A stretch of DNA of 64,000 nt from positions 558,001-622,000 of the forward strand of contig JAHBBC010000014.1 in assembly GCA_019915015.1 (NCBI GenBank). The letters run 5' to 3'. Origin of the DNA: Auriscalpium vulgare (lineage: Eukaryota; Basidiomycota; Agaricomycetes; Russulales; Auriscalpiaceae). Shown here one piece after another: positions 1 through 64,000 of this stretch (its first letter is position 1; the number at the start of each line of letters is the position of its first letter). The position numbers were made by a program, and so were the translations under genes. Under the pieces are notes generated by a model, which did not search any database, was not told the origin of the DNA, and saw only the letters and a program-made list of their open reading frames with translations.

Positions 1-79
1 AGTCAGCGTCTAGACCGGTGCGCGTGCGGCGACGCGTACGCTCAGACTCTGCAAGCTACCGTTCCTTGTCGCTTCCACC

Positions 80-1113
80 ATGTCTGCCGGTTTCGACTTC
101 TCAAATCAGTCCAGGTATGCTGCTTGCAGTCTACTCACGTAGTCACGCTCATAGCCATTGCTAGGAACACGTTTCTCTCAGAGAAGGGGCTCAAAGTGCC
201 CAAGGCGACGAGCACCGGTACCACCATCGTCGGCTGTCTCTTCAAGGATGGCATTGTACTCGGCGCCGACACACGCGCAACTGAGGGTCCCATCGTTGCA
301 GACAAGAACTGCGAAAAGGTGCGCCTTTTCGGTGCTGCACACCCGCGTCTTTATGACTTACGCGTCCCGTTTCCCGCAGATTCACTTCATCTCAGACTCC
401 ATTCGGTGCTGCGGCGCCGGTACGGCTGCCGATACTGAGTTTATAACCGCCCTTATCTCATCCAATATCGAGCTCCACGCTCTCTCGACGGGACGTAAAC
501 CGCGCGTCGTGACCGCCATGACCATGCTCAAGCAGCGGCTCTTCCAGTACGTGTCATCTGCTTGTTGGCATATCTACTATATTGACCCATATCGTCCGTG
601 ATCCAGATATCAAGGCCACATTGGGGCCGCACTTGTTCTCGGCGGTGTTGACCCATCCGGTGCCCATCTCTTCACCATTCATCCACACGGCTCTACCGAC
701 AAACTGCCGTACGTGACCATGGGCTCTGGCTCTCTCGCTGCCATGGCCGTGTTCGAATCTAGCTGGAAGCCAGACCTTTCCGTAAGTCCGATTTGGCCAC
801 AACTGGTCGCTTGTGCGGATCTCATTAACACGCGCTCCGCCAGCGTGAGGATGCACTCAAGCTCGTGACGGCAGCAGTTTCCGCCGGTATCTTCAACGAT
901 CTCGGTTCGGGATCCAATGTCGATGCCTGCGTGATCACCGCAACGGAAACAGAAATGTTGCGCGGCTATGTGAAACCGAATGAGCGTACGCAAAAAGAGC
1001 GGACGTACGGCTTCCGGCGGGGAACCACGGCTTGGACGGCGGAGAAAATCCGTAATCTGGTGGTGAGCGAGGAGATCACCCCCATCGGCGGTGAGGAGAT
1101 GGATACTAGCTAG
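80..1113 (+). CDS. PUP1: Proteasome 20S core subunit beta-2 (PUP1/PSMB7 type)
   Basis: Five exons (80-114, 165-318, 380-546, 607-781, 844-1113) join in frame to a 266-aa protein. Beta-2 carries the trypsin-like activity of the 20S proteasome in nucleus and cytosol. The sequence shows a propeptide of about 30 residues ending in Gly30, then the N-terminal nucleophile Thr31 (motif TGTTIVG), the GADTRAT block with the catalytic Asp, the ADKNC block with the catalytic Lys, and GSGSLAAM and NDLGSGSN further on. The end, EEMDTS, matches the wrap-around C-terminal tail typical of beta-2. All introns are 47-62 nt with GT-AG ends; intron 3 uses donor GTACGT at 547, which restores the conserved QYQGH. 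Start chosen as the first ATG in frame with the conserved N-terminus. Family identity is from motif recognition and is strong. Confidence 0.95.
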
Positions 1114-1335
1114 AGGCTACTTGTTGTCTACAGTAATGACAGGAGAGGATTGTGTATGATCAGGTCGCCGCATTGATGCCCTGTCTGCCATGCAAGTCGA
1201 TCATGCACCAGTGCAATGACTTCCACCGACAGAGGTCCGTTCGTTTTCGAGAGTGGGACGGTACTGGTGCAAGTAAGGGAGATATACTTGGGGGCAGGTC
1301 AATGATAGCTCGCGTATGCAGGTCGAGATGTCAAT

Positions 1336-1605
1336 ACACTGCCTGCGCAGTCGAGTGGCACACCAAGAAATACTGTGGAAATAACTGTAAAAAGACTGTA
1401 CGTATTTGACGAGAAAAACCTTGGAAATACTGTAAAGTATTCATAAAGAAATACTTAACCCCGCGGCTGTGGGCCTTTGTCTACCTTAGTGTTTCTTATG
1501 CAATACTTAAAATACCTCTCACAGTATCTCTGGTAATATACGTAGAATCCTTTTACCATAATTTCCACGGTATTTCTGATGAAATACCCGGCTGTGCAGG
1601 CAGTA
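1336..1605. repeat. Foldback MITE-like element
   Basis: About 270 bp of AT-rich DNA bounded by imperfect terminal inverted repeats: CACTGCCTGCGCAGTCG at 1337-1353, and its near-complement ending at about 1605. The inverted homology runs inward, with AAATACTGTGGAAAT on the left against AAATACCGTGGAAAT on the right complement, then TACGTAT on both sides, so nearly the whole element could fold back. There is no coding capacity. This fits a non-autonomous DNA transposon. I could not fix a target-site duplication. Confidence 0.6.
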
Positions 1606-2218
1606 CTTGATAACTTGAAAAAGGTGGTGCCCAAGAGAGGCACGTGCAGGAGCGTGAAGCGCTCGATCTCCATCAGCAAAATCGAAATATTTTTATGTAG
1701 CATTATAATCGATTATAATGGCCATAATCCGACCTTTCGCTGTAATGCGCTGGAATCCGGTAGGGGGCATTATAGCCGATAAGCATAATGCTCTTTTGGT
1801 TGTGATTCGGCCGCCCTGGTTATGAAACAACGCCCTGTTCATAATTCTGCGCTCATATTATAGGGATCCAGCCCACTTTATAATCAATTATCATACAGTG
1901 AGGTAGATCATAATCATATCATATTGAGGGCGCCGTCCACGAGCAGTACAATTATCACAGCTGATTACAATGAACGGGCGGACAAGCATGAGAGCATAGA
2001 ATACAGCAAGATGATATTGAGGGTACGGTAATACAGAGCTAAGTATAGTACGAACTACGGAGTCTCGTGAAAGGGCGGTGCATATATGCGCACGGAGAGT
2101 CGCAGAGGATGGGTGGTAGGAGTCGACAAACGTCGGAGACACTGGAACAGATGTTAGGCACTAAAAAGAGTGAGTGGCGAGTGGCGAGCGTACCTCATAA
2201 GCTTATCAAAGTCGTCGC
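1606..2218. other. AT-rich intergenic DNA with a 20-bp palindrome
   Basis: No gene is supported here. It contains the perfect 20-bp palindrome CATTATAATCGATTATAATG at 1701-1720 and many TATAATC/GATTATA words down to about 1930. A similar word set (GCATTATAAAGGGTTATAATCC) occurs near 20955, so both places may hold pieces of one AT-rich element. It ends at the insertion site of retrotransposon copy A. Confidence 0.4.
2215..2218. other. Target-site duplication of copy A, left
   Basis: TCGC directly precedes the TGATG terminus; the same TCGC follows the CATCA terminus at 16654-16657. A 4-bp duplication occurs in part of the Ty3/Gypsy group, although 5 bp is more common. Confidence 0.7.
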
Positions 2219-3067
2219 TGATGAGATGAACCCTGGGGGAGGCCCCGGGAACGTCGATAGAAATGGAGGGAGCGAGCAGCCAACCGCTGGCCCAAGAGGT
2301 AGTGGGTCGGAGGAAGAAACCCAAGATCGCGACCGTGCCCCGAACAAACCACCCAGGACCCCGCGGGTCCTGCCCTCGTCCTGCGGCTCTCTCTCTCTCG
2401 CTCTCTCCGCTCCCGTCCGACCGTCGCACGTTGCGTCTCTTCCCACACTATTCGGTGCGACCCTCCCGTCTGTCGCCGCCGGTCCGTCCTAGTTGCGGAG
2501 TCGCCCTTGCCGTCCGACCGTCCGACCTGTGTCCCCGCGCTTGTACCGTCCGAGTCGCTATCCTGGAATATAAACGTCAGTCATAAAACCTACCACACTG
2601 TATCACTCCAGTCTGTGGTTGAGTCGGGGCAGCGTAGCCCGTGGTATCGCAAAGGTGGCGCGACCCGGATGTCGCTACGACTTCCTGGTTTAAGGCATCG
2701 TGTCGGGCTGGTCTGGCGGTATCGCGTCGTGCGGTGCTCTCTGTGAAGCAGGAACGAAAGGTGTAGTCTCGGGTGTAGGCCCAAGGTCCAAAAGTGTCCC
2801 TACAACAAGTCGAATCGCGTCTATATACCGCTGCTTCGTCAGCTCTTCCCACGCGTCTGCGCTCCTACGCGTCCTACCAAGTTCCGCGCCCGACCGTTCC
2901 GACTCCCTACCTCGGCTCTCCGACTCCTCCCCAGACGCTCGCTCGCTTTGTGCTGTCCCGTGGTCGTGCCGGTGCCGCGACGCCTGTGGGGCGTCTCGGG
3001 GGTGTGTGTCTTGGTGTAGCGGTGTGATTGGTCCTTTTCGGTGCCTGTAGCGCTGCGGGTCCCATCA
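2219..3067 (-). repeat. LTR of copy A (3' LTR in element sense)
   Basis: 849 bp, bounded by the short inverted ends TGATG and CATCA. It contains a CT-rich microsatellite near 2390-2410 and a self-complementary TATATA at 2822-2827. Apparent ORFs within it occur in all three LTRs on both strands and are not supported as genes. In plus-strand direction it lies upstream of accessory gene 1. Confidence 0.95.
2822..2827. promoter_or_regulatory. Palindromic TATA-box candidate in the LTR
   Basis: CTATATAC on the plus strand reads GTATATAG on the minus strand, so one element could serve either direction. Read on the minus strand it lies about 240 nt into the LTR, a sensible place for the gag-pol promoter. 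The active copy for that promoter would be 16408-16413 in the other LTR. Read on the plus strand it lies 390 nt upstream of the accessory gene 1 ATG. No other core element was identified. Confidence 0.4.
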
Positions 3068-3105
3068 TCCTCCCCCCAACTGAGCTACCGACTGCCCTCA
3101 GTCGG
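3068..3105 (-). promoter_or_regulatory. 3' polypurine tract with adjoining hairpin (module 1)
   Basis: On the minus strand GGGGGGAGGA directly abuts the 3' LTR, which is the position of the primer for plus-strand DNA synthesis. Next to it is a perfect 7-bp-stem hairpin, CCGACTG/CAGTCGG with a CCCT loop, at 3088-3105. The same tract-plus-hairpin arrangement recurs at 4732-4771 and 8857-8891. Confidence 0.8.
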
Positions 3106-3216
3106 CGAATCCCCGGATGGCTCCTCCTGATAAAGGCTCCCTCGCGCCGTCTCGATGAGTCGTCAGGTAGCGTCGCACCGCCCGCCCGACCAACCAACCC
3201 CCCCCCACACACCATC

Positions 3217-4444
3217 ATGACCTGGTCTCCCCACACGTACCGTCGCGGTACTCTCTTGCTGTACCACCTGGGTCGGGCCCCCAGCGCGGACTTCCCGCTC
3301 GCAGCAGCCGCCGAAGCGATCGAATCGCGCGAGCGTTGGGCACAGGAGGTGTTGGCTGTCATTGTACGGTTCCCCTCTTTTCCGCCCCGTTGTCGCGCTA
3401 ACCGTCCGCTCCCATCGGCTGTAGGAATCCATCACCGATTCCGACCCCAGGCTGATCATCCCCCTCGCCGAGCGCATCCTCATGCCGATACTCGAGAACG
3501 CCATCCTCCTCGTACCCGAGGTCGAGGATCGCTTCCGCTCGTGGGCGGGGCGCTTTCTTCGTCCCGCCCCGCTCCCTACGACCGAGCTGCACCCGTGGAC
3601 CTCCGTTGTTGATCGGGTCGACCTACTTGACGCCCCCAAGGTTCGGCTGACCGCGACGCTGGTTGAGGAGAACTTTTGGGTCGTGTTTCGCAAACGCGGG
3701 TGCTCGGTCGCGTCGTACTTGCGCGAGCTCGCCATTTTCCATGCCGCCATCCCCGATGACCGTCCCCTGGGCAACCAGACGTGGGTCGCGTACGTCCTCC
3801 GAGAGGCCTTGGAATGTTCCGCGCTCTCCATTCGCCACTCGCGTGGTGGGACCGCTTTCCTTCCCGACTACGTCGCCCGCGAGTCGACCGCTTGGCCCAT
3901 TTCGCCCCCCACGCAGTACGGTCGCAACCTCGGCGGACTGGGTGCGCGTCTTTTAGCTCGTTTCGAGGCCGTGTACCGCGAGACCGTCGAGGAGCTCGCT
4001 GGGGCTACGGAGAACGTCGCCAATCTGCAAGCCCTTTGGGCCGACGCTCCCTACCTGTTAGCCATCGTTCGCGACCCCTGCCTCTCCCTCGAGCACGCAA
4101 CCCGACTCTTCCTGGAGTACGCAGTGACTGCGGCATACGTTCTGCGCCATTTCCCAGCCGCCCCGACCGAGCCCGACCTTTACACGAACAACCTCTTGGT
4201 GACCTTTGTGCGCCATCGTGTATTGTCGGGGCTCCCCGCCTTGCCCGCCGGTGATGGTGTCGGCTTGGTTGACGACGATGCCGGCGGTGTCGATTCCGAC
4301 GAGCAGATGCAGGGCGATCCCGTGGACGCCGGGGGTGTCGGGGATGATGTCGCTGTGATGGAGCGTGTGGTGGTCGGCGATGTCGGCGCGATAGTGGATT
4401 ACCGCAGCGATAGTGGTAGCGACATCGCGAGCAGTCGTGAGTAG
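3217..4444 (+). CDS. Antisense accessory protein 1 of the retrotransposon (unknown family)
   Basis: Exon 1 3217-3348 (44 codons) and exon 2 3425-4444 give 383 aa across a 76-nt GT-AG intron in phase 0. The ATG at 3217 follows a C-rich leader and opens directly onto exon 1. I do not recognise the family. The protein looks largely helical with no transmembrane segment or signal peptide. The C-terminal 70 residues are Gly/Asp/Val-rich and acidic, ending in SDSGSDIASSRE. The early part (residues 1-95) resembles accessory protein 2: a hydrophobic helix, an Arg/Glu-rich block before the intron, the intron at the same place, then VPE...FRSWAG against VSPE...FAEWGG. It lies 112 nt after polypurine-hairpin module 1 and is antisense to gag-pol. 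Copy B carries the same gene. The coding status rests on the open frame, intron structure and conservation between copies. Confidence 0.7.
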
Positions 4445-4731
4445 TGTACCCCTTCTGTAAATGGTCCCTCCGGCCGCCATGAATCGCACAGAACTGTGGC
4501 CCCTGATGTCTCATAGCAATGATCGTCGCGTTTCGCTGCGTGGGCGACTCATAGCGTCGCGCGGTCTCCGACCGTGTTCTGATGGATCGCGGATTCGGTT
4601 GCGCGTGGTCGGCTCTGACTTTGTCTTGTCCCGCTCCCTTCTGGCTACTTGTTCCTCGTGCACCCTGCGCAGGCTGGTCACCCGTCGCCGAGAAAATCCC
4701 TATCTTTCTCCTCGTCGCTCGTGACTGGCCA
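4445..4731. other. Spacer between accessory genes 1 and 2
   Basis: No supported gene. It probably holds the 3' end of accessory gene 1 and the upstream region of accessory gene 2. Short ORFs of 82-87 codons here show no domain or intron logic. Confidence 0.5.
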
Positions 4732-4771
4732 TCCTCCCCCCAACTGAAATCTGCGCCTGTCCTCAGACGCA
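4732..4771 (-). promoter_or_regulatory. Internal polypurine tract with hairpin (module 2)
   Basis: The plus-strand TCCTCCCCCCAACTGA at 4732 equals the tract at the 3' LTR. It is followed by an 8-bp stem with one mismatch (TGCGCCTG/CAGACGCA, loop TCCT, 4752-4771). The motif lies 96 nt before the ATG of accessory gene 2, mirroring module 1 before gene 1. It could prime extra plus-strand DNA synthesis, or be a relic of a duplication. Confidence 0.7.
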
Positions 4772-4866
4772 AATTCTCCGGCCAAACCCCGGCATATCGG
4801 GTCGCGGCGGGTTTCCGACGGCCTACATAACGAGTGCGGTCGGTGCGTGCGACCCAGCCTCCGACC

Positions 4867-6048
4867 ATGTCGTCCAGTTTCACCCTTGAGGCGCGTGCTT
4901 TCGCCCTTGTCGGGCTACTCCTCACTCCGCCCGCGATTGACCTGGAGACCGCTCCCGTCGAGACCCTGGTTCTGGCTCGGGAGGAGTGGGGTCGCAAGGT
5001 TGCTACGCTCTACGTAAGTCCTCGCGCTGTCGTTGCGATCCCCGCTCACGTCCGTGTCGCGCTTATCCAGAATGAAGTGTATAACACTGCGAAGCCATCC
5101 GTCCTTCGTCTTGTCCAGGCAATTGTCAGCCCCGTCTTCGAGACGCTGTTCACTGTGTCCCCCGAGTCGCGCGCCGCGTTTGCTGAATGGGGTGGTAACC
5201 TCGTCAGCGACCTCGCGCCTCCGACGTCCGCTCCTCTCGACCCGACATTTTCGGTTCGCCCAATCGCTGGATTCACCTTCCCGAACAATCGCGACCACTC
5301 TCGCCAGCTCTCGCGCCTCTGCGAGGGCGCCCTGTGGGCCGCATTTGAGTCGGGCCGCACGTCCGTTCCCCAGTACCGTCGCAGCCTTGGTGAGCTCTGC
5401 TTGGCCGCTCATCCCACCGGTCGCGGAGCGGGCATCGACGCGACAGTCCACGCGGAGTTCATTGCCGGCATGAATGCTTGCGCTTCGGCTCTTCAGCGCC
5501 TGAACGGCGGGGAAGAGGCCCTCCTGTCCGAGGTCCATCGCCTCTCCTACTCGACCACCGGCATATCCCTCCCCGACCTCCTGCGTACCCTCGCGCACCC
5601 TCTGTCCGATACGCTCATTACCCACACCACCGAGACCGTGGCGACCTTGGCGTCGATCTACGGCACCATCGCGCAACTTGCGCGACCCGACGACCGCCGC
5701 GCGCGTGGTCGCTGGGGTCCGTATGCCGACGCCTTTGACTCTGCGGATGGGTTCTTGGAGGCCGCCGCTGCCGCGTATCTGCGCGACGCCTTGCAGTGGT
5801 CCACCACTATCGACAGTCTTCATGCGCGCACCGCCATTGAGAGCGCTATCCTCGCGTCGAACCTCCCCACCGAGTTATTGGCCGACGTCCACAGCGACCC
5901 GACGATGTTCTTGGACGAGGTCGTGACGTTCCGCGCAGTCCCGATGGGTTGGCAAAACGCGCACCGTGGTCGTCGAGGCGGGGGTGCGACTCGGGGGCGC
6001 CTCACTCAGCAGGGGCGTATCCCGCGTGACGATCCTGCCACGCTGTAG
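4867..6048 (+). CDS. Antisense accessory protein 2 of the retrotransposon (unknown family, paralogue of protein 1)
   Basis: Exon 1 4867-5013 (49 codons) and exon 2 5071-6048 give 374 aa. The 57-nt intron has strong GTAAGT and CAG borders but is a multiple of three with no stop, so retention would give 393 aa. The ATG at 4867 sits in CCGACCATGT and aligns with the start of protein 1. The protein looks helical and soluble, with a Gly/Arg-rich basic C-terminus (RGRRGGGATRGR type). The VSPE...FAEWGG block after the intron and the REEWGRK block before it match protein 1, so I infer common descent. Function is unknown. It is antisense to gag-pol, between modules 2 and 3. Confidence 0.7.
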   Translation: MSSSFTLEARAFALVGLLLTPPAIDLETAPVETLVLAREEWGRKVATLYVSPRAVVAIPAHVRVALIQNEVYNTAKPSVLRLVQAIVSPVFETLFTVSPESRAAFAEWGGNLVSDLAPPTSAPLDPTFSVRPIAGFTFPNNRDHSRQLSRLCEGALWAAFESGRTSVPQYRRSLGELCLAAHPTGRGAGIDATVHAEFIAGMNACASALQRLNGGEEALLSEVHRLSYSTTGISLPDLLRTLAHPLSDTLITHTTETVATLASIYGTIAQLARPDDRRARGRWGPYADAFDSADGFLEAAAAAYLRDALQWSTTIDSLHARTAIESAILASNLPTELLADVHSDPTMFLDEVVTFRAVPMGWQNAHRGRRGGGATRGRLTQQGRIPRDDPATL

Positions 6049-6539
6049 CGTCGTCGCACTGTCGGAGCGTCGGGAGATAAAGGGAAAGAAAGAGCCCGCG
6101 TTAGTGTAGTGCCTTGTGCCCGCATGTACGTCGTTGAATGCCTCCCAATACGAGTATTGAACTTGCGACGCGTTACCCGCTTGTGCGACGCCAGTGTACC
6201 GTGGTCGCGCCCCGTGGGAGGGGCGGGCGCCAACGACTTGTGCGATTTCGCTCGCGCCAGCAACACGTGCCCGCCACGCGGCGTCGGAGCCGCGCGTGGC
6301 GTCCCGCACCGGTCCGGGGCATGTCGCGGGATCAAATCAACGATCGCTGATCAGATCGCGGATCGACCCGGCGTCGTGGGCGCTCGGAGGCAAAACCAGC
6401 GCTCTGGCCGGGCCACGCGGCCGGTCGCTCCCACGCACGCACCATTGTTCGTGCGCCTGCGGCGAAGTCGCCGTCGCCCTTCTTCCCTCTTCCCCTCACC
6501 TCGCTCGCTCGCCTTCCCGCTCCCCCGATTCCTCACCCC
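6049..6539. other. Spacer and leader of accessory gene 3
   Basis: 491 bp with no supported gene. The last 60 nt are strongly pyrimidine-rich (CTCGCTCGCTCG, TTCCCGCTCCCCC) and run up to the ATG at 6540, like many fungal promoters and leaders. No polypurine-hairpin module is present here, unlike before genes 1 and 2. Confidence 0.5.
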
Positions 6540-8634
6540 ATGGACGCTGCCACCGTCGCCGACGCCACCGCTACCCGCGCCATGCTGGATCTCCAGCTGG
6601 GCTTACTCGGGCCCATGGCGCGTGACGCCACCTCCGAGGCCCAACTCGCGCTGCTGCGCCCGCAAGCGCGCCAGCTCCTGGTACGTCTGCTCTTCCTGAT
6701 CTCGCCTTCCTTTCTGACTTGCGATTTCCTAGCGTGCCTACTACGACGCCCGTGGTCGTGGGGTGACGTTCTCCCCCGAGGCGCGCGCGCGGTACGACGC
6801 GCTTGAAGAAGCCGTGCGACCCCCGCCCCTGTTCCTCGACGAGGCGAACGAAGACGACGAGGCTGCGGAGGCCCCTGAAGCGCCCCAGGCGACCGTGCCG
6901 CGGTCCGCTCCGACCGTTGCCACGCCGTCGCCCCTCGTCGGCGCTGGGACGCGTGAGGGCACCGTCGCCGTGGCCGACCCTTCCGTTACCCGGCTCCGCC
7001 CCAAGGTGCGTGTATCGGCGGTCCTTGTCGTCACCCGCTAACCTCGCCCCTTTCTTTCTGCCCGCTCTTTACGCAGGCTCGTCGCGTGCTCGCGAACCGC
7101 GCGGAGGTGGTGTTGCCGCTCCCGGGGCCGGTCCCGCCGCCGCCTTCTGCCCGCGGGGAGCGCCTCGCCGCGCGTACCGCCACTGCGGCCGTCCAGCCTC
7201 CGTCCCAAGCCGCCGGGAAGCGCCGCGCCTCGCACTCCCCCACACCCCTCTCGTCTCCCCACGCGACCGAGTCGCCTCAACCCCGGCGCGGTCGCACCGC
7301 CAAAAAGGGTCGGCCCGCCCCTCGCCGCCGTCGCAGCCGTTCGTCGACGTCGCCGGGTAGTGGTCTCGACGACTCGCTGTCGGAGGCGGTAGACAGTGAC
7401 GGCGACCCCTTGTTCCACCGGTCGGATCGCCGCCCGACGCACACCGAGCGGTACGCTGGTGAGCGCATCAAGGTGAGCTACCCCCTCCCCATCTCCCCTG
7501 CTGTTGCTGACCGTCCACCCTTCCAGACTTCTACCCGCTGCGGCCGCTGCCAGGCTGGTTTCGTGCGCGGGCCGGTGCGTTGTGAGTTCAAGCCTCACCG
7601 CCCCACCAAGTGCATCCGCTGTCGCGCCCAGCGCAAGGGCTGCGGCGGCGCTGTACTCGTGGACGGTTCGCGCCCTCGCGCCCCTTCCCCCCACCGTTCC
7701 CGTGGTCGGTCGGTCCGCTCCCGCGCTCCTTCTCGTGCCCCCCGGCCGCGTTCTGCCTCCCGTCGCGGCGCTGCGGCGCCTGTGGCGGCGCCCTTCTTCG
7801 CCAAGTTCCTTGCGGACTTACTGGCGGCCGCCGACTCTGCAGGTACGTTGCTGCGCCCCTCTTACCCTTCTCCTAACACTCACCTGTTCTTCCCTCCCTT
7901 CAGATTCCCCACGTCGGGCTCGCGACCTCCTCGCGTCCGTGCTGGCGTCGGTGGACGAGGACGCGCGGCGTTTCGAGGACCTCCCTCCTGCCGACAACTT
8001 CTCCGACCATGCCGACTCCATCGCGCTCGTCCGGGCGGAGCTGGCTGCTAGCGCGACGACGCTCAACCTGTGGCCCTACCGTCACGACCGGCTCCTCGTG
8101 CGCCTTGCCCAGCTCGAGCACCAGTTCGGCTCGCGCGTGTCCGCCGACGCTGTGGCTTCCGAGGCCTCCCGCTCTCCCTCCCTCCGTAGTTCGCCGGTCG
8201 CTGGGCCCAGTGGTCACCGGCGCTCTGACTCGCCCACCCTCGCCACCATTCCGCCCAGCTCCGTCGCCGCCTCTACTCCCGCCGCCCCGATCGTTAGCGA
8301 TGAGGAGGAGGATGAGCTGGCGCCTGCTCGCGCCCCCTCCGTAGAGTCGCGCGCGTCCCCGGCTCCCGTGCATCCCGTGCTGCGCACGTATGGTCGCCGG
8401 CGCGCTGCTCGTACGCCCGCCGTGTCGGATGGCGCGGAGAGCGCGGAGGACCTTCCCTCGGCCGGCGGTATCCCCCTTGCCGCGCCTGCCGATCCAGCGG
8501 GTGTCGACGACGAGACGGACGACGACGAAGAGGAGAGCGAGGAAGGCGTGGTCGGAGTCGAGGAGAGCAGCGAGGAGGACGGTTCCGACGTTGGCGACGC
8601 CGTTGAGACCGTGTATATGGACGTCGCTGAGTAG
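6540..8634 (+). CDS. Antisense accessory protein 3: Zn2Cys6-like cysteine cluster, basic region and acidic tail
   Basis: Five exons (6540-6680, 6733-7005, 7077-7472, 7527-7842, 7904-8634) join in frame to 618 aa; all four introns are 52-71 nt with GT-AG ends. Exon 1 is 47 codons and ends in phase 0, like accessory genes 1 and 2. After it comes VTFSPEARARYDAL, which recalls the SPE block of the other two proteins. Residues about 230-260 are very basic (KKGRPAPRRRRSRSS), a likely nuclear localisation signal. Residues about 275-308 hold C-x2-C-x10-C-x9-C-x2-C-x6-C, close to the fungal Zn2Cys6 spacing. The C-terminal third is Ser/Pro-rich and then strongly acidic. This fits a nuclear nucleic-acid-binding or regulatory protein, but that is inference. 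It is convergent with pol, 270 bp apart. Confidence 0.75.
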
Positions 8635-8856
8635 GTCGACCCTTTCTCGCATTTTTCTCTGTTTCTTGTATTCTCTTGTTTTTGCGTTACTTTTCTTGTT
8701 GTTTTTCGTGCTGTCGTCTCTACGCATGCTTGCCCAAATAGAATTTTAGTGTCCCCCCCACCACAAGAGGAGAAAAGAAATAAGTTGAACCAATAGTCTC
8801 AGTGTACTGTCCGTGGTGTATCTCCTTAACGTAATACCTAGTCCAGTCGTATCGCG
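8635..8856. other. Convergent 3' region between accessory gene 3 and pol
   Basis: T-rich just after the accessory gene 3 stop codon (TTTTTCTCTGTTTCTTG), then AGAAAAGAAATAAG. It probably carries the 3' UTR and cleavage signals of accessory gene 3. No gene. Confidence 0.4.
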
Positions 8857-8891
8857 TCCTCCCCCCGACTGAAACTGCTGACCTCAGCAGT
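8857..8891 (-). promoter_or_regulatory. Polypurine tract with hairpin directly after pol (module 3)
   Basis: TCCTCCCCCC at 8857-8866 matches modules 1 and 2. The hairpin ACTGCTGA/TCAGCAGT with a 2-nt loop (8874-8891) is a perfect 8-bp stem. In element sense it lies only 13 nt after the pol stop codon, exactly where the 3' polypurine tract of an ordinary Gypsy element would be. Confidence 0.7.
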
Positions 8892-8904
8892 CGCGCACGG
8901 CCGG

Positions 8905-11900
8905 TCAGGCGACACTACCGTCTTCCGCGCTGTTACTCGCTGTGTCCGACGCGTCGCTGTCTATGCTGCGTGATTCCTGTGCTTGGGCGTCGGAGCCAGG
9001 CTGCCCGAGAAGCTCGTTTAGTCGTCGGGCGGGTATGTCGATGAACTCCGGTAGCGGAGGAAGCGTGATGTGTGGTCGCGCGAAGTACGGAATGACGCGA
9101 AACTCCGCAGTGGGCCTGTCGAAGACCGCCCCGTGCATATCACACAGGACGTACGGTCCACCGCGTCGCCGCCCAATTACGATGAACGGACCGTCGTAGC
9201 GAGGCAGCATCTTGCGGTCGAGTGATTTCTCGAACTGCGTGAAACGTACCAGGACAAGGTCGCCTCGTTGGAAGCCGTAGTTCTTGATCGACGCTTCGTG
9301 GTCGCGCTCGAAAATCAGCGCATCATGCCGCCGCTTGTCAAACACTTTCGAGTGGAGCGTACGGAGCTGGGTGCGGCGCTTCTGAAGTGCGACAGCCCGT
9401 CGCGCGATTAAATCCGTCGTCGACAGTATTGAGTCAGGCGGTGGTAGGAGATACGTCGCCTCTACGATATCGAGGGGCATCAATGCCTGCGTGCCAGTCG
9501 CCGCGAAGTAGGGGGAGCAGCCCATACGCCTGCGCGTTGTGATCCTGTCCGCCCAGAATACCGAGTGTGCGACCGTGGCCCACTTGCTCGCGTCACCGTC
9601 GGCGGCCTTGTACAGGGCCTGTCGGACGTCGAAATGCGATCGCTCTACGATTCCGTTGGATCGCGAGTTATAGCCTGAGATGCGGATGTGCTGCACGCCG
9701 TAATCTTCCTCGAGGTGCTTCATCGCTGCTAGGTACGGCGTCCCGTTATCCGTTACGATTTCCCGGAGCGCTCCCCAGCGACAGAGTACGTCCTCGAATA
9801 TCCATCGCGCGAGCGACTTGGCATTTTCCTGACGCAGCATGCGCCACTCTGGGAAATGCGAGACCGAGCACCTGCCTTGTACGATGTATTTGAAACCTCG
9901 CGAAGCCGGCATGTGCATGGTATCAGCGTACATCTTGGCGAACAGCGGCGCCGGGGTCGCGACCGTTGGGGGAATGAGCACGTGCTTCACCTGTCGCACT
10001 TGACAAATGTGGCACGATCGGACAAACCACGCGACGTCGCGGTCCATGTAGGGCCACCAGAAGCGTTCGAGGAGAAACATCTTGGTCGGGTACGCGCCGC
10101 GATGGCCGACGTCGTCGTGGCACGCTTTTAAAGCCCCTATGCGGCGTTCCGGTGCTAAAACGAGCTGGTGGCGCCCCTGCGGCTCCTTGCGAAAGAGACT
10201 CGTGCCATCGAGGAAGAACTCAGTGCAGTACCTTAGGAACGTCGCATACTCTTGGTCGGCGAGGCCCTCCGGTCGTTGGAGCGTGTTGTGCCATTCCCGC
10301 ACTCGAACGAGTCGCTCGTCGGCCTGCTGCGCCTTGATGTCGCGGTCAACGGCGTCGTACGACAACTCTGTCGGAGCTGCCTGGGTGACGAACGTTGCGA
10401 TCGCGGCCCTTGGTTGGTCGCGCGGATCCCCCGACCGTGGCCTTGTACTGCGCGGTACGTATGCGTTCACGAGGTGAATGAAGCCATACATTGCGTCGAC
10501 CCAATCCTCGAACCCGTCGTGCTCATTCTCTGCCACGTCGCCCGGTTGGCGCCTTCGTCGCGACATCCCGTCAGGCCCATGAAACAGGCCGGGCACGTGA
10601 ACTAGGACGAAATGGAACATTAAAATGGCAATAATCCACCGATTCATGCTGGCTGAGGGTTCAATATCGGGGTTGTCGAGCATGCCCTTAATGTAGCGTG
10701 CGTCGACTTCCACGACCATGTTCCGCACTCCGATGAGATATATCTTCAGCGCGCGGAGCGCCCGAAACAGGCCGTATAATTCTAACTTTGGTTGCGAAAA
10801 ACGCGCCTCGCGATCGTTCAACGCGATGGACCCAAACCGTGCGTACCGACGCTTCTTGCGACTCTTCGGATCGTCGGCGTCAGCCTGGCACAGCAAGAAC
10901 CCGACCGCAATAGGAGACGTATCGACCGCGAGGATAACCGGTTTGCCCGACTGATAGTCGATCGGTTTCAGGGCTGGCGACTCCAGCAACGCGCTTTTGA
11001 GATCTTCCATAGCTGCTAATTGTTCCGCTCCGAATTCGAATGGCACATCTTTCCTCGTAAGGTGCGTGAGCGCATGCGCGCGATGTGCGAAATGGTGGAT
11101 GAAGATCCTCAGCACCCCGACCGTCCCGAGGAACGCCCGCACATCGGACAGGTCTTGACATGGCCCCCAATTCACAATCTTAGCCACCCGTTGTTCGTCG
11201 GGGATCCGCCCGTCCCTCGTGCAGCGGTGTCCGACCACGACAATTTCGGGCGCGCACAAAATAGTCTTCCAACCCGAAAACGTCCCGCCCGAATAACCCA
11301 TGCGCTGTACGACGCGGTTGAGATTCTGAAAGTGTTCCCAGACAAATCGGCGGATGCCCTCGTTGTCAGCGATTGTCTCGTACTTCCCCTGGTCGTCCTT
11401 GTATTCGCTCGCGGGGCCCTTGACCGGTACGTCATCAATAAACGGTATCGTGACGTGGGGAATTTCCGGCCTCAGGATATGTGTGACGTCGTCGTGGAAG
11501 ATAGGCACTGAATTCGTCCAGCCCATCGGTAGTGTTACCAACCGCAGCGCGCCGTAAGGGGTCTGGAACGTAGTGAGGTCGCGCGACGCTGGGTCCAATG
11601 CTCGCTCGTCGTATCCGACGTACAGATCCAGCATCGCGCCGCAAGCCCGACCCGCGAATTGCTCGGCCAGTTGGTCGGTAAACGGGGGCACACCGGAATG
11701 AGCTATCGTGACGGCGTTTAACGGCTCCAGGCTGTGCACTATGCGCAGGCTCGTTCCATCCTTTTTGACCACGCAGAACCACCGCGACCTATACGACGAA
11801 TTGGATGGTTCGTAGACGTTCGCGGCCAACTTCCGACTGATTTGTTCCATGACTTGGTCGTAGATTCCCGGCGGGATCGGTATGTTGCGTTGTACCCATG

Positions 11901-12564
11901 GCGTGTGCGGTACGACGGGTATCGTGACCGGCGGAAAGAAATCTTCGCGGAAGTGGCCTCGCTCGCTGTCGTCCCACGCGAACGCACCGTTGTGCTCGCA
12001 CATAAAATGGTGCATCAGCTTGCGTTCCTCCTTCCACAAGAAGTCCCCCTCGTGAACTACGTCGAATTGGTCGCGGCGCTCCTCGGTGTAACGCCCCGTC
12101 GGCCGGAAGTCAGGGGGCTTCGTTGGTAACTTGGGTAGTGTCGCTAGCGGGTCGCCTCGTATGTCGCGTATGATTCTGAACTGCCCAGGCAAGTCGGCTA
12201 GTACTGGCTTCACTTTTAGGTGGGCTGGCTTATACTTTTTCTTGGTCGCTGCGAAAACTGCGCGTGCCCGCGCGCTGCTTGGCAGCGACTTACAGTCGCG
12301 AAATTCCTGTTCGCCTGCGAACGATGGCACCCCGGCTGGGGCGAGAAAGAAAACGGGCGCCGATGGAACGTCTAAAGTCGCGTCGGTCGGCCGATCAAAT
12401 ATTGGAGGGGTAGATTCTGGGAGATCGCAAAATGCTAAATAGGTTGCTCGTAACTCTTCCGGAGAACTAGAGGAGTCGAAGGGGACCACGGCTTCCACGG
12501 AAATAGGATCGGCGGCGTCGCCCGTGAACTCGAGGACGAGCGCCACTTCCGCCTGGTCGTCCAA
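8905..12564 (-). CDS. pol: Retrotransposon pol: reverse transcriptase, RNase H, integrase
   Basis: A 1219-codon open stretch encodes the enzymes that copy and integrate the element. Numbered from the TTG codon at 12564: reverse transcriptase about 190-440 with the active-site FIDD at 375-378 (variant of YxDD); RNase H from Asp548 (AVDTSP); integrase zinc finger HHCC about 805-850 (ending CHICQVRQ); integrase catalytic D881, D939 (TDNGT) and E974 (GIVERS), 34 residues between the last two; a GPF/Y-like module about 1120-1140. I saw no chromodomain. There is no ATG near the start. The frame continues open upstream into the end of gag, in the -1 frame, so expression is probably by -1 frameshifting from gag. 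TTTT at the gag end is a possible slip site but not a classic heptamer. Confidence 0.93.
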   Translation of the reverse strand: MDDQAEVALVLEFTGDAADPISVEAVVPFDSSSSPEELRATYLAFCDLPESTPPIFDRPTDATLDVPSAPVFFLAPAGVPSFAGEQEFRDCKSLPSSARARAVFAATKKKYKPAHLKVKPVLADLPGQFRIIRDIRGDPLATLPKLPTKPPDFRPTGRYTEERRDQFDVVHEGDFLWKEERKLMHHFMCEHNGAFAWDDSERGHFREDFFPPVTIPVVPHTPWVQRNIPIPPGIYDQVMEQISRKLAANVYEPSNSSYRSRWFCVVKKDGTSLRIVHSLEPLNAVTIAHSGVPPFTDQLAEQFAGRACGAMLDLYVGYDERALDPASRDLTTFQTPYGALRLVTLPMGWTNSVPIFHDDVTHILRPEIPHVTIPFIDDVPVKGPASEYKDDQGKYETIADNEGIRRFVWEHFQNLNRVVQRMGYSGGTFSGWKTILCAPEIVVVGHRCTRDGRIPDEQRVAKIVNWGPCQDLSDVRAFLGTVGVLRIFIHHFAHRAHALTHLTRKDVPFEFGAEQLAAMEDLKSALLESPALKPIDYQSGKPVILAVDTSPIAVGFLLCQADADDPKSRKKRRYARFGSIALNDREARFSQPKLELYGLFRALRALKIYLIGVRNMVVEVDARYIKGMLDNPDIEPSASMNRWIIAILMFHFVLVHVPGLFHGPDGMSRRRRQPGDVAENEHDGFEDWVDAMYGFIHLVNAYVPRSTRPRSGDPRDQPRAAIATFVTQAAPTELSYDAVDRDIKAQQADERLVRVREWHNTLQRPEGLADQEYATFLRYCTEFFLDGTSLFRKEPQGRHQLVLAPERRIGALKACHDDVGHRGAYPTKMFLLERFWWPYMDRDVAWFVRSCHICQVRQVKHVLIPPTVATPAPLFAKMYADTMHMPASRGFKYIVQGRCSVSHFPEWRMLRQENAKSLARWIFEDVLCRWGALREIVTDNGTPYLAAMKHLEEDYGVQHIRISGYNSRSNGIVERSHFDVRQALYKAADGDASKWATVAHSVFWADRITTRRRMGCSPYFAATGTQALMPLDIVEATYLLPPPDSILSTTDLIARRAVALQKRRTQLRTLHSKVFDKRRHDALIFERDHEASIKNYGFQRGDLVLVRFTQFEKSLDRKMLPRYDGPFIVIGRRRGGPYVLCDMHGAVFDRPTAEFRVIPYFARPHITLPPLPEFIDIPARRLNELLGQPGSDAQAQESRSIDSDASDTASNSAEDGSVA

Positions 12565-12572
12565 CGACGCCT

Positions 12573-15500
12573 CTAGAGCCGAAAATCCCTGCGCTCGCCG
12601 GCGCTCTGAACGATGCGACGCGAGCCTCGCTCTACTGTCGGGACGGTCGCCGTCGCTTGAGTGTTGGGATCGGTGATCGTGACGGTCTGTCGCTCATCGA
12701 CAAAGTTGCGGACTATACTCCCAGTGAGGACGTCGAAGGGCCTCCCTAGCAGGATGTCGTAGGCCGGAGAACGTATGACGTGTATCTGTACGTAGAGCGT
12801 GATGTCGCCTAGCTTTAGCGCTACGTTGCGGGCTAGCCCGAGGGATTTGTCAATCGAGCCGTTGGCGGAAAGCATGTCCAGTGTGATCGCGGGATCATAT
12901 GCCAGGCCGAGAAAATGACAAACGTCTTCGGACATGGAGATGACCTGCGACCCTGGATCCAGGATAGCCTCAATGTGCGCTTGGTTATCCACCAAGGGCA
13001 GGACCGCTCGCAATGCCGATGACTCTTTTGCGACCACCAGCGGGGCCGGTTTCTCGGCCGAGGCACTCATCAACGTCAGCATCGGGTCGGAGAGCACCAG
13101 CGACCCGCGAGGCGGCACCGCTGGCTGGCTCTGTATGGCCTGCAAGAACGACGACGGCATGTGCGAGGTGTATCCCCGCGCTCGATCTCTCTCCTGCTCG
13201 CGCTCTTCCTCGTACAAGTCGCCGGGTAGGTCCGACCACTCCTTGGTAGGCCCTTCCCCTTCCGCTACGACCGTGTGTAGGACCGCTACTGGGGAGTCCC
13301 CGCTGGACAGTACCGGGGCCGCTATGCGTCGCGGGGTGATAGCGTATCGCAACTGGGAACGTACTTCTGGCGCCAGCGACAGTAACTCGCTCTGTGTCAG
13401 AGTGACGGAAGTCTCCATCGCGCGGCCGTAGACTTCCTTCGCGACTTCCTCACTATGGATGGGCGTGTCCTTGGTATAGGCGGCGACTGGTTTCTTCCCT
13501 TTGTCTGGTCGGGACGCGTCCCCGACGGGTATGTAGGTTGCGTCGGGTACGGAGGCGAAAGGATGGATGGGTTCCGGCTCTATCTCCTCGGGGTCCTTCT
13601 CGACTGTCGGCTCACCCTCGCTCTCTTCCATCGCCGCTTCCGCATCCTCTGGACCTTCGGGCACCGCGAACGTAACCTTCGGCCGCTTGGCCGTGAATTT
13701 CGACGGAGATATGACCACCTCAGGGACTAGCCTCTTGGATCGCACTCTCTCCCCGGGCAGCGGACCGATTGGTGGCGGTAACTCTCCGTTGCGAATCGCT
13801 GCCTCCCTTCGGGCCCGGCCGGCGTTCCTCTGCTCCTTCATGAGGGTTAATACCGCCATCTCTTGACGCAACTCCTCGAGTCGCTCGTCGTCCGTCAACG
13901 GCGGGATTAACTGGATGAGCCCGGCGACCGGCTGGTCGCGCGCAGGTCGGAGCGGGTAGTCGGTGACGGCGATGGGACCTGTCGATGCCAACATCATTGT
14001 TTCCGTCGCGTTGCCCGCGACTCTGGCCGCGACGTCGGCGCGCAGCCCGGACGGGTCCGTGCGATAATATTCGTCTACCCTCGCTTGAATCGGGCCTAGC
14101 CCAAATGGCACTGGCCTGCCGTTCTTGAGTACCACCTGGTTCATCTCGTTGCGTACCACCCGCCCCGTCGCTATGTAGTCTTGCAGGACGAGGCATTCGC
14201 GGATGAAGTGCTCGGGACCGTTGCAGAACGAGCACCTGGCGCCATCCTGTCCCGGGGCCGGGCGAGGACGATCGAAACGAGCGGCCGACGCCATCATCGG
14301 GCCCGGTGGCCCGCGCGTGTACGCCGACGGCTGCGGGCCTGCGTTACTCATCCCCATCGCATCGGCTCTCCCCGCGCTATACGCTTTCGCGATCTGCTCG
14401 GCCGCCTTCTCCATCAGAGCGGCAAACTGTTCGACCTTGATCGCCGGTTCTTCCGCCTTGACGGCCACGGGTTGGGACAAGTCGGCCAGACCCGCGGGGA
14501 CGCTGAGCCCTGCCGATCGCGGGGTGCTCGACGTGCCGTGCAGCACGTACCGCGCCGCTTCCACTATTTGGTCCATCGGGTACGGGCCGTCGCGATCGTG
14601 GTCGGGATACTTCAGCTGCAGCCGCTGCTCTATCCTATCTTGCAGTCCCTTCTGGAATCCACGCAAGAAAGTGTAGTCGCGGTCGCGCTCGGAGATCCGC
14701 TGCCGCCCTATAAGAAACTGGGAGATCGCGTAGAAACCGCGATAGTATTCCCCAACGTCGCCGATGGTCGTGATGCCTCGGCGGGCTGTCTCGGCGACGA
14801 GCTGATCGAGGTCGCCCATCGTGTATTTGCGCTCCTCTTCCGCTCCGGGGTATAGCGCTATGATCGCGGTCACGAACTCTTCGAACGTCGCATTGCCCGC
14901 GTACTGGGGTCGGCTTTGCCACTGGTCTGCTGTAAGGACGTCCAGGTATCGCGTGGCGTGCTCCTTCTTCTCCTGGTCCTGGCCGTCCTCGATACCCGCC
15001 CGCGTGAACAAGTGCCTCAACTCCGCGAAATAGCGTTGCAGCTCGCGCGGCTTAAGATTGTCGAACTTAGGGGCTTGGCGGTCGCCACGGGTAGGCATCG
15101 GAGTGGCCATGGTCGTGCGACGGGGTAAACGCGATAACGGAGTACTGGATTGCGATGTGGGAGAAACTGGTCGGGAAACCTGTGCGGCCGCTCCACGCCC
15201 GTCTCCTGATAAACCTCCGTGCGTTCCGACGTTTCCGCGGTCGGAAGCCAAGCGGTCGCTGTCGGAAGGCACCTGTGCCTCGTCTCGGTCCTCATCCATC
15301 AGCGCAGCCACTTCGGGCTCCGATTCCGACGGGGTAAGCTCCGGCGACGACCATTGTCGCATCGCTCCGCCAGTCAGCAACTCGATCGACGCCTCATTGA
15401 CGTCCAGGAGCTCCTGATGGAGGGACCGTCTACCATCCCAACCGTGCTCCGACTCCTCCGATTGGACAGGGCCTGCCTCCGCGTTTTGATCGCCGGGAGC

Positions 15501-15755
15501 CTCGCCCGCAGCATCCCCGTCGTTCTCGGGTGCTGCGTCCGACCCACCCGATGCCTCGCCGTCGTCGTTTTCGTTGTCGCCCTCGGCGCCTTCAGCGCTG
15601 GAAGTCGCGCGCTCTTCGCCCGACGCCCCACCTTCCGACGATGCGAGGTGTCCTGGCATGGACTCCGCCCGCTGACTGGTCGAGTACTCCGACGGGGCCG
15701 ATCGGGGCGGTGCGCGTCGAGTGGGCTCTACGATAACCCTCGCCTTTGGTGCCAT
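12573..15755 (-). CDS. gag: Retrotransposon gag with CCHC zinc knuckle and aspartic protease
   Basis: 1060 aa from an ATG at 15755, 45 nt after the primer-binding-site end. The N-terminal 200 residues are acidic and low-complexity. About 225-400 resembles the retrotransposon Gag capsid region (LKPRELQRYFAELRHLF...). C508-x2-C-x4-H-x4-C521 is the nucleocapsid zinc knuckle that binds genomic RNA. A retropepsin-like domain sits near the C-terminus with DPGS at 933-936 in place of the usual DTG/DSG, followed by the ILLGRP flap-distal motif near 1010. So protease is fused to gag, and pol follows in the -1 frame. The frame is intact. Confidence 0.9.
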   Translation of the reverse strand: MAPKARVIVEPTRRAPPRSAPSEYSTSQRAESMPGHLASSEGGASGEERATSSAEGAEGDNENDDGEASGGSDAAPENDGDAAGEAPGDQNAEAGPVQSEESEHGWDGRRSLHQELLDVNEASIELLTGGAMRQWSSPELTPSESEPEVAALMDEDRDEAQVPSDSDRLASDRGNVGTHGGLSGDGRGAAAQVSRPVSPTSQSSTPLSRLPRRTTMATPMPTRGDRQAPKFDNLKPRELQRYFAELRHLFTRAGIEDGQDQEKKEHATRYLDVLTADQWQSRPQYAGNATFEEFVTAIIALYPGAEEERKYTMGDLDQLVAETARRGITTIGDVGEYYRGFYAISQFLIGRQRISERDRDYTFLRGFQKGLQDRIEQRLQLKYPDHDRDGPYPMDQIVEAARYVLHGTSSTPRSAGLSVPAGLADLSQPVAVKAEEPAIKVEQFAALMEKAAEQIAKAYSAGRADAMGMSNAGPQPSAYTRGPPGPMMASAARFDRPRPAPGQDGARCSFCNGPEHFIRECLVLQDYIATGRVVRNEMNQVVLKNGRPVPFGLGPIQARVDEYYRTDPSGLRADVAARVAGNATETMMLASTGPIAVTDYPLRPARDQPVAGLIQLIPPLTDDERLEELRQEMAVLTLMKEQRNAGRARREAAIRNGELPPPIGPLPGERVRSKRLVPEVVISPSKFTAKRPKVTFAVPEGPEDAEAAMEESEGEPTVEKDPEEIEPEPIHPFASVPDATYIPVGDASRPDKGKKPVAAYTKDTPIHSEEVAKEVYGRAMETSVTLTQSELLSLAPEVRSQLRYAITPRRIAAPVLSSGDSPVAVLHTVVAEGEGPTKEWSDLPGDLYEEEREQERDRARGYTSHMPSSFLQAIQSQPAVPPRGSLVLSDPMLTLMSASAEKPAPLVVAKESSALRAVLPLVDNQAHIEAILDPGSQVISMSEDVCHFLGLAYDPAITLDMLSANGSIDKSLGLARNVALKLGDITLYVQIHVIRSPAYDILLGRPFDVLTGSIVRNFVDERQTVTITDPNTQATATVPTVERGSRRIVQSAGERRDFRL

Positions 15756-15780
15756 CGGGTTGCTGAGCGGTTGACACTAG

Positions 15781-15800
15781 CCCCCTCGCGGTGGGCTCCA
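15781..15800 (-). promoter_or_regulatory. Primer-binding site
   Basis: In element sense TGGAGCCCACCGCGAGGGGG begins 4 nt after the 5' LTR. The plus-strand complement ends in CCA, as the 3' end of a priming tRNA would. I could not name the tRNA from memory. Confidence 0.65.
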
Positions 15801-15804
15801 CAAA

Positions 15805-16653
15805 TGATGAGATGAACCCTGGGGGAGGCCCCGGGAACGTCGATAGAAATGGAGGGAGCGAGCAGCCAACCGCTGGCCCAAGAGGTAGTGGGTCGGAGGA
15901 AGAAACCCAAGATCGCGACCGTGCCCCGAACAAACCACCCAGGACCCCGCGGGTCCTGCCCTCGTCCTGCGGCTCTCTCTCTCTCGCTCTCTCCGCTCCC
16001 GTCCGACCGTCGCACGTTGCGTCTCTTCCCACACTATTCGGTGCGACCCTCCCGTCTGTCGCCGCCGGTCCGTCCTAGTTGCGGAGTCGCCCTTGCCGTC
16101 CGACCGTCCGACCTGTGTCCCCGCGCTTGTACCGTCCGAGTCGCTATCCTGGAATATAAACGTCAGTCATAAAACCTACCACACTGTATCACTCCAGTCT
16201 GTGGTTGAGTCGGGGCAGCGTAGCCCGTGGTATCGCAAAGGTGGCGCGACCCGGATGTCGCTACGACTTCCTGGTTTAAGGCATCGTGTCGGGCTGGTCT
16301 GGCGGTATCGCGTCGTGCGGTGCTCTCTGTGAAGCAGGAACGAAAGGTGTAGTCTCGGGTGTAGGCCCAAGGTCCAAAAGTGTCCCTACAACAAGTCGAA
16401 TCGCGTCTATATACCGCTGCTTCGTCAGCTCTTCCCACGCGTCTGCGCTCCTACGCGTCCTACCAAGTTCCGCGCCCGACCGTTCCGACTCCCTACCTCG
16501 GCTCTCCGACTCCTCCCCAGACGCTCGCTCGCTTTGTGCTGTCCCGTGGTCGTGCCGGTGCCGCGACGCCTGTGGGGCGTCTCGGGGGTGTGTGTCTTGG
16601 TGTAGCGGTGTGATTGGTCCTTTTCGGTGCCTGTAGCGCTGCGGGTCCCATCA
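15805..16653 (-). repeat. LTR of copy A (5' LTR in element sense)
   Basis: 849 bp, the same length and termini as the LTR at 2219; the translated stretches on both strands agree throughout. Its TATATA is at 16408-16413. In element sense it should carry the promoter of the genomic RNA, with a leader of about 600 nt before gag. Confidence 0.95.
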
Positions 16654-16831
16654 TCGCGAGCGTGGGATTGTATATGTGCTGTCAGAGTGGAAAGTTGAAC
16701 TACCACGAGCAGCCGAGACACTGCTGAGAAGCCGACGTCAGCATCGCCAAAGAATTGCCTGCATATATGCGCTTACCTAGACGTCTGGGGCTTCGAGGCA
16801 GAGTACTAGTGATGGGAGCTGGAATTGTCGT

Positions 16832-16980
16832 CAGTCGTACGCGAGATTGTGAGTGTGCGAGGGGACTCGCCTGCAGAGCTTAGCAATCGAAGAGAGACCC
16901 GGTCGGCAGTCGTGGCACGCGAGATTGTGAGTGCGAGGGGACTTGCCTGCAGAGCTTAGCAATCAAAGATAAACCAGCTG
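16832..16980. repeat. Two-unit tandem duplication of about 75 bp
   Basis: Unit 1 16832-16906 and unit 2 16907-16980 share CGCGAGATTGTGAGTG, GCGAGGGGACT, GCCTGCAGAGCTTAGCAATC and CAGTCGT with few changes. Non-coding; it lies just downstream of copy A. Confidence 0.75.
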
Positions 16981-18600
16981 CAGACATGAGATCAGGCAGC
17001 GGAGACACGGGCAGATGGGTCCTTGCGGGATGAGGGAGGGAGGGAAGGGGCATTGAGACAGCGAATGCGCTCCACGGTCTTATGTATACGTGAGGAGCGG
17101 AGTTTAAAAGCGCGACGCGACGCGTCTTGCCCTTCACATCGCCCAAGTCCTACTTCGCACGCCCCTACACCCGCGTCCCACCCAAACTGTCCCTCATGCC
17201 TGCCAAACAGGCTGCCGACGCTTTACTCGCTCCGCCGCTCGGTTTTTTCTTCCGCCTTGCAACTTCCTCTCTCGGCAGAAAATAGCAGCAACTCGCACTG
17301 GGCCATCCGAAAAGCTCGACCCAGTCGCAGGAACGATCGCGGAGATTTGACGACAAGGTGTGCCTCGCAACATCGATGTCGCTCTTGTGACTGATTGTCG
17401 TGTCTTGTAGCTATAACTTCACGGTTTCACGCAAGTCCTCGCAGCCTTTTGTTGCAACAATCTCGTCCGCGACTCGAAGTCCGGCGCTGGGGTTGGAAGT
17501 CGCCGAGCTCTGACGTGCGCATTCCGCGCCGCCGGCGCGTCCACAATGCACCGAGCAACGCAATGAGGTGCGCTCAAGGCTTGAGATCCGTGTCAACACT
17601 CTGCTAATATTTGTGCAGCGCTCTCTCGAAACCAGCCAAATTTCGTGACGCTGTCGAGCGTCCGCGCATGCAACATTGTCATCGCCTTACTGTACCCCCG
17701 CCAACTGCGTTGAATAGAGGCGCCTCAGGCTGTGCGAGACAAGCAGCTGTCCAGCCCTGGCCTCGCGCTTGCCGCTACGACACCGCATCAAGACGGCGTG
17801 TCCTGTTCTTTCCGCACTTTTCGCTCGACCACGGCTAGCGCAAGTGGCAGGAGGCCGCGCAGAGCAAATCGCGCGCTAGTGAGAAGGCTGAGGCACCATC
17901 CACGCGTGAATTGGCGCCGCGTGTCCTCGCGCTTGAGCTACACGACGAGGTGCGTCTGCAGCGCGCGCTGTACTTCCTCTACGATCTGCTGACATTCGTC
18001 CTAGTTCACTGTTCTCAGGCATCCGCGGTGCTCGTCGTGCTTTCCACGTCCGTGCGCGCAGCTGTCGCTTCGCCCGTTGTCTGTGGCCAGAGCGCTGACT
18101 TGCGCTGACCACGAGAGACGGGAGCTGCAGAAGACGCTCGAACAAATGTGCGTTGTTTGGCTAGTGAGCGCCATGCGTCGGGCGTCGCGGCGCCGTGTCG
18201 GCTTTGGAGCAGCTGTGGTGCAGGGCAAATCATCTGCTGGTACAGGTTAGTCGTCCTCCAGCACCCCAATGTGTTCTCTGATGAAATGGACGCAGCTCAA
18301 GGGCCCAGACGCGGCTGAAGCCTGAGGCTTCGCCGCGGACCCCTAACACGGGTGCGATTGCGCTGAAGACCGTGACGTTGTTCACCTGGGGCTAGCTTAC
18401 TGTACTCCCACAATGGCCGAGATGCCCAGGAGCACGCAGTGACATGTGGGACGAGCGCAGGAGCCGCTTCAGAGTAAGTAACGCGCTGTTTTCCCAGAAC
18501 CAATGTTTGCTGATGAGCTCCGCTGCAGGTTGCGTGTCTCGGGAGCCAATGCAAGTAATGGACATCAACCATCAAAGGAACGGCGGCGTTGCGATGCCTC
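16981..18600. other. Decayed intergenic DNA with isolated coding-like stretches
   Basis: No intact gene could be built. A TTTAAAAG motif near 17101 followed by an ATG frame at about 17195 (MPAKQAADALLAPPLG, stop after about 30 codons) looks like a dead promoter and exon. A stretch at 17841-18002 reads as a plausible exon (RKWQEAAQSKS...ALYFLYDLL) but is bordered by stops. I could not assign a family. The setting suggests old gene debris. Confidence 0.35.
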
Positions 18601-18689
18601 TGCATGAAGCACGTCGGCTCCTGGCGCTGGCAGGAGCCGAGGACTCACGAGCACGCTAAGCTTGAGCTGCGAGACGTCAAGTATTGTGT

Positions 18690-19215
18690 CCACGGCGGAG
18701 AAGCAGCACGTCGAGGATGTGATCGAGCACCTCACGTTCATGAACATGTGGGACTCTTGAATTGGCGGGGGGAATGGGCGCAGGATCAGCGGCGGGGGCA
18801 GCGCGGGATCAGCGGCGGGGGCGGCGCCGCGTGAGCATCGGTTTGGAGCTCGTGGCGGGCCCGGATGTGCTTTTGCTCGATGAGCCAACGTCGGGTATGT
18901 GGTTTCTCGTGACAACCAGCGGTATGTGTAATGCTGAGTGTCTGCTATATACAGGGCTGGACTTGATCTATGCTGTGAAAGTGGCAGTCCTCCACGCAGT
19001 TGCGCACGATGCTTCGTAGTACGTACCCGAACGCAGTCATCGCCACCATCCCCCATCCAGTAAGTTTGCCATTCTTTTCAGCTCGCACAGTTATTACATC
19101 TCTGAACAGCTCCCGTCTCTGCTAGAGCTTCGACCGCATTTTCCTCCCTGCGCATGGCCACGCGCTGTACGCAGGCCCCGGCGGATTCGCGCCTGCAGAC
19201 CACTTCGCCGCGCAT
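18690..19215 (+). pseudogene. Fragment of an ABCG-type ABC transporter ATP-binding domain
   Basis: Reading across small introns, one sees VIEHLTFMNMWDS, then a TGA stop (18758-18760) where the family has Arg (CGA to TGA is a C-to-T change). Then comes a disturbed signature motif in which a GATCAGCGGCGGGGGC segment is duplicated, then RRVSIGLELVAGPDVLLL and Walker B with D-loop side (LDEPTSG, split by an intron, then LD), and later HALYAGPGG and PADHFA. These are diagnostic of ABCG half-transporters (eye-pigment precursor/ADP1 type). No membrane domain follows. The fragment is dead. Confidence 0.75.
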
Positions 19216-19392
19216 GACCATACCAGGCTGGATGCAACGTTGCGGATCACCTCCTCAATCTTAGCGAGTTTGCTCTGCCGTCGAACAAATGGGGGCATCG
19301 GCGGCCTGGTTGACTGGTGAGCTCGGCCGCGTCGTTTGTTGCGACTTCTTTGATGTCCTTCAGGTCAACTTCCCGTCCAGGTTGTGAATATA

Positions 19393-19915
19393 GTGTCAGA
19401 CCAGGAGAAGAAGCGCCACCAAGCGATCAACAAGGTGATCTACGCGGAGCGACTTCCAATGCGGGACATGGAATGCTTACGCAACGTGAGTCCTCCCGTC
19501 CGCGTTGTTTCACCAGAGGTTTCTGAAAGTACCGTTCACAGGTCTGCCTCAGCCCGCTGACGAATTCAGAAATCATACCCGAGGCGCAGCGCGCTGACTT
19601 TGTGAAGAGAGCTTTCTGGAACGTGCAGGACATCATAGTGGTCAACACACGTCTGCGGGATGGCCTCAACAAGCGGCAGAAGTCATACGTGGTGGTAGAA
19701 AGCATTGTGGACGTTTTCTTCGGCGCAGTGCCACAAATTTGGGCCATTTTTCGAGGTGCGTGGTGGTTATCGGTCGTCGGGGCAAGTGCACTGACTCTGT
19801 CTGGACTGGACAGTGGACGGCAGAGTCACACAAGCTTAAGCTCAATGCGACGCTGCGTTCGTCAGCACGCGGCCGATGCTACGCCGCAGGCTACTACAAC
19901 GCTGTCGTGTTCCAC
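19393..19915 (+). pseudogene. Fragment of a Rom2-like RhoGEF DH domain
   Basis: Exon-like pieces 19393-19485 and 19542-19755 splice in frame (donor GTGAGT, acceptor CACAG). They read QEKKRHQAINKVIYAERL..., SEIIPEAQRADFVKRAFWNV and NTRLRDGLNKRQKSYVVVE, which is the first half of the DH (Dbl homology) domain of fungal Rho1 exchange factors. A weaker continuation with KLKLNATLR follows near 19830. There is no start, PH or CNH domain. It follows directly on the ABCG fragment, which is not a natural gene order, so it is a captured or shuffled piece. It is distinct from the intact RhoGEF at 33486-38491. Confidence 0.7.
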
Positions 19916-20599
19916 CGGTACGTCTCCTGCTGCCTGCGCAGGCCCACGCACGCGCAAAGGCTCACCGCATGACAGCGTGGTGCCCGAATTTCCCGTGTAC
20001 ACGGTTCCAGAGTGACTGTCACTGACTGGCGCGTGCAGAGCTGTTGGAGGACGTTGTGCACGCGCGCCTGCACTTTGCATAGCGGGCTGGTTGGCGCCGC
20101 TGGGTGAGGTGTGATGGCTTTGTGCTGCAAAGAGGCGCAGGAGCTACATGGGAAGCACGCGCTGTTTGAGCTATGTATTGGCGACACCATGTACGTCTCG
20201 CAGATGGCGTTGGTTAGCATTGGACTGACAGTGATGAAGATTGGGGCGACCAGTAAGGCTACATAGCCTATAGGTGGTTTTCTGGCATGTGCTGATCATA
20301 GTGTCACTAGAGCTCTAGAACTAGACGACAACGGGCGACCACTACTTCCCCTCTGGGCCCTTTTGCAAAAGCAAGTGTTCGCAGCAGCGTGCGGGCACGG
20401 GCAGGCTGGGCTGTGCGGGTGCGGCAAGCTCCCGCTTACAGCGACGTGCGAGAACGAGCGCCGCGAGACGACTGCAAGTACTTGCTTGGAGTGCATCTCC
20501 TTGGCCGCGTTCACGCGCGCGGGCGGCGTGCGCCGCGGACTGCGTCTGGCGTGTCCGCTTTGCCAAGCGTCAAGGTGCTCGTCAAGTTGATGGACGAAG

Positions 20600-20828
20600 C
20601 CTGGCCGGTGCCGAGCATGTTGAGGCCATCGAGGAGGCCGAAGACAAGGAACTCCAACAGTACATGTTGGACGACAGCGAAGGCGAGCAGGACGACGACG
20701 ATGACGACCGAAATAGCGACGACGACGACGACGACGACGAGGGAGACCGGAACAGCGACGGGGAGGATCCCCTGCGACTCGCCCTTAGCGAGCAGTTGCT
20801 CGACATGGTCGGGTTCGCGCTCCTGTAG
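20600..20828 (+). pseudogene. Remnant ORF end with poly-Asp tail
   Basis: An open frame ending at TAG 20826-20828 reads HVEAIEEAEDKELQQYMLD and then two Asp/Glu runs separated by RNS, ending in DPLRLALSEQLLDMVGF. Acidic ends like this occur in some fungal transposase-derived proteins. No start or catalytic domain is visible, so the identity is open. The trinucleotide GAC runs also make a microsatellite at 20694-20750. Confidence 0.35.
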
Positions 20829-21227
20829 CGTAGCAGGGGCGCACTTGTATTATTATGTACCTTGTTGTATTACTGTACATTGTGATACCTATGTAAAGCC
20901 TCGGGTACATTAAAATACCTTTGTAAAAACCGGGGGTACATTACTAAGAATAGCATTATAAAGGGTTATAATCCGTCGCGCGTATTACAGCCGCTGAAAT
21001 CGGCTGTAACCGGCTGTAACATTTCGACGGTTTTGCTGATGTCTGTCTTGGAACGTTTGAACCTCCCCCGACGAAGTTATAACGTTGTTGTACCCGCCCA
21101 TCCTACATAAGTACTTGATCTACCTCACAAGCACAGATTACTAGGGCCACTTTCGACTCACCCGTCTAATACGGCGCTTCAACTCTTCCTCGGCCTTCCA
21201 CATTCGATCCTCCGACCGCCATTTGCG
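20829..21227. other. AT-rich repeat debris and Gemin2 promoter
   Basis: Repeated GGTACATTA/GTACATT and TTATAATCC words at 20870-20990, and a doubled CGGCTGTAAC at 21000-21020, suggest the end of a transposable element. The last 150 nt before 21228 should hold the Gemin2 promoter. No gene. Confidence 0.4.
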
Positions 21228-22510
21228 ATGAACGCATCAGCAAAGCGAAAGCGTGGAGAAGACTCTGACTCTGACGACGAACCAACTTATGGTCTTCGAC
21301 AGATTCTGCCCGTCGCAAACCTGCCAATTGACTTCGATGGTGAGCCGACAGACGGCATGCAGTACCTGTTCACCGTCAGGTGCGCCCCTTCGCCTGATGA
21401 AAAGTCGCTCTGGCCAAGTGTATCCCCCACATAGACGAGAGACACGTCGACTTCCTGGCATAACCCGCGTCACAAATCCTTACTCGCCGCCACCGACCAC
21501 AGCTGGAACTGCGGGCAACTCAGCAGCCGCAGAGGAACCAAGGGACAAATTGTCACTTCCCTCAGAAGAATGGCGCTCTATATTTGAACGCCATTTTCGC
21601 AACTTTCGCTCAGTACGTTCCCGCATCCTAACCTCACATGCGCATGTACTCACACTTCTGGGGACACTATAGAACGTGTGCCAGCCCACAATCGGTGTAC
21701 ACCTGCTTCAGTCGTCCTCTGCGCCTCATGTTAAGGTGATTCCTGACAAGAAGGACCGCGACGCGTGGTGGGCGTTTTTGCAGGGAGCTCCGGACTCCGT
21801 ATGGAACCCGCCCCGTATACCTAAGCGAGGAAAGGCCACCTCAACAGTGCGTCAAAACGGGTCCTCCGAGAGTGGGATCACATCTTCTCGCCCAGAAATC
21901 CCAGAAGCTGCTTCCGTGGAACCCGTCGAGTCGCCCGCCCAGACGAAGCACGCTGCGAAAGCTCGAGAACCCACGCCTACAATGTTGCAACATATTGACC
22001 ACGTACGTGCCTACTCATGAGGCCGATCTTATTACTGAGGTCTGCGCACCGCAATAGCGAACGTCAGTTCATCTACTCATGTACTTCACGCACTGGTTGA
22101 ATCTACATCTCGACTCTCTTCCGTCCTCGCACTCTACCTCCTCAGACCTGGACATCGTACACATCCCGAGGAGCGCCCATGGTCGATGGATCTTTGCCTT
22201 GCTTGCGCGCGTCGACGCTTTCTGTACCGGCGAGGAGATCAGCAACCTGCGGGGACTTGCGCGAGCGTGCCTTTCCCTAGCGCGTGCTCGCCGCGCAGCG
22301 GATCAAGCGAAGGAACCCGTGGACCAGGTTGACGTGACGATCGAAACTGACGAAACCACCGTCGTTGCCAATACCGGTGAAAGGGAAACGCGAGCAGTAA
22401 TGGTTGAAGACGCGGATGCGATGAGTGAGAGCTCAATCTGGATGATATTCTGCGCCATCGCGAGCATCTGGGGACAGCGTGATCTGTGGATGGACGCCGA
22501 GGGAGCTTGA
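21228..22510 (+). CDS. Gemin2/SIP1-like spliceosomal snRNP assembly protein (Brr1 family)
   Basis: Four exons (21228-21379, 21435-21612, 21673-22002, 22058-22510) give 370 aa. Gemin2 (yeast Brr1) holds the Sm heptamer during snRNP assembly in the cytoplasm. Diagnostic pieces are the N-terminal GLRQILPVANLP and DGMQYLFTVR followed by RLPGITRVTNPY, then IGVHLLQ and WWAFLQG in the middle, and ISNLRGLARACLSLAR and WMIFCAIASIWGQRDLW at the end. Residues about 165-215 form a low-complexity linker and 315-345 an acidic insert. All introns are 55-60 nt. Start is the first ATG after a pyrimidine-rich leader and precedes an acidic, KRKR-containing N-terminus. Confidence 0.88.
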
Positions 22511-23269
22511 GGAGGGAGGAGGCACGACTGTTTCGTGTTGTCATGCGAGGTGCAGTGTCTGGTACATCTTCGTCTACACGTCCTGTTATTGAGCCTCATC
22601 CCACCATAGCCACTCTATGTCGACGCTGGACAATTGTGCCGTGAGTCTGACAAACATCGGATCAGTTCACGCCCCCTTTCCCAATTTTCGAGATGTCATG
22701 TTTGGGAGCTACGCACGCAGAGGCCCGGTGGCATCTCTGACCCACGCGTTGCTGTCCATAGAGATGCCGAGGTCATACAAGAGCAATGAAGGTGATACTT
22801 CAGATCTTTTCCGGCTCGGTCTGTTCTACATGCTGTCAATCACCCGATTCCCCACGTCCACTGCGCCAAGGCGACTGCGCAGGACGCGCGGGTCATCGAG
22901 CGCGTGGTATTCCTTATGGTCGTGCCTAGAAAATAGCGGCACAATTGCTGAGCATGATGCTTCTCCTGTGCAGTCACAAGACAAGGACTCTCCAACTGCG
23001 AGCGTCATTTTGAGTTCCCTTGATCTCTACAACTGGTTTGACAAACCAGGGGCACGAAAGCTTCTCAGCCAATGAGTTGCGTCACCGTCTACTTTGCGTT
23101 GCGTCCTCTCACGACCACTGTTTCCACCTGACCAAGTCTACACGTCTATCGACACGCTTCTCCCTGGCTGACCATGCCGCCCACCCCTGTCAAAGGCCAG
23201 GCTGTTCGCACCGGCCTCAGAACTTGTATATATGGGACTCCTTGCGATTCATAATGTCATCTTCCAGCC
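22511..23269. other. Intergenic region between Gemin2 and the questin-oxidase-like gene
   Basis: Contains the Gemin2 3' end and the next promoter, with TATATATGG near 23230 about 40 nt before the ATG. A 152-codon plus-strand ORF at 22617-23075 has no recognisable domain or splice structure and I do not call it a gene. Confidence 0.4.
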
Positions 23270-25063
23270 ATGTCAACCACAGACACCACCAGCGGCCAGA
23301 CTATGACGAAGGCAGCAATCGACGAGCTCTATCCTGTGCCTGCGACGAAAGGCACCCTGCCGCTTCCTGGCCCGACACGTGCCAGTGCGGACGTCCTCAT
23401 TGCAAAGCTCAAGCACAACTACAAGCACCATCACATATTCTTCAACACGCAGAATTTCCATAAGTGCGTGCCAACTTATGTACGACTTGTCAAAAATCAG
23501 GCTGACAGGCTCGCAGCCATGCTACGCACCATTTATTTGCTGTATATGCACTAGGCGCGCCGCCGGAACTTCTAGAGGAGGTCTACGAGACGCATTCGTA
23601 CCAGAAGCCGGTCGTTGTGAGCCCTGAACCTATCACGGACAATAATTTCACTCAACACCTCGGAGACTCTGCGTACGTCGTCCTCGTTTTTTGCCTTGTC
23701 TGTCCGGCTCATTATTCATCCTCCCAGTTTCTATTCGGGTTACCTGGCGTACTTCTCGTCCTATCTTCTGACCCACACTGCTACCGAGGCGCTCGAGCGT
23801 TTTGTATTCTCTCAAGAGTACAACTTTGTCCCAGAATTGAAGGAGAATGGCGCACAGCAGCCAGAGATGCTGAGTCGCCTTCTGGCGGGGGTGCTCCACC
23901 CGATGATCCATGTGGGATACGGGATCGAGTTCGGCGTTCCAGGACAGACCGCAGAAGGTACGAATGCCCGATATTTGCTGCTGCAGCTGTGCTGATGTCT
24001 TGTTACTAGGTCTTGCTCAGACTGCAATTCACCCCCCGGAACTCATACCAACTTCGGTCTTCTCTTTGTCCCCTCCTGGGTTTTCGGGGATCGTCCCGGC
24101 CGTGGAGAATAATAAGACCTTATCAAAGCCCAAGAGGCCAACATTCGAGTTCCACCAGAAGGTGTTCAAGTCACCGTTACTGCGCCCTTCTGCGCTCGGA
24201 CTCTCGACAGGATTGCTGGACCAGTACGAAACAGTACTTCCGCGTGTGCGCCCGGTAATATTCGACTATGTGCGCGAGTGGTCGGAGAAGTGGCTCGAGG
24301 GCGCCGGAGAGAACGAGGCTGAGGAACGCTTGAAGGTCATGGTGGAAGAAGTGACGTGGGGAAATTCCCTGTGGTTTGGGGTAGGTGGATGGGGTGCGCG
24401 TGGTGAGGATCGTGTCATAAACGCGGACTTCTACAAGTGCGTTCCTTTCTGAACAGGCTGCGTCGTGACTTCCTGACTCTACGGTTCATGACTAGCATGC
24501 ATTTGGTCACATCAGCCATATTCCTTCCAACGTTCTTGCTGCCGGACTCATCCACGGCGCTCTCACCGCCCCTCCCATTTGCGCATAGGCTGCTCCTCCT
24601 GGAAGCATACCTCGCAACCTGCGCAACCTGGCATGTCTCGCGCGGCAACCCCGCCATCATCATCGAGGACTTCTTCAACTCGCCGTCCACGGCCATGTAT
24701 CTCACCGCGCCGCCCATGCGCAACGAAGTCGCCTCCGAAGCCAAGGGCAAAGTCGACAAAGTCAACTTCGACGCGGGCAAAGCACTGCGCTCTGGCGGCT
24801 CCACGTGGCCCCGGGTAGTCGCGAGCACGCTGCTGCACGATAACGAGCACTTGTGCAAGGTCACCAGAGCTCTTGGGTACAGCGCAGAGACATGGGGTGG
24901 TCGTGAGGTCGGGTATTATCGCTCGGATGACGAGGGTTTGGATGGAGTAGAGAAGCTTGATGGCACGTTGTTTGTGAGGCTTGCGGGGCTGGTGACGGAG
25001 AGATTGGGCTGGGTTGCAGAGGGCATGGAAACTCATAATTGGGACTATGATGGATATCTCTGA
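23270..25063 (+). CDS. Questin oxidase-like protein (DUF4243/AflY-type)
   Basis: Five exons (23270-23463, 23517-23672, 23728-23957, 24010-24436, 24496-25063) give 524 aa. The family includes questin oxidase of anthraquinone pathways and AflY of aflatoxin synthesis, which carry out Baeyer-Villiger-type ring opening; most basidiomycete members are uncharacterised. Visible signatures are HHIFFNTQNFHNHATHHLF near the start, LHPMIHVGYGIEFGVPGQ in the middle, and NADFYNMHLVTSAIFLP, which is restored only when the last intron is 24437-24495. The late His/Asp/Glu-rich motif is HDNEHLCKV. No biosynthetic cluster genes lie nearby, so a specific secondary-metabolite role is not indicated. Neighbours are housekeeping-type genes. 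Confidence 0.85.
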
Positions 25064-25591
25064 CGCCTTGCGTGCAGTCTTGCCATCAGACTGCAGATGA
25101 CAGCTGTATATGTTGTGGCCGTACCTATATTTTGTACGAGATTGCGTACATGAGGTGTCGCACTGGTGTCGCCAAGTCAATGAAGTGTCGCCAAGCTTCG
25201 AACCACGTGTGAGATTCAAGTTCGATTTGATTGAAACCCGCGATGCGGTACGCTCGTAGGGGCCTCAGCCCACGGTCTTGCCTCTGTGGTTCGTCTCTGT
25301 CTCCGCCCAGCCATCTGGCCATCTGTTGGCCTGTCGTTGGTCGGTGTTTGTGGTGATGTTTCATGTAAGTACGACAGGCGCCTGGCGACGGCGCGCGTCC
25401 GGAACACCGTGAATGCCAAGACACAACTGCATGCATCATGGCGACACTGCGCTGGCTTGCCGAGCTCCTACATACCCCATCGTACCCCGGACGCTCCTTC
25501 GACAACCTCTCTCTGACCCTCATCACCTTGTCTGTTCTCCCACCCCGGAAGTCCCATCATCTGCCCTGGAGGGCAAGAGGCACGACACATC
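25064..25591. other. Intergenic region upstream of the cation antiporter
   Basis: No gene supported. It probably holds the 3' end of the preceding gene and the antiporter promoter. Short ORFs on both strands lack domains. Confidence 0.4.
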
Positions 25592-27682
25592 ATGGAGAGG
25601 CATACCAGTACGACGAACGTTCCTCCAGTATGGAATGCGGTCTACGCACCAAATGACGAAGAAGCAGGGCTTTCTCATTCCACTGTGATGGAGGTGGTGA
25701 CGAGGCACGGCAGCGCGCAGACTCACCAAGCAGTCGGGGGCAAGCAACGCATGTGGGCGCGCTTGCTGGGCAAGGACCGGCGGAAAGTTTCATGGAGAGA
25801 CAGTGGACGTGCCATCATCTTTTCCTCATGTGATTACCGCCTCCGCCGTGTGTGCCCCGATCGGTAGCCAACTAAACCTCGCCGCTACAGGGCTGAATGT
25901 CCTTCTTATCATCGTGCCGTTCGCGTGGGCGGCTCACCTCAAGGGGACCTGGGGACATGGTGCAACGTTCGCGCGTACGTGCTCCTTTCACTTCCAACTA
26001 GGGGAGCGCTAGGCTAACGGACCTTTCTTTCCGGTAGTCTGCTTTCTTGCCATCATACCTCTCGAAAAGTTGTTTGACTGGGGCGGTGACCAGCTCGCCC
26101 TATACTGTGGGGCAGACCTTGGCGATCTCATCGTCATTACCCTCAACAAGTGCGTCGATGCTGGATGTGTCGACTTCGCCTCTGATTTTCCCCCAGCGCC
26201 GTTGAAGCAACCCTCGCCATCATCCTTTTGGTCCGATGCGAGTGAGTGGATCTCTTCGCCTGCTTCAATGTTGTTCTCACACCCCACAAAGGCTGAAGCT
26301 CTTACAGTCGACCATCGTCGGTATGCAGCTTCTCACAGCTTGACAACCTTCGCGCTCAGCATGTGCCTTCGTCTTGCAGGTGTTGTGCTTTTGCATACCC
26401 TGCTGATTCCAGGCACCGCTTTCCTCACCGGAGGCGCGCGTATCTGGGAACAGGAACTACATCCCAACCGTTCTCAGCTTAACCACTCTTTACTGATGGT
26501 CGGGTGCGTACAATCGCTCAGCATTCCTAGACCATGCGCTCACAGCTAGCCCCAGAGTGCTCGCTCTCGTTATTCCTGCAGGCTTTTTCGCCGCCATTGA
26601 CAAAGGTGTACCGGCCACTGGAGCTGGGGCGGACTCTCTCATCAGTGACGACCTCCGCCAAGATTTTTTGCGCATGGGACGCGGCTTCGCTATCATACTA
26701 CTCTTTGTGTAAGCCTTCACGCACACACTCATGTCCATGTGACTGAGGTGTGCATTACAGATACGTCTGCTCACGGTTCTACATCCACGATCCGCCAGGG
26801 GACAATAACGCATTTCGCCCGACGCCTAACACCCCCGGAGAGGATGTCAAGAAAGAGCTCGAGCTCGAAGATGAAGAGCCTGAGGTCAACCCATGGGCAT
26901 GCATGATTCTGCTCGCGATTACCGTTTCACTTATGGGTGTCACTGCAGAATTTGTCCGTCCTTCGTTCATCAGGCGCATCTTACCTCTCAGTACTGACAC
27001 GGCACCGCATTTTTAGCTCGTAGACAGTATAGAGTTTGTCCGCGAGGAAGCTAAGATCGAAGAAGAGTACGTCTCAAACCCCCTGGTCGCCACATTTCTT
27101 CCTAACGCCATGACTCCAGGTGGTTCGGGCTCATACTTCTGCCGATCGTGTCCTTCTCCGCGGACGGCACCGTTGCCGTCGTGTTCTTCATCCGCTCATG
27201 CTTCAGCCACTACTTCACGGCACCCCAACCACCCAAGCTCGCCGCTGAAGCGCGTGCAATCGACCTCAGTATACAGTTCCTTCTCTTCTGGATGCCGCTC
27301 GTCACGCTTCTCGCATGGTGGTCAGACAAACCACTGTCCCTCCTCTTCGGTGCGCTCTACCATGTTCATAAGATTTGCCTCTGTGTCCTGACGCAGAGAT
27401 GCACGGCAGATTTGTTCGAAGTATCTGTCATCATTGGCTCTTGCTTCCTCGTGAACTACGTCACCGCCGACGCGAAGACGAATTGGGCCGAAGGGGTCAT
27501 CTTGGTCGCTTTCTATGTGATGATCGTACGTGCTGTTGCTGGCCACGCAATCAGTGTTTCTGACACCCTGGCAGGCCCTTTCTGCGTGGTATTACACCGG
27601 CCAGCCCGAGATCCGCGTCATGACAGCATGTGAAAGCATCGCCGCTGCTGTAATCGACCCCCACCTACCCGCTGGCGAGTAG
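25592..27682 (+). CDS. CaCA-family cation/H+ antiporter (CAX/Vnx1-like)
   Basis: Twelve exons, all joining in frame to 493 aa: 25592-25829, 25891-25974, 26038-26149, 26197-26241, 26292-26320, 26380-26503, 26556-26708, 26761-26953, 27017-27066, 27120-27349, 27410-27525, 27575-27682. Family members exchange Ca2+, Na+ or K+ for H+, usually at the vacuole. About ten to eleven hydrophobic segments are visible. The first alpha-repeat reads LIVITLNNAVEATLAI (residues about 139-154) and carries the conserved Asn-Glu ion-binding core. GGARIWEQ, LNHSLLMVG and LALVIPAGFFAA follow, as in Vnx1-type proteins. The second repeat lies around SFSADGTVAVVFF and differs from a canonical CAX GNAAEH motif. The acidic loop EDVKKELELEDEEPE splits the two halves. 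Exon 5 is only 29 nt. Substrate is not predictable. Confidence 0.87.
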
Positions 27683-28167
27683 GTGTGTCACCGACGACCT
27701 CCCCGATCTGTGCCTGTGCAAATTTGCAATGATCGAATGCTACACCTCACGAACATCACGCAATCGGCTACTTACAAGCTGGACACTGCCAGCTGCTATT
27801 TATCTTGCCACGGACCCATGCATATCCGCACTAGACATCACCCTGCTATGTTGCTGCTTCTAATTATCGCAGCACTATTTCGGCTGGAAGCTTCGTTCCA
27901 TGTAACACTGTATGTACTGTGTACCTGTAGGTCCGTGTAGGTCCGTGCAGGCTTCAATCGTCCGCGTTCTCAATGAGCCTCGTGGGGCCTGGCAGATGCC
28001 GGGCCCGAAAGGGATGACGTGACTGCGTGACGGTTTGCTATCTAATCTGTGGTTGAAGCCAACCAGCTGCCAGGGAGAAATATATTTCTCCGCTGCTCCT
28101 CGATGATAACAGTCCGACGACCCTGCTCTCCGCCGCCTCCTTGACCTGTCGACGTCCCGCCGCCCTC
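27683..28167. other. Intergenic region between the antiporter and Vsb1-like genes
   Basis: 485 bp without a supported gene. A doubled GTAGGTCCGTG occurs at about 27928-27950. TATATTTCTCC near 28080 could be the promoter core of the next gene. Confidence 0.4.
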
Positions 28168-31100
28168 ATGTCGCAGGCAGCCAACAGCAGAAAGGACTCG
28201 ACATCAACAAGAGCGTCTGATGATCTCAGTCACGGCCAATATCACGGGCTCGCGCACACCGCGCACGCGAGTAATGCTCATTCGAACCCCTCGACATCCC
28301 ATGCACAGGAAGGCGTAGGCGACGGACATTGGCACGACGCAGCATTCACATCGCCTCGCGACATTGCGCGTTTGATGACGCCAATCATGCACAATGGCTC
28401 CCCACTCTCTCGCGCCGGGTGAGTTCATTTTTCGTGCATCGTTCGTATCTGGCGTCATACCTGGTTGTGGCCGTTGGATGAGCGTCTTTTGGGCATGGTC
28501 GGCACGAGCGTTGGGCCCGTCGACACCAGGCTGCGCAAGCTGCCTGTCTTGTTGAGCGGCCCCACTTGTGACCTCGCCCGACCCGACGCAGGCAGCCAGC
28601 GCCCCGCTCAGCTGTGCCCTATTCTCCGTCTTCACGCCATTGTCACGTCATTGCGGGTATACACTTGTGCGCATAGCGTGGCATGCACTCGGCCTTTGCC
28701 TTGCAGCGATCATCGGACCCAGCCACGAGTGTATAATTCCGGCGCCATCCCTTCCATTTCATGCTTCTTTCTTTCGAGACCTCCTCCTCGTATACGTATT
28801 CCGCGTCTTCTTTCTGTCAACGCTAATGTTTCCTCGGGACTTGTATCCCCGTGCCTCGCCTGCTCCTGCGAACTGCCGATCTCGCCGTTCATTACCCTGA
28901 CTATACCTTCTTTCTTTATAGTTTGCTCCAGGCCCGCAGCTTCGTCTCCTCGATCGCCCACACCACGAGCAACTCGTCAACGACGAGCCGCGTGCCAGCC
29001 TCACTCGCAGTCCCTCACTCGCAGAATGATATTCGCGCCAACACTGTACAGCTCTCGAATGTCAATATGATGCTCTCCCCGCCCCCAATTTCGTCTCCCT
29101 TCTCTCCCCATTTTGGGTCTCCTGCCACGGCGCAGAGCATCGCAGCGCAAGACATCCAGTCATTCATATTCCCCACACCGTCCGCGTCTGACTCGTCTAT
29201 CGCACTACCACCATCGCGTGCATCCACGCCGTCTGTACGCACCGCCGCGCATTCAACCCGCACGACTTCCGAATTGTCCGTCGACCTCTCGACCTCAACC
29301 TCTACACTTCCCGAGACCTCCGGCGCCCGCACTCCGCGCCAGCCACCTGCCTCCAATCTCACTCTTTTATTGGCGAAGCACGACCCCCATAGTGGAGGCA
29401 GCAGCCGCAACACCAGCAGAACAAGGGACCGTGGTCTCCCAGAGACCCTCGTAGACTTTGACGGTGGTAGCGCGATGCCGACGCCCCGCCGCGGACCCAC
29501 CCCTCTTGGTTCTCCGGCGAATGACAGCAAAGCGGAACAGGAAGCCTCTCCAGCGATTCCGTCCCACATTCCTGTGTCTCATTTGATATCGGCCCCACAC
29601 TCGCCACCGTCATCCTCGCCGCCCCTCTCGCTGACGGAGCACACGCCGCTCCTGCCGACCACGTCGCCTCATCGTCCGCCTTACGCGGCGCAGTTTGGAC
29701 ATGTGTCAACTCGGAAGACCCTGTCCCATGTCCGCGGCGCGCTCACAAATACGGCAAAAGACGCGGGGGCGGCTGTCCCTGCGGTCATCTTGGGCACGCT
29801 GCTGAACGTGCTCGATGGAGTATCATGTGCGTATATCCCATGTTCGTCGCTTGAACTGGAATTGGCAAGGACACGGACTTAACGAGCTGTCCCTCGCACG
29901 AGACGGCGCGTTTTCCGCGGCGAGCCTGCTCGTGGCTGGATCACGTTGCTGACGTTGGCTCATTTTTCTTACAGATGGCATGATCATATTTCCTGCAACA
30001 GGAGTGTTTACGGATTTAGGCGCGATGGGCGTATCCATGTTCTTTGTGTCGTGCGTTCATTTTCTACAACATGCCTTCTTCTCATTCTGACGAATGTGTC
30101 AACCCGTCGCTTCCTGGCGAACTTTCGCCGCACGCTTCGTTTCCTCGACCACTACCATGGCGCCTTTGTTCCGCGCTGCGCAGTGCGATTATTTCCCAGG
30201 TGGTGTACTCGGCGGGCGCGAGCGGGTTCGCAGGTGCAAACGGGAGCATGATGATCGAGGTGGTGGTGCGTCTTTCCCACCATGATGTCCCTCATGCAAA
30301 GACTGACGGTATACGCGTGTGTCTTCGATCCTTCACTAGCCCTTCTTTCACATCTTGGCCACGCGGATAGCAGACGAGATTGGTGAGGAACACCCGCAGG
30401 AGATCATCGCGACGACTCTGGTTGCTTTCGCGTTCTCTTCGGTCTTGACTGGTGCGTGCGGTTCAATTGTCCATGCGGCACGTTCTCATCGTCTCCATCC
30501 GACGCATAGGCCTCACCTTCTTCTTGCTTGGAGCCTTTCGTCTTGGGTCACTTATAGGCTTCTTTCCTCGTCACATCCTCGTGGGTTGTATCGGCGGCGT
30601 GGGCGTCTTTCTCATTATCACAGGGCAAGTGTTTTTTGTGTCATCATGTTTGCGTCAGTGACGAGCTAAGCCGCGAACTTGCAGGCTGACGGTTAGCACG
30701 CGCATGCCTGAGGACGACTTCAACCTGAGCTTGTCGACAATCAGCTTCTTCTTCCAACTGAAGAATCTCATTCTGTGGGCGCCTGCGTTCGTCCTTGCGA
30801 CCCTTCTTCGAGTGATCACTGCGCGGTGGCATCATCAGCTGATTCTCCCCGTGTGTACGTGTTCCATCTCTTTTACAGAAGGTTTTGCAACTAACTCGGT
30901 TGCAGACTTCATCATCATTCCCATTGTATTCTACGTCATCGTGGCTTCCACACGAATGAACCTTAGTGACTTGAGGCATGATGGGTGGCTCTTCGACGTC
31001 GCAGTGTCCGAGGAAGCGTGGTACAACTTCTATACATACTTCAGTGTGTCCTACTTTTACATCCGACGGTATGAGTCTGACGGCAGACAGATCTCTCCAA

Positions 31101-33361
31101 GACGCGTTGGGGTCCACTATGGTCCACTCTTCCAACACAACTTGCGTTGTAAGTCAGTCCTATGCAGCATTCCTCGTTTGCTAAGTCCATCGAAGGTTAT
31201 TCTTCAACATATTACATCCTCCTTTGAATGTCCCCGCCCTCGGTAAGTGCTCGTTGACCGCTCTGTGTGCTTTTTCACACCTAATTCTCTTCACATAAGC
31301 TGTTTCTCTGGACCTAGACGTCGACACGAACAAGGAGCTTGTCGCTCACGGCTACTCGAATTTATTGGCAGGACTTTTGGGAACAGTGTAAGGCTTCGCA
31401 CATTTTTTTTGTAGCCGATCTATGCTCAGCGCCGTGTTCGCAGACCGAACTATCTCGTTTATGTCAACACCCTTCTGTACGTTGTGTTTGAATTGGCGAG
31501 GTCAGTGGACTTGAAGCTGATGTCGGCGATATGGCAGGTTTTATCGCGTTGGCGGATCAACCCGAATATCTGGGTTCCTGCTTGCAGCTGCAACACTCGC
31601 CTTGTTGCTCGTGGGAACGGGTCCTATTGCCTACATCCGTAAGTCCATAATATCGAACGTTGCTCAAGGCACTCGTTTATGCAGGGTAAATTGCAGCGGT
31701 CTTGGTTGTCGGCGCACTGATTTTTGTTTTGGGCATCGATTTGGTCAAGGAGGCTTTGTGGGACACAAGGCATCGAGTCAACAAGTAAGTCGTCTCTCGG
31801 CGCCATCACATACACAGCACAGAATTTTCGTGACAGAACGGAGTATATCACAATCGCAAGCATCATGGCGGCTATGACCGTTTGGGACTTCGTGACGGGT
31901 GTCTTCTTCGGGATTATCATGAGCTGTAAGTATTGCCAAATCCGTTGTCTGTAAAGCGAGTGACTGATGAGGTTTACAGGCCTATTCTTCGTCGTTCAGA
32001 ACTCTCAACGCCGTAGCATCCGTGCCATACACACAGGCGAGACAGTGATGTCTACTGTGCGTCGCCCAAGTGCCCATCGCGCGTACATACGCGAAGTGTC
32101 GAAGCAAACTGCTGTTGTTCGCCTCCAAGGTCTGTTGACAGGCTTTCCTAGCCGGTCAATTGTTAAATCCGTTTATGCAGGGTTTCTCTTCTTTGGTACC
32201 GTCACTCACGTTGAGGAAACAATCCGTGCTCTTGTCGACGACGCCTCGTGGCAACGTAGTCCCATACAATTCCTCGTGGTCGACTTGACCGCCGTCGCGG
32301 GCGTCGACATGTCTGCTGCAGAGTCATTTGTTCGAGTACAGCGGTTACTCGCCTCAAAGCGAATCATCCTTGTGTTCTGCGGCATATCGTCGGAAGGTGC
32401 TGCGATCAAGCGCGCATTAGAAAACGTGGACCTCTTTGCCCTCCCGGGCGTCGAGCTGTTCCAGACCATGAACGATGCAATGGAATGTACGTGCTCTCGT
32501 TATCGTTGAGCTACCGACAAGCTCATGCTTCCGGCGCAGGGACGGAAAATGCTTACTTGCATGCTTGGTTCACTTCAAGCAAGGCTGAGACAAAGCCCAT
32601 CAGTAAGTCTCACCATCACCATACCTTTAGCGAACGAGCTTCTGACCTTCCCCAGCTCTGCCCGGCCGGCAGGACAGCATTTTCCTCGATATCCACGAAT
32701 CGCTTCCGAATTCACCTCGCCGGTCGCACCTCAGGGACGTCGGTTTCAGGACTATCGCGCAACGTTTGTCTTTCCATCTTGCTGTGTTGATTGTCAATAT
32801 TAAGGGCCCGTGCTCTAGATGCAGCTCCGGAGCCAGCCGTCAGCATCGCGGACGCTGGAGAGCCCTACAACACGCTCGTTCAAGCCTTCTCGTCGTATGG
32901 TCAAATCAACCCTGATGTGTTCCGGCCGATTGTTTCCTACCTAGAGCACCTATCCCTTCCGGAGGGGTTCATCCTCTGGAATCAAGGCGATCCCTCGGAC
33001 GGCCTTTATGTCATCGAAGCTGGCGTGCTCAGGGCAACGTATGAATTCACAGATGACCACAGTCCTCGCATCGAGGAGTCTATGGTGGCTGGGACTCTTG
33101 CCGGCGAGCTGTCGGCGCTGTCGGGTCTGGAACGCAACGCGACAGTGATCGTAGAGAGGCCGGCCACACTCTGGAAGTTGAGCTCCGAAGGCCTACGTAA
33201 AATGCAAGCCGAGCAGCCAGAGCTCGCAACCACCTTCACTTCGCTGGTTCTGAAATGTGAGTCGGACGGGACTTTTGACTTGTCACTCGCTCATATGTGC
33301 GCACACAGCCGCCAAGATTGATTATGACATTCTTCTTTCTGCATTAGCCACTAGGCAATAG
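28168..33361 (+). CDS. SulP-type transporter with STAS and cyclic-nucleotide-binding domains (Vsb1/YGR125W-like)
   Basis: The proposed model has 21 exons and 1156 aa (yeast Vsb1 is about 1036). Exons 3-21 are firm because each splice keeps frame: they start at 29975, 30184, 30340, 30510, 30685, 30906, 31091, 31196, 31300, 31444, 31538, 31697, 31837, 31980, 32181, 32540, 32656, 32805, 33309. Exon 2 ends at 29826. The N-terminus is uncertain: exon 1 28168-28418 joined to 28940 needs a 521-nt intron, and translation could start instead at ATG 29068. Residues 1-350 are Ser/Pro-rich and disordered; SulP membrane core about 360-780 ([20 protein letters not shown] at its start); STAS about 825-950; cNMP-binding fold about 1030-1125 ([21 protein letters not shown]). 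Yeast Vsb1 takes basic amino acids into the vacuole. That role is inferred here by architecture only. The intron at 30625 has a GC donor (GCAAGT). Confidence 0.85.
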
Positions 33362-33485
33362 GGACTTGGGCATTTATTTTTATCAACTTGGATGGAAAAG
33401 GATAACACGATTAAACAAACGCATGTTGTGCCATGATCTACTTGTAGACGAAGTATATTAGCAACTACACAACGAGGCCATGTAT

Positions 33486-36400
33486 TCAGTTTCTCGGATG
33501 CGAGGAGATTTGATTGAGAGATTCCGCAGACGACAATGAAGAAAGCTTGAGAGGACGAGGGCGGGATGATGTTGGTCGTTTGCGGGGTGCTTCGCGAGTC
33601 GCACCGCCCAGACCCAGGCTGATTTGTGAATGAGCGTCGTTACGCAGCATCTCCCGTAGGACCTGTTGGAAACGCAGAGACCACCATCCGCGTTCCTCAC
33701 GCTCTTGCTGCCTCTCATCTCCTGCGTGACCCTGTACGACTTCGTCGATCTGGACTGATGGGCTCTTCGGCAGGGGAAGACCAGAAGCCAAGATTGACAT
33801 GACGGATTGTCGTGAATCCTCTTCCCAGTCGACGTTTGGGCCGCGCACATGATGCTTTCCAGACAATGAAGGAAACGACAGCACTCGTAGGGTATGCTGA
33901 GAGCACTGCCTGAAGGCAGACATCCATTTCGAGCGGATATCAGCCAGGGCGGCGTCTTTGAGTGTCTCGCCTGACGACGATAAATTTGGGATGGTCACTG
34001 TGAGTGAGGTTACAGGTGTGCTGTCCGGGACGACGCCCGATTCAAGATCGGCAGTGTCCAAGGGAAGCAAATCCAAGACAATTTTGTCCATATCACCTCG
34101 AACGCCGAGAATGCGGGATATGCCGACGTCGTCCAGTAGCCTCCAAGATTCGACACCACCGTCCAAGTTGGCCCGATGGCTGCTGGTATATGAAAGAGGT
34201 GAAGCGATTATGATCAAGTCTGTGAACACTAGGGTGTGGACAAGACTTTGCTTGAAGCTCTCCGATCGGCGCATATTCAAGAGCGTGCTTTGAGGGACGT
34301 TATACTCGTTTTTGGCACCGCGCTGTGGACCCGCCAATGGCAGCCCGAACGAGAAAGGAGATACAGGCGTAAGTGGAGGCGTCGTCGACGACGCTGATAG
34401 ATCCGATTCAAATGAGAACTGAGAGGATGTCGTCGATTTGGTTGAGTTCGAGCGTCCGCTGGACTCAGCATTTCGAGACGTGAGCGCGCTGATGAGTCGT
34501 GATTGCTTGGGTTTGGACCTGTCGCTGGTCAATGCCGTCGGCGGACGGAGGTATTGCTCGCTGCGGCTAGGATGTCCAACCACCGGCGGGCGTTGTTCGA
34601 CAATGAATTCGCGCACGAGGCGCCCACGAGCCAGGAGGCGCCGTTCACGACGCGCCAGTTGAATTGAGGGAGGCAGGCCCTGAATTCTACTCAGTCGATC
34701 CTTCACGAGATCGTACTCTTCTTCCTGCAATTTGACTTCCCGCATAATACGGATCATGGCCTCGGTCGAATGCAGAAGAGAAAAGGTCGCCAGGTGGTCA
34801 GCGTGATGAGATGGCGTCGCATCCCAGAGTCGCTGAAGACATACACAGAATCAGCGTGGTTGACAATACAAGGGGCAGGTATGCACTCACCCGAAAGTAC
34901 GTTGGATAGTCAACCAGTCTATTGACAGGCTCGACCAAAAATGACTCGAGACTCCATCCCCGGCATTCCGGCTGTTCCTGCTGCAGCATGATGAACTCGC
35001 CGAAGTCATTTCCTCGCTCGTTGGACATGCGTTGTATCACGAGGGCGACGTGCTCGACTCGTACAAGATAGGGCTGATGGACTTCGAGACGGGGCACGAA
35101 CCTCCGCATGACTTCAGCGAAACGATTTACGACCGGATATTGCTCCGCGATGGCCGTTCGTAGTGCAGACGATATTTGCAAATGCAAGTTAAGTATGTCT
35201 TCAAGCCAGTCAAATAGACGTGCGACCTCGGTAGGGACTCCTTCAAGCCATGAGACACTATCTTTCATCCGAAGGGGGCGGATGAAGAGATAGACGGCTG
35301 TACGCAGACGCTTCACGAACAGTTGCTCCGCCTCACAAAGCTCCCATATAACTTCCTGACGTCGCAGCTCGGTGTCTCCGTATCGTTCGAGCAGAGATTG
35401 ATATGCTGAGGGAGGCAAAGTTGAGCGCCAGGTACGGCCATCAGGATGCGAGTCAAGGACGCGCTGGTCCCGCTCTCGCTGCTGCCATGGTCGCGATGGG
35501 ATGTCATCGCGATAGATCGATTGCGTGCTAGCGCTCTCGGGCAGACCGTTTTGAGGCCGGGGCGATACACCAGTCGTACTAGTTGCCCCGTATGGCGCGT
35601 GAGGCATATCGTTAGCCTGTGGATGTGGCTCACTGGTCGTGCGGTGCATCCATGAGTTCCTCAAAACGGATACGTGCTTTTGGCCGGAGAGCTTCTCGAA
35701 AACCGCTTCTGCGCTCAGACTGAGCTCATCGCCGTCGTCCTGCCATCGGTCGCTCCCGATGGTTGATGAACTGTCAACATGTGGCAGTCGAGCATTGGGC
35801 TCCGGAGAAGAGGGTGGCAGACCAAATGCCTCCCGTTCGCGAGCTTCGGCATGGCCCAGATGCTCGTGGAGATCATGGAGACTATACGTTGCATCCATGG
35901 ATTTCAGGGCGGACGTTACACCCTTTTGACCACGATCATCAGGCGGACCTTGCATGAGCGACGATGCCCCAACATCGTGGTGGGAGCGCCGTTTCCTTGG
36001 CTGCAATGGCAGCACGGGAGGACGCCCTGATGTTTGATCTCGGCTACGATCCGCAAGAGAGCCAGCGGCATTGCTCTGTCTAGGCGTCGGAGCCTCTCTG
36101 GGGTGGCGGCCCTGGGCTGCGTTCCTTGGACCTAGCACATCGTGCCGCCGGTTGTTGGGCACCGGGTCTTCGGGAGGGCTCCTGATGAGGCGTCCACAGG
36201 ATGTTTGCCTGGCATAGTGATAGTCTTCAGACATATTGCGCGCAGCGTACGTAGGTCTGGGAGTCTGGTCCGCTTGACCACCACCTCTGTCCATGTCGTC
36301 GTCCGAAGGGTACTCGGAGCCAGACTGCTCGTCAACACCTGGGTCGGTGACGACGGGATTTGAAAGTGGCCTGGCTGATTCCCGACCCCGAGCAGAACCT

Positions 36401-38491
36401 AGGGGACTCCTCTGAGGCCGAAAGGGCAATGCAGAAGGGGCTGCACGAGCCCTAGGCGAGAAGTGAAGCGAGGAGCCACGCCCACCGTAGCCTCTGGGCC
36501 CCTGTTGGCCGGGCTGTCGATCGTCGAGAACTCCAAGGATACGAGCTGATCCTTGCTGGCCGACTTCAGTCGATGGGCTGATCGCTAGACCTGTATACTC
36601 GCCGTCCGACATATCTCCTTCAGATGCGTGGCCATGGTCCGCAGCCGGCGCACGATTCTCAAGCTCGTGGACTATCCCTATGAGCGCTTCGCGACGCCGG
36701 CGATCCTCCCCGTCGTCACTGTCGTTGCGGTGATTGTGGCGCTCGCCATATCTGGCGTCTTCGTCTTCGTCTTCATCGCGAGCATCGCTATCGTCCCTGT
36801 CGTCATCATCGTACACAGCATCCCCATGCTGTGTCGTGCGGTCTTCGTCGGCGTCAGCATACTCCCATGGGTTGGGCAGCGTGCTGCTTGATCCGGCCCG
36901 TCGCTCATCTTCTTCGAAGCGTACTGTTTGTCGGGATCTTGATCGAAGGAGAGAATGCAGGCGGGCGATAGACTCGGTGGATGGGCCATCCGTGAGACCT
37001 TCGGCGTCAATGTCGTCGTCGTCATAGGCACTCTCTTCGTCGTCCTGGCTGCCTCTGTCTGCGAGACTTTCTTCTGACTGTGGCGCGCGATCTTGAGTCA
37101 GACCGCCTGTCCTGTCATTCAGCAGGTTGATACCCAGACCGATTCTTCGTTCAGGCAGGGGAGGCAACGGCGGGCGATAATGTTCGTTCTCGTGCTCATG
37201 ATTCACGGGCACCCTAGATGACCAACTGGGTGACTTCGTAATGGGGCCGCGCCTACCGTCCACACTTGAGCTGGCGCTGGAGCTGGAGCTTGACGGTACT
37301 ATATCTGCGTTGGTGACCACCAGGGCGCGACGTGGTTCGCTGAGCAACTCGAACTCAGGCATTGAATCCTCGCTGATGTTGCCAGCACGAGATATGGACC
37401 GACTTCGTGCGCCATATTTGGAGGGTTTCGGGATGCCTGAGCCGGACGCATGAGGCTGAGGCGTCGCGGGCATTGGGACAAATGCGGATCGCGTCGACAC
37501 GTGCCCAGGATCGGTGCGAGATCGTTCGTGAGCGCGATAATCGCGAGGGAAGTTCGAGGGCGATAGCTGTCAAAATCGCGTGAGCGGGTTACATTCACAA
37601 AATGGTTGTAGAACACACCTCAGGCGTGACGCTCTCCGTGGCTATCGGCGCTTGCGACGCTTTCCTAGACATCATATTCCTGACCGACCTAAGGGATTTC
37701 GACGGGGACCCCTTAGACGGCGAGTCGTGGGTTGGCGCCTGCTTGGTGGTGGATGCAGAGGACGATGAGCTCTTCAAGACCGACTTTAAGGTCGACTTGG
37801 ACTTTCCCTTTGATGGCGTCGTCGGGATGCGAGACGTCTCAGTCGTCTTCGGCGCTGGTGAGGGCCTTGGGGTCGAGGGGAGTACTGGCGGAGTGGTCAT
37901 TACGTGGAGTGTTGGTCGCTTCAGACGACTGGCAGTAGACGCGGAGGTCGTGGACTGAGGGTCTGAAGCAGTTAATTTGCCAGAACGGCCAGGAGCTGCT
38001 CGTGTGCTCGCAGAAAGGGATACGGGGGACTCGGCGGGAGGAGATTGACCCGGATGCGTCATCCTGTCAATGGTGTCGCGCAGCGACGGCACCAGGTGCG
38101 CCTCGACAAGAGGCAGGTCACCCAACCTAGTATGTCGTGGTGCAGGGCTCTCCGGTGGGTTGTTTCCGCTGCGAGAGAGCCTTCGCGTGAGCATAGCCAT
38201 ACGGGAAGCGTTCGCATGTTCGGAAGAGGACGCAGATGACGAGACAGGCATATGAGAAGATGACGCGACAGGCCCGTGCCCGCCATCCCGCCCACGAGAA
38301 CGCGTGTCGCTTGAGCTTTCTGGGGGTCCATACTTCTTCTGGGGGTAGTCACTATGCGGATCGTACGAGATGCCGGCAGCGGCGGCGTAATGGGAGGGTG
38401 GCAAGAAACCGCGCGGTGTGCTGGGGGATATGACGGCTGACGCGGTGACCGCCGGCGAACGCGACTTGCTTCGAGGTTTCTTCAAAGGCAT
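33486..38491 (-). CDS. RhoGEF with DH domain and long disordered N-terminus
   Basis: Three exons on the minus strand (38491-37619, 37566-34891, 34832-33486) give 1631 aa. It should activate a Rho-family GTPase at the cell cortex. Residues 1-1000 are Ser/Pro/Arg-rich with acidic Asp/Glu blocks (for example EDEDEDARYGERH) and look disordered. The DH domain runs from about 1020 to 1240: RRQEVIWELCEAEQLFVKRL (conserved region 1), then NRFAEVMRRFVPRLEVHQPY, and FLVEPVNRLVDYPTYFR (conserved region 3, which contacts the GTPase). After it comes a probable PH-like region about 1320-1440 (VHTLVFTDLIIIASPL). The second intron falls just inside the DH end and is firm. The 3' end converges with the Vsb1-like gene, only 124 bp apart. 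Confidence 0.85.
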
Positions 38492-38704
38492 GGAAAGATG
38501 ATGCAAGAGTAAAGCCTGCGGAGAATAGGATTGACAACTGAGTCGAAGCGAAAGAGCTGGAGGCAGGTGGGAATGCAAACATACTCCTGTCACGTGATTA
38601 TGGGCCTGCGCACGCACATTGCGCAAGGCCCGCAAGTCATCGGCTTTGACACAGCATTCCAAGTCCAAAGCGCGGCGAGCAGAGACCTGCAACCGGAGGC
38701 AAAG

Positions 38705-39697
38705 TTATACGCGACGACTATGCAGGGCGGAGGAGATGGGGAAAATGAGAGCGAGATGTTGGATGTCACTCTGGACTCTCGCAAGATACCATTCAATGAG
38801 CTCGACCGCGGCATCGACAGTGCCAATCTGCCCAGCAGCGTCGGGAATACCATTTTCCCCAGTGAACTCCCGCATTAGATCTTGAAAACCGGGATCCGTG
38901 AAGTCGACATTGTCACTAAACGGATTTAGTCACCCATATTCAGGAAGGTACTATACGCGAAATCTCACCTGTTGTGCTCAGCGCAGTACCACTCTTCCCA
39001 GATCCTGGCTTCCTCGACAAACCGAAAGCACATCTCCATCTCTGTCAATGACTCGTCCCCCTCTTTTTCAGACATCCTCGCATTGAAAAGGTATTCGGCG
39101 GCAGCTTGTCCGGTAATGCCTTCCATCTGCGGAAAGTATGTTCGAAGGAGGACAGGCAAGAGGTGGGATTCTGAAGACGTCCACAATTCGATTATGTGCT
39201 ATCACCAGGTCAGCCAATGTGAGGGATTGATCAAAACCCGAAAACTCACCCGTCGGATTACAGTATGTTTAGCCCCACAATACACCTGGTGATACACATC
39301 GTGCCTGTTCGCCACCCTTTTCAACGTCTTCACTTCCGCGTCCCTGAGCAGCTCATGGCCTGCCTGTTGCAAAGAGGAAAGCGCGTGGATCGCTAACGCC
39401 TGTTCCGCTACTGTGCATATCCTCTGACCAATCAATTTGACTTGAGCAAGCATGTCGAGCAACTCCGGCGCTTGCTTGAACAGGAGAGTCGGTCGGATAA
39501 TGCTGCGGATGGCGCATGACAGCGCCCGAAAAGGCGCCTTCTCAAGGGCCAGTCGAGGATTCGATGATCGTGCCATGATTTCTGCGCATACGTTGCTATG
39601 AGTAGATTGCGGTCTTTGCGATGATGTAAGTACCTTGAATGTTCTCTTCGTCATGAGACATATGAGGTTCCGCCGGCGCATTCGCGAGAGCGTTCAT
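38705..39697 (-). CDS. Unknown basidiomycete protein, helical
   Basis: Four exons (39697-39634, 39581-39250, 39198-38969, 38915-38705) give 278 aa. I do not recognise the family. The protein is predicted helical by eye, without a signal peptide or membrane segment. The middle has hydrophobic heptads (LLDMLAQVKLIGQRICTV) and the C-terminal half is acidic (ARMSEKEGDESLTEMEMCF, EEARIWEEWYCAEHN). Each splice keeps frame and the introns are 49-53 nt, which supports a real gene. It starts divergently from the karyopherin gene and ends 213 bp before the RhoGEF start. Confidence 0.7.
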
Positions 39698-40273
39698 ATT
39701 TGTGTATTTGTACCAGATATCAATGCCACGATGAATTTCCTAGATTCGTCAGAGTAAAAGCTAACGTGTTCGTAATTCTGAAGGAGGTGAAAGGAGGAGG
39801 ATGATGATGTGTCGGTGGTGTCGGTGGTGGTGGTGGTGGAAGGAACCCCGGCCATAATGGAAGAAGCGGCGAGCGCACAGTCAGCACGTGATCGAGATTC
39901 CGCTCGGGCACGGAGGCCGGGGCCGGACCGGGAGATGAGTCGGGCCCGGCCTCAAAGGTGTAGCTTGGACAAAAACCTCCAGGACGTTGAAAACTTATGA
40001 TGAAGAGACAGCGAGAGGTTGGATATGTACGAATCAGAGGATTGACCGGGTAAAGTAATAGTACAGTACTGGGCCGGGAGATCTGTTTCCCACGGCTTTT
40101 CATCGAAAGACGCGGCGAGCCACTCAGTTATGTACTGACAAGGGTTTACCGAGTGCTACTCAGCCGACGTCCGACGCTCACTGAGCTGGGCGCTGAAGGC
40201 CCGCCTTAACACCTGCCTAACTGTCTGGATACCCACCGCTCTTAGCCCATCGCGAACGGCGCCTCTGACGGCA
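39698..40273. promoter_or_regulatory. Divergent promoter region
   Basis: 576 bp between the unknown minus-strand gene and the plus-strand karyopherin. It contains a GGT microsatellite at about 39812-39840. No gene is supported, and no clear TATA box assigns the core promoters. Confidence 0.4.
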
Positions 40274-43200
40274 ATGGCTTCGTTTCTCCCAACCCTTTCG
40301 CCATTAGACGTGCAGCGCGCTGCACAGGTGCGCCTCACTTTGCCAGAGGGTTTATTGATGTAGGCTGACCCACTGTGCAGTTGATTCAGCAGTCATACAA
40401 CCCATCGCCCACACAGCGACTGTCTCCGGAGGAGCAACGCCGCCTGAATAACGACCTTTTCGACCTGCAGAAGAAGTGGGAGGCGTGGGGCTTGGTCGTT
40501 CCGTTCCTCGAGCACGAAGACGCGAACGTGCAGTTCTTTGGTGCGCATACAGCGCAGGTCAAAATTGCGCGGGACTGGTGCGTACATACCTAGAAGCGCG
40601 AAGCTGAACACCACTCACGACACCCGATTTCACAGGGAGACCCTCCCGCCCGACTGCACGGAGGAGCTGCGTGCCTTTCTTCTCGACATCACAGCCAGAT
40701 GCGTTCGACTTGGGCGCAGCAAAGTCATCCTCCGCAAGCTCTTCGTCGCTGTGCGTCTTCCTTCAAAGTCTACACTCTCCGCAAACCCACAGCCGCCCAG
40801 CTCTGTTCCCTAGCCATCAAATTGGGCACGCAATGGGAGGACTGGTTACTCTCCAGTGTAGGCGCAGTATCGGGACCCGGTATTCCAACGGAACACGCTC
40901 TCGATTTTCTAGAAATCGCGGTGGAGGAGGTTCACGGAGCCGACCTGCTTCCACCGAAGAAGTAACTAGCATATATGCATGCCATGCCACCTCCTGACTG
41001 ATGCTTCCCAGAGCGCAGATGCAACAAACACTACAAGACGCCGTGCCCATTGTCACACAAGCCATCACCGCCTCGCTTGTGCCCTCTGAAGATCCAGCAG
41101 CTGTAAAGCAATTTACCTCGGCGATTAAATGCCTAGAGTCGTGGATACCCATCCTTCCATCCAGGTGACTAGTACTCTCCTTATCGCATAGCATTCTTAC
41201 GACCGTCCCACCAGCGATCTGACGCCGCTGATTCAGAACTTGTGGGTCCTCCTGAATCCCGTTTCGCCACCGCACTTCCTTGCAACTGCCTCCGCTCTTC
41301 TCACAATTCTCTCGTCTTCTGCGTTTACCGGCGGAGCTGGCTCGCGCACCCTGACAGAGCCCCTGCTACTTTGGACTGCGCGCTTCGGGCCGCCGATCGT
41401 CAGTGAGACTTTGAGCACTGGGATGGTTGACGAAGTGAGCAATGGCCTTTGTCGGCTGTTGGTTGGGCTCGGTGACCACTCCGCTGCGTATCTGGCAGAG
41501 AACATCGCATCGTCCACCGCACTGGCCCCCGCTGTCTTGCCAGTGCCATTACCTAGCGACGAGGCGCTTCCACCGCGCAGCCATGTCGTTCAGACGTTCC
41601 TTAAGCTACTGTTGGCGTATACTTCCCTGCCTGGATTTTATGGCGTGGACGAGGAGGAGAGCGAAATGACACTCGGGTTTTGGTACGAGTTCCAAGAGGC
41701 GTTGTGGAACGTTGAGGTCCCCGACGACACAGACGACGATGGCGTGAGACAGGAAGACGGGAAGGAGAGGGGTCTATGGGTTGTTGCCAAGGCGGTGTAC
41801 GCAGAGCTCGTCGCTGCACTGAGAACCAAGGTGCAGTGGCCAGCCGCGCCGACAGGCTGGGCGAAAGGTGCGCTCTCCTCAAATGAAAAGCACACTTCAT
41901 GACCTCAGTCCATGTCAGATCAACTCGACAAGTTCCAAGTGTGAGTACGTTCTATCACGCTGAATTTCATCGACGTGGATTGCTCACGTACGACGGATTA
42001 AAGCTACCGACGAGATATCGGAGATACACTCATCAATGCGTGAGCGCTGTCGCTTCAAGCTGCCATTCCACGCTAACTCTGTTCCTCCGCCAGATATTAT
42101 GTCCTGCGTGACGACATGCTGGCCTACTACGTGAACGATATCGCTGAGCGCCTTTCCAGTCGCAGCCAGGACAGTGGATGGGAGGTCAGCTTACGTATAT
42201 TTTGCCTCAGCAGAATGGCTAACAGACATCCCAGGACGTGGAGGCAACACTACATTGTGTCATGTCGATACAGGAGTCCGTGCCTGTAGATCCAAACGAC
42301 CATCTGTCGCGGCTCTTCAGTGCCGACATACTAGGCCGACTACCGACGACGGGTACGGATAGGGTGCGCCGAACAACGCTTTCCCTCATCGGTGCGTTTC
42401 CTCTCTTCTCATTTTCGCACACAATCAAACCATCCTTTGCAGGCTCATACGCTTCGTGGTTCACGACGCTGCCGACCTCGTCGCCTGCGCTCCTGATGAA
42501 TGTGCTCACATACGTCGTCGCCGCGCTCCCGGAACCTGCGCTGTGTCTCCAAGCTGCCAACGCGTTACGCGACCTGTGCGACGCCAACCGCACCGCGCTC
42601 GCGCCGCATATTAGCGCATTCGGCGAGCTGCACGCTGGCTTAGTGGGCGTGCCAGACACCGAGAAGGCGAAGGTGCTGCAGTCCATCGCGAGCGTGATCC
42701 AGGCGCTGCCACCTGCAGAGGAGATCCCGCCTGTCGAGGTACGGGTATACACTTCCTGGTCATTTGCAATACTCATGCTTTGTACCTGCAGGCCATCGTG
42801 GCGCCGGTGGTCGCGAGGCTATTCCAAGCGCTGCAGTCCTCTTCACAGGTATGTATGCGCTGGCCATACGCTTTGATACATGTTGCCGACGATGTACAGC
42901 TCCCAGACGAATCGCGTGCGCTTGCGTTCCAACAGCTGCAGACGCTCACGGGCATGGCCAAGGGCCTCACGCGAGCGGCCGAACTTGGAGGCCTCGACGA
43001 TCCGCCTGCCTTGGAGGAGACAGAGCAAATGCAGCGTGCACGGGACGACCCACGCATGCTGCGCGTGCGTGAGGACATGGTTAACGCACTGCGTGGTACG
43101 GTAGAGCTATGGTCGACGGATGCCGGGATCAGCGACGTGAGTGCACACCCCCTATTCGTTATCGTACGCGTGGCTGACCTGCGTCTGCACATGCACAGGC

Positions 43201-44290
43201 GCTATCTGACCTGTTTAAATCGATCACTGCCCTTGCCGCGGATGCGACGCTCATCTCGCTGCCGCCAGCGCCGCTGCTCGAGCTCGTATGCCGAGCTGCG
43301 CAGCGGCAGCTCACCGCGTTGTGGCTCGCGCTCGCGACGATCCTCGTCGTGCAGCTCAACCCGCCAGCGCTGGCGTCGGTCGCTTTGCGTGCGACGCCGT
43401 CCGCAGAGACGCTCGACATTGTGCAGAACGTTACGCGCGCTCTTCTCGACATCGCGCTGCCCGTGCTCGGCGGCGCGGGGTACTTGGAAGCAGTGCGTCA
43501 CATGTCCGCGCGCTGTGGCAGGTGAGCTGACTTGTCACAGAATCCGGACGTGGTGCAAGATTTCTTCCATTACATGGAGAAGGTGAGTTGGTGTTTGCGC
43601 TTGGATGGGCTGGATCCGACCGCATAGCCAACAGGTGGCATTCCAATTTGTTGTGGTGCTATATCGACTGCCTCGGCCGTTATTTAACGCACTCGTTCGA
43701 TGCGCAGTCACTGCACTCGCGTTGCAGGAGCGGTATTCGCTCGTCTCTTCTTCGACATTCCTGGTGCGTGTCGCATCCCCCGCGCGCCGAAGCTTTCCGC
43801 TGACGCACGCATCAGAGTACGCTGATCAGCCGGACACACGCGAGCGGCGACCTTGGCGATGCGAAGGATGTGCTCGTACAAACGCACGGGCCAGCGATCA
43901 TGCACGCGGTGCTAGCGGGCTTCGCCGGTGTCGCGCCGAAGTCGACCGTGCTGAACATCGTGGAGGTGTTTTCGATGCTTGTGATGAAGTACCCCGCGGA
44001 AAGCCGCGTGTGGATGTCGCAGATTCTGTACGGGGTACGTTGCACGCCTTTCTGCTCTCGCTGATCTAATACACGGCCAGGAGGAGTTTGTGCAGAGCAA
44101 GGCGGGGCCCGAGGCAAAGGCAGCGTTGGTGAAGGCTGTGTTTGGGTATGTGCTATCCGTTATGACTCTGTCGATAACGGATCCTCATATGCGCAGGACA
44201 AGATCGCTGAAGAAGACGAAGGAGGCGGTGCAGCAGTTCACTATCATCGCGCGAGGGCAGGAGGGGTCCAGCTTTGGCGCGGCCTGGTAA
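40274..44290 (+). CDS. Importin-beta family karyopherin (importin-13/Kap122-like)
   Basis: Nineteen exons join in frame to 1023 aa, within the range of importin-13 (about 960) and yeast Kap122/Pdr6 (about 1080). These receptors carry cargo through nuclear pores under Ran-GTP control. The protein is a continuous helical HEAT-repeat array. Recognisable pieces are LNNDLFDLQKKWEAWGLVVP and ANVQFFGAHTAQVKIARDW near the N-terminus (importin-beta N-terminal, Ran-binding), LFVALCSLAIKL, then DQLDKFQVYRRDIGDTLINA and YYVLRDDMLAYYVNDIAERL in the middle, and VQQFTIIARG at the end. Exon 7 is a 22-nt microexon (41919-41940), placed because only this choice restores the conserved KDQLDKFQVYRRD. Exon 3 ends at 40750 and exon 4 starts at 40801. 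Cargo is unknown. Confidence 0.87.
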
Positions 44291-44458
44291 TGTAGAGCAG
44301 TGTGTAATTGGGGTGTAATGAAATACAACACGAGGGGAAAGGAGCATTACAGCATATGTCTGACTGCTGTGTTTTTGGCGCTGGACGCGTCTATGAGGAA
44401 GGCTAGGGAACGAAGTACTGAGCAAGGGCTGTACATCAGAGACGCGGTCCTGCCCACC

Positions 44459-44701
44459 CTATGACTCGTCATCCCTGAAAGAATTCCACCGCCATACGCT
44501 GCCCACGAGAAAGGCAAGGCCGACGCCCGCCATGATGCGCTTTCCCAGCGGAGAGCCGGGCTGGTGTGCGCGGGACTGGTTGAGGGCGTATATGCCGGTT
44601 GCTCCGAGTGCGCCTGCGCCTATGATGCGACAAGAAAGGCAGTCTTTGGGGCGCAGGAGCGACGAGGGGGCCTGCACTGCGGTTGATTTTGGGGAGGACA
44701 T
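44459..44701 (-). CDS. DUF4536/DMAC1-like small mitochondrial membrane protein
   Basis: A single exon of 80 aa starting at ATG 44701. The motif PKDCLSCRIIGAGALGATGIYAL followed by a basic/polar turn and a second hydrophobic segment (IMAGVGLAFLVGSVWRW) matches DUF4536 proteins, which in animals include DMAC1, an assembly factor of the distal membrane arm of respiratory complex I. It should be a two-span inner mitochondrial membrane protein. The CxxC pair is intact. Its 3' end converges with the karyopherin gene (168 bp apart) and its start is divergent from the fungalysin gene. Confidence 0.8.
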   Translation of the reverse strand: MSSPKSTAVQAPSSLLRPKDCLSCRIIGAGALGATGIYALNQSRAHQPGSPLGKRIMAGVGLAFLVGSVWRWNSFRDDES

Positions 44702-45038
44702 GTGCAAGCCGCGAGGTTCTGGAGCAGGCGCCGCAGCTGGCTGAGGTGGAGGGGCCCGGGTGGCCGTGTTTACAGAGACTGGCTTGGAAGATGTCCAGGG
44801 GAGTGAGGGTCAGGGAAAGAGGCCTGTGGGACGTCTGGCGGCCGTGACTGGGTCCCGACTCGAAGACAGCGAGGACAGCGGCCCAAATCGGGCGGATCGG
44901 CATCGCGACCGGCGACCCGAGGCAGTGGCTTACGTCAGCGGTGGTAGATAAGACGCGGACGCGCTCGCGACTGGCCTCGTCACCCCCTTCAACCCCCTTC
45001 ACTGGTCGGTTGTCGGTCCCCTCCTTTCATCGCCCGTT
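44702..45038. promoter_or_regulatory. Divergent promoter between DUF4536 and fungalysin genes
   Basis: 337 bp shared by the two divergent genes. GATAAG at 44948 is a GATA-type word ahead of the secreted peptidase. It could be a nitrogen-control site, but this is suggestive only. Confidence 0.35.
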
Positions 45039-47810
45039 ATGCGTCTCCTATCTACAACGCTGGCCTTCGCCGGCCTCGCGACTTTCGCAGCTGCTCACTC
45101 GGGCTCTGCGTCACGTCGCAAGACCCTAGGCTTCGGCCCAGTTCATCCCACTGCCCAGTTGCAGCAGCTCAACCAATGGCCCATTGGCCTCCGGATCCAG
45201 AATGTACAGGATCCCTACGAGGTTGCTCGCGCATTCGTCGTGTATCTCTACATGGAGCAGCTCGGATACGAGAACACTTTCGCTATCCGCAGTGACTCGT
45301 ACACCGATAAGACCACTGGCGTCTCCCACATGTATGTCCGCCAGCTCATCAACGGCGTCGAGGTTGTCGATGGCGACATCAATATCAACATCAAGGATGG
45401 CCGTGTCCTCTCCTTCGGTGACTCCGTACGTCTGGTCGTGTGCAGCGTGACCTGTGGTGGCTGACTGCGCAACAGTTCTACCGTGGCGAGGCTCCCACCG
45501 ACTTCAACGCCTCCATGGATGACACTCCGGGCCCCCATGCGGAGTATTGTCAGATCCTCGAGAATGAGTTGCAGACCCGCTTGCTCGCCAGCGAGCAGGC
45601 GAACGGGCAGGTACAGCTCGGGTCCTCATTCGCTGTCCCTCCCGAGCATCAGGCTATCGCGCATCTCTACCATTCCAACTGCGAATCTCTTGGAGCGCAA
45701 CTTGTCGGCCCTGACGCAGGTGCAGGCACCTTCTTCGATCCGCGCCATGCCCTCCTGCAGTTCATGGTCGCCGCAACCCCGAAGAAGGAAGTCGCCCAGG
45801 ACATCGCGGATCGCTACGACGAGCACATCGCGAACATGAACTCATGGTTCGAGCACGGCCTCGTCGGTGCTGTGGACGTCCAGATGGAAGTCATCGACAA
45901 CGTCCCAGACACCGTCAATCCCGTCAAGGCCAAGCCCGTCTACATTCAGCTCCCGGACGGTGATAAGACGAAGCTTGTTCATGCCTGGAGGGTACGTGCA
46001 TGGACTTATACATTGATCCTCCCTCCGCTCACATGGTCTATAGTACGAGGTCGAGATGGAGGACAACTGGTATGAAGCAGTCGTTTCCGTCCAATACCCG
46101 CATCGCATCTTGTCCGTCGTGGACTGGGCGTCGGACTCTCCCCTTGCTCCTTCGCACTCGGCTCCGGTTGCGACGTATAACGTCTTCAAGTGGGGCATCA
46201 ACGATCCCTCCGAGGGCAACCGCTCCATCGCCAAGGAGAACTTCGACTCCCTCGCGAGCCCTCTCGGGTGGCATGTTATTCCAGTCGCTAACGATCCTCT
46301 GTCTGCGAACGTCCGGAAGACAAGCACCTATTCCAACTATACCACGACTTTCGGCAACAACGTACGTCGTCGTTTCATTGTTGCGTTCTTGTTTGCTAAC
46401 CGTCAATCAGGTGTTCGCGCACGAGAACTGGGAGGGCCAAAGCTCTTGGCTGCACAACTACCGCCCCGATGGAGGCAAAGGACTGGAGTTTGATTACACC
46501 TATGACCCGAAGCCCACCAACCGCACCGACTCCTTAGACGAGGCGAAGAAATACATCAACGCCACAGTTACCCAGCTATTCTACACCACTAACCTTATCC
46601 ACGATCTCTATTATCGGTGAGCCACTTGCGCTACAATCTCCATGTTTCCTTCCTGACCTCTCTTAGTTACGGCTTCGACGAGGTCTCGGGCAACTTCCAG
46701 CAGCACAACTTTGGCCGCGGCGGCAAGGAGAACGACGCCGTCATTGCCAACGCGCAAGACGGCAGCGGGTTCAACAACGCCAACTTCATGACGCCGCCCG
46801 ACGGGCAGAACGGCCGCTGCAGGATGTACCTCTGGAACACGGCGAGCCCCTATCGCGACGGTGACCTGGAGGCTGGCATTGTCATCCACGAGCTTAGCCA
46901 CGGCTTGAGCACGCGTCTCACTGGTGGACCCGCCAACTCCGGCTGCCTCGGCTGGGGCGAGTCCGGTGGCATGGGCGAGGGCTGGGGCGGTATGTTTCTC
47001 CATCTCGCTCCTGTCTATGGCCTTAACTCACAACTCGTTGTCTGCAGATTTCCTCGCCACGACGATCCGCAGCAACTCCACGTATTCCGACTTCCCGATG
47101 GGCGCCTGGGCGGCGAACCAGGTCGGCGGCATCCGCAACTTCCCCTACTCTTTGAACGAGACGATCAACCCGTCGACCTACAAGACGCTCGACAAGGGTG
47201 GCTACTGGGGCGTGCACGCGATCGGCGAGGTGTGGGCGCAGATCCTGTGGGTCGTTGGGCAGCGCCTCATCGCGAAGCACGGCTTTGTCGAGGACCTCTT
47301 CCCGCCCGCGCCGCTTGCGGACGGCTCGGTACCCCCTGGCGACTTCTACCGGCCCGTCGAGTTCGACGCCTTCGGCGCGCCGAAGCCCCTCGTGCCGAAG
47401 CACGGCAACTCGCTCATCGTGCAGCTCGTGCTGAACGGCATGAAGCTGCAGTCGTGCCGCCCGTCGTTCTTCGATGCGCGCGATGCGATCATCCAGGCGG
47501 ACGAGATCCTCACCGGTGGCGAGAACTACTGCGACCTGTGGCTCGCGTTCGCGGAGAAGGGTCTCGGTCAGGACGCGAAGGTGGAGGGACGCACGCCGTG
47601 GGGCGGAGGAATCCGCACGAACGTGAGTGTCTCCCGTCGTGATGTATATCTTGCGCCGTTGCTCACAGACTCGGTATACAGGGCTTCACGGTTCCGAAGA
47701 CGTGCACGCCCGACGCGCCGGAGCCCGTTCCCTCGCCCGAGCCTACGCCCGGCGAGCCCGACGACGATGAAGACGACGACGAGCCGGACTGGCCATGGGC
47801 GCGCCAGTGA
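45039..47810 (+). CDS. Secreted fungalysin metallopeptidase (MEROPS M36)
   Basis: Seven exons (45039-45425, 45476-45991, 46044-46361, 46411-46616, 46667-46989, 47048-47622, 47682-47810) give 817 aa, longer than Aspergillus fungalysins of about 630. It is a secreted zinc endopeptidase made as a zymogen. A signal peptide covers residues 1-20 ([20 protein letters not shown]). An FTP-type propeptide follows, and the catalytic domain begins around residue 400. The zinc site is H550-E551-x-x-H554 (HELSHG) with Glu580 in GMGEGWGDF as third ligand. The C-terminal tail is Pro/Glu/Asp-rich ([18 protein letters not shown]), which is unusual. All active-site residues are present. Confidence 0.93.
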
Positions 47811-48937
47811 ACATTCTCAGGGCTGGTGGTAGAGTGCGCTCGCCATACAGGTACACGACCTTTGGATGTTATCGCGAGCCGATCGATCAATCTTATTTTT
47901 GTATCAGTATAATCTCACACGATCTACGATTTACTTTTCGCAATCTACACACTTTCGTTGTTTCTGGTTTTGTGTAGTTCAACGTTCATCCATATTCCGA
48001 TAACTCCATCGTCAAGAAAAGATCATAGGGAAGAGAAGTGCACTTATGTACTGCAGGCAAATCGATAATAATCGATTGAGAACCAGCTTCCTGTATAATG
48101 GCCGCACCTCTCGATGTATTCGATCTCGCGAATGGGTCTGTGAGCATGCCGCCCGAAGGACAGGGTGGCAATCACCACCACGACCCGAGCCACGACTGGG
48201 CGCTACTCACTGCGGTGCTCATGGGATTTTTTAAGCTGCGCGAGCTTTCTCTGCGCAATCTGCGCAGCGGTGGGCTTCTGCGGCGCTGGAGTCTCTACCC
48301 GACGAGTCCGACGCTGGCGCAGCACCGGCGCGTTTGCCGGCTTCGATACCCAGTCGGGCGGCCGTCATGCACAAGTATGGGATTGCGGTGCATGACGATG
48401 CCGAAGAGTAAGGCGAGTGAGCTCTGTTCGCTTTGTTTCCTGCCATAGCGCTAATCACGCCCGTCTAGAAACCCGACTGTCAGCTAAGAAAAATGATCAA
48501 TGTGCTCCAATCCTCCCTCCTCTTCGCTCGTTACAAACGCAGGCTTTACGGCAGCAGCGCACCACGAAGTATTCCATCGTCCTGGTAGCGCCACGTTCAT
48601 AACACACATCATCTCGTCGGCAGAAGGCCTCAGAACAGAAGTATCAAGAGAAAAAAAAGGCTTGGACTTCTAAGTAAGACGATTGGGATTGATGAGTCGC
48701 TCGATCCATTGACTGTGCACGGTGTCCTTGCTCGCCGATAAGGTGAAGGTGAGACATTCGCGTATACGTTGCATTGGAATATCATGGATATTCGCCCGTG
48801 AATGAGCTTCTTGACGCAGGTGATGTCGTACCATCATCACGAATTGACAAACCCTCTCGCCACTCCGGAAGATGCACTGTAAACAACGCGTGAGCGCGTG
48901 AGCTGTGCAATTGGAATATGCTAAAACGTCACTGACT
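47811..48937. other. Intergenic region with one unassigned ORF
   Basis: The first 200 nt are AT-rich and should hold the fungalysin 3' end. An ATG ORF at 48098-48448 (116 codons, start MAAPLDVFDLANGSVS) has a His-rich patch and no recognised domain. Its codon pattern shifts around 48225, so it may be a frameshifted remnant. Nothing else is supported. Confidence 0.4.
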
Positions 48938-49714
48938 TCAAAATGCGCCCACCATGTGACTAGATAGCTCCCTGTCTAAGTTCCATTCGTACTCGTAGTC
49001 ACTGGGTATGAAGTCGCGAGACGCCTGCAGCCACGACGCCCTGTCCCGAATCATGGGGGAATACCGGGCCTTGATGAGTTCCCAATGCTCAGGGTACCAC
49101 CCTGCAAACTCCCAATCAATGACTGCGACGACAGTGTCCCCTTCCACTATAATGTTTCGTGGAGCAAGATCGCCGTGGGTAAAGACGATGCGGTGGCTAT
49201 CCGACATTCGTGCTCGAATTCCAGGCAGCTTCCCTTCGTCCATGAAGGGCAGTGCGGCCTCGATGAGGCGGTCGTTGAATGCGCCTTCGTCTTCGAACGG
49301 GCCAAAAGTGATGGCGGACGATACACGAGGGTCCTTGCAGGCTGCGCCACCCAGGCCACATATCGAGCGAGAGTTGGGTTGCGGGGATGGGAGAGCGCGC
49401 AGCTGCTCGACAATGGAACGAAGTTGTGCCACGATCTTCGCCCGCTGGTCGTGGTCGAGGCTATCCCATTCCCAAGCCAGGCTCGACCCCCGCACACGTC
49501 GCATGAGGGAATAGGTGCAGCCGAAACCTCGGGTGGCCACCAGCACCCGGGGCACAGGTATTGTCGTGTGTTTGGCGATGAACTTGACCGTCTCGCCTTC
49601 ATCCGCGCCCCGTATGTCGTCGTGCTTGAGGACGAGACCGAAAGGAAGGAATATGACGGTCCCATAGTCCTTTCGTAGATGCGTTATGAGCTTGAAGACA
49701 GCAGCAAGTAACAT
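48938..49714 (-). CDS. APH-fold phosphotransferase (aminoglycoside phosphotransferase/choline kinase superfamily)
   Basis: Single exon, 258 aa from ATG 49714. The kinase-like fold is shown by VLK in the N-lobe, IPVPRVL, the catalytic loop FTHGDLAPRNIIV (Asp near residue 182, Asn five residues on) and the metal-binding VIDWEFAGWYPEHWEL near 200. The N-lobe is short and lacks a clear glycine-rich loop, which is common in the large basidiomycete expansion of this family. The physiological substrate is unknown and antibiotic resistance should not be assumed. An upstream non-ATG extension of six codons is open but unlikely to be used. Confidence 0.85.
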   Translation of the reverse strand: MLLAAVFKLITHLRKDYGTVIFLPFGLVLKHDDIRGADEGETVKFIAKHTTIPVPRVLVATRGFGCTYSLMRRVRGSSLAWEWDSLDHDQRAKIVAQLRSIVEQLRALPSPQPNSRSICGLGGAACKDPRVSSAITFGPFEDEGAFNDRLIEAALPFMDEGKLPGIRARMSDSHRIVFTHGDLAPRNIIVEGDTVVAVIDWEFAGWYPEHWELIKARYSPMIRDRASWLQASRDFIPSDYEYEWNLDRELSSHMVGAF

Positions 49715-50289
49715 TCTAGTCGGGAGCGCCACCGGCGTAACACGTTGCTATGCTCGAAGAGACTGGAAGGGTTTTGCCATATATGCAATTGCCCAGCCAG
49801 CAGTTTGGGTCAGTCAAGATAATACTCACTCATGGATAACTTACTCACATCTGTAATGACGGTACGGGTCCGGGTTACTGACAGTACATGCTTGCCTCGT
49901 CAATGGCTCAGTATAAAGCCTGGTCACCAGTCTAGGTCCGGGTAACTGAGACCTGGTTCCGAAATTCTGTACCCGACATTTCTGGAAGTCGTTTCCCACG
50001 GAGGCGGCCTTCCGCAGTACGTGCGGAAGGGGTCGGAAGGCGGGTCGGAAGGGACAGCCTCATGTCTGACGTGAATTTGTTGAAGTATTTATATAGCGGA
50101 CGGCGAGTCCCCCCAATGAAATCTCTTCTGCGTGGCTCTGTGGAAACACAACATCATTTATCAATACCAATATCGATACGCACTACATCAACGCTCTCGA
50201 CTTTGCTCTGCCAGCTCCGCGACAATGCCTTCTCGCACTCCCGGTACTTCTTCAGTCCCGTGCCAGATCGGTCGGGGCTCGTATGTGCA
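49715..50289. other. Repeat-derived DNA with hairpin and possible LTR remnant
   Basis: GTCCGGGTTACTGA and GTCCGGGTAACTGA form a spaced pair at about 49866 and 49936. A perfect 9-bp-stem hairpin CCTTCCGCA-GTACG-TGCGGAAGG lies at 50008-50030 and is followed by GGTCGGAAGG repeats. TATTTATATAGCGG at 50088 precedes a leader and then an ATG at 50224 (MPSRTPGTSSVPC), the arrangement expected at an old LTR end and gag start. No intact gene. Confidence 0.4.
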
Positions 50290-51829
50290 CCCCGCCCGGT
50301 CCTGGCGGGATCCCGCCCGTACCGCGCGGGCTCAGCGCGCCCAGCGATGCTGGAGCAGCCGGAGCCCGTGCGCAGCGAGGGAGACCGCCAGGACCGGGCG
50401 GGTGCCGCCCGGTCTGTGCGCCGCTCAGGAACCCCGCTACCATCGCCGCCGCCGTCGGTGCGCCTGGTCTGTGCGGGCTCGTTGCCCGCACCGCGCGCAC
50501 CTCATTGCCCGCACCGCGCGCCCCTCGCCGCCCGCACCGCGCGCCCCTTCGTTGCCCACAGCGCGCGCCCCTGCTCGCCGCCTTCCCTGCGCGCCCTCGT
50601 CGCCCGCACCGTGCACCCCTCGTCGCCCGCACCGTGCACCCCTCGTCGCCCACACCGCGCGCCCCAGCTCGTCACCCTCGCTGCGCGCCTCGCGTTGCGA
50701 ACGTTGTCGCCCTTGCCACACGCCCTCGTCGCCGTCGTCGTGCACCCCCGCTCCTCGCCTGCGTCGCGTCGCCTGCTGCATGCGCGGCGTCCTGGTTGCA
50801 CGTCTATGTGCGCTACCCTCGCTGCGCACCATGCGCGTTGCCCTCGTTGTGAGCTCACGCGCGGCGTCCTTGCTGCGTGTCGTCCTCGCTGTGTGTTAGC
50901 CTAGCTGCGCGTCGTTCTCGTCGTCCTCGCCGCGCGCCCCTGCATGTCGTCCTCGCTGCGCAGCCAGGAGGCACCTGGTGTGGCGCCATACAAGACTGCG
51001 CAAGCCGGTCTTGCAGTTGTCGGGGGCCGGACGGCCGGGCGTGCGGGTAGCGGAAGGCGAGTGAAGCAGTGAAAGGCGTCAGCGACGAGCGTCCCAAGGC
51101 AGATTCCCACGAGTGCAATCAACAGAACCACGGGACCACGTGATTCTCCGGCAGCCTCAACGCAGCAAAGTCCACTTTCTTCCGACTACCACCTGTCCCT
51201 CCTGCCCTCAACCCCAGTACCTTCCCCACACCCTTGCACCCTCAACATCATCTCACCAGTACCCGGGTCAGCTGCGCGACAAGTTGCCGATGACAAGGAC
51301 CGCCAAGGCACACGACCAGACGCACGACAAAGACGACTGCCAGTTGTGTACGAGGAGGGTGGCGACGAGGGGCGGTGCGCGGCGAGTCGGAGAGCAGGAG
51401 CGTGCGGCGAGGGCGGCGTGCAGGGACGCGCAGGGAGGGCGACGAAGATGACACGCAGCAAAAACGACGGGCGGGCGCGCGCAGCGAGGGCAACGCGCAT
51501 GGGCGCACAGCGAGGACAGGGAGCAGGGGTGTGCATGGACGGCAACGCGCAGGGCCGCGCACTGATTGCGAGGAGGAGGGCTAGGCATAGAGTCCGACAC
51601 GCAAGGCGCGTGTGGCGAGTGCGACGAGCAGAACGCGTCCGCGTGGACCAGGCGGGCCCGCACAGGCAGGGCGCCGACGGCGGCGGCCCATGCCAGCGGT
51701 AGGGTACCAGGCGGCGGCGCTCAGACCGGGCGGCATGCGCCCGGTCCTGGCGGGGTCCCTCCGAGTCGATGCGCGCGCTCCAGCTGCTCCAGCATCGCTG
51801 GGCGCGCTGAGCCCGCATGGTACGGGCGG
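50290..51829. repeat. Large imperfect inverted repeat with GC-rich minisatellite arms
   Basis: The left arm start at 50320-50480 (CCCGTACCGCGCGGGCTCAGCGCGCCCAGCGATG...) is matched in inverted orientation by 51640-51829. Shared blocks include CTCAGCGCGCCCAGC, GATGCTGGAGCAGC, GCCAGGACCGGGCG and GCCGCCCGGTCTG. Inside, about 50480-50900 is a degenerate tandem array of roughly 21-24 bp (CCCCTCGTCGCCCGCACCGTGCA type), and 51350-51620 is a more decayed inverted counterpart. Long ORFs across this region come from the repeat composition. Retrotransposon copy B begins exactly at 51830 within the right arm. Confidence 0.7.
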
Positions 51830-52678
51830 TGATGAGATGAACCCTGGGGGAGGCCCCGGGAACGTCGATAGAAATGGAGGGAGCGAGCAGCCAACCGCTG
51901 GCCCAAGAGGTAGTGGGTCGGAGGAAGAAACCCAAGATCGCGACCGTGCCCCGAACAAACCACCCAGGACCCCGCGGGTCCTGCCCTCGTCCTGCGGCTC
52001 TCTCTCTCTCGCTCTCTCCGCTCCCGTCCGACCGTCGCACGTTGCGTCTCTTCCCACACTATTCGGTGCGACCCTCCCGTCTGTCGCCGCCGGTCCGTCC
52101 TAGTTGCGGAGTCGCCCTTGCCGTCCGACCGTCCGACCTGTGTCCCCGCGCTTGTACCGTCCGAGTCGCTATCCTGGAATATAAACGTCAGTCATAAAAC
52201 CTACCACACTGTATCACTCCAGTCTGTGGTTGAGTCGGGGCAGCGTAGCCCGTGGTATCGCAAAGGTGGCGCGACCCGGATGTCGCTACGACTTCCTGGT
52301 TTAAGGCATCGTGTCGGGCTGGTCTGGCGGTATCGCGTCGTGCGGTGCTCTCTGTGAAGCAGGAACGAAAGGTGTAGTCTCGGGTGTAGGCCCAAGGTCC
52401 AAAAGTGTCCCTACAACAAGTCGAATCGCGTCTATATACCGCTGCTTCGTCAGCTCTTCCCACGCGTCTGCGCTCCTACGCGTCCTACCAAGTTCCGCGC
52501 CCGACCGTTCCGACTCCCTACCTCGGCTCTCCGACTCCTCCCCAGACGCTCGCTCGCTTTGTGCTGTCCCGTGGTCGTGCCGGTGCCGCGACGCCTGTGG
52601 GGCGTCTCGGGGGTGTGTGTCTTGGTGTAGCGGTGTGATTGGTCCTTTTCGGTGCCTGTAGCGCTGCGGGTCCCATCA
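51830..52678 (-). repeat. 3' LTR of copy B
   Basis: 849 bp, TGATG...CATCA, with no visible difference from the two LTRs of copy A in translated comparison. Its palindromic TATATA is at 52433-52438. Confidence 0.95.
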
Positions 52679-52716
52679 TCCTCCCCCCAACTGAGCTACC
52701 GACTGCCCTCAGTCGG
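52679..52716 (-). promoter_or_regulatory. Module 1 of copy B (3' polypurine tract and hairpin)
   Basis: TCCTCCCCCC next to the LTR and CCGACTG/CAGTCGG hairpin, as in copy A. Modules 2 and 3 are at 54342-54381 and 58467-58501. Confidence 0.75.
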
Positions 52717-52826
52717 CGAATCCCCGGATGGCTCCTCCTGATAAAGGCTCCCTCGCGCCGTCTCGATGAGTCGTCAGGTAGCGTCGCACCGCCCGCCCGA
52801 CCAACCAACCCCCCCCACACACCATC

Positions 52827-54054
52827 ATGACCTGGTCTCCCCACACGTACCGTCGCGGTACTCTCTTGCTGTACCACCTGGGTCGGGCCCCCAGCGCGGA
52901 CTTCCCGCTCGCAGCAGCCGCCGAAGCGATCGAATCGCGCGAGCGTTGGGCACAGGAGGTGTTGGCTGTCATTGTACGGTTCCCCTCTTTTCCGCCCCGT
53001 TGTCGCGCTAACCGTCCGCTCCCATCGGCTGTAGGAATCCATCACCGATTCCGACCCCAGGCTGATCATCCCCCTCGCCGAGCGCATCCTCATGCCGATA
53101 CTCGAGAACGCCATCCTCCTCGTACCCGAGGTCGAGGATCGCTTCCGCTCGTGGGCGGGGCGCTTTCTTCGTCCCGCCCCGCTCCCTACGACCGAGCTGC
53201 ACCCGTGGACCTCCGTTGTTGATCGGGTCGACCTACTTGACGCCCCCAAGGTTCGGCTGACCGCGACGCTGGTTGAGGAGAACTTTTGGGTCGTGTTTCG
53301 CAAACGCGGGTGCTCGGTCGCGTCGTACTTGCGCGAGCTCGCCATTTTCCATGCCGCCATCCCCGATGACCGTCCCCTGGGCAACCAGACGTGGGTCGCG
53401 TACGTCCTCCGAGAGGCCTTGGAATGTTCCGCGCTCTCCATTCGCCACTCGCGTGGTGGGACCGCTTTCCTTCCCGACTACGTCGCCCGCGAGTCGACCG
53501 CTTGGCCCATTTCGCCCCCCACGCAGTACGGTCGCAACCTCGGCGGACTGGGTGCGCGTCTTTTAGCTCGTTTCGAGGCCGTGTACCGCGAGACCGTCGA
53601 GGAGCTCGCTGGGGCTACGGAGAACGTCGCCAATCTGCAAGCCCTTTGGGCCGACGCTCCCTACCTGTTAGCCATCGTTCGCGACCCCTGCCTCTCCCTC
53701 GAGCACGCAACCCGACTCTTCCTGGAGTACGCAGTGACTGCGGCATACGTTCTGCGCCATTTCCCAGCCGCCCCGACCGAGCCCGACCTTTACACGAACA
53801 ACCTCTTGGTGACCTTTGTGCGCCATCGTGTATTGTCGGGGCTCCCCGCCTTGCCCGCCGGTGATGGTGTCGGCTTGGTTGACGACGATGCCGGCGGTGT
53901 CGATTCCGACGAGCAGATGCAGGGCGATCCCGTGGACGCCGGGGGTGTCGGGGATGATGTCGCTGTGATGGAGCGTGTGGTGGTCGGCGATGTCGGCGCG
54001 ATAGTGGATTACCGCAGCGATAGTGGTAGCGACATCGCGAGCAGTCGTGAGTAG
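52827..54054 (+). CDS. Antisense accessory protein 1, copy B
   Basis: Exons 52827-52958 and 53035-54054 encode the same 383-aa protein as 3217-4444. The upstream C-run is one base shorter, outside the coding sequence. Family unknown; see copy A for the description. Confidence 0.7.
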
Positions 54055-54476
54055 TGTACCCCTTCTGTAAATGGTCCCTCCGGCCGCCATGAATCGCACA
54101 GAACTGTGGCCCCTGATGTCTCATAGCAATGATCGTCGCGTTTCGCTGCGTGGGCGACTCATAGCGTCGCGCGGTCTCCGACCGTGTTCTGATGGATCGC
54201 GGATTCGGTTGCGCGTGGTCGGCTCTGACTTTGTCTTGTCCCGCTCCCTTCTGGCTACTTGTTCCTCGTGCACCCTGCGCAGGCTGGTCACCCGTCGCCG
54301 AGAAAATCCCTATCTTTCTCCTCGTCGCTCGTGACTGGCCATCCTCCCCCCAACTGAAATCTGCGCCTGTCCTCAGACGCAAATTCTCCGGCCAAACCCC
54401 GGCATATCGGGTCGCGGCGGGTTTCCGACGGCCTACATAACGAGTGCGGTCGGTGCGTGCGACCCAGCCTCCGACC

Positions 54477-55658
54477 ATGTCGTCCAGTTTCACCCTTGAG
54501 GCGCGTGCTTTCGCCCTTGTCGGGCTACTCCTCACTCCGCCCGCGATTGACCTGGAGACCGCTCCCGTCGAGACCCTGGTTCTGGCTCGGGAGGAGTGGG
54601 GTCGCAAGGTTGCTACGCTCTACGTAAGTCCTCGCGCTGTCGTTGCGATCCCCGCTCACGTCCGTGTCGCGCTTATCCAGAATGAAGTGTATAACACTGC
54701 GAAGCCATCCGTCCTTCGTCTTGTCCAGGCAATTGTCAGCCCCGTCTTCGAGACGCTGTTCACTGTGTCCCCCGAGTCGCGCGCCGCGTTTGCTGAATGG
54801 GGTGGTAACCTCGTCAGCGACCTCGCGCCTCCGACGTCCGCTCCTCTCGACCCGACATTTTCGGTTCGCCCAATCGCTGGATTCACCTTCCCGAACAATC
54901 GCGACCACTCTCGCCAGCTCTCGCGCCTCTGCGAGGGCGCCCTGTGGGCCGCATTTGAGTCGGGCCGCACGTCCGTTCCCCAGTACCGTCGCAGCCTTGG
55001 TGAGCTCTGCTTGGCCGCTCATCCCACCGGTCGCGGAGCGGGCATCGACGCGACAGTCCACGCGGAGTTCATTGCCGGCATGAATGCTTGCGCTTCGGCT
55101 CTTCAGCGCCTGAACGGCGGGGAAGAGGCCCTCCTGTCCGAGGTCCATCGCCTCTCCTACTCGACCACCGGCATATCCCTCCCCGACCTCCTGCGTACCC
55201 TCGCGCACCCTCTGTCCGATACGCTCATTACCCACACCACCGAGACCGTGGCGACCTTGGCGTCGATCTACGGCACCATCGCGCAACTTGCGCGACCCGA
55301 CGACCGCCGCGCGCGTGGTCGCTGGGGTCCGTATGCCGACGCCTTTGACTCTGCGGATGGGTTCTTGGAGGCCGCCGCTGCCGCGTATCTGCGCGACGCC
55401 TTGCAGTGGTCCACCACTATCGACAGTCTTCATGCGCGCACCGCCATTGAGAGCGCTATCCTCGCGTCGAACCTCCCCACCGAGTTATTGGCCGACGTCC
55501 ACAGCGACCCGACGATGTTCTTGGACGAGGTCGTGACGTTCCGCGCAGTCCCGATGGGTTGGCAAAACGCGCACCGTGGTCGTCGAGGCGGGGGTGCGAC
55601 TCGGGGGCGCCTCACTCAGCAGGGGCGTATCCCGCGTGACGATCCTGCCACGCTGTAG
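54477..55658 (+). CDS. Antisense accessory protein 2, copy B
   Basis: Exons 54477-54623 and 54681-55658 encode the same 374-aa protein as 4867-6048, with the same in-frame 57-nt intron. It lies 96 nt after module 2. Confidence 0.7.
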   Translation: MSSSFTLEARAFALVGLLLTPPAIDLETAPVETLVLAREEWGRKVATLYVSPRAVVAIPAHVRVALIQNEVYNTAKPSVLRLVQAIVSPVFETLFTVSPESRAAFAEWGGNLVSDLAPPTSAPLDPTFSVRPIAGFTFPNNRDHSRQLSRLCEGALWAAFESGRTSVPQYRRSLGELCLAAHPTGRGAGIDATVHAEFIAGMNACASALQRLNGGEEALLSEVHRLSYSTTGISLPDLLRTLAHPLSDTLITHTTETVATLASIYGTIAQLARPDDRRARGRWGPYADAFDSADGFLEAAAAAYLRDALQWSTTIDSLHARTAIESAILASNLPTELLADVHSDPTMFLDEVVTFRAVPMGWQNAHRGRRGGGATRGRLTQQGRIPRDDPATL

Positions 55659-56149
55659 CGTCGTCGCACTGTCGGAGCGTCGGGAGATAAAGGGAAAGAA
55701 AGAGCCCGCGTTAGTGTAGTGCCTTGTGCCCGCATGTACGTCGTTGAATGCCTCCCAATACGAGTATTGAACTTGCGACGCGTTACCCGCTTGTGCGACG
55801 CCAGTGTACCGTGGTCGCGCCCCGTGGGAGGGGCGGGCGCCAACGACTTGTGCGATTTCGCTCGCGCCAGCAACACGTGCCCGCCACGCGGCGTCGGAGC
55901 CGCGCGTGGCGTCCCGCACCGGTCCGGGGCATGTCGCGGGATCAAATCAACGATCGCTGATCAGATCGCGGATCGACCCGGCGTCGTGGGCGCTCGGAGG
56001 CAAAACCAGCGCTCTGGCCGGGCCACGCGGCCGGTCGCTCCCACGCACGCACCATTGTTCGTGCGCCTGCGGCGAAGTCGCCGTCGCCCTTCTTCCCTCT
56101 TCCCCTCACCTCGCTCGCTCGCCTTCCCGCTCCCCCGATTCCTCACCCC

Positions 56150-58244
56150 ATGGACGCTGCCACCGTCGCCGACGCCACCGCTACCCGCGCCATGCTGGAT
56201 CTCCAGCTGGGCTTACTCGGGCCCATGGCGCGTGACGCCACCTCCGAGGCCCAACTCGCGCTGCTGCGCCCGCAAGCGCGCCAGCTCCTGGTACGTCTGC
56301 TCTTCCTGATCTCGCCTTCCTTTCTGACTTGCGATTTCCTAGCGTGCCTACTACGACGCCCGTGGTCGTGGGGTGACGTTCTCCCCCGAGGCGCGCGCGC
56401 GGTACGACGCGCTTGAAGAAGCCGTGCGACCCCCGCCCCTGTTCCTCGACGAGGCGAACGAAGACGACGAGGCTGCGGAGGCCCCTGAAGCGCCCCAGGC
56501 GACCGTGCCGCGGTCCGCTCCGACCGTTGCCACGCCGTCGCCCCTCGTCGGCGCTGGGACGCGTGAGGGCACCGTCGCCGTGGCCGACCCTTCCGTTACC
56601 CGGCTCCGCCCCAAGGTGCGTGTATCGGCGGTCCTTGTCGTCACCCGCTAACCTCGCCCCTTTCTTTCTGCCCGCTCTTTACGCAGGCTCGTCGCGTGCT
56701 CGCGAACCGCGCGGAGGTGGTGTTGCCGCTCCCGGGGCCGGTCCCGCCGCCGCCTTCTGCCCGCGGGGAGCGCCTCGCCGCGCGTACCGCCACTGCGGCC
56801 GTCCAGCCTCCGTCCCAAGCCGCCGGGAAGCGCCGCGCCTCGCACTCCCCCACACCCCTCTCGTCTCCCCACGCGACCGAGTCGCCTCAACCCCGGCGCG
56901 GTCGCACCGCCAAAAAGGGTCGGCCCGCCCCTCGCCGCCGTCGCAGCCGTTCGTCGACGTCGCCGGGTAGTGGTCTCGACGACTCGCTGTCGGAGGCGGT
57001 AGACAGTGACGGCGACCCCTTGTTCCACCGGTCGGATCGCCGCCCGACGCACACCGAGCGGTACGCTGGTGAGCGCATCAAGGTGAGCTACCCCCTCCCC
57101 ATCTCCCCTGCTGTTGCTGACCGTCCACCCTTCCAGACTTCTACCCGCTGCGGCCGCTGCCAGGCTGGTTTCGTGCGCGGGCCGGTGCGTTGTGAGTTCA
57201 AGCCTCACCGCCCCACCAAGTGCATCCGCTGTCGCGCCCAGCGCAAGGGCTGCGGCGGCGCTGTACTCGTGGACGGTTCGCGCCCTCGCGCCCCTTCCCC
57301 CCACCGTTCCCGTGGTCGGTCGGTCCGCTCCCGCGCTCCTTCTCGTGCCCCCCGGCCGCGTTCTGCCTCCCGTCGCGGCGCTGCGGCGCCTGTGGCGGCG
57401 CCCTTCTTCGCCAAGTTCCTTGCGGACTTACTGGCGGCCGCCGACTCTGCAGGTACGTTGCTGCGCCCCTCTTACCCTTCTCCTAACACTCACCTGTTCT
57501 TCCCTCCCTTCAGATTCCCCACGTCGGGCTCGCGACCTCCTCGCGTCCGTGCTGGCGTCGGTGGACGAGGACGCGCGGCGTTTCGAGGACCTCCCTCCTG
57601 CCGACAACTTCTCCGACCATGCCGACTCCATCGCGCTCGTCCGGGCGGAGCTGGCTGCTAGCGCGACGACGCTCAACCTGTGGCCCTACCGTCACGACCG
57701 GCTCCTCGTGCGCCTTGCCCAGCTCGAGCACCAGTTCGGCTCGCGCGTGTCCGCCGACGCTGTGGCTTCCGAGGCCTCCCGCTCTCCCTCCCTCCGTAGT
57801 TCGCCGGTCGCTGGGCCCAGTGGTCACCGGCGCTCTGACTCGCCCACCCTCGCCACCATTCCGCCCAGCTCCGTCGCCGCCTCTACTCCCGCCGCCCCGA
57901 TCGTTAGCGATGAGGAGGAGGATGAGCTGGCGCCTGCTCGCGCCCCCTCCGTAGAGTCGCGCGCGTCCCCGGCTCCCGTGCATCCCGTGCTGCGCACGTA
58001 TGGTCGCCGGCGCGCTGCTCGTACGCCCGCCGTGTCGGATGGCGCGGAGAGCGCGGAGGACCTTCCCTCGGCCGGCGGTATCCCCCTTGCCGCGCCTGCC
58101 GATCCAGCGGGTGTCGACGACGAGACGGACGACGACGAAGAGGAGAGCGAGGAAGGCGTGGTCGGAGTCGAGGAGAGCAGCGAGGAGGACGGTTCCGACG
58201 TTGGCGACGCCGTTGAGACCGTGTATATGGACGTCGCTGAGTAG
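56150..58244 (+). CDS. Antisense accessory protein 3 (cysteine cluster), copy B
   Basis: Exons 56150-56290, 56343-56615, 56687-57082, 57137-57452 and 57514-58244 encode the same 618-aa protein as in copy A, including the six-cysteine cluster, basic region and acidic tail. No disabling change is visible. Confidence 0.75.
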
Positions 58245-58514
58245 GTCGACCCTTTCTCGCATTTTTCTCTGTTTCTTGTATTCTCTTGTTTTTGCGTTAC
58301 TTTTCTTGTTGTTTTTCGTGCTGTCGTCTCTACGCATGCTTGCCCAAATAGAATTTTAGTGTCCCCCCCACCACAAGAGGAGAAAAGAAATAAGTTGAAC
58401 CAATAGTCTCAGTGTACTGTCCGTGGTGTATCTCCTTAACGTAATACCTAGTCCAGTCGTATCGCGTCCTCCCCCCGACTGAAACTGCTGACCTCAGCAG
58501 TCGCGCACGGCCGG

Positions 58515-61500
58515 TCAGGCGACACTACCGTCTTCCGCGCTGTTACTCGCTGTGTCCGACGCGTCGCTGTCTATGCTGCGTGATTCCTGTGCTTGGGCGT
58601 CGGAGCCAGGCTGCCCGAGAAGCTCGTTTAGTCGTCGGGCGGGTATGTCGATGAACTCCGGTAGCGGAGGAAGCGTGATGTGTGGTCGCGCGAAGTACGG
58701 AATGACGCGAAACTCCGCAGTGGGCCTGTCGAAGACCGCCCCGTGCATATCACACAGGACGTACGGTCCACCGCGTCGCCGCCCAATTACGATGAACGGA
58801 CCGTCGTAGCGAGGCAGCATCTTGCGGTCGAGTGATTTCTCGAACTGCGTGAAACGTACCAGGACAAGGTCGCCTCGTTGGAAGCCGTAGTTCTTGATCG
58901 ACGCTTCGTGGTCGCGCTCGAAAATCAGCGCATCATGCCGCCGCTTGTCAAACACTTTCGAGTGGAGCGTACGGAGCTGGGTGCGGCGCTTCTGAAGTGC
59001 GACAGCCCGTCGCGCGATTAAATCCGTCGTCGACAGTATTGAGTCAGGCGGTGGTAGGAGATACGTCGCCTCTACGATATCGAGGGGCATCAATGCCTGC
59101 GTGCCAGTCGCCGCGAAGTAGGGGGAGCAGCCCATACGCCTGCGCGTTGTGATCCTGTCCGCCCAGAATACCGAGTGTGCGACCGTGGCCCACTTGCTCG
59201 CGTCACCGTCGGCGGCCTTGTACAGGGCCTGTCGGACGTCGAAATGCGATCGCTCTACGATTCCGTTGGATCGCGAGTTATAGCCTGAGATGCGGATGTG
59301 CTGCACGCCGTAATCTTCCTCGAGGTGCTTCATCGCTGCTAGGTACGGCGTCCCGTTATCCGTTACGATTTCCCGGAGCGCTCCCCAGCGACAGAGTACG
59401 TCCTCGAATATCCATCGCGCGAGCGACTTGGCATTTTCCTGACGCAGCATGCGCCACTCTGGGAAATGCGAGACCGAGCACCTGCCTTGTACGATGTATT
59501 TGAAACCTCGCGAAGCCGGCATGTGCATGGTATCAGCGTACATCTTGGCGAACAGCGGCGCCGGGGTCGCGACCGTTGGGGGAATGAGCACGTGCTTCAC
59601 CTGTCGCACTTGACAAATGTGGCACGATCGGACAAACCACGCGACGTCGCGGTCCATGTAGGGCCACCAGAAGCGTTCGAGGAGAAACATCTTGGTCGGG
59701 TACGCGCCGCGATGGCCGACGTCGTCGTGGCACGCTTTTAAAGCCCCTATGCGGCGTTCCGGTGCTAAAACGAGCTGGTGGCGCCCCTGCGGCTCCTTGC
59801 GAAAGAGACTCGTGCCATCGAGGAAGAACTCAGTGCAGTACCTTAGGAACGTCGCATACTCTTGGTCGGCGAGGCCCTCCGGTCGTTGGAGCGTGTTGTG
59901 CCATTCCCGCACTCGAACGAGTCGCTCGTCGGCCTGCTGCGCCTTGATGTCGCGGTCAACGGCGTCGTACGACAACTCTGTCGGAGCTGCCTGGGTGACG
60001 AACGTTGCGATCGCGGCCCTTGGTTGGTCGCGCGGATCCCCCGACCGTGGCCTTGTACTGCGCGGTACGTATGCGTTCACGAGGTGAATGAAGCCATACA
60101 TTGCGTCGACCCAATCCTCGAACCCGTCGTGCTCATTCTCTGCCACGTCGCCCGGTTGGCGCCTTCGTCGCGACATCCCGTCAGGCCCATGAAACAGGCC
60201 GGGCACGTGAACTAGGACGAAATGGAACATTAAAATGGCAATAATCCACCGATTCATGCTGGCTGAGGGTTCAATATCGGGGTTGTCGAGCATGCCCTTA
60301 ATGTAGCGTGCGTCGACTTCCACGACCATGTTCCGCACTCCGATGAGATATATCTTCAGCGCGCGGAGCGCCCGAAACAGGCCGTATAATTCTAACTTTG
60401 GTTGCGAAAAACGCGCCTCGCGATCGTTCAACGCGATGGACCCAAACCGTGCGTACCGACGCTTCTTGCGACTCTTCGGATCGTCGGCGTCAGCCTGGCA
60501 CAGCAAGAACCCGACCGCAATAGGAGACGTATCGACCGCGAGGATAACCGGTTTGCCCGACTGATAGTCGATCGGTTTCAGGGCTGGCGACTCCAGCAAC
60601 GCGCTTTTGAGATCTTCCATAGCTGCTAATTGTTCCGCTCCGAATTCGAATGGCACATCTTTCCTCGTAAGGTGCGTGAGCGCATGCGCGCGATGTGCGA
60701 AATGGTGGATGAAGATCCTCAGCACCCCGACCGTCCCGAGGAACGCCCGCACATCGGACAGGTCTTGACATGGCCCCCAATTCACAATCTTAGCCACCCG
60801 TTGTTCGTCGGGGATCCGCCCGTCCCTCGTGCAGCGGTGTCCGACCACGACAATTTCGGGCGCGCACAAAATAGTCTTCCAACCCGAAAACGTCCCGCCC
60901 GAATAACCCATGCGCTGTACGACGCGGTTGAGATTCTGAAAGTGTTCCCAGACAAATCGGCGGATGCCCTCGTTGTCAGCGATTGTCTCGTACTTCCCCT
61001 GGTCGTCCTTGTATTCGCTCGCGGGGCCCTTGACCGGTACGTCATCAATAAACGGTATCGTGACGTGGGGAATTTCCGGCCTCAGGATATGTGTGACGTC
61101 GTCGTGGAAGATAGGCACTGAATTCGTCCAGCCCATCGGTAGTGTTACCAACCGCAGCGCGCCGTAAGGGGTCTGGAACGTAGTGAGGTCGCGCGACGCT
61201 GGGTCCAATGCTCGCTCGTCGTATCCGACGTACAGATCCAGCATCGCGCCGCAAGCCCGACCCGCGAATTGCTCGGCCAGTTGGTCGGTAAACGGGGGCA
61301 CACCGGAATGAGCTATCGTGACGGCGTTTAACGGCTCCAGGCTGTGCACTATGCGCAGGCTCGTTCCATCCTTTTTGACCACGCAGAACCACCGCGACCT
61401 ATACGACGAATTGGATGGTTCGTAGACGTTCGCGGCCAACTTCCGACTGATTTGTTCCATGACTTGGTCGTAGATTCCCGGCGGGATCGGTATGTTGCGT

Positions 61501-62174
61501 TGTACCCATGGCGTGTGCGGTACGACGGGTATCGTGACCGGCGGAAAGAAATCTTCGCGGAAGTGGCCTCGCTCGCTGTCGTCCCACGCGAACGCACCGT
61601 TGTGCTCGCACATAAAATGGTGCATCAGCTTGCGTTCCTCCTTCCACAAGAAGTCCCCCTCGTGAACTACGTCGAATTGGTCGCGGCGCTCCTCGGTGTA
61701 ACGCCCCGTCGGCCGGAAGTCAGGGGGCTTCGTTGGTAACTTGGGTAGTGTCGCTAGCGGGTCGCCTCGTATGTCGCGTATGATTCTGAACTGCCCAGGC
61801 AAGTCGGCTAGTACTGGCTTCACTTTTAGGTGGGCTGGCTTATACTTTTTCTTGGTCGCTGCGAAAACTGCGCGTGCCCGCGCGCTGCTTGGCAGCGACT
61901 TACAGTCGCGAAATTCCTGTTCGCCTGCGAACGATGGCACCCCGGCTGGGGCGAGAAAGAAAACGGGCGCCGATGGAACGTCTAAAGTCGCGTCGGTCGG
62001 CCGATCAAATATTGGAGGGGTAGATTCTGGGAGATCGCAAAATGCTAAATAGGTTGCTCGTAACTCTTCCGGAGAACTAGAGGAGTCGAAGGGGACCACG
62101 GCTTCCACGGAAATAGGATCGGCGGCGTCGCCCGTGAACTCGAGGACGAGCGCCACTTCCGCCTGGTCGTCCAA
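58515..62174 (-). CDS. pol: Retrotransposon pol, copy B
   Basis: Identical in translation to the copy A frame (1219 codons from the TTG at 62174): reverse transcriptase with FIDD, RNase H, HHCC zinc finger, integrase DDE triad and GPF/Y-like module. Again it lacks an ATG and lies in the -1 frame relative to gag. Confidence 0.93.
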   Translation of the reverse strand: MDDQAEVALVLEFTGDAADPISVEAVVPFDSSSSPEELRATYLAFCDLPESTPPIFDRPTDATLDVPSAPVFFLAPAGVPSFAGEQEFRDCKSLPSSARARAVFAATKKKYKPAHLKVKPVLADLPGQFRIIRDIRGDPLATLPKLPTKPPDFRPTGRYTEERRDQFDVVHEGDFLWKEERKLMHHFMCEHNGAFAWDDSERGHFREDFFPPVTIPVVPHTPWVQRNIPIPPGIYDQVMEQISRKLAANVYEPSNSSYRSRWFCVVKKDGTSLRIVHSLEPLNAVTIAHSGVPPFTDQLAEQFAGRACGAMLDLYVGYDERALDPASRDLTTFQTPYGALRLVTLPMGWTNSVPIFHDDVTHILRPEIPHVTIPFIDDVPVKGPASEYKDDQGKYETIADNEGIRRFVWEHFQNLNRVVQRMGYSGGTFSGWKTILCAPEIVVVGHRCTRDGRIPDEQRVAKIVNWGPCQDLSDVRAFLGTVGVLRIFIHHFAHRAHALTHLTRKDVPFEFGAEQLAAMEDLKSALLESPALKPIDYQSGKPVILAVDTSPIAVGFLLCQADADDPKSRKKRRYARFGSIALNDREARFSQPKLELYGLFRALRALKIYLIGVRNMVVEVDARYIKGMLDNPDIEPSASMNRWIIAILMFHFVLVHVPGLFHGPDGMSRRRRQPGDVAENEHDGFEDWVDAMYGFIHLVNAYVPRSTRPRSGDPRDQPRAAIATFVTQAAPTELSYDAVDRDIKAQQADERLVRVREWHNTLQRPEGLADQEYATFLRYCTEFFLDGTSLFRKEPQGRHQLVLAPERRIGALKACHDDVGHRGAYPTKMFLLERFWWPYMDRDVAWFVRSCHICQVRQVKHVLIPPTVATPAPLFAKMYADTMHMPASRGFKYIVQGRCSVSHFPEWRMLRQENAKSLARWIFEDVLCRWGALREIVTDNGTPYLAAMKHLEEDYGVQHIRISGYNSRSNGIVERSHFDVRQALYKAADGDASKWATVAHSVFWADRITTRRRMGCSPYFAATGTQALMPLDIVEATYLLPPPDSILSTTDLIARRAVALQKRRTQLRTLHSKVFDKRRHDALIFERDHEASIKNYGFQRGDLVLVRFTQFEKSLDRKMLPRYDGPFIVIGRRRGGPYVLCDMHGAVFDRPTAEFRVIPYFARPHITLPPLPEFIDIPARRLNELLGQPGSDAQAQESRSIDSDASDTASNSAEDGSVA

Positions 62175-62182
62175 CGACGCCT

Positions 62183-64000
62183 CTAGAGCCGAAAATCCCT
62201 GCGCTCGCCGGCGCTCTGAACGATGCGACGCGAGCCTCGCTCTACTGTCGGGACGGTCGCCGTCGCTTGAGTGTTGGGATCGGTGATCGTGACGGTCTGT
62301 CGCTCATCGACAAAGTTGCGGACTATACTCCCAGTGAGGACGTCGAAGGGCCTCCCTAGCAGGATGTCGTAGGCCGGAGAACGTATGACGTGTATCTGTA
62401 CGTAGAGCGTGATGTCGCCTAGCTTTAGCGCTACGTTGCGGGCTAGCCCGAGGGATTTGTCAATCGAGCCGTTGGCGGAAAGCATGTCCAGTGTGATCGC
62501 GGGATCATATGCCAGGCCGAGAAAATGACAAACGTCTTCGGACATGGAGATGACCTGCGACCCTGGATCCAGGATAGCCTCAATGTGCGCTTGGTTATCC
62601 ACCAAGGGCAGGACCGCTCGCAATGCCGATGACTCTTTTGCGACCACCAGCGGGGCCGGTTTCTCGGCCGAGGCACTCATCAACGTCAGCATCGGGTCGG
62701 AGAGCACCAGCGACCCGCGAGGCGGCACCGCTGGCTGGCTCTGTATGGCCTGCAAGAACGACGACGGCATGTGCGAGGTGTATCCCCGCGCTCGATCTCT
62801 CTCCTGCTCGCGCTCTTCCTCGTACAAGTCGCCGGGTAGGTCCGACCACTCCTTGGTAGGCCCTTCCCCTTCCGCTACGACCGTGTGTAGGACCGCTACT
62901 GGGGAGTCCCCGCTGGACAGTACCGGGGCCGCTATGCGTCGCGGGGTGATAGCGTATCGCAACTGGGAACGTACTTCTGGCGCCAGCGACAGTAACTCGC
63001 TCTGTGTCAGAGTGACGGAAGTCTCCATCGCGCGGCCGTAGACTTCCTTCGCGACTTCCTCACTATGGATGGGCGTGTCCTTGGTATAGGCGGCGACTGG
63101 TTTCTTCCCTTTGTCTGGTCGGGACGCGTCCCCGACGGGTATGTAGGTTGCGTCGGGTACGGAGGCGAAAGGATGGATGGGTTCCGGCTCTATCTCCTCG
63201 GGGTCCTTCTCGACTGTCGGCTCACCCTCGCTCTCTTCCATCGCCGCTTCCGCATCCTCTGGACCTTCGGGCACCGCGAACGTAACCTTCGGCCGCTTGG
63301 CCGTGAATTTCGACGGAGATATGACCACCTCAGGGACTAGCCTCTTGGATCGCACTCTCTCCCCGGGCAGCGGACCGATTGGTGGCGGTAACTCTCCGTT
63401 GCGAATCGCTGCCTCCCTTCGGGCCCGGCCGGCGTTCCTCTGCTCCTTCATGAGGGTTAATACCGCCATCTCTTGACGCAACTCCTCGAGTCGCTCGTCG
63501 TCCGTCAACGGCGGGATTAACTGGATGAGCCCGGCGACCGGCTGGTCGCGCGCAGGTCGGAGCGGGTAGTCGGTGACGGCGATGGGACCTGTCGATGCCA
63601 ACATCATTGTTTCCGTCGCGTTGCCCGCGACTCTGGCCGCGACGTCGGCGCGCAGCCCGGACGGGTCCGTGCGATAATATTCGTCTACCCTCGCTTGAAT
63701 CGGGCCTAGCCCAAATGGCACTGGCCTGCCGTTCTTGAGTACCACCTGGTTCATCTCGTTGCGTACCACCCGCCCCGTCGCTATGTAGTCTTGCAGGACG
63801 AGGCATTCGCGGATGAAGTGCTCGGGACCGTTGCAGAACGAGCACCTGGCGCCATCCTGTCCCGGGGCCGGGCGAGGACGATCGAAACGAGCGGCCGACG
63901 CCATCATCGGGCCCGGTGGCCCGCGCGTGTACGCCGACGGCTGCGGGCCTGCGTTACTCATCCCCATCGCATCGGCTCTCCCCGCGCTATACGCTTTCGC
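62183..64000 (-). CDS. gag: Retrotransposon gag-protease, copy B, 5' part beyond window
   Basis: Encodes the C-terminal part of the 1060-aa gag with the CCHC zinc knuckle and the DPGS protease domain, identical in translation to copy A where comparable. The frame is open to the window edge; the N-terminal portion is missing only because the window ends. Confidence 0.9.
   Translation of the reverse strand, partial: AKAYSAGRADAMGMSNAGPQPSAYTRGPPGPMMASAARFDRPRPAPGQDGARCSFCNGPEHFIRECLVLQDYIATGRVVRNEMNQVVLKNGRPVPFGLGPIQARVDEYYRTDPSGLRADVAARVAGNATETMMLASTGPIAVTDYPLRPARDQPVAGLIQLIPPLTDDERLEELRQEMAVLTLMKEQRNAGRARREAAIRNGELPPPIGPLPGERVRSKRLVPEVVISPSKFTAKRPKVTFAVPEGPEDAEAAMEESEGEPTVEKDPEEIEPEPIHPFASVPDATYIPVGDASRPDKGKKPVAAYTKDTPIHSEEVAKEVYGRAMETSVTLTQSELLSLAPEVRSQLRYAITPRRIAAPVLSSGDSPVAVLHTVVAEGEGPTKEWSDLPGDLYEEEREQERDRARGYTSHMPSSFLQAIQSQPAVPPRGSLVLSDPMLTLMSASAEKPAPLVVAKESSALRAVLPLVDNQAHIEAILDPGSQVISMSEDVCHFLGLAYDPAITLDMLSANGSIDKSLGLARNVALKLGDITLYVQIHVIRSPAYDILLGRPFDVLTGSIVRNFVDERQTVTITDPNTQATATVPTVERGSRRIVQSAGERRDFRL

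Follow-up and report, generated by a model that had tools for sequence, protein, structure and literature searches.

A Ty3/Gypsy retrotransposon of Auriscalpium vulgare with three spliced antisense genes and signs of exchange among diverged gene types

Ty3/Gypsy elements of the plant Retand lineage (Retand, Grande, RIRE2) contain antisense open reading frames (ORFs) between pol and the 3' LTR, in a region of 2,933-6,566 bp; these ORFs are kept across families, a regulatory role has been proposed for them, and a TRP28 domain is encoded in 97% of Retand clusters (PMC11963269; PMC7264820). For the antisense genes of LTR retrotransposons in general, the relevant sections of these reviews give no demonstrated function. 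In the fungus Botrytis cinerea, Boty-like elements (BcGypsy1) have an additional antisense gene, brtn (Zhao et al. 2011, as cited). Two other systems are close in their modular behavior: (i) in Ty1/Ty1' of Saccharomyces, a diverged gene segment has been swapped by recombination, and self-restriction depends on the swapped segment (PMC7055915), and (ii) in Sireviruses and in Athila4/Calypso, extra polypurine tracts (PPTs) lie between the coding region and the 3' LTR, and it has been suggested that they play a part in recombination between co-packaged RNAs (PMC2829016).

The locus described here lies in a window of 64,000 nucleotides of Auriscalpium vulgare DNA, the whole stretch that was analyzed. 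A sequence-only reading had proposed a Gypsy element with a three-gene antisense cassette, and this description held: a 14.4-kb Ty3/Gypsy element (2219-16653) carries three spliced plus-strand genes, A, B, and C, opposite gag-pol and between pol and the 3' LTR (Table 1). The element has identical LTRs and a target-site duplication, Pfam matches follow the order protease-RT-RNase H-integrase (the RT match itself being weak, E 0.016), and Ty3 Gag-Pol was the top match of pol among solved structures (E 6.7e-23). All three genes are intact in both window copies, as had been claimed, and their coding sequences in the second copy are identical to those of the first. The position of A, B, and C is that of the antisense ORFs of Retand, likewise a Ty3/Gypsy lineage, but Pfam finds here none of the TRP28 (PF04195) of those ORFs; the Retand elements belong to plants, and three spliced genes and the exchange of diverged types go unmentioned for them in the sections consulted. 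The Boty-like elements are, like this one, fungal LTR retrotransposons with an antisense gene, but that gene is a single one by the title of the report, the comparison being by description and not by sequence. The novelty supposed by the sequence-only reading must consequently be narrowed, since a single antisense gene, brtn, was already published for a fungal Gypsy-type element (Boty-like/BcGypsy1); three spliced antisense genes were not found described among the best-ranked matches in openly licensed PMC papers.

Table 1. Coordinates of the element, its genes, tracts, and exchanged segments in the window
Feature	Position	Strand	Details
TSD	2215-2218 and 16654-16657		TCGC, 4 bp
3' LTR	2219..3067	-	849 bp, TGATG...CATCA; whole element on minus strand
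PPT1	3068..3105	-	GGGGGGAGGA at 3068-3077, hairpin upstream at ~3088-3105; adjoins 3' LTR
Antisense gene A	3217..4444	+	exons 3217-3363, 3425-4444; 388 aa
PPT2	4732..4772	-	PPT1 motif and hairpin; between A and B; B-II divergence step at ~4760
B cassette	4760..6360		differs as a block in B-II copies L030, L031
Antisense gene B	4867..6048	+	exons 4867-5013, 5071-6048; 374 aa
C cassette	6440..8900		block that varies between C types I-IV
Antisense gene C	6540..8634	+	exons 6540-6680, 6733-7005, 7077-7472, 7527-7842, 7904-8634; 618 aa
PPT3	8857..8891	-	PPT1 motif and hairpin; directly after pol stop; inside C right-edge zone (8740-8900)
pol frame	8905..12693	-	stop to stop; RT, RNase H, integrase
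gag-protease frame	12573..15776	-	stop to stop; aspartyl protease Pfam match
5' LTR	15805..16653	-	849 bp, TGATG...CATCA; equals 3' LTR exactly
Second element copy	51830..64000	-	ends at window edge; A 52827-54054, B 54477-55658, C 56150-58244

The introns of A, B, and C in the window copy measure 52-71 nt. The protein sizes given earlier were correct for B and C, whereas A encodes 388 rather than 383 amino acids: we chose the donor at 3364 (GTACGG) since it gives A a first exon of exactly 147 nt, the length also seen in B and in both second-family homologues. A and B share the first intron and, judged from their sequences, are paralogues, the product of a duplication. Structure prediction returned a mostly helical A at low confidence (mean pLDDT 55) and a low-confidence model of B (mean pLDDT 59); the C-terminus of A is acidic and that of B is RG-rich. 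In Pfam, nothing matched C even with E allowed up to 1, A and B gave unrelated sub-threshold matches only, and no match came from a second C type, one C fragment, or exon 2 of the second-family A/B. C has an acidic tail and a basic middle with a six-cysteine motif, CX2C-X10-C-X9-CX2C-X6-C. The cysteine spacing of Zn2Cys6-type zinc proteins is CX2C-X6-C...CX2C-X6-C, and we rejected this assignment for C, which has X10 in the first half of the motif (X9 for the second family) and lacks a Pfam match; binding of zinc or nucleic acid by the motif is hypothetical.

The search of the same genome gave at least 41 places (at least 29 at 98-100%, at least 11 at 81-82%, and one fragment), with 40 of 45 candidates scored; of the 29 places at 98-100%, two lie in the window and 20 were fetched in long form, as were three of the 11 at 81-82%. 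Stops throughout the frames of other copies, which would have spoken against the genes, were not found. Of the 26 loci read for C, 23 have an open, intron-bearing frame and three are broken: all 21 C-holding loci among the 23 fetched have an open frame with four GT-AG introns, as do two of five loci added later (L033 and L034 open, L035 frame shifted, L036 and L037 truncated), the count setting aside L020, where C is separated by an insertion, and L029, where it is diverged and broken. B is open in 20/23 loci, including L020 with an altered 3' end, and broken in L025, L029, and L030. A is open in 16/21 loci and frameshifted in 5/21 (L027 and L029 set aside), without exception by single-base indels. 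In a six-frame listing, 26 of 27 near-full B-I and 9 of 11 B-II sequences lacked an internal stop among the matches listed, where shifts are unflagged. Since the opposite strand of A, B, and C also holds long open frames, open frames alone are insufficient evidence.

By Nei-Gojobori with Jukes-Cantor, dN/dS was 0.08 for B-I versus B-II (window versus L031; dS 0.90, dN 0.069) and 0.21-0.35 among C types I-IV (dS 0.74-1.03, dN 0.19-0.35), values which are rough near dS 1 and which represent one pair for B and one copy per type for C, with L035-L037 outside them. The dN/dS check suggested earlier thus gave purifying and not neutral values. Changes at codon positions 1/2/3 of the plus-strand frame number 38/21/150 between B-I and B-II and about 150/150/295 between C-I and the three other types; most changes between types therefore fall in third positions, and the frames remain open despite a dS of about 0.7-1.05. 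The splice sites of C are preserved across the diverged intact types while the introns diverge freely. Some ratios for A and B are high (0.36-0.87) at very low dS and say little. On this sequence evidence, A, B, and C encode proteins maintained by purifying selection.

A second family in the same genome (L032/L039) carries A-B-C in the same order and on the same strand, with frames open in the copy examined; its amino-acid identity by tblastn is 32% for A, 31% for B, 30% over part of C, 57% for gag, and 77% for pol. A and B are neighbors at no fewer than nine places in the genome. Intactness in a copy with identical LTRs, presence in two families, and purifying selection together support the earlier proposal that the genes serve the element. 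The functions named in that proposal, namely expression control, assembly, silencing escape, and targeting, would be candidate roles.

Comparison of copies revealed a mosaic structure. In most copies A, B, and gag are ~96-100% identical (gag at 96-100% in the best 40 of 123 candidate places), and C occurs as at least four intact types at dS 0.7-1; two copies, L030 and L031, combine near-identical A and C with a B of another, diverged type (dS 0.9 for L031). Between the window copy and L018, dS is 0.024 for A, 0.007 for B, and 1.05 for C; between the window copy and L031, it is 0.063, 0.90, and 0.008, respectively. The types are discrete, with 97-100% identity within a type (95-97% for two later type II loci) and 65-74% nucleotide identity between types, and pol segments of the divergent copies differ as well (91-94% over part). 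Not every block edge is sharp: at the left edge of B-II the difference begins gradually, with a step from ~8% to ~25%, and the C cassettes end on the right at various points within 8740-8900. Such copies, with a diverged B or C on near-identical elements, suggest that B and C act as exchangeable cassettes; deep divergence of B and C types, much less so of A, within near-identical elements requires recombination between element lineages. Targeted hypermutation of C was ruled out by the discrete types, the differing introns, and the low dN/dS. As in Ty1/Ty1', a diverged gene segment would have been swapped, but in Saccharomyces it is the sense-strand gag that was exchanged.

The PPT core occurs six times in the window (0.18 expected), three times per copy, and tracts with hairpins are present in both families, although for the PPT3 hairpin, one of three in the second family, the same fold was not predicted; several hairpin z-scores are modest (-1.4 to -4.5). 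The three hairpin-PPT units mark the two module ends and the A/B seam. The B/C seam (6320-6480) has no PPT, and the tracts thus leave some cassette edges unexplained. Sireviruses and Athila4/Calypso likewise have additional PPTs in the stretch from the coding region to the 3' LTR, but Sirevirus PPTs are described as clustering near the LTR, the upstream ones having no inverted repeat (PMC2829016), while here two internal PPTs each have a hairpin and lie at gene seams kilobases apart. The modules are situated ~100-140 bp upstream of the A and B start codons; a promoter role for A and B is disfavored, as C has no PPT and PPT3 faces no such gene, and for the same reasons plus-strand priming is their preferred, putative function. 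That the NGGN-loop hairpins might be an RNase III-type signal is a speculative idea. A possible connection between plus-strand priming and modular recombination can be tested on the hairpin-PPT units that recur close to gene seams.

The best explanation overall, to which we give a probability of roughly 60%, is that this Ty3/Gypsy retrotransposon carries an accessory module that is old and conserved and consists of three spliced antisense genes, of which B and C are exchangeable. A, B, and C would be transcribed from integrated copies by their own promoters, and splicing of genomic RNA would be blind to the antisense introns, whose GT-AG reads CT-AC there, so that introns hidden by their orientation could survive retrotransposition. 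Exchange may come about when reverse transcriptase switches templates between RNAs packaged together; at two of the mapped edges, the seam is close to an internal PPT. Most likely, C would regulate by binding nucleic acid, with A/B as helical partner proteins, and the three would tune element expression or copy number or blunt host silencing; such a regulatory role would explain why A, B, and C evolve much faster than pol. These roles rest on composition and analogy, as no profile or sequence relative with known function was found for any of the three.

How the diverged types arose allows several lines of reasoning. They may have come from elements of sister species by hybridization or horizontal transfer, followed by recombination with the resident element, an origin that we consider a serious possibility at somewhat under even odds. 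The types would then be recently met lineages and selection for diversity would be unnecessary; their discreteness at dS 0.7-1 and the differing pol segments agree with this, and canonical Ty1, which acquired its gag from S. paradoxus through transfer and recombination, is a close precedent (PMC7055915). Four or more C types beside near-uniform gag, A, and B fit less readily, as they imply repeated exchange centered on one segment or sweeps elsewhere. A sister-species origin of the types is compatible with the accessory-module explanation. A more speculative and rather unlikely thought is that the type of the C (and B) cassette sets specificity in a system of self-recognition or copy-number control: each element would repress or help only elements of its own type, giving rare types an advantage, and the types would stay diverged and intact while recombination at partly PPT-marked seams moved them onto a successful backbone. 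If true, retrotransposon incompatibility groups would be carried by dedicated antisense genes.

The remaining explanations carry little weight. That A, B, and C are passenger host genes, caught by transduction and useless to the element, is very improbable: intron-bearing accessory genes can resemble host genes, but the same three stand in the same order in the second family at ~30% identity with frames open in the copy examined, purifying selection opposes uselessness, and no separate host gene stood out among the own-genome matches listed, which include some lone fragments, with LTRs checked for part of them. We regard as equally improbable that antisense transcription is itself functional, for example as double-stranded RNA, and the frames incidental in GC-rich DNA; long frames are present on the other strand too, and roles of antisense RNA have been discussed for retrotransposons (PMC7264820), but the third-position bias of the plus-strand frame, the low dN/dS, and the kept splice sites beside freely diverging introns all point to protein. 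An independent mobile unit inserted in a Gypsy element is scarcely credible, for although the block sits neatly between pol and the LTR, its place and order recur in the second family, the A/B gap holds the element's own PPT, and no terminal repeats of >=80 bp were seen around 3217-8634. Envelope-like or cell-to-cell movement proteins are likewise extremely unlikely. A, B, and C lie on the strand opposite to that of retroviral env and are spliced on their own, and in these three, a second B, and a second C type, mean hydropathy over 19 residues peaks at 1.55, short of the ~1.6 customarily required of a transmembrane segment; what favors this idea is the extra PPT reported in env-bearing Athila4 and Calypso (PMC2829016).

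Five findings go beyond the sequence-only reading: the exchange that makes copies mosaic, the duplication behind A and B, the recurrence of polypurine tracts, the purifying selection, and the second family. One genome here offers a natural experiment, in which the antisense genes occur in two families and, on a near-identical backbone, as several types that are intact yet deeply diverged; this provides good sequence evidence for selection on protein and a direct test design. A further locus, L038 (C19), considered as a third lineage, appears instead to be related to the second family and broken.

The plus strand between pol and the 3' LTR of the Ty3/Gypsy element carries three spliced genes, A, B and C, with introns of 52-71 nt. 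The sequence-only reading had placed these genes correctly; it had given A 383 aa, and the length is corrected to 388 aa because a donor at 3364 makes the first exon 147 nt long, the length shared by B and the two homologues from a second, related element family of the same genome. The element, whose pol has Ty3 as its nearest solved structure, lies in the window in two minus-strand copies, the first of which is complete and flanked by a 4-bp target-site duplication, TCGC. The earlier claim that all three genes are intact in both copies is borne out, the coding sequences of A, B and C in the second copy being identical to those of the first. Beside the 5' LTR (15771-15804, minus strand), TTTG followed by TGGAGCCCACCGCGAGG is a possible primer-binding site, and a GC-rich stretch adjoining the second element (50291-51829) contains several repeats, both direct and inverted, with 72-80% identity.

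Features of the first element copy (window coordinates; PPT, polypurine tract)
Feature	Position	Strand	Description
Gene A		+	388 aa, two exons
Gene B		+	374 aa, two exons
Gene C		+	618 aa, five exons
LTR pair	2219-3067, 15805-16653		849 bp, identical, ends TGATG/CATCA
gag-protease and pol frames	8905 (pol stop side)	-	
PPT1	3068	-	LTR edge
PPT2	4732	-	A/B gap
PPT3	8857	-	just after pol

Other family members were read in the 51.6-Mb assembly (96 contigs), whose six hydrophobin matches, taken with the short introns, point to a basidiomycete. In 21 of the 23 loci fetched first, C was present with an open frame running from its ATG to its stop codon and GT-AG boundaries on each of its four introns, being split off in L020 and too diverged in L029; among five C loci fetched later, two were open (L033 and L034), one was frame shifted (L035) and two were truncated (L036 and L037), giving 23/26 open overall. 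B was open in 20/23 loci; of the 21 loci with A, 16 had it open, the broken A frames having one single-base indel in four cases and three in the fifth (L017). Differences accumulate at third positions of the plus-strand frame. By gene, (i) between two diverged versions of B, B-I (window) and B-II (L031), dS was 0.90 and dN 0.069 (ratio, 0.08); (ii) among four types of C, with one copy each, dS was 0.74-1.03 and dN 0.19-0.35 (ratio, 0.21-0.35); and (iii) A varied little among copies, with dN/dS of 0.15-0.25 where dS exceeded 0.02. Neutral dN/dS and stops throughout the frames of other copies, which the sequence-only reading had set against its proposal that the genes serve the element, were both not found, and a coding function is therefore favored.

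Most copies match the window at ~98-100% identity in the LTR, A and B (9.8 kb compared, 23 loci), and the identity of C drops to ~58-69% in 10 of 20 loci (one batch of the 23). The C types, I (11 loci), II (4), III (3) and IV (3), are 97-100% identical within and 65-74% between types; the later loci added two further copies of type II (95-97% identity), and genes of about two more types that are broken or truncated (L035 and L037). In these last two, exon 1 of C is nearly type I and the rest is unlike all four types, which suggests recombination within gene C too. Conversely, L030 and L031 have B at ~79-84% identity, with A and C windows at 91-100%. Between the window and L018, dS was 0.024 in A, 0.007 in B, 1.05 in C and 0.12 in pol, and between the window and L031 it was 0.063, 0.90 and 0.008 in A, B and C, respectively; gag was 96-100% identical in the best 40 of 123 candidate places. 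Such discordant divergence of segments excludes clonal descent, and recombination between element lineages is therefore needed. At the left edge of B-II, difference jumps from roughly 8% to roughly 25% near 4760, next to PPT2, and its right edge is a clean end at 6320-6360; the C types start at 6440-6480 and taper off across 8740-8900, in the region of PPT3 and the stop of pol, and there is no PPT at the B/C seam. The exchange may have proceeded by template switching between co-packaged RNAs, a route described for other elements in passages of PMC12992720. That A, B and C are real, element-borne, constrained and exchanged is our main reading, with a probability of roughly 0.9. In the type II copies (L011, L019, L024 and L027), pol is itself mosaic over 8905-10616, with ~91-94% identity over the 3' part versus ~99% further on.

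The second family (L032 and L039, contig C1) has 77% amino acid identity to the element in pol and 57% in gag, and its A, B and C, in unchanged order and orientation, have 32%, 31% and, over part, 30% identity (tblastn, introns left in), indicating that the accessory genes diverge far faster than pol. A and B matches are adjacent at nine places, and both genes are open in the copy read. The presence of the module in this family too shows that, judged from sequence, it is old. Antisense open reading frames of LTR retrotransposons are reviewed in PMC7264820, passages of which cite brtn, an antisense gene that fungal Boty-like elements carry according to a cited title; a passage of PMC8365987 mentions it as well. 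The main text of a Laccaria element study (PMC3411680) lacks the word antisense on a word search, and neither a three-gene spliced antisense module nor exchange of antisense gene types appeared among the best-ranked, mainly open-access, literature matches.

A and B share the place of the first intron and match each other by blastp (E value of 2e-11, 24% over 187 aa, masking and composition correction off), and they are paralogues; their predicted models, of low confidence, are mainly helical. The middle of C is basic and its tail acidic, and its six cysteines are spaced CX2C-X10-C-X9-CX2C-X6-C across all four types; the second family has X9 where these have X10. Searches of curated families and solved structures gave no match to A, B or C at a meaningful E value (NCBIfam, A and B only). 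Since the genes lie antisense, their introns are not spliceable in genomic RNA, and the genes can therefore pass through retrotransposition with their introns retained; if transcribed as we propose, they would be expressed only from DNA copies. In their fast evolution, exchange and constraint, they are more like regulatory or antagonistic proteins than like replication machinery. We favor C as a putative nucleic acid-binding regulator with A and B as its partners, which together would tune expression or copy number or oppose host silencing; these roles are tentative, at somewhat less than even odds, and the combined statement of genes and roles stands somewhat above even. By analogy, Ty1/Ty1', in which an exchanged gag segment decides who restricts whom (PMC7055915), offers the best model for how exchangeable types could act. 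Recent introgression of related elements could leave the same pattern with no selection for diversity.

The minus-strand tract adjoining the 3' LTR, GGGGGGAGGA, has six matches in the window against 0.18 expected, three per element copy and none elsewhere, and a CTG-NGGN-CAG hairpin lies upstream of all three PPTs. Across the window and 23 loci, the tract with its G-run intact is present in 21/24 (LTR edge), 23/24 (A/B gap) and 20/24 (after pol), at least some misses being loci from which this part of the element is absent. In the second family, tracts occupy the corresponding three positions, and one of the three accompanying hairpins is not predicted to take the matching fold. Sireviruses, Athila4 and Calypso likewise have extra PPTs, for which passages of PMC2829016 suggest a role in recombination. 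One family member, L015 (G000:C53:84921-94820), has identical LTRs and its own 4-bp duplication, CCGC, and retains A, B and C in the absence of pol and of most of gag; its deletion endpoint lies in the PPT3 G-run and shows a short overlap.
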